Origin: Paenirhodobacter ferrireducens
GTDB taxonomy: Bacteria > Pseudomonadota > Alphaproteobacteria > Rhodobacterales > Rhodobacteraceae
DNA length: 64,000 nucleotides
Direction of reading: 5' to 3'
Assembly: GCF_004022265.1 (NCBI RefSeq)
Contig: NZ_SAVB01000011.1
Coordinates: 1 to 64,000 of the forward strand
The notes below the pieces were generated by a model. It did no database searches, had not been told where the DNA came from, and saw only the letters and a list, made by a program, of their open reading frames with translations. Positions 1 to 64,000 of the stretch are shown here, in pieces (the first letter of the stretch is position 1; each line of letters opens with the position of its first letter). Both the position numbers and the translations under genes were made by a program.

Positions 1-44
1 ACGCGAGCCTTGAAGCCCGCGTCGTGATTTCTGCGTTTCGACAT
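1..44 (-). CDS. IS3-family transposase OrfA, N-terminal fragment
   Basis: Only the first 14 codons are in the window. The ATG is at 44-42 and reads MSKRRNHDAGFKAR, the usual opening of IS3-family OrfA proteins (helix-turn-helix DNA-binding subunit). A purine-rich AGGAGATCAG stretch lies just upstream as a ribosome binding site. OrfA would normally be followed by OrfB through a programmed frameshift, but this cannot be seen here. Confidence 0.75.
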   Translation of the reverse strand, partial: MSKRRNHDAGFKAR

Positions 45-125
45 GTTCTGATCTCCTCGTTCTTGGAGACCAGCAGACGTCAGATCGTAGCTTCCGTCAC
101 TGTCCAATTTTCGGGGAGGTGCTCA
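1..125 (-). mobile_element. End of an IS3-family insertion sequence (partial, runs off the window)
   Basis: Read on the minus strand, the element starts at 125 with TGAGCACC and continues into CCCCGAAAATTGGACAG, which has the look of an IS3-family left terminal inverted repeat. The transposase OrfA start codon follows at 44. Immediately outside position 125 the sequence becomes an in-frame piece of a GMC oxidoreductase, so the element interrupts that gene. The rest of the element, including the other inverted repeat and any target duplication, lies outside the window. The boundary at 125 is inferred from the IR and from the switch to coding homology. Confidence 0.75.
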
Positions 126-390
126 GTATCGCGCCGTGGGGGCGACGCAGGTGTGGAACCTGCCCTCCTACCCGGCAAGCCACAACATGGGCACCAACCG
201 GATGGCGGCGAAGGCCTCGGAGGGGGTGGTCGACGGCTGGGGCCGGGCGCATGACGTGCCGAACCTCTTCGTCTCGGACGGCAGCACCTTCCCGAGTTCG
301 AGCGCGGCGAACCCGACGCTGACCATCGTCGCCCTGGCGATCCGCTAGGCGGAGCACATCGCGCGCGAAATGGCGGCGGGCGCGCTGTGA
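126..390 (+). pseudogene. GMC-family oxidoreductase, C-terminal remnant
   Basis: The reading frame through 136-345 gives a typical GMC oxidoreductase C-terminal domain. It contains SHNMGTNRM (the conserved active-site His region), then VVD, NLFVSDGS and the end motif ANPTLTIVALAIR. The 5' part is removed by the IS3-family element ending at 125. An in-frame TAG at 346-348 interrupts the frame, after which the normal tail AEHIAREMAAGAL continues to a TGA at 388-390. It is therefore damaged twice and cannot make a functional flavoprotein. The intact ancestor would have been an FAD-dependent alcohol, gluconate or choline dehydrogenase type enzyme. Confidence 0.8.
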
Positions 391-475
391 GGGGTGGGTC
401 GGCGTCCCCGCGGCGCTGGCCCCGTTCCGTTCCGGTGGCAGAAACTTCTGGATTTTCCGTGCGGCAGGGAGAACT

Positions 476-490
476 CTGGTGCAACACCAG
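476..490. promoter_or_regulatory. Short perfect dyad upstream of the AcoR-like regulator
   Basis: CTGGTG and CACCAG are perfect inverted arms around a 3-nt centre (CAA), lying about 20 nt before the probable start codon of the regulator. It could be an autoregulatory operator. It is short and could also arise by chance in GC-rich DNA. Confidence 0.3.
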
Positions 491-509
491 CATTTGGGAG
501 GGTGCCAAG

Positions 510-2270
510 GTGGACCGAATGACCGAAGCGGAGCATCGCCAGGCGATCGCCGCATCCTGGGAGCGTTGTGCGCACCGCCACAATCTCGTCGCCGGCCTTG
601 CCCGCCCGATCCTGCGTCTGCGCAGCGAAGAGATTGCGCATCGCCGCGAGGCGTTCAACGACATGACCTCGGGCGAGCTGCAGGGGCTGTCGCAACTGGC
701 CGCGCTGGCCTCGGAGACCGCAAGCGCGCTCGTCGTCACCGACCGCGATCAGATCTTGCTGGACATCTATTGCCGCGACGCCGACCGCGACGCCTTCGAG
801 AGCCGGGGCGTCGCGCCCGGCTCGAACTGGGACGAGCGCATCGCAGGCACGAACGGCGTGTCGATGGCAAGTCTTGGCCGGCGCGCCGTCACCGTGCGCG
901 GCCGCGAACATTTCTATCAGACGCTGCGGCCCTTCGCCTGCACCGCCGTGCCGGTCTTCGACGCCGAGGATGCGGTGCTCGCGATCCTGAATTTCACCAC
1001 CATCGACCGCGGCAACACCGCGGATTTCGCCTTTGCGCGGCATGTGCTGAACGCGGCGGCGGACCGGGTGCAGGCCTGGCTCTTCCTGCGCCGCTTCGGT
1101 GCAGCGGTCACGTTGCGGGTCTCGCCCCCGTCCGACGCGTGGCCGGGGCGCAGCAATGCGCTGGTCGCGCTGGATGACGATGGCCGCATCGTCGCGATCA
1201 CCGCGGCGGCGCGCGCGGTCCTGCCGGCCCCCGAGCGCGAGGCCCCGCTGTGCGGCCGCAGCTTCGAGGAAACCTTCCGCACCCGGCTCGAGCTGGCCGA
1301 TAGGGGCCCCGATCGGCTGCTCAGCCTGAGCCTCGGCCCCGGGACCGCCGCCGGGGTGCCGCTCGGCCCGGCGGGTCCGCCACCGGCCCGGCCGCGCGGA
1401 GCCGAGGCCCTGACCGGGGCGCCGGCCTTTCTGGCACTGGCCGAAAGCGGCCTCTTGCCGCCGGCGCGGCTGCATCAGGCGCGGCGGCTGCTGCGGGCCG
1501 GCACGCCGGTGATGATCCGCGGCCCGGTCGGTGCGGGCAAAAGCCATGCCGCCCGCGCCCTGCTGGCAGAGGCGCGTCCGGAGCCGGGCCCGCCGGCGCT
1601 TCTCGACATCCGCAGCGAGACCGAGACCGCGATCGCCGATCGCATCGGCAGTTGGAGCGGTGGCGCGGCGGCGCTGCCCGATCTGCTGCTGGTCGAGTCG
1701 CTCGCCGACTGGCCGGTGCGGCTGCAAAGCGCGCTTCTGGGCTGTCTCGAACGGGCGGGCGCGGCCGGCCATCGCCCCGCCCTGGTCGCCACCTGCACGA
1801 GCGGCGATACCGGGCTGTTGCCGGAGCTTGGTCATTTTCTCGGCGGCTTCGTGCTCGATCTGCCGCCGGTGTGGCGGCTCGACAGCCGCGAGCGGCTGAT
1901 CCGCCATCTGCTGCGGACCTTGGTGCCGGGCGCCCCCCCGGTGCTGGGGGCCGAGGCGATGGCGGCGATCGCCGCGCATGACTGGCCCGGCAATATCCGC
2001 GAGCTGCGCAGCGCGCTGGACGTCGCCTGCGCCTGCTGCGATGGCGGGATGATCGCGCTGGCCGACCTGCCCGAGCATGTCGCCGGCCGGATCGGGGCGC
2101 CGGTGGAGACGGGCACACCGCCGGATCTGGCCGAGGTGCTTCGCCTGTGCGACTGGAACGTGACGCGGGCGGCGAAGGTGACGGGGCTGAGCCGGGCCAC
2201 CCTCAACCGCCGGATCCGCGAACAGGACCTGCACCGTCCCGGCAAGACCGTGCGCCGGCCGGTGCACTGA
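510..2270 (+). CDS. AcoR-like GAF / AAA+ / Fis-HTH transcriptional regulator lacking the GAFTGA loop
   Basis: About 586 residues from the GTG at 510 (GGGAGGG 7 nt upstream); ATG 519 is an alternative. The N-terminal third matches the GAF sensory region of AcoR-type regulators (ERIAGTNGVSMA, AVTVRGREHFYQ). The central part is a reduced AAA+ domain with Walker A GPVGAGKS and the late-domain motif DWPGNIREL. The C-terminus is a Fis-type helix-turn-helix (WNVTRAAKVTGLSRATLNRR). The GAFTGA loop that contacts sigma-54 is absent and Walker B is atypical (DLLLVES), so activation of an RpoN promoter is unlikely. It probably acts as a repressor or a sigma-54-independent regulator. It is convergent with the alcohol dehydrogenase at 2279-3301. 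AcoR-family proteins often sense alcohols or ketones, which makes that operon a possible target. Confidence 0.8.
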   Translation: MDRMTEAEHRQAIAASWERCAHRHNLVAGLARPILRLRSEEIAHRREAFNDMTSGELQGLSQLAALASETASALVVTDRDQILLDIYCRDADRDAFESRGVAPGSNWDERIAGTNGVSMASLGRRAVTVRGREHFYQTLRPFACTAVPVFDAEDAVLAILNFTTIDRGNTADFAFARHVLNAAADRVQAWLFLRRFGAAVTLRVSPPSDAWPGRSNALVALDDDGRIVAITAAARAVLPAPEREAPLCGRSFEETFRTRLELADRGPDRLLSLSLGPGTAAGVPLGPAGPPPARPRGAEALTGAPAFLALAESGLLPPARLHQARRLLRAGTPVMIRGPVGAGKSHAARALLAEARPEPGPPALLDIRSETETAIADRIGSWSGGAAALPDLLLVESLADWPVRLQSALLGCLERAGAAGHRPALVATCTSGDTGLLPELGHFLGGFVLDLPPVWRLDSRERLIRHLLRTLVPGAPPVLGAEAMAAIAAHDWPGNIRELRSALDVACACCDGGMIALADLPEHVAGRIGAPVETGTPPDLAEVLRLCDWNVTRAAKVTGLSRATLNRRIREQDLHRPGKTVRRPVH

Positions 2271-2278
2271 GGCGCCGC

Positions 2279-3301
2279 TCAGCGCCCGCCGAAGTCCAGC
2301 ACGATGCGGCCGGCGACCTCGCCCGCGGCCAACCGTTCGAGCGCGGCGTTGATGTCGGTGAACGGCACCCGCTCGACCGCCACGCGGAACGGGTGATCGG
2401 CGGCGAAGGCGAGGAAGGCCGAAAGCTCGGCCCGGGTGCCGACGGAGGACCCCATCACCCGGTGCCCGCCGTTGATCAGCCACATCATCGACAGGGGGAC
2501 GGGCTCGTGCACCAGCGCCACCGCGACGATCTGGCTGAGCGGGTTCGCCACCGCCGCGATCAGGTCCCAGACCTTCGGCGTCGGTGCAAAGTTCAGCGTG
2601 ATGTCCGCCCCGCCCCACTCGCAGATCGCCTGCACCTCGCCCGGGGCGACGGCCAGCGCCGCGCCGCGGGCGCGCATCTCGGCGCGCTTGCGGGCATCGG
2701 GTTCGACGACGGCGACGCGCAGCCCGCGGGCCAGCCCGATCTCGAGCGCATATTGCCCAAGCCCGCCCGCGCCGATCACCAGAAGCCGCGCCCCCGCGTG
2801 CACTTCGCAGCGTTCAAGCGCCGACCAGGCGGTCAGGCCCGCGCAGAGCAGCGGGCCGCCGCTGACCGGGGCGATCTCCTCGGGGATCGGCAGCGCGAAG
2901 CGGGTCTCGAGCAGCGCATACTCGGCAAAGGCACCGGGGGCATCGAGGCCGCGGGCGCGCTGCGCGGTGCAGAAGGTCTCGTGCCCGCCCAGGCAGGGGC
3001 CGCAGCCAAGGCAGGTGTCGTAAAGCCAGGGCAGGCCGACGCGGGTGCCATGGGGCAAGGGCCCCTCGCCCGCGACGATGCGCCCGATCCCCTCGTGACC
3101 GAGGATCAGCGGGAAGGCCCCGGGCGGCATCGGCTCCTCGCCGCGCTGCACGTGCAGGTCGGAATGGCACAGCCCGCAGGCCTCGAGCCGGACGAGGTAT
3201 TGCCCCGGGCCCGGCACCGGCACCGGTACCTCGGCCAGACGCAGCGCCGCCCCCGGCGCATCGAGCAGCGCCGCGCGCATCGTTTTCGGCAGATCACTCA
3301 T
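2279..3301 (-). CDS. Zinc-dependent alcohol dehydrogenase (MDR family)
   Basis: A 340-residue medium-chain dehydrogenase. Visible signatures are the catalytic zinc region CGLCHSDLH with GHEGIGRI, a cysteine cluster in the structural-zinc loop (CLGCGPCLGGHETFC), and a Rossmann dinucleotide site GAGGLGQYA near residue 173. It oxidises an alcohol or reduces an aldehyde with NAD(P). It is the last gene of the minus-strand ABC transporter operon: its ATG overlaps the end of the permease gene by 8 nt, implying translational coupling. In this polyamine-type context an aminoalcohol or aminoaldehyde substrate is possible, but the sequence alone does not show it. Confidence 0.88.
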   Translation of the reverse strand: MSDLPKTMRAALLDAPGAALRLAEVPVPVPGPGQYLVRLEACGLCHSDLHVQRGEEPMPPGAFPLILGHEGIGRIVAGEGPLPHGTRVGLPWLYDTCLGCGPCLGGHETFCTAQRARGLDAPGAFAEYALLETRFALPIPEEIAPVSGGPLLCAGLTAWSALERCEVHAGARLLVIGAGGLGQYALEIGLARGLRVAVVEPDARKRAEMRARGAALAVAPGEVQAICEWGGADITLNFAPTPKVWDLIAAVANPLSQIVAVALVHEPVPLSMMWLINGGHRVMGSSVGTRAELSAFLAFAADHPFRVAVERVPFTDINAALERLAAGEVAGRIVLDFGGR

Positions 3302-4094
3302 CGCGCACCCTTTCCGCCCCCATCAGCCGCGGCAGGTTGCCGAAGCGGCCGATCAATCCGAACACCAGCGCCGCGAGCGCCGCGAAGATCACCGAGACCA
3401 CGCCCAGGATCGGCGTGTAGCCATAGCGCAGGGCGTTGAAGATCTTGATCGGCAGGGTCTCGACGGTGAATCCCGCGACCATGTAGGCGATGATGTATTC
3501 GTTCAGGCTGAGCACGAAGGCGAAGGCATAGCCCGAGACGACATAGGGCAGCAGAAGCGGCCCGATCACCGTGCGCAGCACCGTCATCCGGTCGGCGCCC
3601 ATCACCCGCGCCGCCTCGATCAGGGCGCGGTCGGTGGCCTTGAGGCCAAGCGAGATGGTGACGAGCGGCAGGGTGACGAGGAAGACGCCATGCGAGACGA
3701 TCGTCGCCCAGATCTGGCCATAGCCGCCGACGGTCATCCAGAAGATCATGAAGCCAAGCGCCGAGATCACCGGCGGCAGCGCGAAGGGCGCAAGGCCGAG
3801 GCCGGTCAGCAGCCGCGCGACAAGCCCGCCGCGCTCCCATGCGTAGAGGGCCAGCGGCGCGGCGATGGCGACGGCAAGGGCGGCGGCGCAGCTCGCGATG
3901 ATGAGCGAGTTCATCAGCGGCACCAGCCATTCCCTGTCGTGGAAGAGCGCGCCATACCATTTCAGCGACAGGTCCTGCGGCGGAAAGCGCAGGCTCTGCG
4001 CGCCGTTCAGCGACACCCCGGTGACGACGATCAGCGGCGCCAGCAGCAGCGCCAGCAGCACGCAGATATAGGCAAGTTTCAGACCCCGGGTCAT
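3294..4094 (-). CDS. ABC transporter permease, PotC-like
   Basis: About 266 residues starting MTRGLKLAYICV. Several hydrophobic segments and the EAA loop (EAARVMGADRM, about residue 170) identify an inner-membrane permease of the polyamine/opine/iron type I ABC importers. The start at 4094 is set by the ATGA overlap with the preceding permease gene. A long upstream extension of this frame is only antisense-like coding over the neighbour and is rejected. It pairs with the permease at 4091-4948 and the ATPase at 4945-5982. Confidence 0.9.
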   Translation of the reverse strand: MTRGLKLAYICVLLALLLAPLIVVTGVSLNGAQSLRFPPQDLSLKWYGALFHDREWLVPLMNSLIIASCAAALAVAIAAPLALYAWERGGLVARLLTGLGLAPFALPPVISALGFMIFWMTVGGYGQIWATIVSHGVFLVTLPLVTISLGLKATDRALIEAARVMGADRMTVLRTVIGPLLLPYVVSGYAFAFVLSLNEYIIAYMVAGFTVETLPIKIFNALRYGYTPILGVVSVIFAALAALVFGLIGRFGNLPRLMGAERVRDE

Positions 4095-4948
4095 GCCGCC
4101 CCCCTGTCGCGCCCGGCGAGCGAGGCAAGCCCCACCAGCGCCAGCGCCACCAGCATCAGGAACACCGACATCGCCGCGGCGAAGGGCAGGTTCGCCTGAT
4201 AGATCGCCTGATCGGTGATGTGCACCGACAGCGTCCAGTGCCCGGGCCGGCCCAGAAGCTGCGGCAGCAGGTAGGAGCCGAGGGTGAAGACGAAGACGAG
4301 GATGAAGGCGCCGGTCAGCGCGCCGCGCTGCAAGGGCACCACGACGCCGAAGAAGGCGCGCGCGGCCGAGGCGCCCATCACCCGCGCCGCCTCGACGATC
4401 TCGGGATCGAGCCGCGAGACCGGGGCGTAAAGCACCAGCACCGCGAAAGGAAAGCCGAGATAGCACAGCCCGGTCAGCAGCGCGAAAAGCGAGGGCGTAT
4501 AGGCGCGCGGCGCGTCAATGAGCCCGATCGCGGCGAAGAGATTGCCGATCCCCGCGGTCTGCGACAGGAGCGTCGACAGCGAGAAGCCGATGATGACTTC
4601 GGAGAGCGACAGCACCGACAGAAGCACCACCAGAACCCGGGTCTGCACCGAGCGGCTCATCGAGGCGAGAAAGACGGTGAAGGGGAAGGCGAGCACCACG
4701 CAGATCGCCGCCGCGGCGAGCGAGATGCCGAGCGACACGGCCAGCACCCGGCCGAAGAACGGCGTCAGGAAGCGGATATAGCTTGCCCATTCGAAGCCCG
4801 GCTCGAAGAAGCCGCCCTCGACCCGATGCGCGACCGAGACCGAGAGCATGATCCCGAAGGGGACAAGGAAGAACAGGCCGAGCATCAGCGCTGGCCAGAG
4901 CGCGATCCAGCGCGGCACCGCGGTTTCGGGTTCGGCGAGATGGGTCAT
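4091..4948 (-). CDS. ABC transporter permease, PotB-like
   Basis: A 285-residue permease with six predicted hydrophobic segments and an EAA motif (EAARVMGASAARAF). It is the first of the two permease subunits of a spermidine/putrescine-type importer. It overlaps the ATPase gene upstream (ATGA at 4948-4945) and the second permease downstream (ATGA at 4094-4091), so the four transport genes are translationally coupled. No feature defines the substrate. Confidence 0.9.
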   Translation of the reverse strand: MTHLAEPETAVPRWIALWPALMLGLFFLVPFGIMLSVSVAHRVEGGFFEPGFEWASYIRFLTPFFGRVLAVSLGISLAAAAICVVLAFPFTVFLASMSRSVQTRVLVVLLSVLSLSEVIIGFSLSTLLSQTAGIGNLFAAIGLIDAPRAYTPSLFALLTGLCYLGFPFAVLVLYAPVSRLDPEIVEAARVMGASAARAFFGVVVPLQRGALTGAFILVFVFTLGSYLLPQLLGRPGHWTLSVHITDQAIYQANLPFAAAMSVFLMLVALALVGLASLAGRDRGAA

Positions 4949-5982
4949 GCCAGCACCACGCGCTTGCCGGGGCGGAAGCTGAGCGAGACGGCATCGCCCA
5001 CGCCGAAGGGCGGGCGGGCGCCGGGCGCGACCTGCGCGGTGATCACCTGCGCGCCGCAGCGGGTGACGAAATGCACGCTTTCTCCAAGGTCGCGGATGAA
5101 GGTGATCTCGGCGGCAAAGCCGGTGCCGGGGGCGGCGATCTCGACATGTTCGGGGCGCACGGACAGCTGGGCAAGACCCGGCGCCGCGGCGATGCGGTCG
5201 CCTTCGGCGGGCGCAAGGCGGTGGCCCAGCACCTCGATCGCCTGCCCGTCCCAGCGGCAGGGCATCAGGTTGGTGTTGCCGATGAAATCGGCGACGAAGG
5301 CATTCGCCGGCGCGTGATAGATCTCCATCGGCGTGCCGGCCTGCTGCACCTTGCCGTCCTTCATCACGATCACGAGGTCGGCCATGGTCAGGGCCTCCTT
5401 CTGGTCGTGGGTGACGACGACGGTGGTGACGCCAAGGCTCTGCTGGATCTGGCGCAGCTCGATCTGCATGTGCTCGCGCAGGCCTGCATCAAGCGCCGAG
5501 AGCGGCTCGTCGAGCAGGAAGACCTTGGGGTCGATCGCCAGACCGCGGGCGATGGCGACGCGCTGGCGCTGGCCGCCAGACAGCTGGTGGATGCGCCGCC
5601 CGCCCATGCCGGGCAGCTTCACCAGATCGAGAAGCCGCGCCGCGGTCGCCTGCCGGGTGGCGCGGTCGGTGCCGCGGATGGCCAGCGGATAGGCGATGTT
5701 CTCGGCCACGTCGAGATGGGGGAAGAGCGCGAGCGACTGGAACACCATGCCCATGCCGCGCTTGTGGCTGGGCACGGCGGAAAGGTCGGTGCCGCCGACC
5801 AGAATCCGCCCCTCGGACGGCGTCTCCAGCCCGGCGATCAGCCGCAACAGCGTGGTCTTGCCACAGCCCGAGGGGCCGAGCAGGCAGACGAACTTGCCGT
5901 TCGGAATGGTGATCGACACGTCGTCGAGCGCAAGATAGGTGCCGAAGCGCTTGCTCAGCCCCTCGATGCGGAGTTCGGTCAT
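4945..5982 (-). CDS. ABC transporter ATP-binding protein, PotA-like
   Basis: A 345-residue ATPase with Walker A GPSGCGKT (residues 36-43), signature LSGGQRQRVAIARG, Walker B FLLDEPLSALD, an H-loop VVTHDQ, and a C-terminal TOBE-type domain (LSVRPEHVEI). This is the standard arrangement of PotA/FbpC-type ATPases energising uptake of polyamines, ferric ions or opines. It lies between the periplasmic binding protein gene and the two permease genes. Confidence 0.92.
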   Translation of the reverse strand: MTELRIEGLSKRFGTYLALDDVSITIPNGKFVCLLGPSGCGKTTLLRLIAGLETPSEGRILVGGTDLSAVPSHKRGMGMVFQSLALFPHLDVAENIAYPLAIRGTDRATRQATAARLLDLVKLPGMGGRRIHQLSGGQRQRVAIARGLAIDPKVFLLDEPLSALDAGLREHMQIELRQIQQSLGVTTVVVTHDQKEALTMADLVIVMKDGKVQQAGTPMEIYHAPANAFVADFIGNTNLMPCRWDGQAIEVLGHRLAPAEGDRIAAAPGLAQLSVRPEHVEIAAPGTGFAAEITFIRDLGESVHFVTRCGAQVITAQVAPGARPPFGVGDAVSLSFRPGKRVVLA

Positions 5983-6039
5983 GGGGCCTCCTCAGCCTTG
6001 GGCGGCCCCGGCCGGAACCGGGGCGCGCGGGGGGTCACC

Positions 6040-7107
6040 TCAGCCGGTGATCAGTTCCGACCACTTCTGCGACACCCAGTCCCCCTTGTCGACGTAAAGG
6101 GTCGACAGCGGCAGGATCGGCGCCTTCTCGGACGAAACGGCGGCGAATTCGGCGTCGGTCAGGTCGGTCAGGTTGCGCGGCACCGTCGGCGCGGTGCCGA
6201 CATTGCGCGACAGTTTCGCCTGCACCGCGGGCTGCGCCATGTAGTCGATGAAGACCTGGGCCTGATCGAGCATCTTCGATGCTTTCGACACCACCCACGA
6301 GCCCGAGTCGAGCACCGCGCCCTCCTCCGGGAAGGTCGAGCGCACCGGCTTGCCCTGGCTCGCGGCGAGGCCCGTCACGTCGTGGTAATACTCGCCCATC
6401 GGGATCTCGCCGGTCTCCAGCGCCTGCTGGAACTGGCCCTCGTCGCGATACCACAGCCGCACGTTCGGCTTCAGCTCGGCCAGCTTCGCCATCACCTGAA
6501 GCACGCCGTCGTCGGTCTTCAGGATGTCGGTGCCGCCGAAGAAGGTGGTCGCGGTGATCTCGAGCAGGAACGAGTTCGAGGCAAGCGACATCAGGCCGAG
6601 CTTGTCCTTCTGCTCGGGCGCCCACAGCGCCTTCCACGAGGTCGGGGCCTCGGGGTAGGTCGCGGTGTTGGTGACGAGACTGACATACCAGCTCACCGCG
6701 CCGGTGCCGTAAAGCGTGCCGTCCTCATAGCGGTGCACGAAATGCTCGGGCAGCACGCCGAGGTTCTTCATCTTGCTCTCGTCGAGCTTCGCCCACAGAC
6801 CGGCGCGTTCGCCCTTGATGCGCGCGACCTGCGCCATCATCGAGACATCGGCCGGCGCCTGGTTCGCCCGCGCCGCCTGGCCCAGCTGCACCAGCCAGGC
6901 CTCGCCCGTGGGTTCGCCGATCGACTCGATCTCGATCCCGGTTTCCTTGGTGAACTCGGGGTAGATGAACTTGTCGAAGCTGTTCTGGAAATAGCCGCCG
7001 TAGGTGCCCACCTTCAGCGCCGCGCCCGAGGCCCGCAGCACCGAGGGGGCTGCAAGCATCGCGGCGCCGGCCGAGGTGGCGGCAAGGAATGCACGTCTGT
7101 TGATCAT
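6040..7107 (-). CDS. Extracellular solute-binding protein, PotD-like, with Tat-type signal
   Basis: 355 residues. The N-terminus MINRRAFLAATSAGAAM has the twin-arginine pattern RRxFL followed by a hydrophobic stretch, so Tat export to the periplasm is likely. The mature part begins like PotD/iron(III)-type binding proteins (LKVGTYGGYFQNSFDKFI). It captures the ligand for the downstream permeases and ATPase. The upstream neighbour is an agmatinase-family gene 29 nt away, which makes a guanidino or polyamine ligand the best guess. Confidence 0.9.
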   Translation of the reverse strand: MINRRAFLAATSAGAAMLAAPSVLRASGAALKVGTYGGYFQNSFDKFIYPEFTKETGIEIESIGEPTGEAWLVQLGQAARANQAPADVSMMAQVARIKGERAGLWAKLDESKMKNLGVLPEHFVHRYEDGTLYGTGAVSWYVSLVTNTATYPEAPTSWKALWAPEQKDKLGLMSLASNSFLLEITATTFFGGTDILKTDDGVLQVMAKLAELKPNVRLWYRDEGQFQQALETGEIPMGEYYHDVTGLAASQGKPVRSTFPEEGAVLDSGSWVVSKASKMLDQAQVFIDYMAQPAVQAKLSRNVGTAPTVPRNLTDLTDAEFAAVSSEKAPILPLSTLYVDKGDWVSQKWSELITG

Positions 7108-7136
7108 GGTCTTCTCCCTGGTGTCCGGCTTGTGTG

Positions 7137-8090
7137 TCAGCGGCCCCGCGGCACGCCGGGCAGCGCGCAGAGCATCTCGAAGAGGAAGTTCGCGGCGATG
7201 ACCGCGGTGTTGCCGGCCGGATCGTAGGGCGGCGAGACCTCGACCAGATCGCAGCCGACAAGGTTCAGTCCGGCGGTGCCGCGGATGATCTCGAGCCCCT
7301 GCATCGTGGTCAGCCCGCCGACCTCGACGGTGCCGGTGCCGGGCGCGAAGGCCGGGTCGAGGCTGTCGATGTCATAGCTGAGATAGACCGGCGCATCGCC
7401 GATCTTCGCGCGGATCTCGGCCATCAGCGGCGTCAGCGACTTGTGCCAGCATTCCTCGGCCTGGATGCAGGTCCAGCCCTGCTTGCGGCCCCACTCGAAT
7501 TCCTCGCGCGAGTAGCCGGTGCCGCGCAGGCCGATCTGGAACACCTTGTCGTTGATCAGGCAGCCCTCTTCCCACGCGCGGCGGAACGGGCAGCCATGCG
7601 CGACGGTCTCGCCGAACATGTCCTCGTTGGTGTCGGAATGCGCGTCGACATGGATCAGCGCGACGGGCCCGTGGCGTTCCTTGATCGCGCGCAGGATCGG
7701 CCAGGTCAGGGTGTGGTCGCCGCCAAGGGTCAGCGGGATCACGCCGTGGCTCAGCACCTCGCGGTAATGGCTGGCGATGATCTCGACCGATTTCTTCAGG
7801 TCGAAGGTGTTGATCGGCACGTCGCCGATATCGGCCACCTGCAGCGCCTCGAAGGGCGCGGCGCCGGTCGCCATGTTGTAGGGGCGGATCATCCGGCTTT
7901 CGTCGCGGATCTGGCGCGGGCCGAGGCGGGTGCCCGCGCGGTTCGAGGTGCCGATATCCATCGGAATCCCGAGGAAGCAGGCATCGAGCCCCGCCGCCGA
8001 GGGCGCCGCCGGCAGGCGCATCATCGTGGCCGGTCCCCCGAAGCGGGGCATGGTGTTGCCGCCAAGCGGCTGGTTCAGCGTTTTCGTCAT
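7137..8090 (-). CDS. Agmatinase / guanidino-acid ureohydrolase (arginase family)
   Basis: About 317 residues from ATG 8090 (MTKTLNQPLGG), preceded by GGAGG at 8100-8096; a longer upstream frame lacks a better ribosome site. The manganese-binding motifs of ureohydrolases are intact: GGDHT, DAHSD, and YDIDSLDPAFAPGTG. The enzyme hydrolyses a guanidino compound such as agmatine, guanidinobutyrate or guanidinopropionate, releasing urea and an amine. A polyamine-type importer follows directly and a LysR regulator precedes it, an arrangement expected for import plus degradation of a guanidino compound. Motifs alone cannot separate SpeB from GbuA or GpuA. Confidence 0.88.
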   Translation of the reverse strand: MTKTLNQPLGGNTMPRFGGPATMMRLPAAPSAAGLDACFLGIPMDIGTSNRAGTRLGPRQIRDESRMIRPYNMATGAAPFEALQVADIGDVPINTFDLKKSVEIIASHYREVLSHGVIPLTLGGDHTLTWPILRAIKERHGPVALIHVDAHSDTNEDMFGETVAHGCPFRRAWEEGCLINDKVFQIGLRGTGYSREEFEWGRKQGWTCIQAEECWHKSLTPLMAEIRAKIGDAPVYLSYDIDSLDPAFAPGTGTVEVGGLTTMQGLEIIRGTAGLNLVGCDLVEVSPPYDPAGNTAVIAANFLFEMLCALPGVPRGR

Positions 8091-8157
8091 TCTCGCCTCC
8101 ATCTGGGGGCGAGAATGCGCCGGGCCTTTCTTCGAAAGAATACCTGTGTATCGAAGT

Positions 8158-9126
8158 TCAGTTGGACAAAACCCGATGTTTGTCCTCCATGCTGCCGGAT
8201 TCTTCGGCACCCCGGCCCGAGGCGGCGAGCGGCGTGGGGTAAAGCGCCTCGAGCTCGCTCAGCAGCGCCTTCGCCAGCGGTGCAACCTCGGTCGCGTCGC
8301 GGGTGATCGCGTCGAAGGGGCAGCGATAGACGAAATGCTCGGGCAGGATCCGGCGCAGTCGTCCGTGATCGCACCAGCGCTTGGCGACATGGTCGGGCAG
8401 ATAGCCGATGAAGGCGCCGGTCAGGATCATGATGAGCTGTTGTTCCAGCCCCTGCGCCATCGCGGTCGAGTTGCGGAAATCGCGGTTGTTCCAGTGATCC
8501 TCGCGCCAATAGCTGCGCCCGACGGTCTTCAGCGAGGCGACGAATTCGGGCGTCAGATCGGCGTCCGGCACCGACCACAGCCGGTGGCCGCGGGCGCAGT
8601 AAAGCGTGTTGCGCTCCTCATAGAGTGGCGTGTAGCGCAGCCCCGCCACCTTGTGCGGAAACGACCCGATGCCGAGGTGCAGAACCCCGTCCAGCACCCG
8701 CGTCTGCAATTCCTGCGGCGAGGTCTGGGCAATCTCGAAGCGGATCGCGGAGGAGCGTTTCTCGAGCGTCGCCAAGGCTTCATACAGGCGGAAATTCGGG
8801 TCGGTCACCACGCTGTCGACGACGCCGATGCGCAGGGTGCCGGCGAGCGTATCGCGCAGCGCCGCGGTTTCCGAGACGAACCCGTCCATCGCGGCGAGCA
8901 GCCGTTCGATGGCGCGGTGCACCTGTTCGCCGCGCTGCGTCAGGCGGAACCCGGCGCGGCCGCGCCGGCACAGGGTCACACCGAGCCGGTCCTCAAGCGC
9001 CGAGATCTGTGCCGAGATCGTCGAGGCGCCGACGTTCAGCTCGGCCTGTGCGGCGGCAAAGCCGCGATGGCGCACCACCGCGTCGAAGACGCGCAACAGG
9101 CGGATGTCGGTTCCGGCAAGCTGCAT
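8158..9126 (-). CDS. LysR-family transcriptional regulator
   Basis: 322 residues. An N-terminal winged HTH (LLRVFDAVVRHRGFAAAQ, followed by TISAQISALEDRLG) is followed by a periplasmic-binding-protein-like effector domain. It is transcribed in the same direction as the ureohydrolase gene just downstream (67 nt gap). LysR proteins control guanidinobutyrate and related catabolic genes in other bacteria, so it may govern the gene at 7137-8090. It has two atypical features: it lies upstream in the same direction rather than divergent, and it directly follows a transporter-linked hydrolase. Confidence 0.88.
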   Translation of the reverse strand: MQLAGTDIRLLRVFDAVVRHRGFAAAQAELNVGASTISAQISALEDRLGVTLCRRGRAGFRLTQRGEQVHRAIERLLAAMDGFVSETAALRDTLAGTLRIGVVDSVVTDPNFRLYEALATLEKRSSAIRFEIAQTSPQELQTRVLDGVLHLGIGSFPHKVAGLRYTPLYEERNTLYCARGHRLWSVPDADLTPEFVASLKTVGRSYWREDHWNNRDFRNSTAMAQGLEQQLIMILTGAFIGYLPDHVAKRWCDHGRLRRILPEHFVYRCPFDAITRDATEVAPLAKALLSELEALYPTPLAASGRGAEESGSMEDKHRVLSN

Positions 9127-9158
9127 CGAGACCCTCCCGGCCGGGCGGGGCCTGCCGC

Positions 9159-9887
9159 TCAGGCGCCCTTCTCCCTCAGCCAGGCGGTGATGATGTCACG
9201 CAGCCTCTCGCCGGAAAAGGAGGGAAAATGCCCGCCATGCACCACCCGCACCGGCAGCCGGGCAAGGCGCTGCATCGAGCGCAGGTAATCCTCGGCGTTC
9301 GAGTGATAGGTCTCCTCGACCAGCGGGCCGTCATAGACGATGTCGCCCGAGATCAGCACACCGCTTGCCGCTTCCCACAGCGCGATGCCGCCCGGGGAAT
9401 GGCCCGGTGTGTGGATCACCTCGAACTGCCGGTCGCCAAGGTCGATGAGGTCGCCATCGGCCAGAATCCGCGTCGCCGGTGCCGCCTTCACCGCGTAGGT
9501 CGCCGAGCGGTAGGGCTCGGGCGGCAGCGCGTCGAAGATCTCGTCGGTCACATAGTCCGCCGCCACCGTGTTCTCGCGCGTCGGCTGGGCGAGGATCCCG
9601 GCCTCGGCGGCGTGGCACAGCCGGCAGGGGAATTCGTGGGTGCAGCCGACATGGTCGAAATGGGTATGGCTTGCGACGGCATCGAGCGGCCGCTCGGTCA
9701 CCAGCGGCACCCATTCGCGCAGCGACACCACGCCCATGCCGCTGTCGACCAGCATGTCGCGGTCGCGCCCGCGCACATGCCAGATGTTGCAGCGGAAGAA
9801 CTCCTGAATGAAGGGCTCGTCGATCTGGGTGATGTCGTCGCCGGCGCTGCGGCTGCGATACCAGTCGGCGGGGGGAATGCGTCTCAT
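9159..9887 (-). CDS. MBL-fold metallo-hydrolase
   Basis: 242 residues from ATG 9887. The dinuclear metal motif HTHFDH is at residues 74-79, with HTPGHSPGG and GDIVYDG further on, the order found in the glyoxalase II / metallo-beta-lactamase superfamily. Its start codon overlaps the stop of the ABC ATPase gene (ATGA at 9887-9884), so it is the translationally coupled last gene of that importer operon. It probably hydrolyses the imported compound or a thioester or lactone made from it. The substrate is unknown. Confidence 0.88.
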   Translation of the reverse strand: MRRIPPADWYRSRSAGDDITQIDEPFIQEFFRCNIWHVRGRDRDMLVDSGMGVVSLREWVPLVTERPLDAVASHTHFDHVGCTHEFPCRLCHAAEAGILAQPTRENTVAADYVTDEIFDALPPEPYRSATYAVKAAPATRILADGDLIDLGDRQFEVIHTPGHSPGGIALWEAASGVLISGDIVYDGPLVEETYHSNAEDYLRSMQRLARLPVRVVHGGHFPSFSGERLRDIITAWLREKGA

Positions 9888-10918
9888 GCGGCCTCCGGTT
9901 CGGGCAGGACGATCGGGTTGCGGCCATGAAGGATCACTTCGGCCCCGGGCGCCAGCACCGTGCCCTGCGGCAGATGCGCGACAAGGCGCATCCCGGGCGC
10001 GGCAAGGGGGGCGAAATGCGCGCGCAGATAGGCGCCGAAGAAGGCCGCCTCGACCAGCCGCGCCGGGCCGAGTGCCAGATCGCCCGACAGCCCCACCGAT
10101 TCCGGGCGCAGGCACAGCACGCCGCGCGCGGGCGTGGGGAGTGCCAGCGGGCCAAGCGGGCTGCCGACCCCTGCCCCGTCGCCGCGGGTGACGGGGATGC
10201 GGTTCACCTCGCCCATGAAATTCGCGGTGAAAAGGGTCGCCGGCCGCATGTAGACCTCTTCGGGCGTGCCGCAATGCTCGATCCGGCCGGCGTTCATCAC
10301 CACGATCCGGTCGGCGACGGCCATCGCCTCTTCCTGATCGTGGGTGACATGCACGAAGGTGGTGCCGACCCGGCGCTGGATCGCCTTCAGCTCGTCCTGC
10401 ATCTGCCGGCGCAGCTTCAGATCCAGCGCGCCGAGCGGCTCGTCGAGCAGCAGAACCTCGGGTTCGACGGCAAGCGCACGGGCGAGCGCCACGCGCTGCC
10501 GCTGCCCGCCCGACAGCTCGTGCGGGCGCCGCCCGGCCTTGTCGGCCAGCCCGACCATGGCCAGCATCTCCTCGGCCTTCGCATTGCGCGCCGACCGCCC
10601 CACGCCCCGCATCCGCAGCCCGAAGCCGACGTTGTCGCGCAGGCTCATGTGCGGGAAAAGGGCATAGTCCTGAAACATCGTCGTCGTCGGGCGATCCTTC
10701 GGCACCACCTGCGTCATGTCGCGTCCGCCGATCGTCACCCGCCCCTCGGTGGGGGTCAGGAAGCCGCCCAGGATCGACAGCAGCGTGGTCTTGCCGCAGC
10801 CCGAGGGGCCGAGCAGCACGATGAACTCGCCGGGCGCGATGGTCAGGTCGACCCGGCGCAGCGCGGTGAAGCTGCCGAAGCGGTGTTGAACGGCGTCGAT
10901 GCGCACCTCGGCGGTCAT
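9884..10918 (-). CDS. ABC transporter ATP-binding protein, PotA-like (second system)
   Basis: 344 residues with Walker A GPSGCGKT (37-44), signature LSGGQRQRVALARA, Walker B LLLDEPLGALD, H-loop HVTHDQEEA and a C-terminal TOBE-type region. It belongs to the second polyamine-type importer (9884-13590). Its reading frame overlaps the upstream permease by 4 nt and the downstream MBL-fold gene by 4 nt. Confidence 0.92.
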   Translation of the reverse strand: MTAEVRIDAVQHRFGSFTALRRVDLTIAPGEFIVLLGPSGCGKTTLLSILGGFLTPTEGRVTIGGRDMTQVVPKDRPTTTMFQDYALFPHMSLRDNVGFGLRMRGVGRSARNAKAEEMLAMVGLADKAGRRPHELSGGQRQRVALARALAVEPEVLLLDEPLGALDLKLRRQMQDELKAIQRRVGTTFVHVTHDQEEAMAVADRIVVMNAGRIEHCGTPEEVYMRPATLFTANFMGEVNRIPVTRGDGAGVGSPLGPLALPTPARGVLCLRPESVGLSGDLALGPARLVEAAFFGAYLRAHFAPLAAPGMRLVAHLPQGTVLAPGAEVILHGRNPIVLPEPEAA

Positions 10919-11685
10919 TTTCTGGCCTTTCGGAAAAGTGTGAACTCAAGCGTGACGGTGATCGCCACCGAGACAAGGAAGACGAGCGAGCCGATCGCGT
11001 TGGTCTTCGGCGACAGCCCCGAGCGCAGCATCGACCAGATCTCGACCGTCAAGGTGACGTCGAAGCGGGTCAGCAGGAAGGCGATGATGAACTCGTCCCA
11101 GCTGAAGGTGACCGACAGGAAGAAGGCCGCGGCCAGCGCCGGCGCCAGCATCGGCGCCGAGACCAGCGCCAGCACCTGCCATTCGCCCGCGCCAAGGTCG
11201 CGCGCGGCGCGCATCGCGTTCTTCTGATGCTCGCCCATGGCGGCGTAGAGGATCGAGAAGCACAGCGGCAGGTTGATGACGACATGGCCGATGCCGGTGG
11301 TCAGCAGCGAGGGGCCGACGCCGGCCGCGTTGAACATCTGCAGCAGGCCAAGCGCGATGATCAGGTAACTCACCGTCATCGGCGCGATCAACAGCGCCCG
11401 CATCGCCAGCGTGCCGGGCAGCGCCACCCGCGCCAGCCCCGAGGCCGCCATGAACCCCAGAAGCAGCGCCACGGTCGAGGAGCCGATCGCCACCAGCAGC
11501 GAATTGCCAAGCGCCGCCATCAGGTCGCGGTCGCTCAGGATCTCGGCATACCATTTCAGCGTCGCGCCGCGGAAGGGCGGCACCGGCAACCGGCCGTCCT
11601 GAAAGGAAAAGACCACCAGCACCACAACCGGCAGCAGGATGAAGGCGAAAAGCGCGACCAGATAGGCCCAGGAGAGGAACCGCAT
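10915..11685 (-). CDS. ABC transporter permease, PotC-like (second system)
   Basis: About 256 residues from ATG 11685 (MRFLSWAYLVALF). Hydrophobic segments and the cytoplasmic loop RAARDLGAGEWQ mark a type I importer permease. The start codon overlaps the stop of the preceding permease (TGATG), and the stop overlaps the ATPase start. A longer upstream frame is spurious because it covers the other permease. Confidence 0.9.
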   Translation of the reverse strand: MRFLSWAYLVALFAFILLPVVVLVVFSFQDGRLPVPPFRGATLKWYAEILSDRDLMAALGNSLLVAIGSSTVALLLGFMAASGLARVALPGTLAMRALLIAPMTVSYLIIALGLLQMFNAAGVGPSLLTTGIGHVVINLPLCFSILYAAMGEHQKNAMRAARDLGAGEWQVLALVSAPMLAPALAAAFFLSVTFSWDEFIIAFLLTRFDVTLTVEIWSMLRSGLSPKTNAIGSLVFLVSVAITVTLEFTLFRKARK

Positions 11686-12539
11686 CAGACCCGCTCCATC
11701 TTCAGCCAGCGCGCGCAGGCGGCATAGGCGAGCGTCACCAGCGCCATCAGCACCACCGACAGCGCCGAGGCCATCGGGTAATCGCCGCGCCGGCCGAGCT
11801 GCAGCATGATGAGTTGCGGCAGGGTCAGCTCGTTGTTGCCGCCCAGGATCTGCGGCGTGATGTAATCGCCGATGCACAGCACGAAGGTCAGGAAGGCGCC
11901 GGTCATCACGCCCGGCAGGGTCAGCGGCAGGATGACGAGGCGGATCACCTGGAACCGCGAGGCGCCCAGATCCTCGGCCGCGCGGGCATAGTTGGGCGAA
12001 AGCTGCACGAGGTTCGAATAGATCGTGAGCGTCAGCAGCATCACGAAGAAATGGACGAAGCCGATGACCGTCGCCGCCCGCGTCGCCATGATTTGCACCG
12101 GCGCGTCAAGGATGCCGAGCCCGAGAAGCGCGGTCATCACCACCCCCTTCTGGCCGAGCACCAGCGCCCAGGAGTAGGAGCGCACGACATAGGACGTCCA
12201 GAACGGCAGCACGGCCAGCAGCAGCGCCAGCCGCCGCCAGCGCACCGGCACCCGGGTGGCGATGATCCAGGCGAGCGGCCAGGCGAGCGCCACCGAGATC
12301 ACCGTGACGATCAGCGTGATCTGCAGCGAGACCCAGATCCCCCGGGTCAGCGCCGGCTCGGTGAAGATCCGCAGATAGTTGCCGAGGTCGGGCCCCGGCA
12401 CCATCTCGCGCCCGTCCAGATGGCCGAGGCTGATCCAGACCATGGCAGCGAAGGGCAGCACGAAGAATGCCACCGTCCAGAGCAGCGCCGGCAGCACCAG
12501 CGCCGCCCCCTGCCGTTTCTCGATCGCCTCGATGCCCAT
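11685..12539 (-). CDS. ABC transporter permease, PotB-like (second system)
   Basis: About 284 residues from ATG 12539 (MGIEAIEKRQGAAL). It has multiple membrane-spanning stretches and the EAA-type loop RAAEDLGASRFQV. It begins 1 nt after the binding-protein stop codon. Together with the genes at 10915, 9884 and 12541 it makes a complete polyamine-type ABC importer. Confidence 0.9.
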   Translation of the reverse strand: MGIEAIEKRQGAALVLPALLWTVAFFVLPFAAMVWISLGHLDGREMVPGPDLGNYLRIFTEPALTRGIWVSLQITLIVTVISVALAWPLAWIIATRVPVRWRRLALLLAVLPFWTSYVVRSYSWALVLGQKGVVMTALLGLGILDAPVQIMATRAATVIGFVHFFVMLLTLTIYSNLVQLSPNYARAAEDLGASRFQVIRLVILPLTLPGVMTGAFLTFVLCIGDYITPQILGGNNELTLPQLIMLQLGRRGDYPMASALSVVLMALVTLAYAACARWLKMERV

Positions 12540-12540
12540 C

Positions 12541-13590
12541 TCAGTTCTGCAGCATCTCGGTCCAGAGGTCCTGCATCGCGGCATCGGTCGCCGCATCCGG
12601 CACCGGGTAGAGCTGCGCGCGGGCAAGATAGTCGTCCTGCTCGTCCCAGCGGAGCACCGCCTTCTGATCGGCGTCGAGCTGCGCGCCCGCCTTGCGGTTC
12701 GCCGGCATCCCCCAGTAGCACGACGAGGTCGCGAGCCGCGCCTGCCCCTCGGGCGAGGTGATGTATTTCACGAATTCAAGCGCCAGCTCGGGCTTCTTCG
12801 AGTCCTTCAGCACCGCGATCGACTGCGCCCAGAGAAGCCCGCCCTCTTCCGGAATGGTCCAGTCGAGATCGGGGTTTTCCGCGTGCAGCACCGCGGTCAG
12901 CCACTCGCCGCCGCCGACCAGCACATCGACCTCGCCGGTCGCGAGCGCGGTCTGGCTCGCCACCACGTCCGAGACCTGCTTCGAGGCGGATTTCAGCGCG
13001 AAGAGCGGCGCCTTGATCTTGGCAAGCGCGGCGGCGTCCAGATCCTTGGTCGCGATCCCCTGCGCCACGCCGACCAGCCCCTCGACCGGCAGGTAATAGT
13101 CATAGACCGCGATGCGGCCGTCATACTTGCCCGAGAACAGCGTCTTCAGGCTCTTCATGTCCTCGGGATCGACCGCCGCCTTGTTGAAGGCGATGGTGTT
13201 GTAGCCGAACTTCTCGGTCACCGCATAGGTCACGCCATCGACCGAATTGTTCGCGGCCATCACCACCTGCGGGAAGTAATCGGCCGTCGCCATCTCGGCT
13301 GCGGGCAGCGGCGCCAGCAACCCGCGCTCGACCGCGCGATGCACGTCGACCGCGTCGATCACCATCACGTCCCAATCGCCCGGGCGCGACTGCTCGAGGA
13401 TCGTCAGCCCCGCCGCGGTGCCCTCGAATTCCTTGGTGTTGACCTTGACGCCATGGGCCTTCTCGAAGGGTTCGAGCAGCGCCGGGTCCGCATGGTCGCA
13501 CCAGATCAGCGCGTTCAGCTCCTCGGCCTCGGCCGCCGGGCCGAGGGCGGCCAGAAGGGCGGCCGCAGCACAGGAAGTCGTCAGTCTCAT
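12541..13590 (-). CDS. Extracellular solute-binding protein, PotD-like (second system)
   Basis: About 349 residues. The start at 13590 (MRLTTSCAAAALLAALG) is preferred over 13596 because GGGAG then lies 6 nt upstream. A Sec-type signal peptide with an AEAEE cleavage region is followed by the start of a PotD/opine-type binding protein (LNALIWCDHADPALLEPFE). It is the first gene of the second importer operon and is divergent from a TetR gene, so that regulator is the obvious candidate controller. Confidence 0.9.
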   Translation of the reverse strand: MRLTTSCAAAALLAALGPAAEAEELNALIWCDHADPALLEPFEKAHGVKVNTKEFEGTAAGLTILEQSRPGDWDVMVIDAVDVHRAVERGLLAPLPAAEMATADYFPQVVMAANNSVDGVTYAVTEKFGYNTIAFNKAAVDPEDMKSLKTLFSGKYDGRIAVYDYYLPVEGLVGVAQGIATKDLDAAALAKIKAPLFALKSASKQVSDVVASQTALATGEVDVLVGGGEWLTAVLHAENPDLDWTIPEEGGLLWAQSIAVLKDSKKPELALEFVKYITSPEGQARLATSSCYWGMPANRKAGAQLDADQKAVLRWDEQDDYLARAQLYPVPDAATDAAMQDLWTEMLQN

Positions 13591-13642
13591 CGTCATCTCC
13601 CGTTGGGTCCGGCACGTCTTCGGCGCCGCTTGCAGAAAAAAA

Positions 13643-13658
13643 ATTGAACGCATTCATT
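13643..13658. promoter_or_regulatory. Candidate TetR operator between the binding protein and tetR genes
   Basis: The AT-rich 109-bp divergent spacer contains an imperfect 16-bp dyad (12 of 16 positions symmetric) with core TGAACGCATTCA. It sits where both promoters must lie, as expected for a TetR-type operator shared by the divergent genes. Dyad symmetry is seen; function is inferred. Confidence 0.35.
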
Positions 13659-13699
13659 TTTTCAGTCAATGATAATTTTGAAGAGACGGGAGGGCCGCG

Positions 13700-14338
13700 A
13701 TGGCCGGGCTGCGGGAAAGACAGAAGGCGAAACGGAACCGCTCGATCCTGACGGCGGCAAGCGCACTTTTTGGGCAGGTCGGATACGAGGCGGCGCGAAT
13801 CGACGCCATCGCCGAGGCCGCCGAGGTCTCGGTCGGCACCTTCTACAACTATTTCGAGAACAAGGCGGACCTGCTGCTCGCCATCGTCTCGATGGAGGTC
13901 GAGGAGGTGCTACACCAAGGCGAGGCGGTGGTCGCCGCCCCCCCCGCGACGGCCGAGGCGGCGCTTTTGGCACTGATCTCGACCTATTACGACCATTCGC
14001 TTGTCTATCTGACGAAGGAGATGTGGCGGACCGCGATGGCGCTCTCGATCCAGCACCCGGAAACGCCCTTCTCGCGGCGCTATTTCGAGCTTGATGCGGC
14101 GCTGGCCGATCAGGTGACGGCGCTCTTGCGCGGGCTTCAGGTGCGCGGCACGATCCGGCGCGACGCCGATGCCGCGGCGCTTGGCGCGGTGATCTTCGCC
14201 GATCTGAATGCGCTTTTCGCGGGTTTCACCATGGACGAGGCGATGCCGCTTTCCAGCCTGAGCATGCAGATGGCGGCGCATGTGGCGGCGCTGACCGGGT
14301 TGCTTGCCCCGCCGCTGCGTCCGGTGGGCGCCAGCTGA
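13700..14338 (+). CDS. TetR/AcrR-family transcriptional regulator
   Basis: 212 residues. The N-terminal HTH is classic TetR (SILTAASALFGQVGYEA, then SVGTFYNYFENKADLL). The C-terminal ligand domain has no recognisable specificity. It is divergent from the second polyamine-type importer operon and upstream of a DadA-like oxidoreductase. It is therefore likely to respond to the transported compound and to repress one or both flanking operons. Confidence 0.9.
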   Translation: MAGLRERQKAKRNRSILTAASALFGQVGYEAARIDAIAEAAEVSVGTFYNYFENKADLLLAIVSMEVEEVLHQGEAVVAAPPATAEAALLALISTYYDHSLVYLTKEMWRTAMALSIQHPETPFSRRYFELDAALADQVTALLRGLQVRGTIRRDADAAALGAVIFADLNALFAGFTMDEAMPLSSLSMQMAAHVAALTGLLAPPLRPVGAS

Positions 14339-14405
14339 ATTCGCACTGGCCCCCGGCCGGCTTTCGCGCGATCACTTGCGCCGTGATTGATCGGAGATGT
14401 GCGAG

Positions 14406-15656
14406 ATGGCAGAGGTTCTGGTTCTGGGCGCCGGCATGGTCGGGGTTGCCGCGGCGCTTGAGCTGCAGACACGGGGCCATGCGGTGGTGCTGGTCGACCG
14501 GCGCGGTCCGGGCGAGGAGACGAGTTTCGGCAATGCGGGCTTCGTGCAGGGCGAGGCGGTCGAGCCCTATGCGATGCCGCGCGATCTGCGCACGCTCGCG
14601 GCCTATGCCGTCGGGCGCACGAACGATCTCGTCTATGACCCTTCCGCCCTGCCCCGGATGGCGCCCGTGCTGTGGCGCTATTTCCGCAACTCCGCTCCGG
14701 CGCGGCACCGGCAGATCTCGGCGGTCTATGCGCAGCTCGTGCAACGCGTGCTGGCCGATCACGCGCCGCTGATCGCGGCGGCGGGACAGGAGCCGCATAT
14801 CCGCCGCACCGGCTATCTGCAGATCTGGCGCGACGCGCGCGATGCCGAGGCGGGGGCGACCGAGGCGGAGCGGCTGATCCGCGACTATGACGTCACGGTC
14901 GCGGCGCTCGACGGGGCGGCGGTAGCGGCGGCGGAGCCGGCGCTGAAGCGGCCGGTGGCGGGCGGGCTGTTGTGGGGCGATTGCTGGACCAGCGACGACC
15001 CCGGCGCGCTGACCGCGGCCTATGCCGAGCTTTTCACCCGCCGCGGCGGCACGGTGCTGCGCGGCGAGGCCGCAAGCCTCGCGCGCAAGGGGGCCGGCTG
15101 GCAGGTCGAGACCGAGGCCGGGCCGGTCGATGCGGCACAGGCGGTGATCGCGCTCGGCCCCTGGTCGCCCGACCTGCTCGCCCGGCTCGGCTGGCGCGTG
15201 GCGATGCTGTGGAAGCGGGGCTATCACGGCCATTTCGCCGCGCCGGTCCGGTTGCAGCGACCGCTGATGGATGCCGATGCCGGGGTTGTGCTGAGCCCGA
15301 TGCGGCGCGGTCTGCGCATCGCCACCGGCGCCGCGCTCGTCGCCCGCGACGCGCCCTCCGATCCGGGCCAGCTTCTGCGCGGCGCCTGTGCGGCCTCGGA
15401 ACTGCTCGAGATCGGCACGCGGATCGCCGAGCCGCAATGGTTCGGCCACCGCCCCTGCCTGCCCGACATGCTGCCGCTCGTCGGCGCGGTGCCGGGAGAG
15501 CCCGGGCTCTGGGTCGATTTCGGCCATGGCCATCAGGGCTTCACCCTTGGCCCGACGACGGCGCAGCTGCTGGCGGACGCGATGGCGGGCGCGCGCACCG
15601 AGCTTCTGGCGGCGCTCGCCCCCGCCGCCCGCCCCGAGGTGATGCGCGCGGCCTGA
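14406..15656 (+). CDS. FAD-dependent oxidoreductase, DadA/glycine-oxidase-like
   Basis: About 416 residues from ATG 14406 (GGAG 9 nt upstream; ATG 14397 is too close to the same site). The N-terminal dinucleotide fold VLGAGMVGVAAALE is followed by ETSFGNAGFVQGEAV, the usual start of D-amino acid dehydrogenase small-subunit-like proteins. The C-terminal DFGHGHQGFTLGPTTAQL is a second family signature. It probably oxidatively deaminates a D-amino acid or a secondary amine. It follows the TetR gene after 67 nt and may be co-transcribed with it. Confidence 0.85.
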   Translation: MAEVLVLGAGMVGVAAALELQTRGHAVVLVDRRGPGEETSFGNAGFVQGEAVEPYAMPRDLRTLAAYAVGRTNDLVYDPSALPRMAPVLWRYFRNSAPARHRQISAVYAQLVQRVLADHAPLIAAAGQEPHIRRTGYLQIWRDARDAEAGATEAERLIRDYDVTVAALDGAAVAAAEPALKRPVAGGLLWGDCWTSDDPGALTAAYAELFTRRGGTVLRGEAASLARKGAGWQVETEAGPVDAAQAVIALGPWSPDLLARLGWRVAMLWKRGYHGHFAAPVRLQRPLMDADAGVVLSPMRRGLRIATGAALVARDAPSDPGQLLRGACAASELLEIGTRIAEPQWFGHRPCLPDMLPLVGAVPGEPGLWVDFGHGHQGFTLGPTTAQLLADAMAGARTELLAALAPAARPEVMRAA

Positions 15657-15770
15657 GGTCGGGCAAGATGCCCCCGGCAAACGGAAATTCCGCTTCTGCG
15701 CGTCATAAAACTGATGCGTTGCCGCAATAGGTGATCGGCTGCATACCAACGACCACGTCGGGACTTCCGC

Positions 15771-17501
15771 ATGCCTTCGCCTTCTGCGCGCGCCCTGTCG
15801 CGCCGCTCCCCGCCGCCCGCCGCCCGACTCGGGGACTTCTTCCAGGCGGGGCGCGGCGCGATGCTGTTCCTCGCCGCGATCTCGGTCCTCATCAACCTGC
15901 TGATGCTGACCGGCCCGGTGTTCATGATGCAGGTCTATGACCGGGTCCTGAGCAGCCGCAGCCTCGCGACGCTCATCGTCCTGCTGGCGCTGGTGAGCCT
16001 GCTCTATCTGGTGCAGGCCGCGCTCGACGGGGTGCGCACGCGCGCGGCGGCGCGGATCGCGGCGCGGCTTGATGCCGGGATCGCGCCGAAGATCTTCGCT
16101 GTCGCCGGAACGCGGGCCCGGCTTGGCCAGAGCGGGGCCGACGCGCAGCAGCCGCTGCGCGATCTCGACACGCTGCGCCAGTTCAACGGCGGCGGGCCGC
16201 TGACCCTGTTCGACCTGCCCTGGACGCCGGTCTATCTGCTGGTGCTGGCGCTCTTCAGCCCGGTGCTCGGGCTGATCTCGGCGATCGGCGCGGCGATGCT
16301 CTTCGCGCTGACGCTGCTGGCCGACCGCGTGTCGCAGGACGCCAACGCCCGGGTCTCGCAGCAGCTGGCAAGGCGCAACGCGCTGGCCGAGAACGGGCTG
16401 CAGGATTGCGAGGGGGCCGAGGCGCTCGGCATCTTCGACCGGATCGGCGCGCGGTGGGATGCGGCGCACCGGGTGCTGGTGCAGGTGCAGCTGACGCTGT
16501 CCGACCGGGCGGGCGATCTGCGCGCGCTGGCCAAGGGGTTCCGCTTTCTGCTGCAGTCGCTGACCCTGGCGGCGGGCGCCTGGCTGGTGATCCGCGGCGA
16601 TCTGTCGGCGGGCTCGATGATGGCGACCTCGGTGATTTCGTCGCGCGCCGTCGCCCCGATCGAGCAGGCGATCGCCCAGTGGCGCGGCTTTCGCGCCGCC
16701 CGTGGCGCCCGCGCCCGGCTCGAGAAATCCTTCGCGCTGCTGCCGGCCGAGCCCACGGGGATCGACCTCGCCCCGCCCGCGCGCGACGTCGTCTTCGACA
16801 ATTTCGCGGTGACCGCGCCGGGGCAGACCCGGCCGCTGCTGGCGGGCGTGAACATGCGGCTCGAGGCGGGCGACGGGCTTGGCGTCATCGGGCCGAGCGG
16901 GGCGGGCAAGACCAGCCTGCTGCGCGGTGTCCTGGGGCTCTGGCCCGGCACCGCGGGCGGGCTGCGCTTCGACGGCGCGACGCCCGACCAGTGGCGCCTC
17001 GGGGCGCGCGGCTTCTCGGGCTATCTGCCGCAGGACATCCGGCTGATGCCCGGCACCGTCGCCGAGAACATCGCGAGCCTCGAACCCGATGCGCCGACCG
17101 AGGAGATCGTGCGTGCGGCCGAGCTCGCCGGCGCGCATGCGATGATCCTCGCCCTGCCCGAGGGCTACAACACCCGGCTTGGCGACGATGGCGCGGCGCT
17201 TTCGGCCGGGCAGAGGCAGCGCATCGCGCTGGCGCGGGCGGTCTACCGGCGGCCGTTCCTCGTGGTGATGGACGAGCCGAACGCGCATCTCGACGCCGAG
17301 GGCGATCAGGCCCTGACCGAGGCGATCCGGCGGCTGCGGGCGGCGGGCTCGATCGTGATCTGCGTCGCGCACCGGCCCTCGGCGCTGGCGGCGCTGAACA
17401 AGGTGGCGATGATCGAGGCGGGGCGGCTGCGCGCCTATGGCCCGCGGGATGAAATTCTGGGGCAGGTGGTGAAACATCCGCGTGCGGTGGTGCAGAAATG
17501 A
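15771..17501 (+). CDS. Type I secretion system permease/ATPase (PrtD-like)
   Basis: 576 residues. An N-terminal six-helix membrane domain (FLAAISVLINLLMLTGPVF, MQVYDRVLSSRS) is fused to a C-terminal ATPase with Walker A GPSGAGKT, signature LSAGQRQRIALARA and Walker B VVMDEPNAHLD. This exporter-type half-transporter drives one-step secretion of RTX proteins. Its stop overlaps the adaptor gene start (ATGA, 17498-17501). The RTX protein at 19936 is the probable substrate. No TolC-type outer-membrane gene is present, so a channel encoded elsewhere is needed. Confidence 0.93.
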   Translation: MPSPSARALSRRSPPPAARLGDFFQAGRGAMLFLAAISVLINLLMLTGPVFMMQVYDRVLSSRSLATLIVLLALVSLLYLVQAALDGVRTRAAARIAARLDAGIAPKIFAVAGTRARLGQSGADAQQPLRDLDTLRQFNGGGPLTLFDLPWTPVYLLVLALFSPVLGLISAIGAAMLFALTLLADRVSQDANARVSQQLARRNALAENGLQDCEGAEALGIFDRIGARWDAAHRVLVQVQLTLSDRAGDLRALAKGFRFLLQSLTLAAGAWLVIRGDLSAGSMMATSVISSRAVAPIEQAIAQWRGFRAARGARARLEKSFALLPAEPTGIDLAPPARDVVFDNFAVTAPGQTRPLLAGVNMRLEAGDGLGVIGPSGAGKTSLLRGVLGLWPGTAGGLRFDGATPDQWRLGARGFSGYLPQDIRLMPGTVAENIASLEPDAPTEEIVRAAELAGAHAMILALPEGYNTRLGDDGAALSAGQRQRIALARAVYRRPFLVVMDEPNAHLDAEGDQALTEAIRRLRAAGSIVICVAHRPSALAALNKVAMIEAGRLRAYGPRDEILGQVVKHPRAVVQK

Positions 17502-18817
17502 TGACGATGAGCGACGCGGTCCAGCCCTATTCCCTGCGCCCGCTGATCCGGACAACGACGGTGCTGTGCACCCTGACGCTCGGGGCGGTCGGTCTGTGGG
17601 CGGCCTTCGTGCCACTCGAAAGCGCGGTGATCGGGTCGGGCACGGTCGCGGTCGAGGGCGCGGCGAAGGCGATCCAGCACCCGCAGGGCGGCGTCGTCTC
17701 CGAGATCGCGGTGCGCGACGGCGCCCGGGTGCGCGAAGGTGACGTGGTGCTGCGGCTCGACCAGACCGAGGTGCGGGCCGAGCTCTCGCGGATCGAGACC
17801 CGCCTGATCGAGATCGCCGCGCGCAAGGCGCGGCTGGTGGCCGAACGCGACGGCACCGACCTGGCCTTCCCGGCGGCGCTGCTGGCACAGGCGCAAGACG
17901 CCGAGACCGGCGCGGCGGCCCGCAACGCGATCGAGGACGAACGGATCCTGATGTCGGGGCGCGGCGAGAGCCTGCGCGCCAAGATCGCCCAGCTGAGCGA
18001 GCGGATCGGGCAGCTCGGCAACGAGGTCGCCGGGCTGAGCGCGCAGAAGGCGGCGGCCGAACGCGCCGCGGGTCTGGTCGCCGCCGAGGTCGAAGACCAG
18101 CGCAAGCTGCGCAAGCAGGGGCTGTCGCTGGTCGCGGCGCTGCGCAAGTCCGAGCAGGAGGCGGCCGATCTGGAAGGCAAGGTCGGCTCGCTGCAATCCG
18201 ATCTGGCGCGCAAGCAGGGCGAGATCACCGAGGTGCGGATGCAGATGCAGCAGATCACCGAGGATGCACGCAACGAGGTCATCGAGGAGCTGCGCAAGCT
18301 CGAGACCGAGCGCAGCGATCTCGAGCAAAAGCGCATCGCCGCGCAGGACCGTCTTGCCCGCACGGTGCTGACCGCGCCGGTCGCCGGCACCATCCACGAG
18401 CTGGCGGTGCATACCCGCGGCGGTGTGCTGACCGCCGGTCAGACCGCGATGTCGATCATCCCGAGCGACCGGCGGCTGATGGTCGAGGTCAAGGTCTCGC
18501 CCGCCGACATCGACCAGGTGCGGCCCGGCCAGGCGGTGCGGCTGCGGCTGAGCGCCTTCAACCAGCGCACCACGCCCGAGATCGACGGCACCGTGACCAG
18601 CATCGCCGCCGACCTGAGCCAGGACGAGCGCAGCGGCCAGAGCTGGTATCTGCTGCGCGTCGCCCCCGATGCGGCCGATCTGGCGGCGCTGCACGGCATC
18701 ACGCTGAAGCCCGGGATGCCGGTCGAGGCCTTCCTCGAGGGCGCGGAGCGGACGCTTCTCAGCTATCTGCTGAAGCCGATCTCGGACCAGATGCAGACCG
18801 CGCTGCGCGAGGACTAA
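17498..18817 (+). CDS. Type I secretion periplasmic adaptor (HlyD family)
   Basis: 439 residues. One N-terminal membrane segment (about residues 20-45) precedes a biotinyl-lipoyl-like half-motif (QHPQGGVVSEIAVRDG). A long, charge-rich coiled-coil region spans about residues 90-270, followed by the C-terminal HlyD barrel (TVLTAPVAGTIHELAVHT). It bridges the inner-membrane ATPase to an outer-membrane channel. It is co-translated with the ATPase gene. Its stop codon overlaps the stop codon of the convergent LysR gene by 4 nt. Confidence 0.93.
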   Translation: MMTMSDAVQPYSLRPLIRTTTVLCTLTLGAVGLWAAFVPLESAVIGSGTVAVEGAAKAIQHPQGGVVSEIAVRDGARVREGDVVLRLDQTEVRAELSRIETRLIEIAARKARLVAERDGTDLAFPAALLAQAQDAETGAAARNAIEDERILMSGRGESLRAKIAQLSERIGQLGNEVAGLSAQKAAAERAAGLVAAEVEDQRKLRKQGLSLVAALRKSEQEAADLEGKVGSLQSDLARKQGEITEVRMQMQQITEDARNEVIEELRKLETERSDLEQKRIAAQDRLARTVLTAPVAGTIHELAVHTRGGVLTAGQTAMSIIPSDRRLMVEVKVSPADIDQVRPGQAVRLRLSAFNQRTTPEIDGTVTSIAADLSQDERSGQSWYLLRVAPDAADLAALHGITLKPGMPVEAFLEGAERTLLSYLLKPISDQMQTALRED

Positions 18818-19698
18818 TCGCCGGCACCGGACCAGTCGATCGCCATCGCCGCGCGGATGAAGGCGCCGACCACCGGGTTGCGCCGCCGCTCGTCGAGGCA
18901 GATCACATATTCGGTCAGCCGGATCGCGGCATCGGCGATCGGCAGGAAGGCGAGGCGCTGGTCCGGGGTCGATTCGAGCGTCACCGCGACGCCGATGCCG
19001 AAGCCCGCGGCGACCATCTCGCGCACCGCATCCTGTCGGCCGACCTCCTGCACGCTGTCGAACTCCAGCTTCTGCGCGACGAGGTTGTCCTCCAGCACGG
19101 CGCGGGTCTGCGACCCCTTCTCGCGGATCACCATCTTGTGCCGGACCATCTCGGCCAGCGTCAGGCTGGGCCGGCTGGCCAGCGGGTGGGCCGCGGGCAC
19201 CATCGCGGTCAGCGCCGCCTGGGCAAAGGGCTGGGCACGCAACCGCGGATCGGCAGGCAGATGCGCCGAGATGCCGATATCGGCGCGGTAGTCGAGAAGC
19301 GCCTCGTTCACCGTCTGCGAGTTGCTGACCGTCAGGCTGAAACTCAGCGCGGGATTGCTCCGGGTCAGGCTCGACAGGATGCGCACCGGGATCGGCGCAC
19401 CGTCGGCGATCAGCCGCAGATGCCCGCCCTGCAACGCCACCCCGCCGCTCAGCAGGTGCCGCGCCTCCTGCTCGGCCGCGAACATCCGCTGGGTGATCGC
19501 ATACAGCCGTTCGCCCTCGGCGGTCAGCGTGATGCCGCGCGCCTTGCGCTCGAACATCCGCACGCCGGACACCCGTTCCAGCCCGCGCACCTGCGCCGAC
19601 AGCGTCGACTGCGACACCGCCCGCTCGCGTGCGGCCTGCGAGAACCCGCCCGCCTCGGCGACCAGGTGGAACGCGCGCAATTCCGTCAGCGTCGCCAT
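18814..19698 (-). CDS. LysR-family transcriptional regulator
   Basis: About 294 residues from ATG 19698 (MATLTELRAFHLVAEAGGF). The HTH continues with SQSTLSAQVRGLERVSGVRMFER and is followed by a standard effector domain. It lies between the secretion genes and the giant RTX gene, convergent with the former and divergent from the latter (237 bp spacer). It may therefore control expression of the secreted protein. The effector is unknown; the CysB/phosphonate-type LysR subgroup is the closest by eye, which would be notable next to a phosphoesterase. Confidence 0.85.
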   Translation of the reverse strand: MATLTELRAFHLVAEAGGFSQAARERAVSQSTLSAQVRGLERVSGVRMFERKARGITLTAEGERLYAITQRMFAAEQEARHLLSGGVALQGGHLRLIADGAPIPVRILSSLTRSNPALSFSLTVSNSQTVNEALLDYRADIGISAHLPADPRLRAQPFAQAALTAMVPAAHPLASRPSLTLAEMVRHKMVIREKGSQTRAVLEDNLVAQKLEFDSVQEVGRQDAVREMVAAGFGIGVAVTLESTPDQRLAFLPIADAAIRLTEYVICLDERRRNPVVGAFIRAAMAIDWSGAGD

Positions 19699-19935
19699 TC
19701 TTCCCCCTGCGCTCCGTCGCGCCGCAGCTGGCGCAGGCCGTTCTCTAGGGGGGCAACGTGACGTTTGGGCGACAGCCGGACCGTGCCGCCCAGCCATCTG
19801 CTGTGTCGATGGAGGCCATTGAAAGAACGCGCGGGCGGCGGTGGAGAATTGTCAACTTTCTGTTAAACTCGCCGCCTAGGTTCCGCCAGCAAAACGAATT
19901 TTTGCGATTTCGCAAAAGCCACTCAGGAACCATTC

Positions 19936-22900
19936 ATGCCCACGATCCTCAAACCGATCGCCGACTTTCTGGTCCGGCGCGGAACGGAACCGCAGGTCTT
20001 CGACCTTTCCGAAACCTTCTCCGGCCAGAACCTGTCCTATACGGTCACGAACTCGAACGGCGAGGTCCTTTCGGCGCATGTCGAGGACGGCAAGCTGATC
20101 CTCGAGTATGGCGACACGCTCGATTACAGCGACCTGCAGATCACCGCGACGGATGCCCTGGGCGCCTCGGTCACCGAGAACCTGCGGGTGCGGGTGACCG
20201 GCGAGAACGCCTATACCATCGCCGTGCTGCCCGATACGCAGGATTACTCCTATGCCGACGGCGCGCCCACCCTCGCGCTGATGACGCAATGGCTGGTCGA
20301 CCAGAAGGACGGGCTCGGCATCCAGTTCGTGACCCATGTGGGCGATGTCACCGCCGGCGCCAGCCAGCAGATGTGGCAGAACGTGACCGAGGCGCTGAGC
20401 ATCCTCGACGGTCAGATCCCCTATTCGCTGACCGCGGGCAACCACGACCAGGGCGCCGGCGGCTCGGCGAGCGATCACTCGACCACCTGGATGGACCATT
20501 ACTACTCGCCCGAGCATCAGGCCGAGATCAGCGACACCTTCGGCGGTGTCTATGACATGGCGCCCGAGCGCGCGCCGAACAACTATCACACCTTCACCGC
20601 GCCCGACGGCGTCGAGTGGCTGGTGCTGAGCCTCGAATTCGGGCCCTCGGACGATGTCATCCGCTGGGCGAAGGACGTGATCGAGGACAACCTCGACAAG
20701 CGCGTCATCCTGACCACCCACGCCTACATGAACTGGGCCGGTCGCCACGATTCGACCGGGGGGCCGCTCTATGGCGAGGGCGCGGGCTATGACTATGGCC
20801 TCGGCCAGCAGCCCGAGGGCACGAATGACGGCGAGACGCTCTATCGCGAGCTGGTGAAGCCCTACGGCAACGTCACCTTCACCTTCTCGGGCCATATCTT
20901 CGGCGACGGCGCCGAGACGCTGGAGTCCTACGACGACTTCGGCAACCCGGTCTATCAGATGCTGGTGAACTACCAGAACGGCGTCGCGAACGAGATCCAG
21001 CACGGCAACGGCGGCTCGGGCGCGATCCGCCTCGTCACCATCGACCCGGAAAACAACCAGGCCTACACCTCGACCTATTTCGCGCTGACCGACAGCTATC
21101 TCAGCGACGACCGCGGCGGGACGCTCGACCGCGACGGGCTCGACGGCCCCTATCGCGGTCAGGAAGAGACGCTGACGCTCGACCTGTCGGCGCCGGCGCT
21201 GCATGCCATCGCGCAGGCCGGCAACGATCTTTTCGTGACCACGGAGGGCACCGGCGACGCGCAGGTGACGCTGCAGGGCGCGGCGCTGAACCCGGGCGAG
21301 GATGCGGGGCTGGTCTACGTCTGGAAGGACGCCGACGGCAACGTCGTCGCCGGGGGCGCCACGCCGACGCTCGATCTGCCGGCCGGCCGGCATTTCCTGA
21401 CGCTCGAGGTGACCGATTCGGCCGGCGCGGTGTCGCGCGATGCGGTGCAGATCATCGTCTCGAATGACAGCACGCTGCTGGTCGATTCCTTCAACGACGG
21501 CGACGCCGAGGGCTGGGGCCGCGGGTCGGCCACGGTCGATCCGGTCGTCGAGCATGGCTCGACCGACAGCTTCGGCATTCCCGGCCTGCCGACGCAGACC
21601 GCGCCGGTGACCCCGCCCGCGCCCGTCGAGCCGGCGCCGCCGGCCGAGCCGACCCTGCCCGCCACCGCGACCGAGGTGGTGCTGGTTCCGGCCGCCGCCC
21701 CCGATCAGGCGCTGCTGCTGAAGCCCGGTTTCGGGCCCGGCCTGCTCGCCTCCTACTCGATCGCCTTCGACCTGATGGTGCCCGCGGACACGGCGGCTGG
21801 CTATATCGGGCTGATCCAGTCCAGCCTCGGGAACGGCGACGATGCTGACATGTTCCTGCGGCTCGGCGCCGACGGCCTGTCGATCGGCACCGCATCGACC
21901 TATGCCGGCACGATCAGCCCCGACGCCTGGCACCGCGTCGTGCTGACCTATGAGGCGCAGGAAGACGGCTCGGTCGTCATCACAAAATATGTCGACGGCA
22001 CCGCCGCGGGGTCGCAGACGATCTCGGCCGCCAATGCGGCGCGCTATGCGCTCGACGGCGAGAACGGTGTGCTGCTTCTGACCGACAACGACGGCGAGAC
22101 GGCGCCGGTCGCGCTCTCGGGCGTCAGCGTCACCGGGACGGTGCTCAGCGCCGCTCAGGTCGCCGAGATGGGCGGGGCGATGGCCGGCGGCGTGGCGCTG
22201 CCCGAAGGTGTCGAGGGCGCCCGCTTCCGCGCCAGCGAACTGGGCTTCCAGACGCAGGAAGGCAGCGGCAGCCTTGCGCCGCAGGGCGGTCTCGTCCTCG
22301 GCCAGGTGACCGACCTCGGGCTTGGCGTGCCGATGCCGCCGGCTCCGACCGAGGCGATGGCCGCGGTTCTGGTCTCGGCCACCAGCGGCGACAACGGCCT
22401 GGTCCTCGATCCCGGCCTCGCCGGCACCGACGGGCTCGTGGCCACCTATTCGCTTGCCTTCGACCTGATGGTCCCCGCGGCGACGGCGGCGGGCTACATG
22501 TCGTTGCTGCAGTCGAGCGCGGTCGGCGGCGGCGATGCCGACATGTTCATGCGGCTCTCGGGCGCGGGCTTCAGCCTCGGCACGATGTCGGATTACGCGG
22601 GCGAGGTCAGCCTCGACGCCTGGCACCGGGTGGTGCTGACCTTCGCCGAGGACAACGGCCGGCTCATCATCTCGAAATATGTCGACGGCGTGCTGGTCGG
22701 CGCGCAGGACGTTGCGGCCGATGCGCGCTATGCGCTCGACCTCGAGAACGGCGTGCTGCTGTTCGGCGACGATGACGGCGAGACGGCGCCGGTTGCCGTC
22801 TCGGCGATCAGCGTCAGCGGCGAGGTCCTGACTGCCGAGCAGGTCGCCACGCTTGGCGGCACCAGCGCGGGCGGCATCGCGCTGCCCGAGGGCGTCGCGG

Positions 22901-25900
22901 GCTCGGAAATCGTTGCGGGCGCGGACGGGTTCACCGTCGTCTCGGGGCCGGCGAGCCTTACGGCGCAGGGCGAGGTGACCCTCACCCCCACCACCGATGT
23001 GGCGCTTGGCGCGCCTCTTGTGGCGCCGGTCACGCCCGAAGAGCCCGAAACGCCGGAAACCCCCGAAACGCCGGAGCCCGGCATTTCGGCCGATGTCAGC
23101 CTGATCGGCGCGTTGCAGCCGCAGCAGGTGCTGCACGTGACCGCCGCCCAGCCGGTTCCGGCCGGCACCGTGGCGACGGAATATTCGCTCGTCTATGACA
23201 TCCTGATCCCGACCGGCGGCGGCTCGTGGCTGTCGTTCCTGCAGACCGACATCACCAACCGCTCCGACGCCGATCTGTTCCGCAACGCGTCGAACGGGAT
23301 CGGCATCAGCAGCGATTACGAGGGCCGGCTGACCTCGGACACCTGGCACCGGGTCGCCTTCACCCTCGCTGTCGACGGCGACACCGTGCTGATTTCCAAA
23401 TACATTGATGGCGTTCTGGTCGGCACCACCACCGGTTCGGCCGAGCGCTTCCAGATCGACCTGAACGAGGGCTTCCTGCTGTTCTCGGACAATGACGGCG
23501 AGACCAGCGATGTCTATGTGAAGAACGTGCTGTTCACCGATCACGTCTTCTCGCAGGACGAGGTGGCGGCGCTTGGCGGCGTCAGCCCCGGCCCGATCCT
23601 CGAGACCGCGCCGTCCCAGATCAGCTTCCAGCTCGACTTCTCGGGTGAGACGATCACCGACACCTACGGCAACGCCAATGCCAGCCTGCAGCAGTCGGAC
23701 AGCCGCACCGGCAACTTCGTCGTCCACGGCAGCTATGCCGATCGGGTCGAGGGCGTCGCGGTCGACGAGATCGCCGAGGGCCGGGTCTATGAAAGCTCGA
23801 ACACCGGCGAGAACATCCTGGTGTGGGAAGGCGAAGGGGCGCAGGCGTGGCAGGACTATCGCTACGAGCTGACCCTGCAAGCCACCGATCAGGACACGAT
23901 CGGCGCGGTCTTCTACTTCCAGGACGAGGCCAACACCTATCGCGTCACCTTCAACTCGGCGCAGAACACGCGCGAGCTGGTGCGGGTGAAGGACGGGGTC
24001 GAGACGGTGCTCGCCTCGGTCCATGCCGGCAGCCCCTGGGCGCGCGACGCGCAGCTTGAGGTCGCGGTGAGCGGCGGCGAGATCCGGGTCTTCCTCGACG
24101 GCCAGTCGGTCTTCGGCACCGTCACCGACAGCGATCCGCTGAGCGGCGGCACGGTCGGCTTCTACTCGGACAATCAGCACTCCTCGCAGTTCGACAACGT
24201 CTATGTCGGCGCGCTCGGGCTGCAGGCGCATGCCGGCCGCGACCTCTCGGCCGTCGATACCGATGGCGACGGCCGGGTGACGGTCACGCTCGATGCGGGC
24301 CAAAGCTATGGCGATGCCGAGATCACCGGCTGGCGCTGGCTCGATGCCGAGGGCAACGAGATCGCCACCGGGCCGCAGGCCGAGGTGACTCTCTCGGCGG
24401 CCGGGCAGCAGACGGTGACGCTCGAGATCACCGATGCCAGCGGCCGCACCGATCGCGACACGCTCACCGTCGATGCGGTCGGTCAGGACCGGGTGCTGTT
24501 CTCGGACGACTTCTCCGATGCCGATTATGCCGGGCGCTGGACGATCGTCGACGAGGGCGAGCAGAACGGTGCGGGCGCGGACGGCACCCTGGGCGACTGG
24601 CAGGTCATCGACGGGCGTCTGACGCAGACCACCGACGTCGACAGCCGGCAGCTCACCTGGACCTCGGCCGATGCCGCCGATGCCTGGCAGCAGGGCTGGT
24701 CGCCGCTTGGCGACGGCACCCATGTGCTGCGCCGTGGCACCTATGCGCTGCTCTCGGACCCGGCGGCGCAGGACTGGTCGCAATACCAGGTCGAGACCCG
24801 GGTCGAGACCCCGGACAATGGCGCGCTCGGCCTGCTGCTGAACTACCAGGACCCCGACAACTACTACAAGGTCGAGCTCGATGCGGCCTCGGGCACCAGC
24901 CTGTTCCAGCTGATCGAGGTGAAGGACGGGGTCGAGAAATACCTCACGCAGATCCCCGCCCGCTATACCCCGGGCGAGGCTTTCGACCTGCGGGTGACGG
25001 TCGATGGCACCACGATCCAGGCCTTCATGGACGGCAATCCGCTGTTCTCCTACGCGATCACCGGCAGCGGCTCGGATCACGGCACGGTCGGGCTCTATTC
25101 CTGGGGCAGCCAGGGCGTCAGCTTCGATGACGTCACGGTGCTCGCGCTCGACACCGACGGGCCGCAGCCCGCGCCGGTGCCGAACACCGCGCCGGTGGCG
25201 CAGCGCGACAGCGGCTATCGGGTGCGGACGGGCGAGTCGATCCTGATCGCGGCGGCGGCGCTGCTGCTCAACGACACCGACGCCAACGCTGATCCGCTGA
25301 CCATCACCGAGGTGACCAGCACGGCCGGCACGGTGGTGCTCGAGAACGGTCAGATCCTGTTCACCCCGGCCCCGGACCACATCGGCCGCGCCACCTTCAC
25401 CTACACGGTCGAGGATGGTCAGGGCGGCTCCGACACCGCCGAGGTCGAGGTGATCGTGATGCCCGAAGGCGGCGCCTTCGAGGCACGGCCCGAAGGCGGC
25501 GTGCTGACCGGCGACAGCGCCCTCGACACGCTGCTGCTCGGCGGCGCCGGCGCCGACCAGATCCTCGCCAGCAGCGGCGATGACCTGATCGAGGCGGATG
25601 CGGGCGATGACGTGGTGCTGGGCGGTGCCGGCGACGACACCGTGCGCGGCGGCTCCGGCGACGATCTCGTCTTCGGCGGCGACGGCAGCGATGCGGTGAC
25701 CGGCGAAGCGGGTGACGACATCCTGCTCGGCGGCCATGGCGACGACGTGCTGCACGGCGGTGACGGTGCCGACACGCTGTTTGGCGGCGATGGTGCGGAT
25801 GTGCTGATCGGCGGCACGGGCGACGACTTCCTGGCCGGCGGCGCGGGGGCCGACACCTTCACCTTCGCTCCGGGCGACGGCCGCGACGTGGTGACCGACT

Positions 25901-26085
25901 TCATCGCGGGCGAGGATGTCATCGACCTGACCGCCTTCACCGGGCTGCACGACTTCGAGACGCTCTCGGCCCTGATCGAGGAGATCGACGGCAGCGTGGT
26001 CCTGCATCTCGACGATGCGACCACGGTCCAGCTCTCGCATGTCGGTCTCGACGGGCTCAGCGCCGACGACTTCCGCTTCGCCTGA
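19936..26085 (+). CDS. Giant secreted metallophosphoesterase with LamG-like modules and RTX C-terminus
   Basis: 2049 residues with no N-terminal signal, as for type I secretion substrates. A cadherin-like N-terminal domain (about 1-90) precedes a calcineurin-like metallophosphoesterase (about 92-400). Its metal motifs are DTQ at 100-102, GDV at 136-138, GNHD at 168-171, H262 and GH at 319-320. Three LamG-like repeats follow (about 21740-22180, 22440-22860, 23170-23580), each with a version of WHRVVLT and YVDG. Then come two concanavalin-like modules flanking a PKD-like domain, a cadherin-like tandem domain (about 25190-25460), and about a dozen GGxGxD calcium-binding nonapeptides (25540-25850) ending in a serralysin-type C-terminal region. 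CAGGAA precedes the ATG. It is likely exported by the ATPase/adaptor at 15771-18817 and acts outside the cell on phosphodiesters or phosphomonoesters. Confidence 0.9.
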   Translation: MPTILKPIADFLVRRGTEPQVFDLSETFSGQNLSYTVTNSNGEVLSAHVEDGKLILEYGDTLDYSDLQITATDALGASVTENLRVRVTGENAYTIAVLPDTQDYSYADGAPTLALMTQWLVDQKDGLGIQFVTHVGDVTAGASQQMWQNVTEALSILDGQIPYSLTAGNHDQGAGGSASDHSTTWMDHYYSPEHQAEISDTFGGVYDMAPERAPNNYHTFTAPDGVEWLVLSLEFGPSDDVIRWAKDVIEDNLDKRVILTTHAYMNWAGRHDSTGGPLYGEGAGYDYGLGQQPEGTNDGETLYRELVKPYGNVTFTFSGHIFGDGAETLESYDDFGNPVYQMLVNYQNGVANEIQHGNGGSGAIRLVTIDPENNQAYTSTYFALTDSYLSDDRGGTLDRDGLDGPYRGQEETLTLDLSAPALHAIAQAGNDLFVTTEGTGDAQVTLQGAALNPGEDAGLVYVWKDADGNVVAGGATPTLDLPAGRHFLTLEVTDSAGAVSRDAVQIIVSNDSTLLVDSFNDGDAEGWGRGSATVDPVVEHGSTDSFGIPGLPTQTAPVTPPAPVEPAPPAEPTLPATATEVVLVPAAAPDQALLLKPGFGPGLLASYSIAFDLMVPADTAAGYIGLIQSSLGNGDDADMFLRLGADGLSIGTASTYAGTISPDAWHRVVLTYEAQEDGSVVITKYVDGTAAGSQTISAANAARYALDGENGVLLLTDNDGETAPVALSGVSVTGTVLSAAQVAEMGGAMAGGVALPEGVEGARFRASELGFQTQEGSGSLAPQGGLVLGQVTDLGLGVPMPPAPTEAMAAVLVSATSGDNGLVLDPGLAGTDGLVATYSLAFDLMVPAATAAGYMSLLQSSAVGGGDADMFMRLSGAGFSLGTMSDYAGEVSLDAWHRVVLTFAEDNGRLIISKYVDGVLVGAQDVAADARYALDLENGVLLFGDDDGETAPVAVSAISVSGEVLTAEQVATLGGTSAGGIALPEGVAGSEIVAGADGFTVVSGPASLTAQGEVTLTPTTDVALGAPLVAPVTPEEPETPETPETPEPGISADVSLIGALQPQQVLHVTAAQPVPAGTVATEYSLVYDILIPTGGGSWLSFLQTDITNRSDADLFRNASNGIGISSDYEGRLTSDTWHRVAFTLAVDGDTVLISKYIDGVLVGTTTGSAERFQIDLNEGFLLFSDNDGETSDVYVKNVLFTDHVFSQDEVAALGGVSPGPILETAPSQISFQLDFSGETITDTYGNANASLQQSDSRTGNFVVHGSYADRVEGVAVDEIAEGRVYESSNTGENILVWEGEGAQAWQDYRYELTLQATDQDTIGAVFYFQDEANTYRVTFNSAQNTRELVRVKDGVETVLASVHAGSPWARDAQLEVAVSGGEIRVFLDGQSVFGTVTDSDPLSGGTVGFYSDNQHSSQFDNVYVGALGLQAHAGRDLSAVDTDGDGRVTVTLDAGQSYGDAEITGWRWLDAEGNEIATGPQAEVTLSAAGQQTVTLEITDASGRTDRDTLTVDAVGQDRVLFSDDFSDADYAGRWTIVDEGEQNGAGADGTLGDWQVIDGRLTQTTDVDSRQLTWTSADAADAWQQGWSPLGDGTHVLRRGTYALLSDPAAQDWSQYQVETRVETPDNGALGLLLNYQDPDNYYKVELDAASGTSLFQLIEVKDGVEKYLTQIPARYTPGEAFDLRVTVDGTTIQAFMDGNPLFSYAITGSGSDHGTVGLYSWGSQGVSFDDVTVLALDTDGPQPAPVPNTAPVAQRDSGYRVRTGESILIAAAALLLNDTDANADPLTITEVTSTAGTVVLENGQILFTPAPDHIGRATFTYTVEDGQGGSDTAEVEVIVMPEGGAFEARPEGGVLTGDSALDTLLLGGAGADQILASSGDDLIEADAGDDVVLGGAGDDTVRGGSGDDLVFGGDGSDAVTGEAGDDILLGGHGDDVLHGGDGADTLFGGDGADVLIGGTGDDFLAGGAGADTFTFAPGDGRDVVTDFIAGEDVIDLTAFTGLHDFETLSALIEEIDGSVVLHLDDATTVQLSHVGLDGLSADDFRFA

Positions 26086-26105
26086 CCGGGCCGGCGACAC
26101 CAGAC

Positions 26106-26135
26106 GGGGCCGGGCCGGAGACCCGGCGCGGCCCC
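26106..26135 (+). terminator. Hairpin after the RTX phosphoesterase gene
   Basis: GGGGCCG and CGGCCCC pair outside an inner GCCGG/CCGGC stem with loop AGAC and one G-G mismatch, giving a 12-bp GC stem 20 nt after the stop codon. It is followed by a pyrimidine tract (CCTCCCCTTCC) rather than a clean T run, so it is either a weak intrinsic terminator or an RNA-stabilising 3' hairpin. Confidence 0.45.
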
Positions 26136-26186
26136 CCTCCCCTTCCTTCCAAACGCAGCCTGTCTGCTGATCGAAAGACCTGACTG

Positions 26187-26741
26187 ATGAAACTCCTGAT
26201 CCTTCCGGCCCTCGTCGCCCTCTCCGCCCTGACCGCCTGCGGCGGCGGTGGCTCCTCCTCGGACCCGGCTCCGGCCCCGACGCAGGCCGAGTCGCTCACC
26301 CGCGCGAAGACGCTGACCACCGAATATGCGCAGACCGCGGCGACGGTGGCCACGGCGATGCCGGTGACCGGCCAGGCAAGCTATGCCGGCGCGGCGGTGT
26401 TCGGCAAGGGCACCGACATGGATGCGCTGCTGCAGGCGCCCACGATGTCGGGTGACATGGCGCTGAACGCCGATTTCGCCACCGGCGGGGTGACCGGCGG
26501 CATCGACAACTTTCGCGACGCGACCAATGCCCCGGTCAGCGGCGAGATGACGGTGTCGGGCGGTCAGATCGCCGGCGCGGTGCTGGGCGGTGACCTGACC
26601 GGCACCGTCGGTGGCAAAGACGTCAACGCGCAGATGTCGGGCAGCTTCCTCGGTGCCGATGCCGAGGCGGTGCGCGGCGTGATCGCCGATGGCGCGGGGG
26701 CCACCGGGGCCTTCAACGGCGCCTTCATCGTGGCGCGCTGA
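26187..26741 (+). CDS. Small lipoprotein with a TbpB-like eight-strand barrel pattern
   Basis: 184 residues. The N-terminus MKLLILPALVALSALTAC is a lipoprotein signal with lipobox LTAC, so the mature protein would start at Cys18. A Gly/Ser/Pro linker follows. The rest is strand-turn repeats rich in Gly, Thr and Ala (SGDMALNADFATGGVTGGI, GEMTVSGGQIAGAVLGG) ending GAFNGAFIVAR. This resembles the C-terminal barrel of transferrin-binding-protein-like lipoproteins and other Slam-dependent surface lipoproteins. It lies between the RTX protein gene and an outer-membrane barrel gene. The family assignment is by pattern and is tentative. Confidence 0.75.
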   Translation: MKLLILPALVALSALTACGGGGSSSDPAPAPTQAESLTRAKTLTTEYAQTAATVATAMPVTGQASYAGAAVFGKGTDMDALLQAPTMSGDMALNADFATGGVTGGIDNFRDATNAPVSGEMTVSGGQIAGAVLGGDLTGTVGGKDVNAQMSGSFLGADAEAVRGVIADGAGATGAFNGAFIVAR

Positions 26742-26751
26742 GCTGGCACGG

Positions 26752-27849
26752 ATGCGGTTCCGAAAACATGTGCGCCCCGGTTGGGTCCGGGGCGCGCTTT
26801 TCGCATCTGCGGCCGCGGTCTGCGCCCTGCTGGCCGGTGCCGCCGCTCCGCTCCGGGCCGAGCCGCCGGCCCATACCCCGCTGCAATTCGCCCTCGCCAC
26901 GCCGGCGATGCGGCTTGCCGCGCTTGGCCGGGGCGGGCTCGATCCGGCCGAGCGGCCGCTCGCGCAGGCCGAGCTGCGCCGGCTCGGCTATGGCTGGGCT
27001 GGGCCGGGTCTTGCGGCGGGCGAGGCGCGGCTGCGGCCGCTGCTGAGCTATGACCCGAACGCCAATGGGGGTTACGAGGCCACCGGCTTCGATCTCGGCG
27101 GCTTGGCCTTCAGTGTCGATCCCGACTATCGCGCCCGCGCCCGCCTGATGGCCGGGGTTCGCGGGCAGGCGAATGCGGTCTTCGCCCTTGGCGGCCGCTT
27201 CGCCGCCGAGGCCTTCCTCGATGCCCGCTATCTGCATGCGCTCGGCGGGTCCGAGGAAAAAACCACGGCGCAGGCCGGCGCCTGCCTGCGGCAGGGGCTG
27301 AGCGCGCGCACCAGCCTGCGCGAATGCCTGAGCACCGGCTTTTCCCAAACCACGCTTGGCTTCAGCCGCGGCTCGGCGGCCGAGATCGGTCTGAGCCACG
27401 GCTTCGGCCTCGGGCCGGTGCTGCTCGAGGGCGGCGGCGTGCTGCGCCGGGCCCGGCTGGCGCAGGGCGCGCTGCAATGGCAGGGCACGGCGACGCTCGC
27501 CACGGTCTCGCCCGGGGCGACGCGGCTCGATCTGGCGCTGTCTCTGGGCGAGCCGGTGGCCAGCGAGGTCGCGATGCGCCACCGGCTGGGCCTTGCGCTG
27601 ACCCGGCAGATCCTTGGCGAGTGGACGCGGCTCGAGCTGGCGCAGGAGCAGCGCGCGGGCGGGCAGTTCCTGGGCAGCGCGCGGCGCGAGCGGCGGGTCT
27701 CGGCGCGGCTGGTGCGGGGCGTGCCGCTGACCTCGGGACAGGGCCGGCCGCTTGCCGCGGATCTGGCGCTTGGCTGGGAACTGGTCACGGCGCGGCAAAG
27801 CGTGCTGGCGGAGCGCAGCCTGACCGTCGAGCTGTCGCTGCGCTTCTAG
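26752..27849 (+). CDS. Predicted outer-membrane beta-barrel protein, possibly Slam-like
   Basis: About 365 residues from ATG 26752; GTG 26770 is a possible alternative start. A signal peptide ends near APLRA. The rest alternates hydrophobic and polar residues in amphipathic strands. The protein ends with LSLRF, and a C-terminal Phe is the usual BAM recognition signal of outer-membrane barrels. The stretch LLSYDPNANGGYEATGF resembles the entry of the surface-lipoprotein assembly modulator (DUF560) barrel, but the usual N-terminal TPR region is mostly missing. It begins 10 nt after the lipoprotein stop, which suggests a translocator/cargo pair. Its stop overlaps the pqqE stop by 4 nt. Confidence 0.65.
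   Translation: MRFRKHVRPGWVRGALFASAAAVCALLAGAAAPLRAEPPAHTPLQFALATPAMRLAALGRGGLDPAERPLAQAELRRLGYGWAGPGLAAGEARLRPLLSYDPNANGGYEATGFDLGGLAFSVDPDYRARARLMAGVRGQANAVFALGGRFAAEAFLDARYLHALGGSEEKTTAQAGACLRQGLSARTSLRECLSTGFSQTTLGFSRGSAAEIGLSHGFGLGPVLLEGGGVLRRARLAQGALQWQGTATLATVSPGATRLDLALSLGEPVASEVAMRHRLGLALTRQILGEWTRLELAQEQRAGGQFLGSARRERRVSARLVRGVPLTSGQGRPLAADLALGWELVTARQSVLAERSLTVELSLRF
26772..26801 (+). terminator. Intrinsic-terminator-like hairpin inside the 5' end of the barrel gene
   Basis: GCGCCCCGG and CCGGGGCGC form a perfect 9-bp stem around TTGGGT, followed by GCTTTT. Flanking CGAAAA and TTTTCG could extend the pairing. It lies 30 nt after the lipoprotein stop codon but inside the signal-peptide codons of the next gene. 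It would work as a terminator for the lipoprotein transcript and as an attenuator limiting read-through to the barrel gene. Confidence 0.6.
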
Positions 27850-28949
27850 GCCCCCTGCCCCGCCGTTTCGCGCCCGGGTGCCGGGCGGAAGACGAAGGCG
27901 GCGTCGGCCGCCGCATGCGCCTCGGCACGCGCCGCCAGATCCGCGTGCAGGGGCGATTTCACGCAGGTCGGATCGGTCGCCCCGGCATCGCCCGCGAGCG
28001 CCATCGCCTGACAGCGGCAACCGCCGAAATCCTTCGTCTTGCGCTCGCACGAGCGGCAGGGCTCGGCCATCCACTCGGTGCCGCGATAGGCGTTGAAGGC
28101 GGGGTTCTCGGCCCAGATCCGGGCCAGCGGCACCGCGCGCGCCGACCAGAACTCGAGCCCCGGGATCGTCTGCGCCGCATGGCAGGGCAGAACCGTGCCG
28201 TCGGGCGCGACATTCAGCCCGGTGCTGCCCCAGCCGCCCATGCAGCGCTTCGGATAGTCGCCATGGTAATCGGCCGGCACATAGTCGATCACCAGCCGCC
28301 CGCGCAGCCGCGCGCGGGCCTCGGCGACGATCTGCCCGGCCTCGCGCGCCTGCTCGCGCGAGGGCATCAGCGCGTCGCGGTTGCGCAGCGCCCAGCCGTG
28401 GAACTGCACCGTTGCCACCTCGAGCCGCCGCGCCCCCAGCTCGAGCGCCATCTCGATCGCGCGCGGCAGCTGATGCAGGTTGCGCCGGTGAAGCACCGCG
28501 TTCAGCGTCAGCGGAAAGCCGATCTCGCCGATCTGCCGCGCGACCTCGAGCTTGCGCGCAAAGGCGCCCTCGAGCCCGCCGATCGCATCGGCCATCGCCG
28601 CATCGGTGCCCTGCAGCGACAGCTGCACATGATCGAGCCCCGCGGCATCGAGCGCCGCGAGCCGCGCCGCGGTCAGCCCGATCCCCGAGGTGATGAGGTT
28701 GGTATAAAGCCCCGCCGCCCGCGCCGCCGCCACCAGATCGACCAGATCGCGCCGCGCCGCCGGCTCGCCCCCCGACAGGTGCAGCTGCAACACGCCGAGA
28801 TCCGCCGCCTCGCGGAAGATCCGCGCCCAGTCCTCGGTGCCCATCTCGGCCGCGCCGCGCACCAGATCGAGCGGGTTCGAGCAATAGGGGCAGGCAAGCG
28901 GGCAGCGATGCGTCAGTTCGGCCAGCATCGCGATCGGCGGGCGGGTCAT
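27846..28949 (-). CDS. pqqE: PqqE, radical SAM peptide cross-linking enzyme of PQQ biosynthesis
   Basis: 367 residues. The radical SAM cluster motif CPLACPYC has its three cysteines at residues 16, 20 and 23. HLSGGEPAARRDL follows as the SAM-binding GGE element. A cysteine-rich C-terminal SPASM region includes CRSCERK and CRCQAM. PqqE forms the carbon-carbon bond between the Glu and Tyr side chains of PqqA, with PqqD as chaperone. The gene overlaps pqqD by 4 nt (ATGA). Its stop overlaps the convergent barrel gene stop at the CTAG palindrome. Confidence 0.95.
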   Translation of the reverse strand: MTRPPIAMLAELTHRCPLACPYCSNPLDLVRGAAEMGTEDWARIFREAADLGVLQLHLSGGEPAARRDLVDLVAAARAAGLYTNLITSGIGLTAARLAALDAAGLDHVQLSLQGTDAAMADAIGGLEGAFARKLEVARQIGEIGFPLTLNAVLHRRNLHQLPRAIEMALELGARRLEVATVQFHGWALRNRDALMPSREQAREAGQIVAEARARLRGRLVIDYVPADYHGDYPKRCMGGWGSTGLNVAPDGTVLPCHAAQTIPGLEFWSARAVPLARIWAENPAFNAYRGTEWMAEPCRSCERKTKDFGGCRCQAMALAGDAGATDPTCVKSPLHADLAARAEAHAAADAAFVFRPAPGRETAGQGA

Positions 28950-29224
28950 GGGCTCACCTCCAGAAACAGCCGCTCGCGCAGGGCATTGAGGAAGCCGCCG
29001 GCATCCTCGGCGATCTGCGCCTCGGGCGCGCCGAAGGCGGCGGCCAGCCGCGCGCAGATCTCGCCGAAACTGCGGCTGCCGTCGACCTCGGCCAGGATCG
29101 CCTGGCCCACGGCATCGAGCGTCACCGCGCGTTCGGGCGCCAGCAGAACCCAGCCCCCGCGCACCCGGTCGGGTTGCACCCGCACGCCGCGCGGCAGGCG
29201 CGGCACCTCGCCCGGCCCGATCAC
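28946..29224 (-). CDS. pqqD: PqqD, PqqA-binding peptide chaperone
   Basis: 92 residues starting with GTG at 29224, whose GTGA overlaps the pqqC stop. It has the PqqD pattern PRGVRVQPDRVRGGWVLLAPE ... ILAEVDGSRSFGEI. PqqD presents the PqqA peptide to PqqE; in some bacteria the two are fused, but here they are separate and coupled by a 4-nt overlap. Length is normal for the family. Confidence 0.93.
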   Translation of the reverse strand: MIGPGEVPRLPRGVRVQPDRVRGGWVLLAPERAVTLDAVGQAILAEVDGSRSFGEICARLAAAFGAPEAQIAEDAGGFLNALRERLFLEVSP

Positions 29225-29982
29225 GACGCCCGCGCCCGGGACAACAGCCCCTCGCCCGGCACCCAGCCCCCGGGCGGGATCCGCGCCGGCAGCACATAGG
29301 CGGATTCAAGCGCATCGAGCTGCGCCCACAACACATCCGTCTTGAAGATCAGCGCCTTCGCCGCCGCATCCTGCTTCTCGTCGGTGTCGGCGTGGTCGAG
29401 CACCCATTGCAGCCCGAAGGCCACGTCCTTCGGCGCCTCGTTCAGGCGCTGGCGGAAATAGCTCAGCGCGGCGTCATTCGCGAAGGCATAGTTGCGCAGC
29501 AAGCCCTCGATCCGCCGGGCATGGATCGCCGGCGCGAAGAGTTCGGTTAGCGAGGCCGCCACCGCCTCGAGCAGGGTCTTTTCCCGCACGAAACGCACAT
29601 AGGCATCGACCGCAAAGCGCGTCGCGGGCAGCACGCCTTCGCACGATGCCACGTAATCGGGATCGAGCCCCACGGCTTCCGCCAGCCGCAGCCAGCGCCG
29701 GATGCCGCCCTCGTTCGTGTCGGTGCCGTCGTGATCCTCAATCCGCGAGCGCCAGGCGCGGCGCAGCGCCGGGTCCTCGACCCGCGACATGAAGGCCGCG
29801 TCCTTCATCGGGATCGAGTGCTGATAGTAATAGCGGTTGATCACCCAGGCCCGGACCTGATCGGGGGTGCAGCCGCCACCGTGCAGCCGGTGATGGAACG
29901 GGTGCAGGTCGTGATAGCGCTCGGCGCCGATGCGGCGCAGCCGCGCCTCGAAAGCGGCGGGGGAAGCGGCGGGCTCCGTCAT
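29221..29982 (-). CDS. pqqC: PqqC, pyrroloquinoline-quinone synthase
   Basis: 253 residues, the usual length. The signature HPFHHRLHGGGCTPDQVRAW near the N-terminus, the WVINRYYYQ helix and the DHDGT segment carry the conserved His, Arg and Tyr residues of this cofactor-free oxidase. It catalyses the last step of PQQ formation, an eight-electron oxidation and ring closure of AHQQ. It overlaps pqqB upstream and pqqD downstream by 4 nt each. Confidence 0.95.
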   Translation of the reverse strand: MTEPAASPAAFEARLRRIGAERYHDLHPFHHRLHGGGCTPDQVRAWVINRYYYQHSIPMKDAAFMSRVEDPALRRAWRSRIEDHDGTDTNEGGIRRWLRLAEAVGLDPDYVASCEGVLPATRFAVDAYVRFVREKTLLEAVAASLTELFAPAIHARRIEGLLRNYAFANDAALSYFRQRLNEAPKDVAFGLQWVLDHADTDEKQDAAAKALIFKTDVLWAQLDALESAYVLPARIPPGGWVPGEGLLSRARAS

Positions 29983-30872
29983 TGGGTGATCTCCAGTCCG
30001 TCCTGTCCGATGGTCCAGCCTGCCGCCTCGGCCCCGGCGCGTTCCGCCGAGCCCGGGCGCAGCACCGGGTTGGTGTTGTTCATGTGCACGAAGACGCGCC
30101 GGCCGATGCTGACATCCGCAAGCGCCGCGATCGTGCCGCCGGGCCCCGAGATCGACAGATGCCCCATCCGCGCGCCGGTCTTGTGGCCCAGCCCCGCGCG
30201 GATCATCTCGTCGTCGGCCCAGAGCGTGCCGTCGAAGAACAGCACGTCCGCCCCCTCGATCCGTGCGGCAAGACCCGGCGTGATCGCGGCACAGCCGGGG
30301 ATGTAGAGCACCCGGCGCTCTGCCCCCACGAGCTCGACCCCCACCGTCTGCTCGCCGACGAGCCCGGTCTCGACCACCTCGCCCTCGAGGTAGAGCGGCA
30401 CCTTGCCCGGCACGGCGAAAAGCGTCGCCTCAAGACCCTGTGCCAGCCGAAAGGGCGTGTCGAGGGCCACCGGACGGCGCACGACCAGCCCCGGGCGCAG
30501 CGCGTCGAAGACCGGGTTCGCCGCCAGCACGTCCAGAATCGCCGGCGTCGCGAAGAGGTCGAACCCCTGCATCTCGCGCAGCGTCAGCAGCCCCGCGATA
30601 TGGTCGATATCGCCATTCGTCAGCAGCACCGAGGCAAGCGGCACCGCCCGCGGCCCGGTCGGGTGCAGGGGGGGCGCCGCCGCCAGCTGCGCGCGGATGT
30701 CGGGCGAGGCGTTCAGCACCGCCCAGGTGCCGCCGCCATCGCCCGAAACGGCAAGCGAGGATTGCGTCAGTGACGCAATCTCGCCCGCCCGCGCGGCCGC
30801 GCAGTTCGGACACCCGCAGTTCCACTGCGGCAGCCCGCCACCCGCCGCGGCGCCCAGAATGCGCAGTCGCAA
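29979..30872 (-). CDS. pqqB: PqqB, MBL-fold hydroxylase of PQQ biosynthesis
   Basis: About 297 residues. The start is assigned to TTG at 30872, giving MRLRILGAAAGGGLPQWNC, which matches the normal PqqB N-terminus; an upstream ATG would run back through pqqA. The protein keeps the CGCPNC zinc motif and the LLTNGDIDHIAGL metal region. It hydroxylates the cross-linked tyrosine intermediate. It begins 5 nt after the pqqA stop and overlaps pqqC by 4 nt. Confidence 0.92.
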   Translation of the reverse strand: MRLRILGAAAGGGLPQWNCGCPNCAAARAGEIASLTQSSLAVSGDGGGTWAVLNASPDIRAQLAAAPPLHPTGPRAVPLASVLLTNGDIDHIAGLLTLREMQGFDLFATPAILDVLAANPVFDALRPGLVVRRPVALDTPFRLAQGLEATLFAVPGKVPLYLEGEVVETGLVGEQTVGVELVGAERRVLYIPGCAAITPGLAARIEGADVLFFDGTLWADDEMIRAGLGHKTGARMGHLSISGPGGTIAALADVSIGRRVFVHMNNTNPVLRPGSAERAGAEAAGWTIGQDGLEITQ

Positions 30873-30877
30873 GGCGC

Positions 30878-30973
30878 TCAGAACAGCACGCCGCCTTCGT
30901 CTTCCGACGGGCCGTACATGTTGATTTCCATGCCGCATTCGATTTCGCGCAGAACCGGTTTCGTCCAGGCCAT
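30878..30973 (-). CDS. pqqA: PqqA, 31-residue PQQ precursor peptide
   Basis: A very short gene. ATG is at 30973 and TGA at 30880-30878, and the peptide opens MAWTKPVLREIECGMEINMY. The conserved Glu-x3-Tyr pair (EINMY) provides the glutamate and tyrosine that become the PQQ ring system. A strong GGGAGGAGGG ribosome site lies just upstream, in line with the large amount of precursor needed. It heads the operon pqqABCDE on the minus strand. Confidence 0.93.
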   Translation of the reverse strand: MAWTKPVLREIECGMEINMYGPSEDEGGVLF

Positions 30974-31106
30974 AGGTCCCTCCTCCCGAGGTTGCGCCCG
31001 TGGTCCCGGGCGATGGCCCATGCTGCCAGATTGACCCCCGGCGACGCGACTCCTCCTTTGGTCGGAGATGCGGGCGCGGCGGGGGGTTGATTCCGGCCGG
31101 TTTCGA

Positions 31107-31122
31107 ACCTATCTAGACAGGT
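31107..31122. promoter_or_regulatory. Near-perfect palindrome upstream of the toxin-antitoxin pair
   Basis: The 16-bp sequence with arms ACCT and AGGT around TCTAGA is symmetric at 14 of 16 positions and lies 22 nt before the antitoxin start codon. This is the usual place for the autoregulatory operator bound by a Phd/YefM-type antitoxin or antitoxin-toxin complex. A direct repeat of GACAGG extends downstream of it. Confidence 0.5.
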
Positions 31123-31143
31123 AGCTGGACAGGAGGCCCCGCC

Positions 31144-31395
31144 ATGTGGACGCTGCAAGACGCCAAGAACCGTTTCTCCGCCGTGGTCGAGGCCGCGCTT
31201 GCGGGCCAGCCGCAAGAAGTGACCCGGCGCGGCAAGCCCGCGGTCGTGGTGCTCTCGGCCGCCGATTACGCCCGGATGCAGGCCGCGGCGACGGCGCATC
31301 GCGGCTCTTTCGCCGCGCATCTGCGCGCCTTCCCCAAGGGCGGCGCCCTGCCCGAGGATCGCCCCGCGGTCACGCCGCGCGACGTCGCGTTCTGA
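31144..31395 (+). CDS. Type II antitoxin, Phd/YefM family
   Basis: 83 residues. The N-terminal Phd/YefM DNA-binding domain is clear (MWTLQDAKNRFSAVVEAALAG, VTRRGKPAVVVLS). The C-terminal tail would neutralise the toxin. AGGAGG lies 8 nt before the ATG. Its stop codon overlaps the toxin start (TGATG), the standard coupled arrangement. It is divergent from pqqA. Confidence 0.9.
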   Translation: MWTLQDAKNRFSAVVEAALAGQPQEVTRRGKPAVVVLSAADYARMQAAATAHRGSFAAHLRAFPKGGALPEDRPAVTPRDVAF

Positions 31396-31799
31396 TGCTG
31401 ATCCTCGACACCAACGTGATTTCGGCTCTGCGCCGGCCCGAACGCAGCCCCGCGGTATCGGCCTGGCTTGCGCGCCAGCGCGACGAGGAGCTGTATCTCT
31501 CCGTGATCACACTGGGCGAGATCGAGCGCGGCATCGCCCGGCAGGAGGTACTGAACCCTGCCTTCGCGCAGGATCTGCGGGCGTGGCTGTCGCGCACGGT
31601 GACGCTGTTCTCAGACCGCCTCCTGCCCTTCGGCGCCGAAGAGGCGCGGATCTGGGGCCGGCTTTCGGCCGAGATCGGCCACGCCGGCGCCGATCTGCTG
31701 ATCGCCGCCACCGCGCTTGCACACGATGCCACCGTGGTCACCGGCAACATTGCCGACTTCCTGCCCACCGGCTGCCGGCTCGAAGACCCGTTCGGCTGA
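31395..31799 (+). CDS. Type II toxin, VapC-like PIN-domain ribonuclease
   Basis: 134 residues from ATG 31395. PIN-domain acidic residues are in place: LDTNVISAL near the N-terminus, the conserved Glu in LGEIERGI, and ADLLIAATAL and VTGNIADF in the C-terminal half. The predicted activity is cleavage of RNA, often tRNA or rRNA, when the antitoxin is lost. On a repABC replicon it probably contributes to plasmid maintenance. Confidence 0.9.
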   Translation: MLILDTNVISALRRPERSPAVSAWLARQRDEELYLSVITLGEIERGIARQEVLNPAFAQDLRAWLSRTVTLFSDRLLPFGAEEARIWGRLSAEIGHAGADLLIAATALAHDATVVTGNIADFLPTGCRLEDPFG

Positions 31800-31908
31800 A
31801 TCCGGCCCGAACAAAGCCTGTTTGAGGCATCGGGGGGAAAGCCGGGGCCAGCCCGGCGGGCTGCACGCCTCGGCGCAAGCGCGGTCGGGATGCGGGATAA
31901 GCCGTCGC

Positions 31909-32574
31909 TCAGCCCAGCCACCTGTCGAAGCGCCGCTCGCCGTCCGGACTGAACCTGATGACGCGAGAGGCAGGCAACCGACGCGCCCAGGATTGGGCAA
32001 TCACATGATCCAGGATGGCCTTGCCCAACCGCCCCGCCAGATGCGGTCGCCGCTGGCTCCAGTCGAGGCAGGCACGGCACAGGGGTCGATTGCTCGGCGG
32101 CAGATTCTCAGGATCCAGACCGATCTCGGCCAGCTTGTCACGGCCGCGGCCGGTCACGGTCAGATCATCCGCCAACCACTGATCCGCCTGCATCCGCTCG
32201 AACAGCCGGACGCCCATCTCGCCCGCCAGATGATCGTAACAGATCCGGGCCTTGCGCAGCGCGGGATCGCGCGGGCCGGTGCGCACAGGCGGCGCTGCAT
32301 CGCTGGAAAAGACCATCAGCGCTTCAAGCAGGCTGCCGACATGAGACCCTGCCAGGCGGAAATAGCGGTGCCGCCCCTGCGCCTCGACCACCAGCACCTC
32401 GCCATCCACCAGCTTCGCAAGATGCGAGCTGGCGGTCTGGCGGGTGATCCCGCCGAGGCCTGCCAGCTCGGTCGCGGTCAGCGCACGCCCATCCATCAGC
32501 GCAATCAGCATCGCACTGCGCGCAGGATCGGCCACAAGGGCGGCTATGCGGGCGATATCGGGGCCTTCTCTCAT
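31909..32574 (-). CDS. ArsR-type winged-helix transcriptional repressor
   Basis: 221 residues, longer than a minimal ArsR protein. The N-terminal winged helix (ARIAALVADPARSAMLIALM, TRQTASSHLAKLVDGEVLV, GRHRYFRLAG) is followed by a C-terminal extension holding LCRACLDWSQRRPHLAG, which is seen in a group of ArsR-like regulators. It is divergent from the NIPSNAP operon, and a perfect 20-bp palindrome lies directly at its start codon, suggesting autorepression together with control of that operon. The inducer is unknown. Confidence 0.87.
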   Translation of the reverse strand: MREGPDIARIAALVADPARSAMLIALMDGRALTATELAGLGGITRQTASSHLAKLVDGEVLVVEAQGRHRYFRLAGSHVGSLLEALMVFSSDAAPPVRTGPRDPALRKARICYDHLAGEMGVRLFERMQADQWLADDLTVTGRGRDKLAEIGLDPENLPPSNRPLCRACLDWSQRRPHLAGRLGKAILDHVIAQSWARRLPASRVIRFSPDGERRFDRWLG

Positions 32575-32594
32575 GGTTCGATCCTAATCGAACC
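32575..32594. promoter_or_regulatory. Perfect 20-bp operator-like palindrome between the ArsR gene and the NIPSNAP operon
   Basis: GGTTCGAT and ATCGAACC are exact inverted arms around CCTA. The site directly abuts the ArsR-type ATG at 32574 and lies 53 nt before the NIPSNAP start. It is the obvious operator for the adjacent winged-helix repressor. Confidence 0.6.
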
Positions 32595-32647
32595 TTTCCC
32601 TGCCTCCAACCGGCTAGACCCGGTGTCAGCAAGAAAGGCACAACCCC

Positions 32648-32971
32648 ATGATTACCTGCGTCATCACCTATGACATCGACCCGAACCGGCGCGAGCTCTT
32701 CGCGCAATATGCCCGGAATTGGGGGGAATGCAGCCCGCGCTGCGGTGCCGATCTGGTCGGCTATTTCGCCCCGCACGAAGGCTCGACCACGACGGCCTAT
32801 GGCCTCTATTCGCTGCCGTCTCTGGCCGAGTACGAAGCCTATCGCACCCGTCTGGCGGCCGATCCTCTGGGGCGCGCGAATTACGAATTTGCCAGGCGCG
32901 AGGGCTTCATCCGAGGCGAAAGCCGCCTGTTCGTCAAGCTGGCCTCGGCGCCGCATGGGGGGCGTGCATGA
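32648..32971 (+). CDS. NIPSNAP-family protein
   Basis: 107 residues with a ferredoxin-like alpha/beta barrel pattern (ITCVITYDIDPNRRELFAQYARNW ... YFAPHEGSTTTAYGLYSL), matching small NIPSNAP proteins. The molecular function of this family in bacteria is not established. The gene overlaps the next one by 4 nt (ATGA) and is preceded by the palindrome at 32575-32594, so it heads a three-gene operon controlled by the divergent ArsR-type gene. Confidence 0.82.
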   Translation: MITCVITYDIDPNRRELFAQYARNWGECSPRCGADLVGYFAPHEGSTTTAYGLYSLPSLAEYEAYRTRLAADPLGRANYEFARREGFIRGESRLFVKLASAPHGGRA

Positions 32972-33330
32972 TTGCCGTCATCTTCGAGGCCTGGGTTCCC
33001 GGCGCGGCGCAGGCCGACTATCTCGATCTGGCGGCGGACCTGCGACCACTGCTGGCGGAGCTCGATGGCTTCATCTCGATCGAGCGGTTCCAGAGCCTGA
33101 CCACCCCCGGCAAGGTTCTGTCGCTGTCATTCTGGCGCGACGAAGCGGCGGTCGCGGCCTGGCGAAACCTGCCCGAGCACCGGCGCGTGCAGGCCGCTGG
33201 CCGCGATCGCGTCTTTGCCGATTACCATCTGCGCATCGCGGCGGTGACCCGGGAGTACGGCATGACCGCCCGCGCCGAGGCTCCGCCCGACAGCCGCGCC
33301 ATCCACAAGGAGACCGCCGATCATGTTTGA
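32968..33330 (+). CDS. Antibiotic-biosynthesis-monooxygenase (ABM) domain protein
   Basis: 120 residues from ATG 32968. The pattern VIFEAWVPGAAQADYLDL ... LDGFISIERFQSL ... LSFWRDEAAVAAWR is that of small dimeric ABM-fold proteins. Some members are cofactor-free oxygenases and others degrade haem; the sequence here does not decide which. It is translationally coupled to the NIPSNAP gene, and its 3' end overlaps the next gene by 8 nt. Confidence 0.82.
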   Translation: MIAVIFEAWVPGAAQADYLDLAADLRPLLAELDGFISIERFQSLTTPGKVLSLSFWRDEAAVAAWRNLPEHRRVQAAGRDRVFADYHLRIAAVTREYGMTARAEAPPDSRAIHKETADHV

Positions 33331-33733
33331 CCTCGAGTTTCATCTGGAAAACCGCCCCGGCGCTCTGGCCGAACTGGGCGAGGCGATGGCGCGCGCCGGC
33401 GTGTCCTTCGAGGGCGGCGGCGTGTTCAGCCGTGGGGACCGGACCCTCGCACATTTCCTGTTCCGCGATGGCGAGGCTGCGGCCCGCGCGGCGCGCGATG
33501 CCGGAATCGCGGTCGTGGCGATCCGCAAGCCGCTGATCCGCTGGTTGAAACAGGGCACGCCGGGCCAGTTGGGCGCGATCTCCCGTGCCCTCGCCGCGGC
33601 CGGGGTCAACGTCCTCGTGCAATATTCCGATCATCACAACCGGCTTGTGCTGATCTGCGATCAGGAAGATCTGGCGCGGCGCGTGTCCGAGGCATGGTGC
33701 GACGGCGGCACTCTGCAGACCGGCGTGCGCTGA
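33323..33733 (+). CDS. ACT-domain protein
   Basis: 136 residues. The first half reads as an ACT domain (FDLEFHLENRPGALAELGEAM). A second similar unit follows (GTPGQLGAISRALAAAGVNVLVQYSDHHNRLVLI), so this may be a tandem ACT protein, a fold that often binds amino acids allosterically. It ends the operon that starts at 32648. No enzymatic domain is attached, so a sensing or regulatory role is inferred. Confidence 0.8.
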   Translation: MFDLEFHLENRPGALAELGEAMARAGVSFEGGGVFSRGDRTLAHFLFRDGEAAARAARDAGIAVVAIRKPLIRWLKQGTPGQLGAISRALAAAGVNVLVQYSDHHNRLVLICDQEDLARRVSEAWCDGGTLQTGVR

Positions 33734-34028
33734 GCGATAGGCCCGCCGCAGAGAGCCGATGACCGCATGCCCAGCCGTCGGCAAGAGGGGCGACTGACCT
33801 CGACCGGATCGCATGAAACCCGCCGCCCCCCGCAAAAACAACACACACCTGACGCAGCAAGTTGAAATTTCCGCTAAGGGTTTAGAATTAAACCATTATT
33901 TTCACTATCTTGGGAAAAGTTGCTCACAGTCGAGTTTTCTTTGTTTTTCATATGGTTGCAGAATTCGTGGCACACCGTGCCACCTTTATGGCACGGTGTG
34001 CCTCGGCCCCTGAACAGCCCTGGTTTTC
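33734..34028. other. AT-richer intergenic stretch with a perfect 13-bp hairpin
   Basis: No gene is seen in this gap. Bases about 33860-33960 are much richer in A and T than the surroundings. At 33969-33981 GGCACACCGTGCC is matched exactly by its complement at 33990-34002 with an 8-nt loop (ACCTTTAT). No T run follows, so it is not a typical terminator. It may be an operator, a recombination or IS-associated structure, or an RNA hairpin. Confidence 0.55.
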
Positions 34029-34253
34029 TTAGACTCCGTCGCGTCTCGTCACCTTTCTGCGGTCGTGTCCGTCAAGCTGGGGAATTTTCCGGATGACCCG
34101 AGGTCCTGATCCGGCGACTTTCGTCGTGATGCTGAGAATGGGGCCGATCTCTTCCTTTTTGATCTGCGCGAAGGCTCCGGCGATCAGGTCGCAGCTTGAG
34201 GTCTGCCAGTCATCGTTCTGCTCGAACAGCACGGCGCCGATCGAAGGCATGAC
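34029..34253 (-). pseudogene. IS256-family transposase, C-terminal remnant
   Basis: On the minus strand the frame contains GAVLFEQNDDWQTSS and EEIGPILSITTK, a signature for the end of IS256-family transposases. The N-terminal and catalytic parts are missing, and the frame runs past the normal end (no stop after TTK) to a TAA at 34031-34029. It is therefore decayed debris from a former insertion, next to a truncated MFS gene. Confidence 0.78.
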
Positions 34254-34378
34254 CGGGGCCGTGGCCAGATCAGCATGTCAATTGGCCAGTCGGCCACCGA
34301 GATCCATGGCAAGCTGAATCAATCACGACGGTTCGATCTGGAAATAGGAGTCCCCCCTAGCCTGACCGTATTGAACGT

Positions 34379-35384
34379 TTGGGACGACAGCGAAATGCTC
34401 TGATCCTCACGATCTGCAACGCGCTGTTCATCTGTTCGATCTCAATTGACCTGGCCCTGACCGGTCTCGTCGACTATCAGCTCGCTCCCCAGCCTTGGCT
34501 CGCGACATTGCCATTCGCGTTCATCACCTTGGGGGCCGCGCTCACGACCTGGGGTGCCGCAGGCCTGATGCAACGGCTCGGGCGTCAGGCGGGATTCGTG
34601 ATCGGAACAGCCTTCGGGGCGCTTGGCGGGCTGATCTCCGTCTGGTCGGTGCTGCAGGGGATGTTCTGGGGCTTTGCACTGGGGACCTTCTGTGTCGGCA
34701 TCTGGCAGGCTTTTGCGCAGTATTATCGGCTTGCCGCGGCCGATACCGTTCCCAAAGCCCAAAAGGCGAGGGCCATTTCCTATGTGCTGGCGGGCGGGCT
34801 GATCGCTGCGCTGGCCGGCCCCGCGCTTGCGAACTGGAGCCGGGCCTGGCTCGGAGATCCCTTCTTTGCGGGGGCCTATCTGGCCGTGGCGGGACTGGCA
34901 GGGGTGTCGCTGTTGCTCTTGTCGCTCTATCGCGATGACGCTCACCTTCGGAATGCAGCAGGGTCCCCACCCCGGCGCATCGTTGTGTCCGCACTTCTTG
35001 CCCGGCCTGAGTACCGGGCGGCGCTGGTCAACTCGACCGTGAGCGGCGTCGTCATGATGTTCCTGATGACGGCGGCGCCGATTGCCGCGATCGGCTGCGG
35101 GCTGAGCGTGGGAGACAGCACAAGCATCATCCAATGGCACCTCCTGGGCATGTATGGTCCGTCTCTGTTCGCGGGAATGCTGATCTCGCGTATCGGCGCT
35201 CTCGCGCATCCCGCATCTTGGGAATGTCATCACCTTGGCCTGCGTCATCGTGGGGGCAAGCTCGCAGTCCAATGTCGCCTTTCACGCGGCGCTTCTCGCT
35301 CTCGGTGTCGGCTGGAACTTCATGTTCGTTGCCGGGACAGCCCTGCTGACGCAATCGCACAGCGCTGAGGAGCAGGCACGCGCG
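34379..35384 (+). pseudogene. MFS transporter, frameshifted and truncated
   Basis: The frame from about 34379 (only a TTG is available as start) encodes ten or so membrane helices of an MFS permease (LTICNALFICSISIDLAL, LPFAFITLGAALTTWGAAGLM, GTFCVGIWQAFAQYY). Near 35200-35206, after ISRIGAL, an apparent 1-nt insertion shifts the frame. The correct continuation, NVITLACVIVGASSQSN, is found in the next frame and runs to about 35384. There the transporter stops abruptly and joins a different gene. The first residues also look trimmed. It is non-functional. Confidence 0.8.
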
Positions 35385-36185
35385 CTTTCCGACCTTGACC
35401 CTGCACGGATCGACAGCGTGATCGTTCCGGGTGGCGCACGGCCGGGCGCGCCGCCCGAAAGCCGCGCGATTTCCAGCTGGCTGGCCAAACATCATGGATC
35501 GTTTTCCCAGGTCTGTTCGGTGTGCACGGGCGCCTTCATCCTGGCCTCTGCAGGGCTGTTGTCCGGCCGTCGGGTGACGACCCATTGGAACTGGACCAAC
35601 GAGTTGCGAAGACGCTGTCCTGAGGCGCTGGTCGGACTCGATCCGATCTATATTGAGGATGGGCCGATCTGGACACCTGCGGGTGTCAGCGCAGGGATTG
35701 ACATGACCTTGGCATTGATCGCGCGCGACCAGGGCAGACACGTCGCCATGGCCGTCGCGCGCAGCCTCGTGGTCTATATGACGCGGTCTGGCGGGCAGGC
35801 GCAATTCAGTGCCCCGCTCGAAGCACAAGGTGGCGCAGATACGGTCTTTGGCGAGCTGAATGGCTGGATCCTCGAAAACCTGTCGGAGCGGCTCGACCTT
35901 GAGGGGCTGGCCGCGCGCGCGGGAATGTCCGAGCGCACCTTCCGCCGCCGGTATCGGGAGATCACAGGGCGCAGCCCGATGCAGGCCGTTGATCTGTTCC
36001 GCGTCGAAGCGGCGAGTCAGGCCCTGGTGTCAGGCTCGAGGTCGATCAAGCAAATTGCGCGACAGGTCGGTTGTGCCAGCGAAAGCAATCTTTTGCATCT
36101 GTTTCGTCGTCATTATGGCGTGACACCAAGCGAATTCCGCGCACGGTTTACGCCGAAGAATACGTCCGCCGCCGTTAGGGGGTGA
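35385..36185 (+). pseudogene. GlxA-type (DJ-1/PfpI + AraC HTH) regulator, N-terminally truncated and fused to the MFS tail
   Basis: From about ALSDLDPARIDSVIVPGG the frame is a GlxA-family regulator. A DJ-1/PfpI-like domain (SQVCSVCTGAFILASAGLL) precedes a C-terminal AraC helix-turn-helix (LEGLAARAGMSERTFRRRYRE, IKQIARQVGCASESNLLHLFRR). The first 50-60 residues are missing. The remaining part is joined in frame to the MFS tail, as if a deletion removed the end of one gene and the beginning of the next. An open frame from about 35235 runs through the junction, so a chimeric protein could be made, but function is doubtful. Confidence 0.78.
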
Positions 36186-36238
36186 GGACCCGGCGATGTC
36201 GGGCAATTCGGCGGTTGGACTGAGGGAGCCCCTTCCCG

Positions 36239-36980
36239 GCCGTTGTTGCGCAACTCCTGCCCGAGACATGATCGCCCCCTCGCCCTTCGGGGTCCGGCCA
36301 CGCGAACGATCCCGGCCGCTCCGCGGGCCGGGAAGCTGTTCGTCAATGCAATGCGGATCGGGGATGATCGGGCAACTCTGGCGGCACGGGGCTGTCACCG
36401 TCGCTGCTGGGAGTAAAGGCCACGGCCCGGATGTCAGACCTGGCGGTGTCCAGCGCCGGATGCCCCTTGCGCTATTGGCGCCGGCCCTGGACACCATATT
36501 TGCGGGTCTGCCATTCATTCGATGGGCTTACGCGGCTGCGCTGCAGCCACACTCCGATCTCATTCACCGAGGAACTTGATGCCGGTGCTGTCCAGCAGCG
36601 GGTTCAAGGGACCATCGGCGTCTCGTGCCATCGACAGGGGGAGCTCGGGCACTGCCCAGTTCAGGCCAGCCATCTTGAGCAGACGGGCAACCATTCCGGC
36701 GTTTGTCGGGGTGGCAGCTTGAACAGGACCTTCATGGTCAGACAGAACTGGATTGCTGCCTCAGCGAACACCGCAGGGCGACCGGGGCTGCGTTGCGGCG
36801 CGCGCCAAGCCCGTTCTTGTCCAGCCAGGTGCGCACAGACCCGTGCTTGCGAAGCGAAGCGGTGCAGCTGAGCCAGATCGTCATGCGGCAGAGGGCGGGG
36901 GCAGGCTTGCGCATGCCCATCGTCTAACCATCTGGATTCACGTCAAGAATCCTCCAAGGTCAGCGTTGTGTGACAATGTC
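36239..36980 (-). mobile_element. Degraded IS5-family insertion sequence
   Basis: The minus strand carries fragments of an IS5-type transposase in several frames: AAIQFCLT and MKVLFKLP, then LLDSTGIKFLGE, then EWQTRKYG and SDIRAVAFTPSSDGDSP. Stops and frameshifts break it repeatedly. The low-coordinate end shows GCCGTTGTTGCGCAACTC (36239-36256), matching 14 of 18 positions of the inverted repeat of the IS5 copy at 50562-51648. The high-coordinate end is approximate. It fills most of the gene-free gap 36186-37039. The short stretches 36186-36238 and 36981-37039 show nothing recognisable. Confidence 0.7.
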
Positions 36981-37039
36981 TCTGCAGGAAAGCTCCCCAT
37001 CCGTGCGCCATCGGTGCATCCGGGGGAATCGCTCAGGGG

Positions 37040-38692
37040 TCAGTCCGGCAAGCTCACCGGACCAAGATCGGCCCAGCGATCGCCCGGCCCCGGATTGTCG
37101 GGTGCGCAGGCTCCGCCCATATGGGTCATGATCCCCCAAACGGCATTCAGCGCGGTCTGCACCGCTCCTTCGACCCAAGCCGGTGTCCAGCTGATGCCAT
37201 CCCCGGCCAGGAAGATGCCGCGCTGCGCTGCAGGCAGCTCCGATTGCATGAAATGGCCGTACATCCGGTGGTTGTAGCGGTAATGGCCGGGCAGCGCGCC
37301 CTTGAACGCGCCGAGGAAATTCTCATCCGCCTCCCAGCTCACGCAGATCGGATTGCCGCGGATATGGCGACGGATGTCGACCCCGGGATAGATCCGCTCA
37401 AGCGCCGAAAGCGCCAGTTCGACGCGCTTTTCCGGCCCGTAGGGCAGCAGTTTCAGCGCATCGGTCATCCAGCTGTAGGACAGGCAGATCACCGCCGGCC
37501 GCCCGGGACCGTTGTCGAAGAAATAGGTCCCCCGCGTGTTGCGATCAGTCAACGTCATCGACATCAGCGGGCGCCCGTCGGGGCCGGGATCGTTCCAGAA
37601 CGGGCGGTCTACCATCACGAAGGTCTTGGCGGCCTGCATGTAACGGGTGCGATCGAGCGCCATCCAGAGCTTCTGCGCGAACAGCGCCTCATCCACCTCG
37701 ACCGAGGTCGTCAGAAGATGGCTCTGGCAGGTGACGAGAACAGCGGCATAGTCGCGCGCGACTCCCCACTGATCGGTCACCGTCAACCCGCCCTGCGCAT
37801 TGCGCGCGATCCGGACGGCGCGGCCCAGCGTGCCGCCTCCGTTCAGCGTCGAAAGCGATGTGCCGTCCGGCCAATGCGCACAGGGAGCGACCTCGTTCCA
37901 GAGCCGGTGCAGCACCGACTCCACCCCGCCCACGATATATCTCTGGTGATCGTCGAGCTCGAGCAGGTTGACGCGCAGGATCTCCAGCATCGAATTCGGA
38001 AAGTCGCTGTCCCAGCCACCGGTCCCGAAGCCGACCTGGCCGAAGACCTCACGGTGACGGAAGCTCAGGCTCCGGAACGCCTGCGACGAGGTGACAAAGT
38101 CATAAAAGGTGCGCTCATCCCATTTCTCGACGAGCGGATCCCAGATCTGCTTGATCCGCTCCGCGTCGCGGGCCCGCACCGCCAGTGTCAGCGCCGCGAA
38201 ATCGGCATGTTCTTCCAGTGCCGCGCGATAGGCCTGCGCCACTTCGCGATACAACGGCGGAAGATCACCAGCCTCCCGGGCGAAATGGGTCTCGCCCTCG
38301 AGATCGATCACCGTCGAACCAGCCGCCGGGGTCAGCGGGTTCGGGAACGGTCGGCTTTCCATCCCGAGCTTGTCGACATAGTGATAGAAGCCGCGCGAAG
38401 AGACCGGAAAGCGCATCCCGCCCAGTTCCGCGATCACCGTCTCGGCGCCCTCGAAAGGTTCGGATCGCAACCGGCCGCCAAACTTGGCGGATTCGTATAT
38501 TTCCGGCCGCAGCCCCATCTTCATCAGTTCATGCCCGGCGATGATCCCCGCAGCCCCGGCTCCGATCACCGCCACTGGTTCGCCATGGCGCTCGACCGGG
38601 ATCCGCCCGAGCCCCGCGGGATGGTTCAGCCAGTCGTCATAGGCGAAGGGGAAGTCGGGGCCGAAGGCGGTGACGGGCTTGAGAACGGTCAT
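37040..38692 (-). CDS. davB: L-lysine 2-monooxygenase (DavB)
   Basis: 550 residues from ATG 38692. The N-terminus (FGPDFPFAYDDWLNHPAGLG) and long internal blocks (ELGGMRFPVSS, GFGTGGWDSDFPNSMLEI, ALDRTRYMQAAKTFVMVDRPFW, EGAVQTALNAVWGIM) match Pseudomonas DavB as I know it. The FAD-binding GAGAAG is at residues 44-49. DavB converts L-lysine, O2 and FAD chemistry into 5-aminopentanamide and CO2, the first step of the delta-aminovalerate route. The partner gene davA is only a fragment, divergently placed upstream. Downstream lies the degraded IS5. Product identification is strong; pathway completion here is not. Confidence 0.88.
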   Translation of the reverse strand: MTVLKPVTAFGPDFPFAYDDWLNHPAGLGRIPVERHGEPVAVIGAGAAGIIAGHELMKMGLRPEIYESAKFGGRLRSEPFEGAETVIAELGGMRFPVSSRGFYHYVDKLGMESRPFPNPLTPAAGSTVIDLEGETHFAREAGDLPPLYREVAQAYRAALEEHADFAALTLAVRARDAERIKQIWDPLVEKWDERTFYDFVTSSQAFRSLSFRHREVFGQVGFGTGGWDSDFPNSMLEILRVNLLELDDHQRYIVGGVESVLHRLWNEVAPCAHWPDGTSLSTLNGGGTLGRAVRIARNAQGGLTVTDQWGVARDYAAVLVTCQSHLLTTSVEVDEALFAQKLWMALDRTRYMQAAKTFVMVDRPFWNDPGPDGRPLMSMTLTDRNTRGTYFFDNGPGRPAVICLSYSWMTDALKLLPYGPEKRVELALSALERIYPGVDIRRHIRGNPICVSWEADENFLGAFKGALPGHYRYNHRMYGHFMQSELPAAQRGIFLAGDGISWTPAWVEGAVQTALNAVWGIMTHMGGACAPDNPGPGDRWADLGPVSLPD

Positions 38693-38765
38693 CTCAGATC
38701 GGGCTTCCTGTTGGGCCAAAAAGGCGTAACTGTTTGATACACTATATATTTTCTGGAGGCCGGAA

Positions 38766-38876
38766 GTGAAGCTGGCACTTTGGCAGATGCCGCCGACAGA
38801 TGGGCGGATCGAGGCCGATTTTTCGGCATTTTGTATGCAGCTGCAGGCTGCCACCGCTGCCGGCGCAAAGTTCCGA
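38766..38876 (+). pseudogene. davA-like carbon-nitrogen hydrolase, N-terminal fragment
   Basis: From GTG 38766 the frame reads MKLALWQMPPTDGRIEAD and later QLQAATAAGAK, the usual beginning of nitrilase-superfamily amidases such as DavA (5-aminopentanamidase). After that the family sequence is lost: the catalytic Glu, Lys and Cys regions are absent. The remaining 38877-39117 shows no recognisable gene in any frame. The fragment is divergent from davB across a 73-bp AT-rich spacer, the natural place for a shared promoter. Confidence 0.65.
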
Positions 38877-39117
38877 TGCCAAGCTTGCGGGGAGCGAGGG
38901 GGATCTGAGCTTCGGCGGGAATCCGTCATCTCTGGCCCGACGGCAAAGCCCTCGCTTGCGCTGCCCCCGGGGAAAGTGCTGTTGAGCGTCGATCTGGTCG
39001 CCGCGGGTGCAGGGCCCGAGGCCTGCGTCCGGAGCCGTGGCGGCGATACCGGCCCGCGCTGCGCTGACCGGGAAAGCGGCGAGAGGCTTCCGGGCCAGGG
39101 CGGGCTGTTCCCGCCCG

Positions 39118-40695
39118 TCAGGCCCTGGAGAGCCGACGATAGGTGATGCCGCGCGCCAGCCAGCACCCGAGCGTCAGCCCCTCAACCCGGCCCGCGGCAT
39201 CCCGACGGACCCGCAATGTCCATTCCCCGGGCGGTGCAGCATCCATCGCGCGGCGGCTGGTTACCGCCCACAGATCCTGCGCCAGCGGATACATCCGCTC
39301 CATCGGCCCGGCACCCAACATCCCTTCGAACCCGATGCTCGCCGCGCCGTCGCGGGCCTCAATCTCCAGCGCCGCGCCGAGCGCGTCGGAGTGGTAGCGC
39401 CCGGAGATTTCCGCCGCATCGGCCCAGATCAGCGGCTCCAGCCGCGTGGCGCGGAGGGTCAGGTTCTCGGCCCGGCGCTCCATCAGGAGAAAATCCCCTT
39501 CGCGCCGCAGCGCAAGGTCGGGGGCTTCGGCACAGTTTTCCCCGGAGATGCGCAACACCACCGGCGAGACGGCATAATGCAGCCGCACCCCCCCCGGCAC
39601 GGCACGGGTCCGCAGGAACAGATCACGCCCGTGATCGAACCAGAGCCCGTTCCAGCCCTCGCCGGTGGCGGCGAGCGGCGGCGAGGCATGTTCCGCCGTC
39701 CCCAACGCCGCGGTCATCAGCCCTTCGGCTGCGCGCATCGCGCTGGCCTCATGGTTGAAGAGCACGACCACCGACAAGCGCTCCGACGCCAGATGCAGCC
39801 GATAGGAACAGAACCCCCGCACCCCGCCGCCATGGGCGGTCACGGCCCGGCCCGCATGATGGTAGCGGCGTAACCCATAGCCATAGCTGGCAACCGTCCC
39901 ATCGGCGAAAGAGACCGGCGCGGAAATCCGGTTGTAGAGCCCCTGAGGATCGTCGCGCGTGGCGTCGATGTGCTGCTCCCAGGCCAGCATATCCTCGAGC
40001 GAGGCGGAAACGCCTGAATCCCCAAACCAGGTGAGCGCGCTCTCGGCCGGCACGAAGCCCACCTCGTCATTGCCTTCGTAGCCGATCACGCCATCAAGGC
40101 GCGTGGCCATGTCAGGCGCGAGGCAGGCCGTCGGCATGCCGGCGGGCCGGAAGATGCGCTCGTCCAGCAGGTCGCCGAAATCGCGCCCGGTGGCGCGGCA
40201 GATCAACTCGGCGAGCAGGCGGAAATTGCCGTTCGAATAGGAGAAATGCGCCCCCGGCGGGAACTGCCCGTCCTGCGCCTGCGCCAGTAACGCCACCCCA
40301 TCGGCCGCAGTGAACCGCCCCTCGGGGGCCGCGCCGTGCAGAACGGTCAGCGCCCAGTAGTCGCGCAGACCGGACTGGTTGTGGCACAGCTGGGCAATGG
40401 TCGGCAGTGGTCCACGGAACCGCGGCAGCAGCTCGGGAAGACGCGGTGCCAGCACCTCGGGATCGGGAAACAGATCCAGAAGCAGCGCGCAGGTCATCTG
40501 TTTCGAGATCGAGCAGATCGGCATCCGCCGCGCCGAGGTCATCGGCACGCGCGCCGCGGTGTCGGCATAGCCCCAGGCGCGCCGGGCGATCACGCGCCCG
40601 CGATGGACGACACCGGCCACCCCTGCGGGGCCGCGATACTGGTCGGGCAGCAGATCCAGCGCGCGTTCAAGCGCCGAGATGTCAACTTCGCGCAT
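39118..40695 (-). CDS. dap: D-aminopeptidase (serine peptidase S12 family)
   Basis: 525 residues from ATG 40695. The penicillin-recognising fold motifs coincide with those of Ochrobactrum anthropi DAP: S62-x-x-K65 (CSISKQ), Y153-S-N155 and H288-G-G. The total length is also like DAP (about 520), including the C-terminal antiparallel domains. The enzyme releases N-terminal D-amino acids from peptides and amides in the cytoplasm. It is the last gene of the minus-strand operon with the peptide importer and the LysA-like decarboxylase, in line with processing of imported D-amino-acid-containing peptides. Confidence 0.88.
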   Translation of the reverse strand: MREVDISALERALDLLPDQYRGPAGVAGVVHRGRVIARRAWGYADTAARVPMTSARRMPICSISKQMTCALLLDLFPDPEVLAPRLPELLPRFRGPLPTIAQLCHNQSGLRDYWALTVLHGAAPEGRFTAADGVALLAQAQDGQFPPGAHFSYSNGNFRLLAELICRATGRDFGDLLDERIFRPAGMPTACLAPDMATRLDGVIGYEGNDEVGFVPAESALTWFGDSGVSASLEDMLAWEQHIDATRDDPQGLYNRISAPVSFADGTVASYGYGLRRYHHAGRAVTAHGGGVRGFCSYRLHLASERLSVVVLFNHEASAMRAAEGLMTAALGTAEHASPPLAATGEGWNGLWFDHGRDLFLRTRAVPGGVRLHYAVSPVVLRISGENCAEAPDLALRREGDFLLMERRAENLTLRATRLEPLIWADAAEISGRYHSDALGAALEIEARDGAASIGFEGMLGAGPMERMYPLAQDLWAVTSRRAMDAAPPGEWTLRVRRDAAGRVEGLTLGCWLARGITYRRLSRA

Positions 40696-40744
40696 TCGTT
40701 CCCCCGCGGTTTGCGGTCTGTCCGATCGCTTGTCCCGTGACGAG

Positions 40745-41260
40745 CTATTCCGCCGCGCGGAAACAGAGCCTGGTGTCCGGCCGTGCCAGGGCCAGGAAGT
40801 CGAGCAGGTCATCGCGGCTCAGGGCCGCGCAACCGGCGGTGGAGCCATAGCCCGGGCTTGCCACATGCAGGAAGATCGCACTGCCCGCGCCGGGCACCAC
40901 GGGATCGTCATTCTGCCCCAGCACGACGACGATGTCGTAGAGATCATCGCGACGCCACAGCTCCTCGTGGCTGGCCTCGAAGGGCAGCTTCACCGGGCGG
41001 TTGTAGTCGGGGTGATCCGGCGCGTCGCACCAGCCGTCGTCGACCGCGATGACGGAGGTCGGAAAGGCCGAGACCGGCGCGGCACCGAGCTTGTCGGCGC
41101 GCCAGAGCACGCGCCGGATCGGCCAGCAGCCGAGCGGGCTCACCCCGTCGCCCTCGGCGCGCTTCTCGGCGATGCCGTTGCGGCCGACCGCTGCACGCCA
41201 AACGTGCTCACCGAACCGCGCCTGCCAGTTCTCTCCCTGTCTGGTTACGATCAGATCCAT
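40745..41260 (-). CDS. L,D-transpeptidase-fold (YkuD) protein without signal peptide
   Basis: 171 residues from ATG 41260. The catalytic stretch HVASPGYGSTAGCAAL carries the His and Cys of the YkuD fold, preceded by DPVVPGAGSAIFL. The protein has no signal peptide or membrane segment, so it may act in the cytoplasm as an L,D-carboxypeptidase-like amidohydrolase on imported peptides rather than as a cell-wall cross-linker. It starts 8 nt after the upstream ATPase gene ends, within the same operon. Confidence 0.82.
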   Translation of the reverse strand: MDLIVTRQGENWQARFGEHVWRAAVGRNGIAEKRAEGDGVSPLGCWPIRRVLWRADKLGAAPVSAFPTSVIAVDDGWCDAPDHPDYNRPVKLPFEASHEELWRRDDLYDIVVVLGQNDDPVVPGAGSAIFLHVASPGYGSTAGCAALSRDDLLDFLALARPDTRLCFRAAE

Positions 41261-41268
41261 GGTTTCTC

Positions 41269-42258
41269 TCAGTTTTCCAGCGGGAAATGGCAGGCCACGG
41301 TGTGGCCGGCGTGGTTCTGCAAGGCGGGGTCTTCCACCCGGCAGATGTCGCGTGCAAAGGGACAGCGCGTGTGGAACCGGCACCCCGGGGGCAGTGCCAT
41401 CGGGCTCGGGATCTCGCCCTGCATCATCGGGCGCTCGCCTCCGCGTGCGCGCGGGTCGGGGCGCGGCACGGCGGCCATCAGCAGCATCGTATAGGGATGC
41501 AGGGGCCGGGCGAAGATCTCTTCGGTGGTGCCGACCTCGACCAGCCGGCCCAGGAACATCACCCCCACCCGATCGGCGAACTGGCGCACCACGGCAAGAT
41601 CGTGGGTGATGAAGAAATAGGTCAGCTTCAGCTGATCCTGCAAATCGGCGAGCAGGTTCAGAACCTGGGCCTGGATCGACACGTCGAGCGCCGAGACGCT
41701 TTCGTCACAGACCACGAAATCGGGTTTGTTCGCCAGCGCGCGCGCGATGCCGATGCGCTGGCGTTGCCCGCCCGAAAACTGATGCGGATAATTGCGCAGA
41801 TATTGCGTGCGCAGCCCGACCAGCTCCAGCAGCTCGGCGCAGCGCTCGCGGATCTCGGCGGGGGTGCCGTATCCGTGACTGCGCAGCGGTTCAGCGAGGA
41901 TCTGCTCGATCCGCATGCGCGGGTTCAGCGAGGCATAGGGGTCCTGGAACACGATCTGCATTTTCTTGCGCAGGGCCCGCATCTCCCCTTCGCCAAGCCC
42001 GGTCAGTTCGGTGCCGTCATAGACAATCTCACCCGAGGTCGGTTCCTGCAGGCGCAGCATCACCCGCCCGAGCGTGGTCTTGCCGCAACCCGATTCGCCC
42101 ACCAGCGCAAAGGTCTCGCGGGCACGGATCTCCAGCGTGACGCCATCGACCGCGCGCACGACCCGCGACGGGCGCCCGGCAAACCCGCCGCCCACATGGA
42201 AATGCTTGGTCAGTGCGCGGGTCGAGAGAACGATTTCGGATCCGGTGTCGGTCGTCAT
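41269..42258 (-). CDS. Peptide ABC importer ATP-binding protein, DppF/OppF-like
   Basis: 329 residues from ATG 42258 ([20 protein letters not shown]). It has Walker A GESGCGKT, signature [15 protein letters not shown] and H-loop FITHDLAV. The C-terminal oligopeptide-transport extension contains cysteines ([16 protein letters not shown]). It pairs with the ATPase at 42255-43262, overlapping it by 4 nt. It powers the importer whose permeases are at 43267-45089. Confidence 0.92.
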
Positions 42259-43262
42259 GGCGCGTCTCCTTGACTCAGGGCCTCTTGCGGGCAGTTGAGC
42301 CAGCAGCGACTGGCATGGGTCGGCCCGAGCGGCTTCAGCTCGGGCGCCCGCTGGCAAATCGGCATCGCCTCACCGCAGCGCGGGCCGAAGCGGCATCCCT
42401 CGGGCAGCTTGGCGAGGTTCGGCACCATGCCCGGGATCGAGGGCATCCGCCGCGAGACCCGCGGCTCGGTCGCGCGCGGGATCGAGGCCAGCAGCCCGCG
42501 GGTATAGGGGTGCGCGGGGCGCTCGAACAACTCGAACACATCGGCCTGTTCGACGATCTGGCCCGCATACATCACGTTCACCTCGTCGCACATCTCGGCG
42601 ATGATCCCCAGGTCATGCGTGATCATGATGATCGAGGTTCCCACCCGGTCGCGCAGATCACGCATCAGCCGCAAGATCTGAGCCTGCGTGGTCACGTCGA
42701 GTGCGGTCGTCGGCTCATCGGCGATCAGCAGCTTCGGCTCGCAGATCAGCCCCATGGCGATCATCGCCCGCTGCCGCAACCCGCCCGACAACTGGTGCGG
42801 ATAGGCATCGAGCCGGGTCTTCGGCTCGGGGATGCCGACCAGCTCGAACATCTCCAGCACCCGCGCCCGGATCGCCCGGCGGCCCAGTCCCTGATGAATC
42901 GCCAGCGGCTCGCCGACCTGTTCCCAGACCTTGCGCACCGGGTTCAGGCTGGTCATCGGTTCCTGGAACACCATCGCGATATCGCGACCGCGGATCTCGC
43001 GCATCCCGGCGGGGCCCAGTTTCGACAGGTCCTTGCCGTCGAGCAGGATCGAGCGTGCGCTCACCCGGCCCTGCGGCTGCGGCACCAGCCCCATCAGCGA
43101 CAGCGCCGTCATGCTCTTGCCCGAGCCGCTTTCTCCCACAAGCCCGACGATGCGGCCCCGCCCGACGTCAAAGGACAGCTCGTCCAGCACCCGGACATCA
43201 CCGCGCCCGCCGCTGAAATCGGTGCAAAGGCCGCGCACAGAGAGGATCGTGTCCTGCGTCAT
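42255..43262 (-). CDS. Peptide ABC importer ATP-binding protein, DppD/OppD-like
   Basis: 335 residues with Walker A GESGSGKS, signature [15 protein letters not shown], Walker [14 protein letters not shown]-loop MITHDLG and a cysteine-containing C-terminal extension ([16 protein letters not shown]). It is one of two ATPases of a di/oligopeptide-type importer. It lies 4 nt after the permease gene and overlaps the second ATPase gene by 4 nt. Confidence 0.92.
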
Positions 43263-43266
43263 CGTC

Positions 43267-44157
43267 CTAGTCCTTCATCGAGGGGTCGAGGGCATCGCGC
43301 AGCCCGTCGCCGATGAAATTGAAGGCGAGCACTGCCAGCAGGATCGCGACCCCCGGAGAGATCGCCACGCTCGGGTTCTGGAACATGTATTCCTTCCCCT
43401 TCGCCACCAAGAGCCCCCAGCTCGCCGCCGGCGGCTGCACCCCCACGCCCAGGAAGGAGAGGCTCGATTCCCACATGATCGCCTCGGGGATCGACAGCGA
43501 GAAGAGCACGATCAGTGTCGGCACCACATTGGGGAAGATATGGTCGAACATGATCCGGCCGCGCGAGGTGCCATTGGCATGGGCCGCCTCGACGAATTCC
43601 TTCTCGCGCAGCGCGAGGGTCTGCGCCCGCACGACCCGCGCGACCGAGGCCCAGCCGACCAGGGCGAGGGCAAGGAAGATGTTCAGCAGGTTCGCCCCCA
43701 GTGTGTACATCACCACCATCGCCAGCAGCAGCGAGGGGAAGGCGATCATCATGTCGGCCAGCCGCATCACCACGAAATCGGTCTTGCCGCCCAAATAGCC
43801 GCTCAGGATCCCCATGATGGTGCCGATCAACAGCGAGATCAGGCTGGGCACGATGCCCACGACAAGCGAGATCCGCGCCCCGTACAGGATGCGGGTCAGC
43901 ACATCGCGGCCGAAATTGTCGGTCCCCAGCCAATAGGTGGTCGAGGGCGGCAGCAACTGCTCGTCGAGCGCGACGCGATAGGGATCATGCGGGCTGATCC
44001 AGGGCACGAAGACCGCGCAGAACACCAGAAGCAGAATGAAGATCAGCCCCGCCATCGCCATGCGGTTGCGCCTAAAGGCGCGGACAGTGTCGCGCAGGAA
44101 GCTCGCTTCATCGGGTGTCTCCGGAGTAGCGGCCGAATCGACAGAACGGGTCATCAT
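43267..44157 (-). CDS. Peptide ABC importer permease, DppC/OppC-like
   Basis: 296 residues. The N-terminal extension and first helix (RRNRMAMAGLIFILLLVF) and the conserved loop GTDNFGRDVLTRILYGARISL are typical of DppC/OppC. The EAA motif (EAAHANGTSRGRIMFDHIFPN) lies in the C-terminal half. The start codon overlaps the stop of the dppB-like gene by 4 nt. Confidence 0.92.
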   Translation of the reverse strand: MMTRSVDSAATPETPDEASFLRDTVRAFRRNRMAMAGLIFILLLVFCAVFVPWISPHDPYRVALDEQLLPPSTTYWLGTDNFGRDVLTRILYGARISLVVGIVPSLISLLIGTIMGILSGYLGGKTDFVVMRLADMMIAFPSLLLAMVVMYTLGANLLNIFLALALVGWASVARVVRAQTLALREKEFVEAAHANGTSRGRIMFDHIFPNVVPTLIVLFSLSIPEAIMWESSLSFLGVGVQPPAASWGLLVAKGKEYMFQNPSVAISPGVAILLAVLAFNFIGDGLRDALDPSMKD

Positions 44158-45089
44158 GCCTCTTTCCTCATCTGGGCGCGGATGCGGGGATCAAGGATCG
44201 AATAGAGAATGTCGGCCACCAGATTCCCGAGGATCACCAGCGCCGTTGCAAAGAGCACCGCGCCCTGCAGCAGCGGCATGTCACGCGATGAGATCGCGCT
44301 TACGGTGATCCGGCCGACGCCGGGGATCGAGAAGATCGCCTCGGTGATGACCGCGCCGGACAACAGGCTCGCCACCTGGATCGCCATGATCGTCACCACA
44401 GGGATCAGGGCGTTCTTCAGCGCATGGCGGGTGATGACGCCGGTCTCGCGCAGCCCCTTGGCCCGCGCGGTGCGGATGAAATCGAGCCGCATCACCTCGA
44501 GCAGGCTCGACCGTGTCAGCCGCGCGATGACCCCGGCCGAGGACCAGCCCAGAACGATGGCCGGCAGGATCATGTACTTCCAGCCGTAAAACCCCGACAC
44601 CGGCAGCAGCTTCAGCTTCATCGCGAAGATGTATTGAAACAGCAGTGCCGACCAGAAGATCGGCATCGACACGCCCAGAAGCGAAAACCCCATGAAGAAC
44701 CGGTCAAGCAGACTGTCGCGGCGCACCGCCGAGAGGATGCCCGCCGGAATACCGATGATCCACGACACCAGCGCGGCGCAGACCGCGAGAGACAAGGTGT
44801 TCGGAAACGCTTTCAGGATCAGGTCCGTCACCGGTCGGTTCAGCTTGATCGAGACGCCAAGATCGCCCTGCAACGCATTCCACAGGAACCGGAAATAGCG
44901 CACCACCATCGGGTCATCGAGATGCATCTGGGCCCGCACCCGCGCGATCACGTCGGGGCTTGCATGTTCTCGCATCATCAGCTCGATCGGGTCACCGGGC
45001 ACCACGTTCATCATCAAAAACAGGATGATCGTGATCCCGATCAGCACCGGGATCGACACGAGGATGCGTCGGAGCGTGAACATCAACAT
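44154..45089 (-). CDS. Peptide ABC importer permease, DppB/OppB-like
   Basis: About 311 residues from ATG 45089 (MLMFTLRRILVSIPVLIG); GAAAGAG upstream favours this over ATG 45083. DppB features seen are FLMMNVVPGDPIELMM after helix 1 and the EAA-type loop RTARAKGLRETGVITRHALKNALIPVV. It forms the heteromeric channel with the permease at 43267. There are 65 nt between it and the binding-protein gene, enough for an mRNA-processing site or weak hairpin but with none obvious. Confidence 0.92.
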   Translation of the reverse strand: MLMFTLRRILVSIPVLIGITIILFLMMNVVPGDPIELMMREHASPDVIARVRAQMHLDDPMVVRYFRFLWNALQGDLGVSIKLNRPVTDLILKAFPNTLSLAVCAALVSWIIGIPAGILSAVRRDSLLDRFFMGFSLLGVSMPIFWSALLFQYIFAMKLKLLPVSGFYGWKYMILPAIVLGWSSAGVIARLTRSSLLEVMRLDFIRTARAKGLRETGVITRHALKNALIPVVTIMAIQVASLLSGAVITEAIFSIPGVGRITVSAISSRDMPLLQGAVLFATALVILGNLVADILYSILDPRIRAQMRKEA

Positions 45090-45154
45090 CAGTGGAGTGC
45101 TCTTTCTGTGAGGGCAGCGGACGCGTTCGGCCGGAACGGGCAGCCGGGGCGCCG

Positions 45155-46738
45155 TTATTCCACTTCCACGTTGTAATAGCTCATGTCGCTCCAGCCGTTC
45201 CACGGAACGATGAAATGCTTCACCCGGGGTTGCACGACGAAGCTGTGATCGAGGCTGAACAGTGGCACCCAGGCGGCATCCGTATCGACGATCCGCGCCG
45301 TCAGATCCTGATAGAGCTTGCAGCGCTCCGCCGGGTCGGTCATCCCGCGCGCCTTCTCGATCGCGGCGAAGACTTCGGGGTCATTGTTGTTGTAACCGCG
45401 CGTCTTGCTGCCCGTTTCGGAGAAGAAGGTGTAGAAGAAGTTGTCGGGATCGTTGAAATCGGCTGACCAGACCTGCGTGTAGGCATCCGAATCCCCCGCC
45501 TTGCGCGCCGCCAGATATGCCGCCTCGTCGGTGGTGATGATCTTCGCCTTGAACCCGGCCTCGGCAACCTGCGCCTGGATGATCTGGTTCATGTCGGACC
45601 AGCGCGACGACCAGCTGGAGACCTGTTGCAGATTGATCTCGACCCCGTCGGGATAGCCTGCTTCGGTCAGCAGCTCCTTCGCCTTCACCGGATCGTATGC
45701 GATCGGCTCGGCCGGCGCATAGCAGCGCAGCCCGCGCGGCATCACGCCATCCTCGAGCTTGCCCTTGCCGTAGAAGTTCTTGTCGAGAATGGTTTGCCGG
45801 TCGATCGACATCTGGAACGCCTTGCGGACGCGGGGATCGTCGAAGGGCTTCTTCAGCTGGTTGATGTTGTAATAGTAGATGCCGACGCGCGGACCCGAGA
45901 CGATGTGGTCCTTCCACTGGTCGGCCCCGTAGAAGTAGGGCGTTTGAGTCGGGGCGAAGTCCATGTCGAACACGTCGATCTCATCGGATTCGAACAGCAT
46001 CCGCAGCGTATCGGGATCAGAGACCACGCGGATCAGAAGCCGGTCGAGCTTCGGCCGGCCGCGCCAGTAGTCGTCATTCGCCTCCAGCATCTCGCTGTCG
46101 TTCAGCGTGTAGTCACGCAAGATGAAGGGGCCGGTGCCATTGGTGGTTTCCGGGGTCAGACCGAACTGGTCGCCCGCCGCCTCGGTGAAGGCACGGTTGT
46201 AGATCGAGGCCCCGGGTGCCGCGAGCAGCGCGAGAAAGGCCGCGTAGGGCTTGGTCAGGGTGATCTGCACGGTCTGGTCGTCGAGGGCCTTCAGCCCCGA
46301 CACGCTGTCGGCCTTGCCGTCGAGCCGTTCCTCGGCGCCGGCGATGAAGGTCAGGATGTCGGTGTTCAGCGCCTTCGTCGCGGGATTGAGCATCCGGTCG
46401 AAGGTATAGACCACGTCGTCGGCGGTCAGCACTGCACCGTTGTGGAACTTCACGTCCTTGCGCAGATGGAACGTGTAGGTCAGTCCGTCATCCGAGACGT
46501 CCCAGCGTTCGGCCAGCCCGGGGACCAGCGCCGATTGCCCCGGCCCGGTGGTCTCCGACTCTACCAGTCGGTCGAAGATGTTCAGCGGCAGCGTGTAGAA
46601 ATCCGTCGTCATCTGCGCGTCGGCGCTCTTCGGATCCTCGGGATAGGACACGCGCAGCATATTCTCGGCAAAGGCGGGTGACAGCAGCATGAGGCTGGTC
46701 AGGCCCGTGGCAAGTAGCAGGTTCAGTTTCCTGGTCAT
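45155..46738 (-). CDS. Peptide ABC importer periplasmic binding protein, DppA/OppA-like
   Basis: 527 residues with a Sec signal peptide ending SPAFA-EN. The SBP family 5 pattern is clear (LVPGLAERWDVSDDGLTYTFHLRKDVKFHNG; FDRMLNP; GTGPFILRDY). It binds peptides or similar ligands in the periplasm. Its start codon overlaps the stop of the LysA-like gene by 4 nt, directly coupling capture of the ligand with the decarboxylase. This argues that the ligand contains diaminopimelate, D-lysine or D-ornithine. Confidence 0.9.
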   Translation of the reverse strand: MTRKLNLLLATGLTSLMLLSPAFAENMLRVSYPEDPKSADAQMTTDFYTLPLNIFDRLVESETTGPGQSALVPGLAERWDVSDDGLTYTFHLRKDVKFHNGAVLTADDVVYTFDRMLNPATKALNTDILTFIAGAEERLDGKADSVSGLKALDDQTVQITLTKPYAAFLALLAAPGASIYNRAFTEAAGDQFGLTPETTNGTGPFILRDYTLNDSEMLEANDDYWRGRPKLDRLLIRVVSDPDTLRMLFESDEIDVFDMDFAPTQTPYFYGADQWKDHIVSGPRVGIYYYNINQLKKPFDDPRVRKAFQMSIDRQTILDKNFYGKGKLEDGVMPRGLRCYAPAEPIAYDPVKAKELLTEAGYPDGVEINLQQVSSWSSRWSDMNQIIQAQVAEAGFKAKIITTDEAAYLAARKAGDSDAYTQVWSADFNDPDNFFYTFFSETGSKTRGYNNNDPEVFAAIEKARGMTDPAERCKLYQDLTARIVDTDAAWVPLFSLDHSFVVQPRVKHFIVPWNGWSDMSYYNVEVE

Positions 46739-48147
46739 TCGATACCTCGTTCTGTTCGTGTTGCCGTCTGTCCGGCGTCTTGCGACTTTTCTTGTGCATG
46801 GGATGCCTGTCGCACAGCCTCCCCCGTTCTCTGTCCGACCGCACCAGGGCCCTGCCAGGCACCGGGCGTCTCGAGCCGCAGCGCCGTGCGGATCTGTACC
46901 CTGCGGCGGATGATCCGGAACCTGTCGCCCTCCACCAAAACCTCGGGGATCAGATCCCGCGAATTGTAGGTGGACGACATCGCGGCACCATAGGCGCCGG
47001 CATCCCGGAACGCCAGAAGGTCCCCGGCCCGCAGCGCGCCGAGATCCGGATAGGTTCCGAAATCGTCCGAGCTTTCGCAGACCGGCCCGACCAGGCGCAC
47101 GAGCGGCATCGCCGGCGCAGGGCGGGGCTCATGGACCGTCGTGACGGGATGATGCGCGTCGTAGAGCGCCGGCCGCATCAGATCATTCATCGCCGCGTCC
47201 AGAATGGCGAAATCGGCGCCATCCCCGCGCTTCAGATAGTGGACCCCGGCCACCAGCACCCCGGCTTGCGCGCAAAGCCAGCGCCCCGGTTCAATGGTGA
47301 GGGCCAGATCCATGTCTCCGACCGTTTGCCCGATGATCCGCGCATAATCTGCGAGGTCGGGACCCGGGCCTCCGGCGCCTGCAATGCCCAGACCTCCGCC
47401 GAGATCCAGCCGGTCGACCTGCTGCCCTGCTGCGCGGAGATCGCGGACCAACGCAGCCATTGCACTCCAGGCAAGGCGGAAGGGGGTGAGATCGAGGATC
47501 TGCGAGCCGATATGCACCGCCAGACCAACCACATGCAATTCAGGCCGCGCCGCGGCCGCCGCATAAAGCGCCGGGATCTCGTTGATCGCGATGCCGAACT
47601 TGCTGTCCTTGCGGGCGGTGGTGATCTTGGCATGGGTCAGCGCATCGACATCCGGATTGACCCGCAGCGCCACTGGCGCGCGCAGCCCAAGCGCGCGTGC
47701 CGCCGTCGCCACCGCGTCGAGCTCTGCCGGGCTTTCGACATTGATCTGGCCCAGCCCGGCCCGCAGCGCGCTGCGGATCTCGGCGTCGCTCTTGCCGACC
47801 CCCGAGAAGATGATGCGCCCTGCCGGCGTGCCCGCCGCCCGCGCCCGCGCCATCTCGCCGCCCGAAACGATGTCCATCCCGGCGCCGAGTGCCGCGAATT
47901 CTGCCAGCACGTTGATGTTGCTGTTGGCCTTGACGGCAAAGCAGACCTCGACGCGATGCGGGGCGACCGCCTCGGTCAGAGCGCAATAATGGTGTCGCAG
48001 AGCGGTCACGGAATAGGCGTAGAACGGGGTTCCGACCGCGGCCGCGATCCGGTCCAGCGGCACGTCGTCGATCGACAGGATGCCCTCGTGGCGGCTGAAC
48101 CACGGGCTGTCCGGGCGGAGGGCGAGGGGCGACTTTGAGCGGGGCAT
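46735..48147 (-). CDS. LysA-like PLP decarboxylase (diaminopimelate or D-lysine/D-ornithine decarboxylase)
   Basis: About 470 residues from ATG 48147 (GAAGAGG upstream), longer than typical LysA by a C-terminal tail of about 50 residues. It is a fold-type III PLP enzyme: PLP lysine in CFAVKANSN, glycine-rich HIGSQILDLTPF, DLGGGLGIAG, substrate motif CESSDDFG, and GAYGAAMSSTYNSRD near the end. The family decarboxylates meso-diaminopimelate at its D centre to give L-lysine; a related branch acts on D-lysine or D-ornithine. As first gene of the peptide-import operon, divergent from a LysR resembling E. coli LysR, it is more likely catabolic than a housekeeping lysine-biosynthesis copy. Confidence 0.85.
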   Translation of the reverse strand: MPRSKSPLALRPDSPWFSRHEGILSIDDVPLDRIAAAVGTPFYAYSVTALRHHYCALTEAVAPHRVEVCFAVKANSNINVLAEFAALGAGMDIVSGGEMARARAAGTPAGRIIFSGVGKSDAEIRSALRAGLGQINVESPAELDAVATAARALGLRAPVALRVNPDVDALTHAKITTARKDSKFGIAINEIPALYAAAAARPELHVVGLAVHIGSQILDLTPFRLAWSAMAALVRDLRAAGQQVDRLDLGGGLGIAGAGGPGPDLADYARIIGQTVGDMDLALTIEPGRWLCAQAGVLVAGVHYLKRGDGADFAILDAAMNDLMRPALYDAHHPVTTVHEPRPAPAMPLVRLVGPVCESSDDFGTYPDLGALRAGDLLAFRDAGAYGAAMSSTYNSRDLIPEVLVEGDRFRIIRRRVQIRTALRLETPGAWQGPGAVGQRTGEAVRQASHAQEKSQDAGQTATRTERGIE

Positions 48148-48201
48148 AGGGCCTCTTCGGTTGAAGGATCGGCCCATCTTTCCCTGATGCATCCCTGCGT
48201 A

Positions 48202-48218
48202 CATAATTCTATATTGTG
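48202..48218. promoter_or_regulatory. Candidate LysR binding dyad between the lysA-like and lysR-like genes
   Basis: The 115-bp divergent spacer contains an AT-rich interrupted dyad CA-n-AAT-N5-ATT-n-TG, the usual type of LysR-family binding site. It is placed between the two start codons (48147 and 48263). The symmetry is partial, and binding is inferred. Confidence 0.35.
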
Positions 48219-48262
48219 GTCTCTTATCCACTTTCGATATGCATCGCCGCCGGGACCAGGAA

Positions 48263-49195
48263 ATGAAACTGAATCAGCGTCAGATCGACGTGTTCAACGC
48301 GGTGATGCTGAACAAGAGTATCACCGCGGCTGCCGCGAAATTAGGCAGTTCGCAGCCGACGCTCAGCCGCGAGCTGCGCGAGATCGAGGCGCGGCTGGGG
48401 TTCGACCTGTTCCTGCGGTTCGGCAAGCGCCTGACGCCGACGGAACAGGCGCTGCTGCTGCACGAGGTCGTGCTGCGCTCCTTCGTCGGGCTTGACGAGA
48501 TCGGGCGCGCCGCCTCGGCGATCCGCAGCCATAATGCCGCGAGTTTCCGCATCGCCAGCATTCCGGCCTATGCGGAATCGATCATCCCGCGGGTGATCCA
48601 GAGATGCCTGAAATCGCCGCAAGCCCTGCATTTCTCGATTCATTCGCATGAAGAGCCATCGCTGCGGACCGAGATGACGACGCAGGTCTTCGATCTGTGC
48701 ATGGCCGAGAGCCTGTTCGAACGCGACAGCGCCACAAGCGAGACGATATTCGTCGGCGACATGGTCTGCGTGCTGCCTCAGGACCATCCGCTCGCCCCGC
48801 GCAAGATCCTGTCGCCGCAGGACTTCGCCGGGCAGCCCTTCCTCTATTTCAGCCAGCACGACCCCTACCGCCACAAGCTCGATCTCATGTTCCAGGCGGC
48901 GGGGGTCGCACGGGACTATGCCGCCGAGACGACCACCGCCTCTGGGATCTGCGCCATGGTGGCGGCGGGGCTGGGGGTTTCGATCATCAACCCGCTGACC
49001 GCAGCCAGCCAGATCGGCGGGCGGGTCGTGTTCCGCCGCCTGTCACACCCCGTCCCCTACCAGTTGTCGCTCTGGCATCCCGGGCGCTCGAGCCGGCTCG
49101 TGCAGATACACCGCGTTATCGCCGCCCTGCGCGAGGTGGCCGCCGAGATGTCCGAGGAGCTCGAAGGTTTCTTGCGGCGCGATGTCCCCTCCTGA
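48263..49195 (+). CDS. LysR-family regulator resembling E. coli LysR (activator of lysA)
   Basis: About 310 residues from ATG 48263 (MKLNQRQIDVFNAVML); ATG 48239 is a possible alternative. The HTH SQPTLSRELREIEARLGFDLF and the effector-domain stretches VCVLPQDHPLA, DPYRHKLD, SGICAMVAAGLGVSIINPLTA closely follow the pattern of E. coli LysR, which activates lysA in response to diaminopimelate. Here too it is divergent from a lysA-like gene, but that gene heads a peptide-import operon. The inference is that the operon is induced by diaminopimelate or a related amino acid. Confidence 0.87.
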   Translation: MKLNQRQIDVFNAVMLNKSITAAAAKLGSSQPTLSRELREIEARLGFDLFLRFGKRLTPTEQALLLHEVVLRSFVGLDEIGRAASAIRSHNAASFRIASIPAYAESIIPRVIQRCLKSPQALHFSIHSHEEPSLRTEMTTQVFDLCMAESLFERDSATSETIFVGDMVCVLPQDHPLAPRKILSPQDFAGQPFLYFSQHDPYRHKLDLMFQAAGVARDYAAETTTASGICAMVAAGLGVSIINPLTAASQIGGRVVFRRLSHPVPYQLSLWHPGRSSRLVQIHRVIAALREVAAEMSEELEGFLRRDVPS

Positions 49196-49266
49196 TCGGT
49201 CTTGCCGGCGGGCACCGCAGCCATCGCCAGGATAGCTTGGATACGATCAGCCGCGCCGCAACGGGA

Positions 49267-50322
49267 TCACCTCACTAAGGCCTTGCCATTCAGCGCGATC
49301 CGTTCCGCCAGCCTGGCGGCCTGGCGGCCCGGCACCAGAGGACGTGCCGGCGAGGGCCTCACACCGGCCGCAAGCTGCGGGAAGAGTGCGAAGATTTCAT
49401 CGCGCGCCGCAGCGCTGACAGACTTCAGCGCCTCGGAGCCGGAATACAGGCTTTCGGTCACCGCACCGCCCGAGAACACCAGCTGATGCCCGTCGAACAG
49501 GATGTGCCAATAGGTGACACCTGCCATCGCCTCGGCGATCTCGACCCCGTCGAGCGCGAGGAGATGCTTTGCCGCAACGAGGACTTCCGCCTCCCCGAAC
49601 ATGCGTTCCGCCACCGCGGCCTGCACCAGGACCCGATGTTGCGGAGAAACGACAAGATCGACTTCGGGAACCCCCGCCCCCAAGGCGCCCGAACGAATAC
49701 GGATCGGCCGCAGCTGCGGGCTCATGGCGAGGTCTCCCGACGACAGATGCCGCGATCCGATCCAGCGGATCGGCTGATAGCCATCATCCACGGTCAGGAC
49801 GGAGTCCCCGACCCGAAGCGCCTCCACCGCGATCTCGCCACGCCGCGTCCTGATCCGCGTGCCGCCGGCGAAACAGGGCACTCCGCCGCCCGGGTAGTAT
49901 TGTGCATTGGCGTAGAAATGCAGCGTGGTGTTCACCGTTCCGGTGATCTGCGTCAGCAGATCCGGCGGTCCTTCCGGATAAATCAGGTACTGGATCGAGC
50001 CCGACGCGACCAGGATCACGGGGTAGCGGACAACAAGGCCGCTCACGATCCCCCCCATGTAACCGACGCCCAGTACCGTTGCATTGCTCAGGTCGGGGAT
50101 GGTGTCGAGGATGGGGATATTGGTGTTGTCATGGTCGATCGTCTCGCCGGCAGAGATGCCGCCGTTCCCGTTCTGGTCGTCGGCGGTCAGCGTACCCGTC
50201 TGGGTAATCAGCGACCCCAGGTTGAGCGGGTAGTTCACCTGGTACTCGTTGCCGATCGAGAAATCGATCTGGATCAGGCCCGAGACCCTCTGGATTGCAG
50301 TTCCAGACATGTCAAAGCTCAT
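49267..50322 (-). CDS. Hint-domain (intein/hedgehog-type) protein
   Basis: About 351 residues from ATG 50322 (AAGGGG 7 nt upstream). The N-terminal half is rich in Gly, Thr, Asn and Asp (LTADDQNGNGGISAGETIDHD) and resembles secreted calcium-binding or RTX-associated passengers. The second half is a Hint domain starting PCFAGGTRIRTRRG with the self-processing Cys, then VEALRVGDSVLTVDDGYQPIRWIG and the conserved SPQHRVLV. Such proteins are common in marine Rhodobacteraceae and may self-cleave or be secreted by a type I route. No partner gene is adjacent. Confidence 0.82.
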   Translation of the reverse strand: MSFDMSGTAIQRVSGLIQIDFSIGNEYQVNYPLNLGSLITQTGTLTADDQNGNGGISAGETIDHDNTNIPILDTIPDLSNATVLGVGYMGGIVSGLVVRYPVILVASGSIQYLIYPEGPPDLLTQITGTVNTTLHFYANAQYYPGGGVPCFAGGTRIRTRRGEIAVEALRVGDSVLTVDDGYQPIRWIGSRHLSSGDLAMSPQLRPIRIRSGALGAGVPEVDLVVSPQHRVLVQAAVAERMFGEAEVLVAAKHLLALDGVEIAEAMAGVTYWHILFDGHQLVFSGGAVTESLYSGSEALKSVSAAARDEIFALFPQLAAGVRPSPARPLVPGRQAARLAERIALNGKALVR

Positions 50323-50561
50323 CTGCGCACCCCTTACAATGTCGAGAGGCATACACCGCCGTCTCGTTACCCGAATGACAGTCAAAACAGTTGCAGAGCC
50401 CCGCCCCGGTCCGAAACAGCCTCTGAGGCAAGCCGCCGTCAAACCATCCCGGACCTGAACGGTGCCTTAAAGTAGCATCGAAAATGCAACCGCTGAAGCA
50501 TGGGAAACGCCTAAATTCATGGGCGGAGCAGAGCGTCGGGTCTTCGCGGCGAGATCCCGCC

Positions 50562-51648
50562 GGCGTTGTTGCAGAAGTCGTTTTTTGAGACGAGCGTCCC
50601 CTTCCCCCCGTAGGCTCAGGCAACGCGTTCGATCTCGGGTTGGCCGAGGGCGTTGAAGCGGTTCATGACTGAGCAGGCAAACGCCACCGGTCCGAGAGAG
50701 CCTGCGAAGGATGCGGGTGTGGATTTCGGCGGTCTGGCGGTCGCGGTCTCGTGAGGCGATCCTTTCTCCGAATGACTTGAGACCGCGCATCTTCGCCTCG
50801 ATGCGACTTCGGACATGGTAGCCGGACCACCGCCTCCAGATCGTCCGCCCGAGGAGTCGGGTGACGCGCAGGATGTCATTGGGGCCCTCGCAGCAGGGCA
50901 GTCCTCTTTCCAGAAGCGTCCATTCTTGCGGATGGGAATGATCGCGGTGCCGCCCCGCGCGAGGATCGCGGCATGGCAGCGGCGGGTGTCAAAGGCCCCA
51001 TCGCCCGTTCCGGTGCCGATCTCCTCGCCATCCGGGACCTGGTCGAGACGTTGGTGCAGGACAGGGCTGTCGCCCTCTCGGCTGGAGGTGAATGCCACCG
51101 CCCAGATGTCGCCTGTCGCGGCATCCATGGCCAGATGGACCTTGCGGTACTGGCGGCGGTGCGTGCCTTGCGTCCTGGCCAGCCACTCGCCGTCACCGAG
51201 AAACTTGATCCCGGAGCTATCCACCAACAGATTCAGGGGGGCCAGGGCCCGGCGGAACGAGACCTCGACAGTGATGGTTTTTTGCCGACGGCTCAGGGTG
51301 GAAAAGTCGGGGACAGGCCAATCCAGCCCGGCCATTTGCAGGATGCTCGACACCATCCCGGTCGTTTGCCGAAGCGGCAGGCCGAATAGGACCTTCACCA
51401 TCAAACAGAACTGGATCGCTGCATCGGAGAACACCGGCGGTCGGCCAGTGCGACCCGCCTTGGGCGCCAGCCACACCATGTCCTTGTCGAGCCAGATCTG
51501 CAGCGACCCGCTTCGCTTCAGCGCTTCGTTGTCGGATTTCCAGTTCGTCGTGCGGTAGCGGGCAGGTTCAGGCTTGTTCATGCCAAGACTCTTAACCTAC
51601 GGGATTCGCAAGGTGATTCCTTCCTGATCTGACTTATGCAACAACGCC
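50562..51648 (-). mobile_element. IS5-family insertion sequence with both terminal inverted repeats
   Basis: GGCGTTGTTGCAGAAGTC at 50562-50579 and GACTTATGCAACAACGCC at 51631-51648 are inverted copies matching at 17 of 18 positions, bounding a 1087-bp element. It contains a single transposase frame on the minus strand. No convincing target-site duplication is visible in the flanks. It inserted between the Hint-domain gene and the repABC control region. The gap 50323-50561 upstream of the Hint gene holds no other recognisable gene. Confidence 0.8.
50616..51581 (-). pseudogene. IS5-family transposase with two compensating frameshifts
   Basis: The frame opens normally (MNKPEPARYRTTNW, AAIQFCLMVKVLFGLPL, LLVDSSGIKFLGDGEW, HLAMDAATGDIWAVAFTS). 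After KNGRFWKEDCPAARAP the expected C-terminal core, SGYHVRSRIEAKMRGLKSFGER and RDRQTAEIHTRI, is found in a different frame (about 50690-50870). The original frame resumes for the end, VMNRFNALGQPEIERVA. The open frame of 321 codons is therefore preserved by two offsetting indels but replaces about 60 conserved residues, including the region around the last catalytic acidic residue. Autonomous transposition is unlikely unless these are sequencing errors. Confidence 0.75.
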
Positions 51649-51935
51649 CAACGGAACCAAAAATTTTGCGACAGAACCCTGCCCACTCCCCCTTAACCTG
51701 CTCCCAGCTTTGCGACAGTGCCTCCGCAAGTCAGTGATAGAACTATGGAATTTGCGTTGGTTGTGGGCACGCGCAACGGCCCCCTCCCCTGCCCTCCCTT
51801 GCGTGCGCGCAAAGTTTTCCACAGGCTGCTGTGGGAAAAGGGCTTGCCCGAATCCCGATTCTGCCGCATTCATTTACGCCAAGCAGAGAAACAATCGCCA
51901 AAGAGCGTAACAAACGCTTCGGCTGAGGGCAGCAC
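51649..51935. other. Upstream control region of repABC with repeats and DnaA-box-like dyad
   Basis: No gene. TTTGCGACAG occurs twice as a direct repeat (51665-51674 and 51709-51718). A dyad TTGCG-TGCG-CGCAA lies at about 51800-51813. At 51815-51839 TTTTCCACAG faces CTGTGGGAAAA across 4 nt, with TTTTCCACA close to a DnaA box. GAGGG lies 10 nt before the repA ATG. These are reasonable replication and repA-promoter control elements; individual functions are inferred. Confidence 0.5.
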
Positions 51936-53129
51936 ATGACGGAACAGACCCGGATTGACCGGCTCGTGGGCGAACATGCCGCGAAGCTATCGGAGCGTTT
52001 GCTGGCGCATCGCACGCAGCTGTTCCCGCCCGATGCGCACAAGCAGCTGCGCCGCTTCACCTCGGGTGAGGTCGCCGATCTGCTCGGCGTCAAGGACGCC
52101 TATCTGCGCAAGCTCAGCCTCGAGGGCCGCGGCCCGCAGCCCGAGACCGGCCCCGGCGGCCGTCGCCTCTACACCCCCGACGACATCATGGCCCTGCGCC
52201 GGCTGCTCGAACAGGGCGCGAAGGTGCCGGGCACCTACCTGCCCGGCCGCCGCACGCACCCCGACGGCACCCGCGACCACCTGCAGGTCATCACCGTCAT
52301 CAATTTCAAGGGCGGCTCGGGCAAGACCACCACCGCCGCGCATCTGGCGCAGAAGACCGCGCTCGACGGCTATCGGGTGCTGGCGATCGACCTCGATCCG
52401 CAGGCCTCGCTCTCGGCGCTGCACGGGTTCCAGCCGGAATTCGACCTGCTCGACGGCGGCACGCTCTATGACGCGATCCGCTATGACGAGCCGGTCGCCC
52501 TGCGCGAGGTGATCCGCAAGACCTATTTCACCAATCTCGACCTGATCCCGGGCAACCTCGATCTGATGGAGTTCGAGCACGACACCCCCCGTGTCCTCGC
52601 CGCGCGCTCCGGTCAGATGTTCTTTACCAGGATCGCGGAGAAACTGGCAGAGGTCGAGGCCGACTATGACCTCGTCATCATCGACTGCCCGCCGCAGCTT
52701 GGGTTCCTGACCATGAGTGCGCTCTCCGCCGCCACTGCCGTTCTCGTCACCGTGCATCCGCAGATGCTCGACGTGATGTCGATGTGCCAGTTCCTGCTGA
52801 TGACCTCGAACCTGCTCGGCGTCGTCGCCGATGCGGGCGGCAACATGGAATACGACTGGCTGCGCTATGTCATCACCCGTTACGAGCCCGGCGACGGGCC
52901 GCAAAACCAGATGGTCAGCTTCATGCGCGCCCTTTTCGGCGAGCATGTGCTGAACCACACGGTGCTGAAATCGACCGCGATCTCGGATGCCGGGATCACC
53001 AAGCAGACGCTCTACGAGATCGACAAGGCGCAGTTCACCCGCGCCACCTATGACCGCGCGATGGAAAGCCTGAACGCGGTCAATGGCGAGATCGAGGGGC
53101 TGATCCAGAAAGCATGGGGGCGCGGATGA
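51936..53129 (+). CDS. repA: RepA, ParA-type plasmid partition ATPase
   Basis: 397 residues, normal for RepA of repABC replicons. An N-terminal HTH-like region (FTSGEVADLLGVKDAYLRKLS, GGRRLYTPDDI) precedes a ParA/Soj ATPase with the deviant Walker A KGGSGKTT, DLDPQASLS and IIDCPPQLG. RepA drives segregation with RepB and parS and autorepresses the operon. It overlaps repB by 4 nt (ATGA at 53126-53129). Confidence 0.95.
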   Translation: MTEQTRIDRLVGEHAAKLSERLLAHRTQLFPPDAHKQLRRFTSGEVADLLGVKDAYLRKLSLEGRGPQPETGPGGRRLYTPDDIMALRRLLEQGAKVPGTYLPGRRTHPDGTRDHLQVITVINFKGGSGKTTTAAHLAQKTALDGYRVLAIDLDPQASLSALHGFQPEFDLLDGGTLYDAIRYDEPVALREVIRKTYFTNLDLIPGNLDLMEFEHDTPRVLAARSGQMFFTRIAEKLAEVEADYDLVIIDCPPQLGFLTMSALSAATAVLVTVHPQMLDVMSMCQFLLMTSNLLGVVADAGGNMEYDWLRYVITRYEPGDGPQNQMVSFMRALFGEHVLNHTVLKSTAISDAGITKQTLYEIDKAQFTRATYDRAMESLNAVNGEIEGLIQKAWGRG

Positions 53130-54094
53130 GCCGGAAGAACCTTCTCAGCGGGCTGATGGGCCCGACCGATCCGCAGGCCCCCTCCCCTGCCCCCGCTCCG
53201 GGCCCTTCGGTCTCGGGGCTCGATCCGGACCGGCCGCGCTTCGCCCGTGGCGCGATCGGCGCGATCTCGCGCTCGGTCGCCGATCTGCAGGCCCGCGCGC
53301 TGGTCGAGATCGACCCGGCGCTGATCGACGCGGGCGGCGTGCAGGACCGGCTGGAAAGCGACGATGCCGAGGATGCGGCGCTGCGCGCCTCGATCGCCGA
53401 ATACGGCCAGCAGGTGCCGGTGCTGGTGCGCCCGCATCCCTCGGCCGAGGGCCGCTATCAGATCGTCTATGGCCGCCGCCGGGTGCTCGCCCTGCGCGAC
53501 CTCGGCCGTCCGGTCAAGGCGCTGGTGCGGGCGCTCGATGACCGCGACCTGTTGATCGCGCAGGGGCAGGAAAACACCGCCCGCCGCGATCTCTCCTTCA
53601 TCGAGAAGGCCAGTTTCGCCCGGCAGATGCTGGCGGCGGGCTATGACCGCAAGATCATCGGCGACACGCTGTCGATGGACAAGACCCTGATTTCGCGTCT
53701 GCTTTCCGTGGCCGAGCGGGTCGCGCCCGAGGTCGTCGAGGCGATCGGTGCCGCGCCCTCGGTGGGCCGTGACCGCTGGCTGGCGCTTGCCGATGCGATC
53801 GAGGCGGGCGACCATGCCGCCTCGGACGTCGTGGCGATGGTGAACCTCTCGGGCGGGGCGACCTCGGACGCGCGGTTCGAGGCGGCGCTTGCCTATGCCA
53901 AGGGGCCGAAACCCGCCCGCAACCGCCCTGCCCCGCAGCGCATCGACAGCGTGAACGGCATGCCGCTGGCCGAGGCCGAGCGTCGCGGCGGCCGCCTGAC
54001 CCTGCGCTTCGAGAAGCGCCTCGACCGTGGGTTCGAGGACTGGCTTCTGACCGAACTTCCCGCGCTGCACCGCAAGTGGAGCGAGGGCGCATGA
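53126..54094 (+). CDS. repB: RepB, ParB-type plasmid partition protein
   Basis: 322 residues from ATG 53126 (MSRKNLLSGLMG). The ParB/Srx box GQQVPVLVRPHP and YGRRRVLALRDLG, the motif QGQENTARRDLSFIEKA and a central HTH (DRKIIGDTLSMDKTLISRLLSVAE) are all present. It binds the parS sites at 55453 and 55490. It is co-translated with repA. Confidence 0.95.
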   Translation: MSRKNLLSGLMGPTDPQAPSPAPAPGPSVSGLDPDRPRFARGAIGAISRSVADLQARALVEIDPALIDAGGVQDRLESDDAEDAALRASIAEYGQQVPVLVRPHPSAEGRYQIVYGRRRVLALRDLGRPVKALVRALDDRDLLIAQGQENTARRDLSFIEKASFARQMLAAGYDRKIIGDTLSMDKTLISRLLSVAERVAPEVVEAIGAAPSVGRDRWLALADAIEAGDHAASDVVAMVNLSGGATSDARFEAALAYAKGPKPARNRPAPQRIDSVNGMPLAEAERRGGRLTLRFEKRLDRGFEDWLLTELPALHRKWSEGA

Positions 54095-54136
54095 TCCCGT
54101 CACCCGCAACCAAGGAGGCACGACCCGGCCAATAGA

Positions 54137-54170
54137 GAAAAGCCCCCCAGGACATGACATCCCGAGAGGC
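54137..54170 (-). terminator. Intrinsic terminator of the antisense RNA
   Basis: In the minus-strand RNA GCCUCUCGGGA pairs with UCCUGGGGGGC (11 bp including GU pairs, 7-nt loop), followed by UUUUC. In the opposite, sense mRNA these arms can pair only with mismatches, as expected for a ctRNA-specific terminator. Confidence 0.75.
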
Positions 54171-54186
54171 CCGTTCTTGATCTAGC
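54137..54186 (-). ncRNA. repABC antisense counter-transcribed RNA (ctRNA / incA)
   Basis: On the minus strand, opposite the repB-repC spacer, a promoter (54221-54193) would start a roughly 50-nt RNA at about 54186. The RNA contains part of a 7-bp dyad (TTCTTGA ... TCAAGAA, 54174-54195) and ends in an 11-bp hairpin (54170/54142, GU pairs included) followed by UUUUC at 54141-54137. This matches the position, size and layout of the ctRNA that represses repC translation and causes incompatibility in repABC plasmids. Confidence 0.8.
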
Positions 54187-54192
54187 ACTCAA

Positions 54193-54221
54193 GAAATACA
54201 GGCCCGACGAATCGCTGTCAA
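54193..54221 (-). promoter_or_regulatory. Promoter of the repABC antisense RNA
   Basis: On the minus strand a perfect -35 TTGACA (54221-54216) is followed after 17 nt by a -10-like TATTTC (54198-54193). The -35 lies inside GCTGTCAAC (plus, 54214-54222), which is identical to nine bases of the parS palindrome. RepB could therefore touch this promoter. Confidence 0.65.
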
Positions 54222-54267
54222 CATCGCATCTGCGGTGGCCGATTTCTTTTTGCCTCGTGAAGACCGA

Positions 54268-55449
54268 ATGCAGCACATTTCCACGACGCCTTTCGGGCGG
54301 CGGCCGGTTGCGGCTGGCCATCTGGCACAGCGCGCCCTGGCCGAGGCCCCCCTGCCCGCCTCGGCGCCCGACAAATGGGCGATCCTGCGCGACCTGACTG
54401 CCGCGCGCGCGGCCTTCGGCATCTCCGACCGGGATCTCGCCGTGCTTTCGGCGCTGGTCAGCTTTCATCCGCATCTGCAGCTCGCCGAGGGCGACGGCAC
54501 CATCGTTTTTCCGTCGAACGCGGCGCTTGGCGAGCGCACGCATGGCATGGCGGAATCGACCCTGCGCCGGCATCTTTCGGCCCTTGTGCGGGCGGGCCTC
54601 GTGCTGCGCCACGACAGCCCGAACGGCAAGCGCTATGCCGCGCGTGGGATGGATGGCGGGCTGGCGGTGGCCTTCGGCTTCGATCTGCGCCCCCTCCTCG
54701 TCCGCGCGGCCGAGATTGCGGCGGCGGCGGAGGCAGCCCGGGCGGCCAACCTGCGGCTGAAGCGTCTGCGCGAAGCCGTGGTGCTGCGTCTGCGCGACGC
54801 GACGAAGCTGATTGCCTTCGGAGAGGAGCTGGGCGGCAACTGGGATGCGCTGGCCGACCGCGCCCGCCTGATGGCCCGCAGCCTGCGTCGCAAGCTTGAC
54901 GTGGCAGCGCTCGAAGCCCTGGGGCTCGAGGCGGCGGATCTGCTCGAGTCCGTGAATGCTCTTCTGTCTCCGATCGAAACAGAAGAAATGAGCGGCAATG
55001 CCCTCGAATCCGAGCGGCACATACAGGATTCAAACAGACTCCTCTCTGAATCTGAACCTTCCAGTGAACAGGAAGGGTTGGCCGCGGCCGAGGCGCCCGA
55101 CCCCGACCGGGCGGTGCCGAAACTGCCGCTTTACCTTGTGCTGAAATCCTGTCCCGATCTTCTCGACTATGCGCCGCATGGCGTCGACAGCTGGCACGAG
55201 CTGGTGGGCGTGGCCGATTTCGTCCGACCGATGCTCGGCATCAGCGCCGATGCCTGGCGCGAGGCACGGGCGACGATGGGCGACGGCGCGGCGGCGGTGA
55301 CGCTGGCCTGCATCCTGCAACGCGCGTCCGAGATCCGCAGCCCGGGCGGCTATCTGCGCTCGCTCTCGGCGAAGGCGGCGGCCGGTGGCTTCTCGCCGGG
55401 GCCGATGGTGATGGCGCTTTTGCGCGCCGACAACACCCGCGCGGCGTGA
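54268..55449 (+). CDS. repC: RepC, replication initiator of repABC replicon
   Basis: About 393 residues from ATG 54268 (MQHISTTPFGRRPV, the usual RepC opening). An N-terminal winged-helix region contains SNAALGERTHGMAESTLRRHLSALVRAGLV and a C-terminal domain contains LVGVADFVRPMLGISADAWREA. RepC opens the origin, which in this plasmid family lies within repC itself. The stretch 54950-55075 is distinctly richer in A and T and is the likely oriV. Translation is expected to be limited by the ctRNA just upstream. Confidence 0.93.
   Translation: MQHISTTPFGRRPVAAGHLAQRALAEAPLPASAPDKWAILRDLTAARAAFGISDRDLAVLSALVSFHPHLQLAEGDGTIVFPSNAALGERTHGMAESTLRRHLSALVRAGLVLRHDSPNGKRYAARGMDGGLAVAFGFDLRPLLVRAAEIAAAAEAARAANLRLKRLREAVVLRLRDATKLIAFGEELGGNWDALADRARLMARSLRRKLDVAALEALGLEAADLLESVNALLSPIETEEMSGNALESERHIQDSNRLLSESEPSSEQEGLAAAEAPDPDRAVPKLPLYLVLKSCPDLLDYAPHGVDSWHELVGVADFVRPMLGISADAWREARATMGDGAAAVTLACILQRASEIRSPGGYLRSLSAKAAAGGFSPGPMVMALLRADNTRAA
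54950..55075. other. Candidate oriV (AT-richer stretch inside repC)
   Basis: The codons from about VNALLSPIETEEM to ESEPSSEQEG are much less GC-rich than the rest of repC and encode a low-complexity linker. In studied repABC plasmids the replication origin lies in an AT-rich segment of repC, so this is the natural candidate. Location is inferred from composition and family knowledge. Confidence 0.45.
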
Positions 55450-55452
55450 TCG

Positions 55453-55468
55453 GTTGACAGCTGTCAAC
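55453..55468. promoter_or_regulatory. parS site 1 (RepB-binding centromere)
   Basis: GTTGACAGCTGTCAAC is a perfect 16-bp palindrome matching the repABC parS consensus (GTTnnCnGCnGnnAAC). It sits 4 nt after the repC stop codon. An identical copy follows 21 nt later. Confidence 0.92.
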
Positions 55469-55489
55469 CAGCGGCGCGCGGCAGGACGT

Positions 55490-55505
55490 GTTGACAGCTG
55501 TCAAC
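55490..55505. promoter_or_regulatory. parS site 2 (RepB-binding centromere)
   Basis: A second exact copy of GTTGACAGCTGTCAAC. The two sites are separated by 21 bp, 37 bp start to start, which puts them about three and a half helical turns apart. Confidence 0.92.
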
Positions 55506-55579
55506 TTTACGGGCGCCGTGTCGAAGGGGGATTTCCTTGGCCGCGCGATGCGCTAGGAAGCGGGCACAAGGAGGCCCCC

Positions 55580-55831
55580 GTGCAGATCCGGCTCGAGAAG
55601 ATCAACCACATCCGGCGCCAGCGCCGGTTCTACGAGATCAGCGTCACGCAGACGCTGTTCGGCGAGTGGTGCCTTGTCCGTCGCTGGGGACCGATCGGCC
55701 GCGCCGGCGGCGGCAGCCTGACGGTCTACCTCGCCACGCTGTCCGAGGCCGAGGCCGCCTGCGAGCGGCTGAAGGCGTTGAAGCTGCGCCGCGGCTATGC
55801 GGTGATTCCGGTGCAGCTCGCGCTGTTCTGA
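55580..55831 (+). CDS. Small WGR-domain protein
   Basis: 83 residues from GTG 55580, with AAGGAGG 5 nt upstream. The WGR core is clear (FYEISVTQTLFGEWCLVRRWGPIGRAGGG). The WGR domain is a small putative nucleic-acid-binding module. Stand-alone WGR genes are often found next to repABC modules in alphaproteobacteria, so a plasmid-related role is plausible but undefined. It is convergent with the GntR gene, with a 3-nt gap. Confidence 0.85.
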   Translation: MQIRLEKINHIRRQRRFYEISVTQTLFGEWCLVRRWGPIGRAGGGSLTVYLATLSEAEAACERLKALKLRRGYAVIPVQLALF

Positions 55832-55834
55832 GGC

Positions 55835-56515
55835 TCAGCCGGCCGCGGCCAGCATCGCCCGGCCGGCGCGGATCGAACCGTCATGGATGTCGCGCTCGAG
55901 CGCCGTGCGCAGCGCCGCCCCGTCGCGGGCCCGCATCGCCGCCAGCATCTCCTTGTGATGGTCGACCATGGTGATCGCGGCGATATCCTCGATCACCTGA
56001 CGCTGGAAGGGCCCAAGCTGCAGCCAGATGCTTTCGATCAGCGGGATCGACGCCTGATCCGGGTTCAGCGCGTAAAGCGTCTTGTGGAACTCCTGGTTCA
56101 TCCGGGTCAGCGCGTCGAGGTTGCGCGCGGTGATCGCGGCATCCATCCGGTCGTCGAGCGCGGTGAGCTGGTCGATCACCACGTCCGAAAGATAGGGCAG
56201 GGCGCGGCCGGCGGCGTGGGTTTCGAGCAGCACGCGCAGCTCGACCAGTTCCTCGAACCGGCCCGGCGTCATCTGCGGCACGCGCAGCCGGCGATTGCCG
56301 AGAACCTCGATCGCCTTCTCGGTGCTGAGCCGGCGCACCGCCTCGCGGATCGGTGTCGGGCTGAGGCCGAGCGCCTGCGCGAGACCCCGGAAGGTCAGCG
56401 CCGTGCCGGGCTTCAGCGCCCCCACCATCACCGCGTTGCGCAGCCGGGCATAGGCATGCTCCTGGGTTGTCATGCCTTCGGCGGGCGGGATCTCGGGCAA
56501 CGGGAAATCGGTCAT
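55835..56515 (-). CDS. GntR-family regulator (FadR/FCD type)
   Basis: About 226 residues from ATG 56515 (MTDFPLPEIPPAEG). The winged HTH (AYARLRNAVMVGALKPGTALTFRGLAQALGLSPTPIREAVRRL) precedes an FCD ligand domain with metal-type residues (EFHKTLYAL, MVDHHKEMLAAM). It is divergent from the puuA-like gene across a 115-bp spacer containing three TATCACAA repeats, so it probably controls that operon in response to an amine or organic acid. Confidence 0.9.
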   Translation of the reverse strand: MTDFPLPEIPPAEGMTTQEHAYARLRNAVMVGALKPGTALTFRGLAQALGLSPTPIREAVRRLSTEKAIEVLGNRRLRVPQMTPGRFEELVELRVLLETHAAGRALPYLSDVVIDQLTALDDRMDAAITARNLDALTRMNQEFHKTLYALNPDQASIPLIESIWLQLGPFQRQVIEDIAAITMVDHHKEMLAAMRARDGAALRTALERDIHDGSIRAGRAMLAAAG

Positions 56516-56584
56516 CTGGGCCTTGGGATGCGGCGGTGCGGGGCACAATGGCCCGGGGCGGCGCTTGACTCAAGGAGAAATTCC

Positions 56585-56631
56585 TATCACAAACGGAAAA
56601 AGCTATCACAAAATATCAGGGAGTATCACAA
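56585..56631 (+). repeat. Three evenly spaced TATCACAA repeats upstream of the puuA-like gene
   Basis: TATCACAA occurs at 56585-56592, 56604-56611 and 56624-56631, start-to-start 19 and 20 bp, about two helical turns each, so all copies lie on the same DNA face. The last copy overlaps the ATG at 56631. A degenerate copy (ATATCAGG) lies between the second and third. This is an operator-like array, probably for the divergent GntR regulator. Confidence 0.6.
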
Positions 56632-57980
56632 TGAAGCCCGAGGAGGCGACGGCCTGGCTGGCCGACCGACCCGAAATCGAGACGATCTTCGCCTGCATCT
56701 GCGACCTGAACGGCGTGATGCGGGGCAAGCGCGTGCCGGTCGACCAGGTCGAGAAGATCGTTTCCGGCGGGCTGCGGATGCCGCTGTCGCTTCTGGGCAT
56801 GGATATCTGGGGCGAGGACATCGAGGGCAACGAACTGGTGTGGGACACCGGCGATGCCGACGGGCTGTGCGATTTCACCGGCCGGCCGCTGATCCCGGTC
56901 GACTGGACGGCGCGGCCGGCGGCCTTTGCGCAGCTGTGGATGCGGACCGAGAACGGCGAGCCGTTTCCGGGTGATCCGCGCCGCGCGCTCGCCGCGATCG
57001 TCGAGCGCTACAAGGCGCTTGGCCTGACGCCGGTGGTCGCGACCGAGCTCGAATTCTACGTCGTCGATCCCTCGAATGCCGCGCCGCAGCCGCCGTGCTC
57101 GCCGGTCACCGGCAAGCGGCTCGACAGTGACGGGGCGTTGTCGCTCGACGAATTGCAGCATTTCGACGCCTTCCTGAACGAGGTCTATGACGCCTGTGCG
57201 GCGCAGGGCATTCCGGCCGATGCGGCGATTTCCGAGAACGGGGCAGGGCAGTTCGAGATCAACCTGATGCATGTGGCCGACCCGCTGGAGGCGGCCGACG
57301 ATGCGGTGCTGTTCAAGCGGCTGGTGCGCGGCATCGCCCGCAAGCACGGGTTCGCGGCGACCTTCATGGCGAAACCCTATGGCGACCGGGCCGGTTCGGG
57401 GATGCATGTGCATTTCTCGCTGGTCGATGCCGAGGGCCGCAACGTCTTCGACAATGGCGGCGAGGAGGGCACCGAGCGGATGCGCCACGCCGTCGCCGGT
57501 CTGATCCGGACGATGGCCGAGAACACGCTGGTCTTCGCGCCGCACGAGAACTCCTATCGCCGGCTGCTGCCGGGCTCGCATGCGCCGTCCTCGGTCGCCT
57601 GGGGCTATGAAAACCGCACCGTGGCGATCCGGATTCCGGGCGGCAGCCACAAGGCGCGGCGGATCGAGCACCGCGTGGCCGGCGCCGATGCCAACCCCTA
57701 TCTGGTGCTCGCCTCGATCCTCGGGGGCGCGCTGCTGGGCATCGAGGGGCAGTGGGAGCCGCCGGCACCGATCCTCGGCGACGCCTATTCGCAGGTGATC
57801 GAGACCCTGCCGCCCGACTGGGCCTCGGCGATCGAGGCCTTCGAGAAGGGCGGGCATGTCGAGCAGATCTATTCGAAGCGCCTGCGCCGGATGTTCGTGC
57901 AGTGCAAGCTGCAGGAGCTGCGCCGCTTCACCCGCCACGTCACCGATTTCGAATACCACTCCTACCTGGAGGCCGTCTGA
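56631..57980 (+). CDS. Glutamine-synthetase-family ligase, PuuA-like (gamma-glutamylputrescine synthetase type)
   Basis: 449 residues from ATG 56631 (AGGGAG 7 nt upstream). Glutamine synthetase fold motifs are present: DLNGVMRGKRVP near the N-terminus, ATELEFYV, ENGAGQFEINL, GSGMHVHFSL and AIRIPGG with Arg. The arrangement with a downstream FAD amine oxidase is that of PuuA-PuuB, where an amine is gamma-glutamylated with ATP and then oxidised. Putrescine is the reference substrate, but relatives act on isopropylamine, ethanolamine or other amines. Its stop overlaps the next start (TGATG). Confidence 0.88.
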   Translation: MKPEEATAWLADRPEIETIFACICDLNGVMRGKRVPVDQVEKIVSGGLRMPLSLLGMDIWGEDIEGNELVWDTGDADGLCDFTGRPLIPVDWTARPAAFAQLWMRTENGEPFPGDPRRALAAIVERYKALGLTPVVATELEFYVVDPSNAAPQPPCSPVTGKRLDSDGALSLDELQHFDAFLNEVYDACAAQGIPADAAISENGAGQFEINLMHVADPLEAADDAVLFKRLVRGIARKHGFAATFMAKPYGDRAGSGMHVHFSLVDAEGRNVFDNGGEEGTERMRHAVAGLIRTMAENTLVFAPHENSYRRLLPGSHAPSSVAWGYENRTVAIRIPGGSHKARRIEHRVAGADANPYLVLASILGGALLGIEGQWEPPAPILGDAYSQVIETLPPDWASAIEAFEKGGHVEQIYSKRLRRMFVQCKLQELRRFTRHVTDFEYHSYLEAV

Positions 57981-59302
57981 TGAACGCCCAGCCCACCTTC
58001 CCGAACCACCCCTATGCGGGCAACGGCGCCCATACCGGCAGCTATTATGCCGCCTCGGCCAACCCCGCGCCGCTGCGGCCCGAGCTGGTGGGCACGCATG
58101 AGACCGACGTCTGTGTGCTGGGCGCGGGCTTCTCGGGCCTGTCGACGGCGCTGCACCTGGCCGAGAAGGGCTACAAGGTGACGGTGGTCGAGGGCGCGCG
58201 GATCGGCTGGGGCGCGTCCGGCCGCAACGGCGGGCAGATCGTGAACGGGCTGAACGCGAGCTTGCAGACGATCGGCCGGCGCTATGGCGCGGATGCGGCG
58301 AAGTTCGTCGCAAGCCTCGTCACCGAGGGCGGCGACATCATCCGCGAGCGGATCGCCACCTATGACATCAAGTGCGATCTGAAGCAGGGCAACGTCTTTG
58401 CCGGGCTGACGCAGGCGCACATGCGCGAGCTCGAGGCGCGGCGCAAGCTGTGGCGCAGCTATGGCATCGAGAGCCAGGAGATGCTGAGCCGCGACGAGAT
58501 GCGCCAGCACGCCGCCTCGGACCTCTACACGGGCGGGATGATCGACCACAAGGGCGGCCACATGCACCCGCTGAACCTCGCCCTTGGCGAGGCGGCGGCG
58601 ATCGAGCGGCTTGGCGGCACGGTCTTCGAGATGTCGCCGGTGATCTCGGTCGACACCGCCTCGGCGCGGCCCTCGCTGAGCACGGCGAAGGGCAAGGTCG
58701 TGGCGAAGGTCATGGTGCTGTGCGGCAACGCCTATCTCGGCCATGTGGTGCCGACGCTCGAGTGGCGGGTGATGCCGGTCTCGACCCAGGTGATGGCGAC
58801 CGAGCCGCTTGGCGAGACGCTGGCGCGGCAGCTGATGCCGTCGGACGTCTGCATCGAGGATGTGCGCTATATCCTTGATTACTATCGCATGTCGGCGGAC
58901 AACCGGCTCCTGTTCGGCGGCGGCACCGTCTATGGCGGCACCGATCCCAAGGACATCAAGGCGAAGCTGTGGAAGAACCTCGAGAAGGTCTTCCCGCAGC
59001 TCAAGGGCACGAAGATCGACTATGCCTGGTCGGGGAATTTCGCGCTCTCGTTCTCGCGCGTGCCGCAGATGGGCCGGCTTGGCGCCAATACCTATTTCGC
59101 GCATGGCTATTCGGGCCATGGCGTGACCGGCTCGCACACCTTCGGGCGGATCCTGTCCGAGGCGATCCACGGCGACCAGAGCCGCTTCGACATGTTCGCC
59201 AAGATGCCCTGGATCCCGTTCCCGGGCGGGCGGATGTTCCGCGTGCCCTATTCGGTCATCGGCTCGTGGTGGTACGCGGTGCGCGACCGGCTGGGCGTGT
59301 AA
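57980..59302 (+). CDS. FAD-dependent amine oxidase, PuuB-like (gamma-glutamylputrescine oxidase type)
   Basis: 440 residues from ATG 57980. The N-terminal region HPYAGNGAHTGSYYAAS and the FAD fold CVLGAGFSGLSTALHLAEKG with WGASGRNGGQIVNG are typical of PuuB-like enzymes. The C-terminal YFAHGYSGHGVTGSHTFG closes the fold. It oxidises the gamma-glutamylated amine made by the preceding gene to an aldehyde, ammonia and H2O2. It is translationally coupled to the puuA-like gene. Confidence 0.9.
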   Translation: MNAQPTFPNHPYAGNGAHTGSYYAASANPAPLRPELVGTHETDVCVLGAGFSGLSTALHLAEKGYKVTVVEGARIGWGASGRNGGQIVNGLNASLQTIGRRYGADAAKFVASLVTEGGDIIRERIATYDIKCDLKQGNVFAGLTQAHMRELEARRKLWRSYGIESQEMLSRDEMRQHAASDLYTGGMIDHKGGHMHPLNLALGEAAAIERLGGTVFEMSPVISVDTASARPSLSTAKGKVVAKVMVLCGNAYLGHVVPTLEWRVMPVSTQVMATEPLGETLARQLMPSDVCIEDVRYILDYYRMSADNRLLFGGGTVYGGTDPKDIKAKLWKNLEKVFPQLKGTKIDYAWSGNFALSFSRVPQMGRLGANTYFAHGYSGHGVTGSHTFGRILSEAIHGDQSRFDMFAKMPWIPFPGGRMFRVPYSVIGSWWYAVRDRLGV

Positions 59303-59341
59303 GGCGGCCGGTAGGGCAGGGGGGCAGGGCCCCCCGGCTGA

Positions 59342-60067
59342 TTAGCCCGGGACCGGCATCTTGCGCGTGGCATCGGGCGACAGCACGGTCGCCACGATCC
59401 GGTCCCGGAACAGCTCGACATGGCGGGCGGCGACACGTTCGGCGCTTTCGGTATCCTGATCGCGGATGAAGGCGACCATCTCGCGGTGATCGGCAATGGT
59501 CAGGTCGAGATGGTGCTGCAGCCGCGCCTTGCTGCCGTCATGCTCGATGAAGCTGACATGTCCCACCCGCATCCCCTCGATCAGCGCGCGCTCGTAGGCG
59601 TGGTGCAGATGGCGCGAATGCGCGGCCTCGCTGATCGCGAGGTGAAAGCGGAAGTTCATCTCGTTGAGCGCATCGACATCGCGCCGCGGCGCGGCCTGTT
59701 CGAAGCCCTGCGCGGCGGCCTCGATCTCGCGCAGCTGCGCGGGGGTGCGGCGCAGCGCGGCAAGGGTCGTCTGTGACCGTTGCAGCAGGTCGAGCGATTC
59801 GAAGAAATCCCGCAGATCGAAGAGATTCATCGCCGCCACGCGCGAGCCGCGGCCGCGCACCGCCTGCACCAGGCCCTCGGCGGTGAGCCGGATCAGCGCC
59901 TCGCGGACCGGGGTCCGGGAGACTTCGTAGCGGGCCGAGATTTCCAGCTCGTCGAGATCCGAGCCGGGCTTCAGCTCCAGCCGCAGAATCGCCTGTCGCA
60001 GCATGCGGTAGACATGTTCCGCCCCGCGTTCCGCTGCCGGTTTCGTCGCCGCGGCTTTTTTTGCCAT
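59342..60067 (-). CDS. GntR-family regulator (FCD type)
   Basis: About 241 residues from ATG 60067 (MAKKAAATKPAAERG). The HTH region VYRMLRQAILRLELKPGSDLDELEISARYEVSRTPVREALIRL is followed by an FCD domain (NFRFHLAISEAAHSRHLHHAYERAL, DHREMVAFI) with conserved His residues. It is divergent from the hydantoinase genes, with palindromic TGTATACA-type sites in the 147-bp spacer, and is the likely regulator of that operon. It is convergent with the puuB-like gene. Confidence 0.9.
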   Translation of the reverse strand: MAKKAAATKPAAERGAEHVYRMLRQAILRLELKPGSDLDELEISARYEVSRTPVREALIRLTAEGLVQAVRGRGSRVAAMNLFDLRDFFESLDLLQRSQTTLAALRRTPAQLREIEAAAQGFEQAAPRRDVDALNEMNFRFHLAISEAAHSRHLHHAYERALIEGMRVGHVSFIEHDGSKARLQHHLDLTIADHREMVAFIRDQDTESAERVAARHVELFRDRIVATVLSPDATRKMPVPG

Positions 60068-60099
60068 GTTCCCGCTCTCGCTGCACGCTTTCCAAGCGC

Positions 60100-60108
60100 T
60101 TGTATACA
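60100..60108. promoter_or_regulatory. GntR-type operator candidate near the GntR gene
   Basis: TTGTATACA contains the perfect palindrome TGTATACA (60101-60108), 33 bp upstream of the GntR gene start. This is the symmetric half-site type expected for FadR/FCD-type GntR regulators. The same TGTAT/ATACA arms recur at 60173-60185. Confidence 0.45.
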
Positions 60109-60156
60109 GCTGCGCATGTGCATTTTCCAAGATGGAATGGCGCGGAATGCAAGTTG

Positions 60157-60186
60157 TTGACAGCATCATATTATACAGTGTGTATT
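60157..60186 (+). promoter_or_regulatory. Promoter with overlapping operator upstream of hyuA
   Basis: A perfect -35 TTGACA (60157-60162) is followed after 18 nt by TGTATT (60181-60186). The palindrome ATACA-GTG-TGTAT (60173-60185) overlaps this -10, as a repressor operator would. It lies 30-60 nt before the hyuA start at 60215. Confidence 0.5.
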
Positions 60187-60214
60187 TTTATGAAATACTG
60201 GAAGGATGCATGAT

Positions 60215-62269
60215 ATGTCCGAAACTTGGACGATCGGCGTCGATGTCGGGGGCACGTTCACCGATCTCTGCGCCATCGAGAGCGGCAGCGGGCGCATTGC
60301 CCTGAACAAGGTGTCGAGCACGCCCGCCAACCCGGCCGAGGCGATCATCGCGGGGCTGGATGCGCTGGCGCAAAAGGCGGGGTTCGACCTTGGCGACGTC
60401 CGCGCCATCGGACATGGCACGACGGTGGCGACCAATGCGCTGATCCAGCGCACCGGCGCCAAGGTGGCGATGGTGACCACCCGCAATTTCCGCGATCTGG
60501 TCGAGATCGGCCGGCAGATCCGGCCGAAGATGTATGATCTGAAGGCCGATTTCCCGCCGCCGCTGGCGCCGCGCCACCTGCGTTTCGAGGTGAGCGAGCG
60601 GGTGGGCGCCGACGGTGCCGTGGTCGAGCCGCTGGACATGGACAGCGTCGATGCGGTGATCGAGGCGTTGCGCGCCGAAGAGGTCGAGGCGGTCGCCATC
60701 GCCTTCCTCTTCGCCTATCTCAACCCGGCGCATGAGCAGGCGGTGAAGGCGCGCATCGCGGCGGCGATGCCGGGCGTGGCGGTCTCGGCCTCGTCGGACG
60801 TGATGCCGGAATTCCGCGAATACGAGCGCTCGTCCACCACCTTGCTCAACGCCTATCTGCAGCCGGCCTTCGCGCAATATATGCGCACGCTCGAGCGCGA
60901 GGTCGCGGCGCGCTCGCCGGTCTCGAGCCTCGGGGTGAACCAGTCGAGCGGCGGGCTGATGTCGGTCGAGACGGCGCGCGAGTTCCCGATCCGCACTGCG
61001 ATGTCGGGTCCGGCGGCGGGGGCGAACGGCGCCATTCACACCGCCCTGCAATCGGGCGTGGCCAATGTCATCACCTTCGACGTCGGCGGCACCAGCGCCG
61101 ATGTGGCGCTGATCCGCGACCGCGCGATCGGGCTTGCCTTCGACCGCGACGTGGCGGGCTTCCCGGTCCGCATGGCGATGGTCGACATCAACACCGTGGG
61201 GGCGGGCGGCGGCTCTCTGGCCTGGTTCGACCGCGACGGGCTGATGAAAGTGGGCCCGGCCAGCGCCGGCGCCCGGCCCGGCCCGGCCTGCTATGGCCGC
61301 GGTGGCGATCAGGCGACGGTGACCGATGCCAATGTGGTGCTGGGCCGGCTGTCGACCAGCGGCCTTCTGGGCGGCGACATGTCGCTCGATGTCGACGCCT
61401 CCTTCCGCGTCGTGGGCGTGGTGGCCGCGCGGCTCGGCTGCACGGTCGAGACCGCGGCGCGCGGCATCCTGGACGTGATGGCCGCCAACATGGTGCGGGC
61501 GATCCGGGCGATCTCGGTCGAGCGCGGCCATGACCCGCGCGATTTCGTGCTGATGCCTTTCGGCGGTGCCGGGCCGCTGCATGCCGAGGCCTGTGCGCGC
61601 GCGCTCGGGATCCGGCAGATCCTGGTGCCGCTCTCGCCCGGCATCCTGTGCGCGCAGGGGCTGCTGGTCGCGGGGCGGTCGGAAAGCCTCGTGCGTTCGC
61701 AGCGCATCGCGCTGAACGCGGCGGCGGGGGCGGTGCTGTCGCGGCTGGCCGAGGAGATGCGCGCCGAGGCCGGGACCTGGTTCGAGGCCGAGGCCATTCC
61801 CGAAGCCGAGCGCAGCGCGACGCTGGTCGCCGACATGCGCTATACCAGCCAGAACTACGAGCTGCAGATCCCGGTCACCGGCGCGCTGACCGACCTTGAC
61901 GCACTGAGGCAGGCGTTCTTCGAGGCCCATGCCCGGGCTTACGGCTTCTTCAACCCGGAGGACCCGGTCGAGGTGATGGCGCTGCGCATGACCCCGCAGG
62001 GGGCACGGCCGAAGATCGGCGCGCCGCCGCAGCGCGACACCGCCTCGCGCACGCCGCAGCCCAAGGCCCGGCGTCCGGTCTGGTTCAGCGGTCCGGCCGC
62101 GCTCGAGACCCCGGTCTATGACCGGGCCGAGCTGGCCGCCGGCGCCGAGCTGACCGGCCCCGCCGTGATCGACCAGTTCGATTCCACCCTGCTGCTGTTC
62201 CCGGGCGACGTCGCGCGTGTCGACGAAGCCCGCAACATCCTGATCACCCGCGGAGAGACCGAGCTTTGA
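60215..62269 (+). CDS. Hydantoinase/oxoprolinase subunit A (HyuA-type)
   Basis: 684 residues from ATG 60215 (GGAAGGA 8 nt upstream). An N-terminal actin-like ATPase domain has DVGGTFTDLC, GTTVATNALIQR and the second phosphate motif ITFDVGGTSADVAL. The tail holds the hydantoinase A C-terminal region (MRYTSQNYELQIPV, AHARAYGF). With subunit B it forms an ATP-dependent amidohydrolase opening 5-membered cyclic amides such as hydantoins or 5-oxoproline, or an acetone-carboxylase-type enzyme. It is coupled to the B gene by a 4-nt overlap. Confidence 0.9.
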   Translation: MSETWTIGVDVGGTFTDLCAIESGSGRIALNKVSSTPANPAEAIIAGLDALAQKAGFDLGDVRAIGHGTTVATNALIQRTGAKVAMVTTRNFRDLVEIGRQIRPKMYDLKADFPPPLAPRHLRFEVSERVGADGAVVEPLDMDSVDAVIEALRAEEVEAVAIAFLFAYLNPAHEQAVKARIAAAMPGVAVSASSDVMPEFREYERSSTTLLNAYLQPAFAQYMRTLEREVAARSPVSSLGVNQSSGGLMSVETAREFPIRTAMSGPAAGANGAIHTALQSGVANVITFDVGGTSADVALIRDRAIGLAFDRDVAGFPVRMAMVDINTVGAGGGSLAWFDRDGLMKVGPASAGARPGPACYGRGGDQATVTDANVVLGRLSTSGLLGGDMSLDVDASFRVVGVVAARLGCTVETAARGILDVMAANMVRAIRAISVERGHDPRDFVLMPFGGAGPLHAEACARALGIRQILVPLSPGILCAQGLLVAGRSESLVRSQRIALNAAAGAVLSRLAEEMRAEAGTWFEAEAIPEAERSATLVADMRYTSQNYELQIPVTGALTDLDALRQAFFEAHARAYGFFNPEDPVEVMALRMTPQGARPKIGAPPQRDTASRTPQPKARRPVWFSGPAALETPVYDRAELAAGAELTGPAVIDQFDSTLLLFPGDVARVDEARNILITRGETEL

Positions 62270-63987
62270 CCCTTCACGACACCCGCACCGCCTCTGCCGC
62301 CGCGCCGCAGGGCGGGCCCGATCCGATCACCGTCGAGATCGTCGCCTCGGCCTTCCGCTCGGTGGTGGACGAGACCTTCATCGCGCTGATGAAAAGCGCC
62401 TATTCGACCAACATCAAGGAACGCCACGACCATTCGACGGCGATCTGTGACCGCGAGGGGCGGCTGATCGTGCAGGCCGAGATGTCGCTGCCGATCCATC
62501 TGGCCTCGATGACCGGGCTGATGCAGGCGGTGCTGTCGCGCTATGCGCCCGAGGAGATCCGCGAGGGCGACATCTTCGTGGCGAACGATCCGCATGTGGC
62601 GGGCGGCACCCATCTGCCCGACATCAACTATGCCGCGCCGATCTTCGTCGAGGGCCGGCTTCTGGGCTTCGTGTGCAACATCGCCCATCACGCCGACATC
62701 GGCGGCATGGTGCCCGGCTCGATGGCCGGCGGCATGTCGGAGATCTATCAGGAGGGGCTGCGGATCCCGGTGGTGCGGCTGTTCCGGGCGGGCGAGCTGC
62801 AGCAGGACATTCTCGATCTGCTCTTGCTCAATGCCCGGATCCCCGAGGAACGCCGGGGCGACCACTTCGCGCAGATCGCCGCCTGCCGCCTCGGCCTGCG
62901 CCGGGTCGGCGAGATCGCCGGGCGCTATGGCGCGGCGCTGATCGAGCAGGTCTGGGCCTCGCTGCTGAGCCGCACGCATGCCCGGATGCGCGCCGCCATC
63001 GCCGGTCTGCCCGACGGCACCTATCGCTTCGAGGATGTGATGGACGATGATGGTTGCGGCACCTCGGACATTCCGCTCCGGCTCGAGATCACCGTGAGCG
63101 GCGACCGGGCGGTGTTCGACCTGCGCGGATCGGCACCGCAGGTGCAGGGCAACATCAACCTGACCCGCAACGCCGCCAAGGCCGCGGTCGCCTATGCGCT
63201 GCGCACGCTGCTGGACCCCGAGATCGCGAACAACGAGGGTATTCTCGAGTGCTGCGAACTGCTGACCGAGCCGGGCAGCATCGTCGACTGCATCGCCCCG
63301 GCGCCGGTGGCGCAGCGGCTCAACACCTCGCAGCGGCTGGTGGACGTCATCATCGGCGCGCTGGCCCCGGCACTGCCCGAGGCCGCGGTCGGCGCCGCCA
63401 ATGGCGCCAACACCACCGCGGTGTTTTCCGGGATCGACCCGCGCAACGGCAAGCCTTATCTCTATCTCGAGACGCTCGGCGGGGGCGCCGGCGGGCGCAA
63501 TGACCGCGACGGCAAGGACGGCGTGCAGGTGCATATCACCAATACCTCGAACCTGCCGATCGAGGCGATCGAGACCGAATATCCGCTGCGGGTGCTCAGC
63601 TACGGGTTCGTCGAGGATTCCGGCGGGGCAGGGCGCTATCGCGGTGGCGCGGGGCTGCGCCGGGTGATCGCGCCGGTGGATCACGACTGCACCTTCAACG
63701 GCGCGGGCGAACGGTTCGCCCACGCGCCCTGGGGGATCTTCGGCGGGGGTGCCGGGCGGCCCGGGCGCTTCGTGCTGAAGGGCGGGGCGGGGGAGACGGT
63801 GCTGGTCGCCAAGCCCTCGGCGGTGCCGCTGCGCCGCGATCAGGTCATCGTGGTCGAGACCCCGGGCTCGGGCGGCTATGGCCCCGCGGACGAGCGCAGC
63901 GCCGCGGCGGTGGCCGAGGACGCGCTGTCGGGCAAATACAGCCCCGGCTTCCTCGACCGGAACTATCCCGCGCAACGACGCGGATGA
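62266..63987 (+). CDS. Hydantoinase/oxoprolinase subunit B (HyuB-type)
   Basis: 573 residues starting with TTG at 62266, inside the TTGA overlap with the A gene. Family features are present: ITVEIVASAFRSVVDE, NDPHVAGGTHLPDI, RNDRDGKDGVQVHITNTSN, GAGRYRGGAGLRR and the final GSGGYGPADERS. It is the catalytic partner of subunit A. The gene ends 13 nt before the window edge. No amidase or racemase follows in view, so substrate clues are limited to the amine-catabolism neighbourhood. Confidence 0.9.
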   Translation: MTLHDTRTASAAAPQGGPDPITVEIVASAFRSVVDETFIALMKSAYSTNIKERHDHSTAICDREGRLIVQAEMSLPIHLASMTGLMQAVLSRYAPEEIREGDIFVANDPHVAGGTHLPDINYAAPIFVEGRLLGFVCNIAHHADIGGMVPGSMAGGMSEIYQEGLRIPVVRLFRAGELQQDILDLLLLNARIPEERRGDHFAQIAACRLGLRRVGEIAGRYGAALIEQVWASLLSRTHARMRAAIAGLPDGTYRFEDVMDDDGCGTSDIPLRLEITVSGDRAVFDLRGSAPQVQGNINLTRNAAKAAVAYALRTLLDPEIANNEGILECCELLTEPGSIVDCIAPAPVAQRLNTSQRLVDVIIGALAPALPEAAVGAANGANTTAVFSGIDPRNGKPYLYLETLGGGAGGRNDRDGKDGVQVHITNTSNLPIEAIETEYPLRVLSYGFVEDSGGAGRYRGGAGLRRVIAPVDHDCTFNGAGERFAHAPWGIFGGGAGRPGRFVLKGGAGETVLVAKPSAVPLRRDQVIVVETPGSGGYGPADERSAAAVAEDALSGKYSPGFLDRNYPAQRRG

Positions 63988-64000
63988 GCGCAGCCGGGGC

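Follow-up and report, generated by a model that had tools for sequence, protein, structure and literature searches.

What does a host gain from a compact set of genes that places a diaminopimelate decarboxylase, a peptide importer, a YkuD-fold protein and a D-aminopeptidase side by side? We addressed this question at positions 39118-49195 of the window (the whole stretch of DNA analysed, 64,000 nucleotides), where the gene order is lysR | lysA-SBP-dppBCDF-ykuD-dap, with lysR divergent and the other eight genes on the minus strand, SBP denoting a substrate-binding protein. The spacing from dap to lysA is 52, 8, -1, 4, -4, 65 and -4 bp, and the open reading frames, family models and intergenic distances confirmed the initial annotation, which had described eight tightly packed minus-strand genes and a divergent regulator. 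The full Dpp/Opp-type importer that it had listed was likewise recovered by a Pfam scan of the proteins as a complete set, comprising a family 5 SBP (45155..46738; PF00496, 341 bits), DppB-like (44154..45089; PF00528, PF19300) and DppC-like (43267..44157; PF00528, PF12911) permeases, and DppD-like (42255..43262; PF00005, PF08352) and DppF-like (41269..42255; PF00005, PF08352) ATPases, all on the minus strand. The replicon that carries the operon also bears repABC-like genes. We consider it probable that the locus works as an inducible operon for the catabolism of short peptides that contain meso-diaminopimelate (mDAP) and derive from the bacterial cell wall. The computed basis of this reading is gene content, conserved gene order, a second LysA clade, retained residues and matching operators.

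The decarboxylase gene (46735..48147, minus strand) encodes a second diaminopimelate decarboxylase LysA, in line with the LysA-like protein noted earlier, as its product scored 417.8 bits against TIGR01048 (cut-off 297.9) and, judged from the alignment, keeps the catalytic and substrate residues of the decarboxylase. We identified 113 near-fixed positions common to 17 operon and 27 other LysAs, including K73, H212, EPGR289, R325, Y329, C357, E358 and Y386; the functional residues are presumably the PLP lysine and, for the substrate, the Arg of EPGR, the Arg and Tyr of RPxLY, CE and AYG/YN. A separate lysA is located elsewhere in the host genome (contig C57, 464.8 bits), and the window LysA shares 34% identity with that of E. 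coli. In a tree of 17 operon and 28 other rows, its lysA matches limited to operon copies and 30 retrieved sequences, the operon copies formed their own clade (100/100). At E 1e-60, at least two LysA-model matches were present in all 15 genomes with the complete operon, and two were found in none of the 12 genomes with the D-aminopeptidase only. Identity as a D-lysine/D-ornithine decarboxylase was considered and rejected as unlikely, because the score against the DokD model NF052544 (135.3) was far under the cut-off of 700.

The regulator gene (48239..49195, plus strand; start probably at 48263) encodes a LysR-type protein that had been likened to E. coli LysR. This likeness stood at the level of identity (41% over 281 residues), while the best NCBIfam match, NF008239 (PRK11013), just missed the model cut-off (277.2 against 288 bits). 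According to excerpts of PMC5002191, the inducer of E. coli LysR is diaminopimelate. Alignment of the lysR-lysA intergenic regions from 18 loci revealed an invariant ATATC, and this conservation together with a site matrix marks a putative LysR operator, CATATCGAAAGTGGATAA (48224..48241, minus strand), with the family form [CT]ATATCR-N5-GNATRA. The window site is one of two perfect matches to this pattern in the genome, the pattern having been composed after both sites were known. The site predicted for E. coli LysR has the ATATC half-site as well (PMC5002191, excerpts). The matrix was built from operon sites only and scanned over 204.5 kb of the host's own sequence, a Gemmobacter aquaticus locus (L065) and a 5-kb stretch from E. 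coli. In the 204.5 kb, the highest score (28.7) fell at a second cluster, followed by the window site (26.6, itself a matrix member), and the next site scored 15.2.

This second cluster, on another contig of the host genome and with the matching operator upstream, contains a LysR, a Dpp importer, a YkuD-AstE/AspA (YkuD-zinc-hydrolase) fusion, a lysine oxidase homologue and an M55 D-aminopeptidase. These enzymes belong to wall-peptide and D-amino-acid chemistry. Its LysR scored 307.9 against NF008239, above the cut-off. In G. aquaticus, the operon and a cluster of the second type are adjacent, and the matrix also picked out this equivalent cluster (30.8); the second LysR there scored 264.6 against NF008239 and missed the cut-off.

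As for the cargo of the importer, the window SBP was 70-88% identical to 12 operon homologues and scored 221.2 bits against the DppA-type model NF043070, under its cut-off of 1005. We take Asp408 and Arg355 of DppA to be ligand contacts; D427 of the SBP aligned with Asp408, and Arg355 had no aligned counterpart, so the importer may carry something other than plain dipeptides. The structure model of the SBP was poor (pLDDT 57.3). Short diaminopimelate peptides appear likelier cargo than whole muropeptides, because Pfam analysis of ten window proteins revealed none that would cleave sugars or gamma-glutamyl bonds.

The YkuD-fold protein (40745..41260, minus strand) is a predicted cytosolic L,D-carboxypeptidase/endopeptidase. 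It had been described as a signal-less L,D-transpeptidase-fold protein, and it scored 34.5 bits against PF03734 (cut-off 23.4), with an N-terminus (MDLIV) that shows no visible signal sequence or hydrophobic leader. Its H132, G143 and C144, the first and last being the catalytic His and Cys of the fold, were invariant in 22 aligned rows. Many transpeptidases carry an Arg two residues past the catalytic Cys, whereas DpaA has Cys143 and Ala145 instead (PMC10653827, excerpts); here this position was Ala, Ser or Thr in 26 rows, and the transpeptidase Arg was absent, as expected of a carboxypeptidase of the ElsL, Csd6 and Pgp2 type. Sequence comparison with solved structures gave no match with a 4-row profile, and with a 22-row profile the best was Pgp2 (E 0.11). 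A fold search of the PDB gave a best E of 0.017 and no match at E 0.001, with weak query TM values of 0.45 for the carboxypeptidase Pgp2 and 0.44 for a transpeptidase. By description, the protein resembles Acinetobacter ElsL, a cytosolic YkuD L,D-carboxypeptidase that is likewise short, with a YkuD domain, no secretion signal and a catalytic Cys, and whose role is recycling (PMC8649774, excerpts). The YkuD protein is a candidate cytosolic L,D-carboxypeptidase, in a genome where no S66 LdcA match was found.

The last gene of the operon (39118..40695, minus strand) encodes a D-aminopeptidase of the Ochrobactrum DAP type, with a PBP-fold domain and domain B (PF00144, PF07930). The protein scored 662.6 bits against NF009622 (PRK13128; cut-off 443) and matched 1ei5 over its full length (483.8 bits). 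The residues S62, K65, Y153 and H288 named for it previously proved correct and were invariant in all 38 aligned D-aminopeptidases (the window, 36 named loci and one plasmid); we assume the catalytic residues to be Ser, Lys, Tyr and His. The operon was missing in two of the three plasmid contexts of the enzyme examined. Viral carriage was rejected, as single-protein queries with the window D-aminopeptidase and the L040 SBP, which cover close relatives, found no relatives in viral contigs.

With the D-aminopeptidase as entry point, we then compared 36 named loci. All nine genes recurred in the same order in 15 of them, across Rhodobacteraceae and Rhizobiaceae, so the arrangement is more than chance. 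The lysA-dap linkage, whose lack among homologues had been named beforehand as grounds for refuting the reading, is conserved over two families. The most persistent pair was ykuD directly before dap (24/36), which in four loci stood alone with the rest of the operon gone. Across three pairs, all Rhizobiaceae, dN/dS of the nine genes was 0.00-0.11, with ykuD and dap under purifying selection. The operon is rare, operon-type ykuD occurring in 4 of 248 family genomes.

Past dap lies a gene, overlooked in the initial annotation, for an L-lysine oxidase/2-monooxygenase homologue of the DavB type (37040..38692, minus strand). It is a full-length homologue of the L-AAO/MOG of Pseudomonas sp. AIU 813 (3we0; 871 bits, residues 5-550) and keeps the equivalents of Trp235 and Asp238 (our numbering; PMC5832979, excerpts); unlike 3we0, it adjoins a proposed wall-peptide operon. 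Between it and dap is a remnant of a DavA-like amidase gene (38763..38873, plus strand; about 37 codons), whose sequence shares 70% identity with that of an intact carbon-nitrogen hydrolase that adjoins a lysine oxidase in another genome. The lysine oxidase adjoins the operon in three loci and is present in 2 of the 36 named genomes, both times next to the operon, while ten further copies from the family sample (five of them with Pfam-scanned neighbours) lacked lysA, ykuD and dap neighbours to a distance of about 9 kb. Core membership was rejected on these counts, and the homologue is probably an accessory gene.

Taken together, the conserved linkage, the LysR likeness and the second cluster with its operator support the earlier reading of import, trimming and decarboxylation of wall peptides. 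From these data we infer what the binding protein takes up, which bonds the enzymes cut and in what order, and by what the operon is induced; family membership suggests that each enzyme may act at a D centre or on a bond of the wall. The SBP-DppBCDF importer would take up mDAP peptides, such as mDAP-D-Ala, D-Ala-mDAP and small stem fragments. In the cytosol, the YkuD protein would cleave these peptides just past the L centre of mDAP, which would set free D-Ala or, where the peptide is cross-linked, a D-Ala-mDAP fragment bearing D-Ala at its N-terminus. The D-aminopeptidase would take off this D-Ala, the dedicated LysA would convert freed mDAP to L-lysine, and in the host genome the lysine oxidase/monooxygenase homologue could start lysine breakdown. 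The regulator would sense mDAP and activate the operon through the operator. The specific route in which cross-linked wall peptides are dismantled in the cytosol, with YkuD cutting mDAP-(D-Ala), the D-aminopeptidase freeing mDAP from D-Ala-mDAP and LysA yielding lysine, is put forward tentatively.

Recycling rather than feeding, with the cell's own wall turnover products returned to metabolism in place of AmpG/LdcA functions, is unlikely. It is favoured by the missing LdcA match and, according to excerpts of PMC9790009, by the absence of AmpG from Rhizobiales and Rhodobacterales and a seeming lack of cytosolic L,D-carboxypeptidase activity in A. tumefaciens. However, the operon is patchy among family genomes and lies here on the repABC-bearing replicon, LysA uses up mDAP and returns none to the wall, and muropeptide import in A. 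tumefaciens is handled by YejBEF-YepA (PMC9790009, excerpts). General scavenging of D-amino-acid peptides (D-Ala, D-Ser and Gly peptides), in which LysA would have a different diamino acid as its substrate, is improbable. Of the 36 named loci, 12 have the D-aminopeptidase but no lysA, ykuD or close importer, and two of these 12 (L073, L079), like the unnamed loci L037-L039, have a more distant Dpp/Opp importer in the vicinity; but the operon LysA has the residues of housekeeping LysA and is far from DokD, and the LysR likeness and YkuD partner suggest mDAP. A lysine supply role, as a biosynthesis backup importing free mDAP with ykuD and dap as hitchhikers, would fit the E. coli-like divergent LysR-lysA pair but is very improbable given the other lysA in the genome, the repeated LysA matches in every complete-operon genome, and the persistence, solitary occurrence and purifying selection of ykuD-dap.

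The proposed catabolism of mDAP peptides can be set beside known systems. The dpp-ykf region of B. subtilis includes the D-aminopeptidase DppA, and our M55 control search returned a match in B. subtilis. In excerpts of PMC2954226, the YkfA-D genes adjoin dppB-E, so that a peptide importer neighbours the L,D-carboxypeptidase YkfA and wall-peptide peptidases, as here. By contrast, the window has a PBP-fold D-aminopeptidase and a YkuD-fold L,D-enzyme, shows no YkfB/YkfC homologue in the Pfam matches of its ten scanned proteins, and adds lysA and an E. coli LysR-like regulator; it is best explained as an analogue of dpp-ykf made of different enzymes. E. coli lysR-lysA shares the divergent arrangement and the ATATC half-site (PMC5002191, excerpts), but is biosynthetic and has no adjoining importer or peptidases, whereas the window LysA is a second copy. 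LysA-based diaminopimelate catabolism is already known: in marine Pseudomonadota, excerpts of PMC9602339 report LysA as the key enzyme of DAP metabolism from gene deletion, assays and DAP induction. That system resembles our proposal in its LysA step and induction but concerns free DAP, not peptides, and the main text of that paper never mentions a transporter, an operon, LysR or a gene cluster. A search of open-licence PMC papers, in excerpts, found no description of the nine-gene operon, and passages of PMC6254735, PMC13046382 and PMC11747546 do not describe it.

For the operon we propose an importer and steps that cut peptides, together with a regulator and an operator open to direct testing. 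Wall peptides make up a large pool of organic matter that is hard to degrade. On this proposal, the D-aminopeptidase family would gain a natural role, and orders without AmpG a candidate cytosolic L,D-carboxypeptidase. If the cytosolic dismantling route is true, a natural substrate would be at hand for the D-aminopeptidase family, and alphaproteobacteria would have a diaminopimelate regulon of two clusters controlled by regulators of the E. coli LysR kind.

The minus-strand gene run and divergent regulator proposed in the initial annotation at window 39118-49195 were both present: lysA, a family 5 substrate-binding protein (SBP) gene, dppB, dppC, dppD, dppF, ykuD and dap, which encodes a D-aminopeptidase of the Ochrobactrum DAP type, are tightly packed, with lysR diverging from the eight. 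The 137.5 kb contig carrying this operon also holds a repABC-like unit of partition and replication genes (ParA, RepB, RP-C; 51936-55449) and is therefore probably a plasmid or secondary replicon. Immediately past lysR lies a Hint-domain protein of the Hint_2 family (49267-50442). Elsewhere in the window, a 2049-residue protein (19936-26085) with metallophosphatase, cadherin-like and RTX-repeat matches is, judged from its sequence, likely a type I secreted protein; ABC and HlyD genes (15771-18817) stand a little ahead of it.

A four-row alignment of D-aminopeptidases, scanned via two peptide patterns, served to search a collection described as one genome per species (84,980 species). The search returned 36 loci, and because all were found through dap, its own frequency is uninformative. 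The complete nine-gene set, with order and orientation kept, occurred in 15 of the 36, so that linkage between lysA and dap, whose absence the initial annotation had named as a refutation, is conserved; one of these loci, L070, carries an in-frame stop within lysA. The operon was cut by the contig end in L055 and L062, internally deleted or misassembled in L052 and without lysR-lysA in L074, while Gemmobacter aquaticus (L065) had lysR, lysA, ykuD and dap without a close importer. Four loci (L056, L060, L080, L086) retained ykuD-dap alone, and 12 had dap without close counterparts of the remaining genes, two of them (L073, L079) with a more distant importer nearby. The most persistent pair was ykuD-dap (24/36). 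Separately, dap genes at L037-L039 adjoin Dpp/Opp importers of other kinds, with lysA and ykuD absent, which suggests other D-peptide cargoes.

Proteins of the 15 complete loci were 58% to 91% identical to those of the window and came, by record title, from Rhodobacteraceae and Rhizobiaceae, so one recent transfer does not account for the set. Among 33 plasmid records with a dap match, three contexts were inspected: the Rhizobium sp. ACO-34A plasmid carried all nine genes, flanked by AraC and LacI regulator genes and with ykuD annotated "hypothetical protein", and the Paracoccus aminophilus and Rhodobacter sp. CZR27 plasmids had no operon around dap. In a family sample of 248 genomes, operon-type ykuD (at least 65% identity) was found in four and over-cut-off dap in nine, indicating an accessory function. 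A YkuD protein 42-49% identical to that of the operon was seen in 21 further genomes of this sample.

The operon LysA is a second copy in its own genome (418.3 bits, compared with 464.8 bits for the copy on contig C57). At E 1e-60, all 15 complete-operon genomes had at least two LysA model matches, and none of the 12 dap-only genomes had two. When 17 operon LysAs were placed in one tree with the C57 copy and with 27 of 30 fetched top-scoring matches (three truncated on extraction and the broken L070 row were left out), operon and other LysAs separated with support of 100/100. Near-fixed positions in the alignment of 17 versus 27 rows comprised 113 in common and 12 that differed; among those in common are residues binding PLP and both ends of meso-diaminopimelate (mDAP). 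For the nine operon genes, dN/dS was 0.00 to 0.11 in three pairs, all from Rhizobiaceae. Two over-cut-off LysA matches (G266:C135:3786-5000 and G276:C4:1294-2517, from other genomes) lay outside both the fetched operon loci and the tree.

The likeness of the regulator to E. coli LysR noted initially held in identity (41% over 281 residues), but the cut-off of the family model NF008239 was just missed. E. coli LysR is reported to activate lysA when diaminopimelate is present, with a predicted site ATATC-n5-GATAT (PMC5002191). In 18 loci the DNA between lysR and lysA contained a common block, [CT]ATATCR-N5-GNATRA, with ATATC invariant. A putative operator matrix built from these sites and scanned over 204.5 kb of own-genome sequence scored highest at a LysR promoter on contig C1 (28.7), followed by the window site (26.6, itself part of the matrix) and then 15.2. 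A whole-genome pattern search gave zero-mismatch sites only at the window and C1, the pattern having been written with both already seen. For a 5 kb stretch containing E. coli lysA and lysR, the top two scores were weak (8.5 and 8.2), and both fell between the two genes.

The C1 match lies upstream of a second wall-peptide and D-amino-acid cluster (639-18715 of C1:25000-44900). Its first part encodes a LysR that exceeds the NF008239 cut-off (307.9), a serine hydrolase of beta-lactamase2 type, another SBP-DppBCDF set and a protein in which YkuD is fused with a hydrolase of AstE/AspA type; the cluster also has a second homologue of the lysine oxidase and an M55 D-aminopeptidase. Genes past a minus-strand LysR gene, namely an over-cut-off D-amino-acid transaminase, an amino-acid ABC importer, an S58 peptidase and another M55 enzyme, may be part of the same unit. 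At E 1e-40 the fusion occurred in one of the 248 family genomes, our own. In G. aquaticus, the first part of a C1-type cluster, up to the fusion protein, adjoins the reduced operon, with an operator match ahead of each. The presence of two clusters, with matching operators and enzymes of wall-peptide and D-amino-acid chemistry, supports the wall-peptide reading better than the window could by itself.

Past dap lies a DavB-type L-lysine oxidase/monooxygenase homologue (37040-38692, minus strand), which matches 3we0 across residues 5-550 with 871 bits. It retains the equivalents of Asp238 and Trp235 (our numbering), reported as the lysine-reading residues of the 3we0 enzyme (PMC5832979). A reading of this gene as a core operon member was rejected. 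It stands next to the operon in three loci (the window, L053 and L059), and at E 1e-60 it was found in two of the 36 dap-locus genomes, both copies beside the operon. The 248 family genomes hold 12 copies: one in the window, one in our second cluster and ten at a distance from lysA, ykuD and dap. All five tested of these ten neighbour a DavA-kind carbon-nitrogen hydrolase. A remnant of such a gene (about 37 codons, 38763-38873) lies beside the window oxidase. A second remnant adjoins the oxidase gene at L139 (11147-11662), with intact copies in that position in five other genomes tested. The oxidase gene is most readily viewed as a module for lysine breakdown, added to the operon on more than one occasion.

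For the YkuD protein (fold model pLDDT 82.1), the structural matches listed (50 of 79) were YkuD-fold enzymes by title, none at E ≤0.001; query TM was highest to the L,D-carboxypeptidase Pgp2 (0.45) and stood at 0.44 to a transpeptidase. The residue two after the catalytic Cys is Ala, Ser or Thr in the alignment, not Arg; Arg is reported there in many transpeptidases and Ala in DpaA (PMC10653827). ElsL is a known cytosolic YkuD carboxypeptidase (PMC8649774). No S66 LdcA match was found in our genome. Of two ligand contacts of DppA, Asp408 aligns with an Asp of the SBP but Arg355 has no aligned counterpart, so the cargo may differ from plain dipeptides.

In the proposed pathway, short mDAP peptides would be imported, the YkuD protein would hydrolyse the bond after the L centre of mDAP (the weakest step), the D-aminopeptidase would take off N-terminal D-Ala, LysA would yield lysine and, in our genome, lysine would be oxidised. 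LysA-based catabolism of free diaminopimelate (PMC9602339), a B. subtilis peptide importer with adjoining wall peptidases (PMC2954226) and AmpG-independent import by YejBEF-YepA in Agrobacterium (PMC9790009) have been reported; the operon differs in combining its own LysA with a YkuD protein, a D-aminopeptidase of PBP fold and a regulator that resembles E. coli LysR. A literature search of titles and abstract beginnings found no description of such a pathway.
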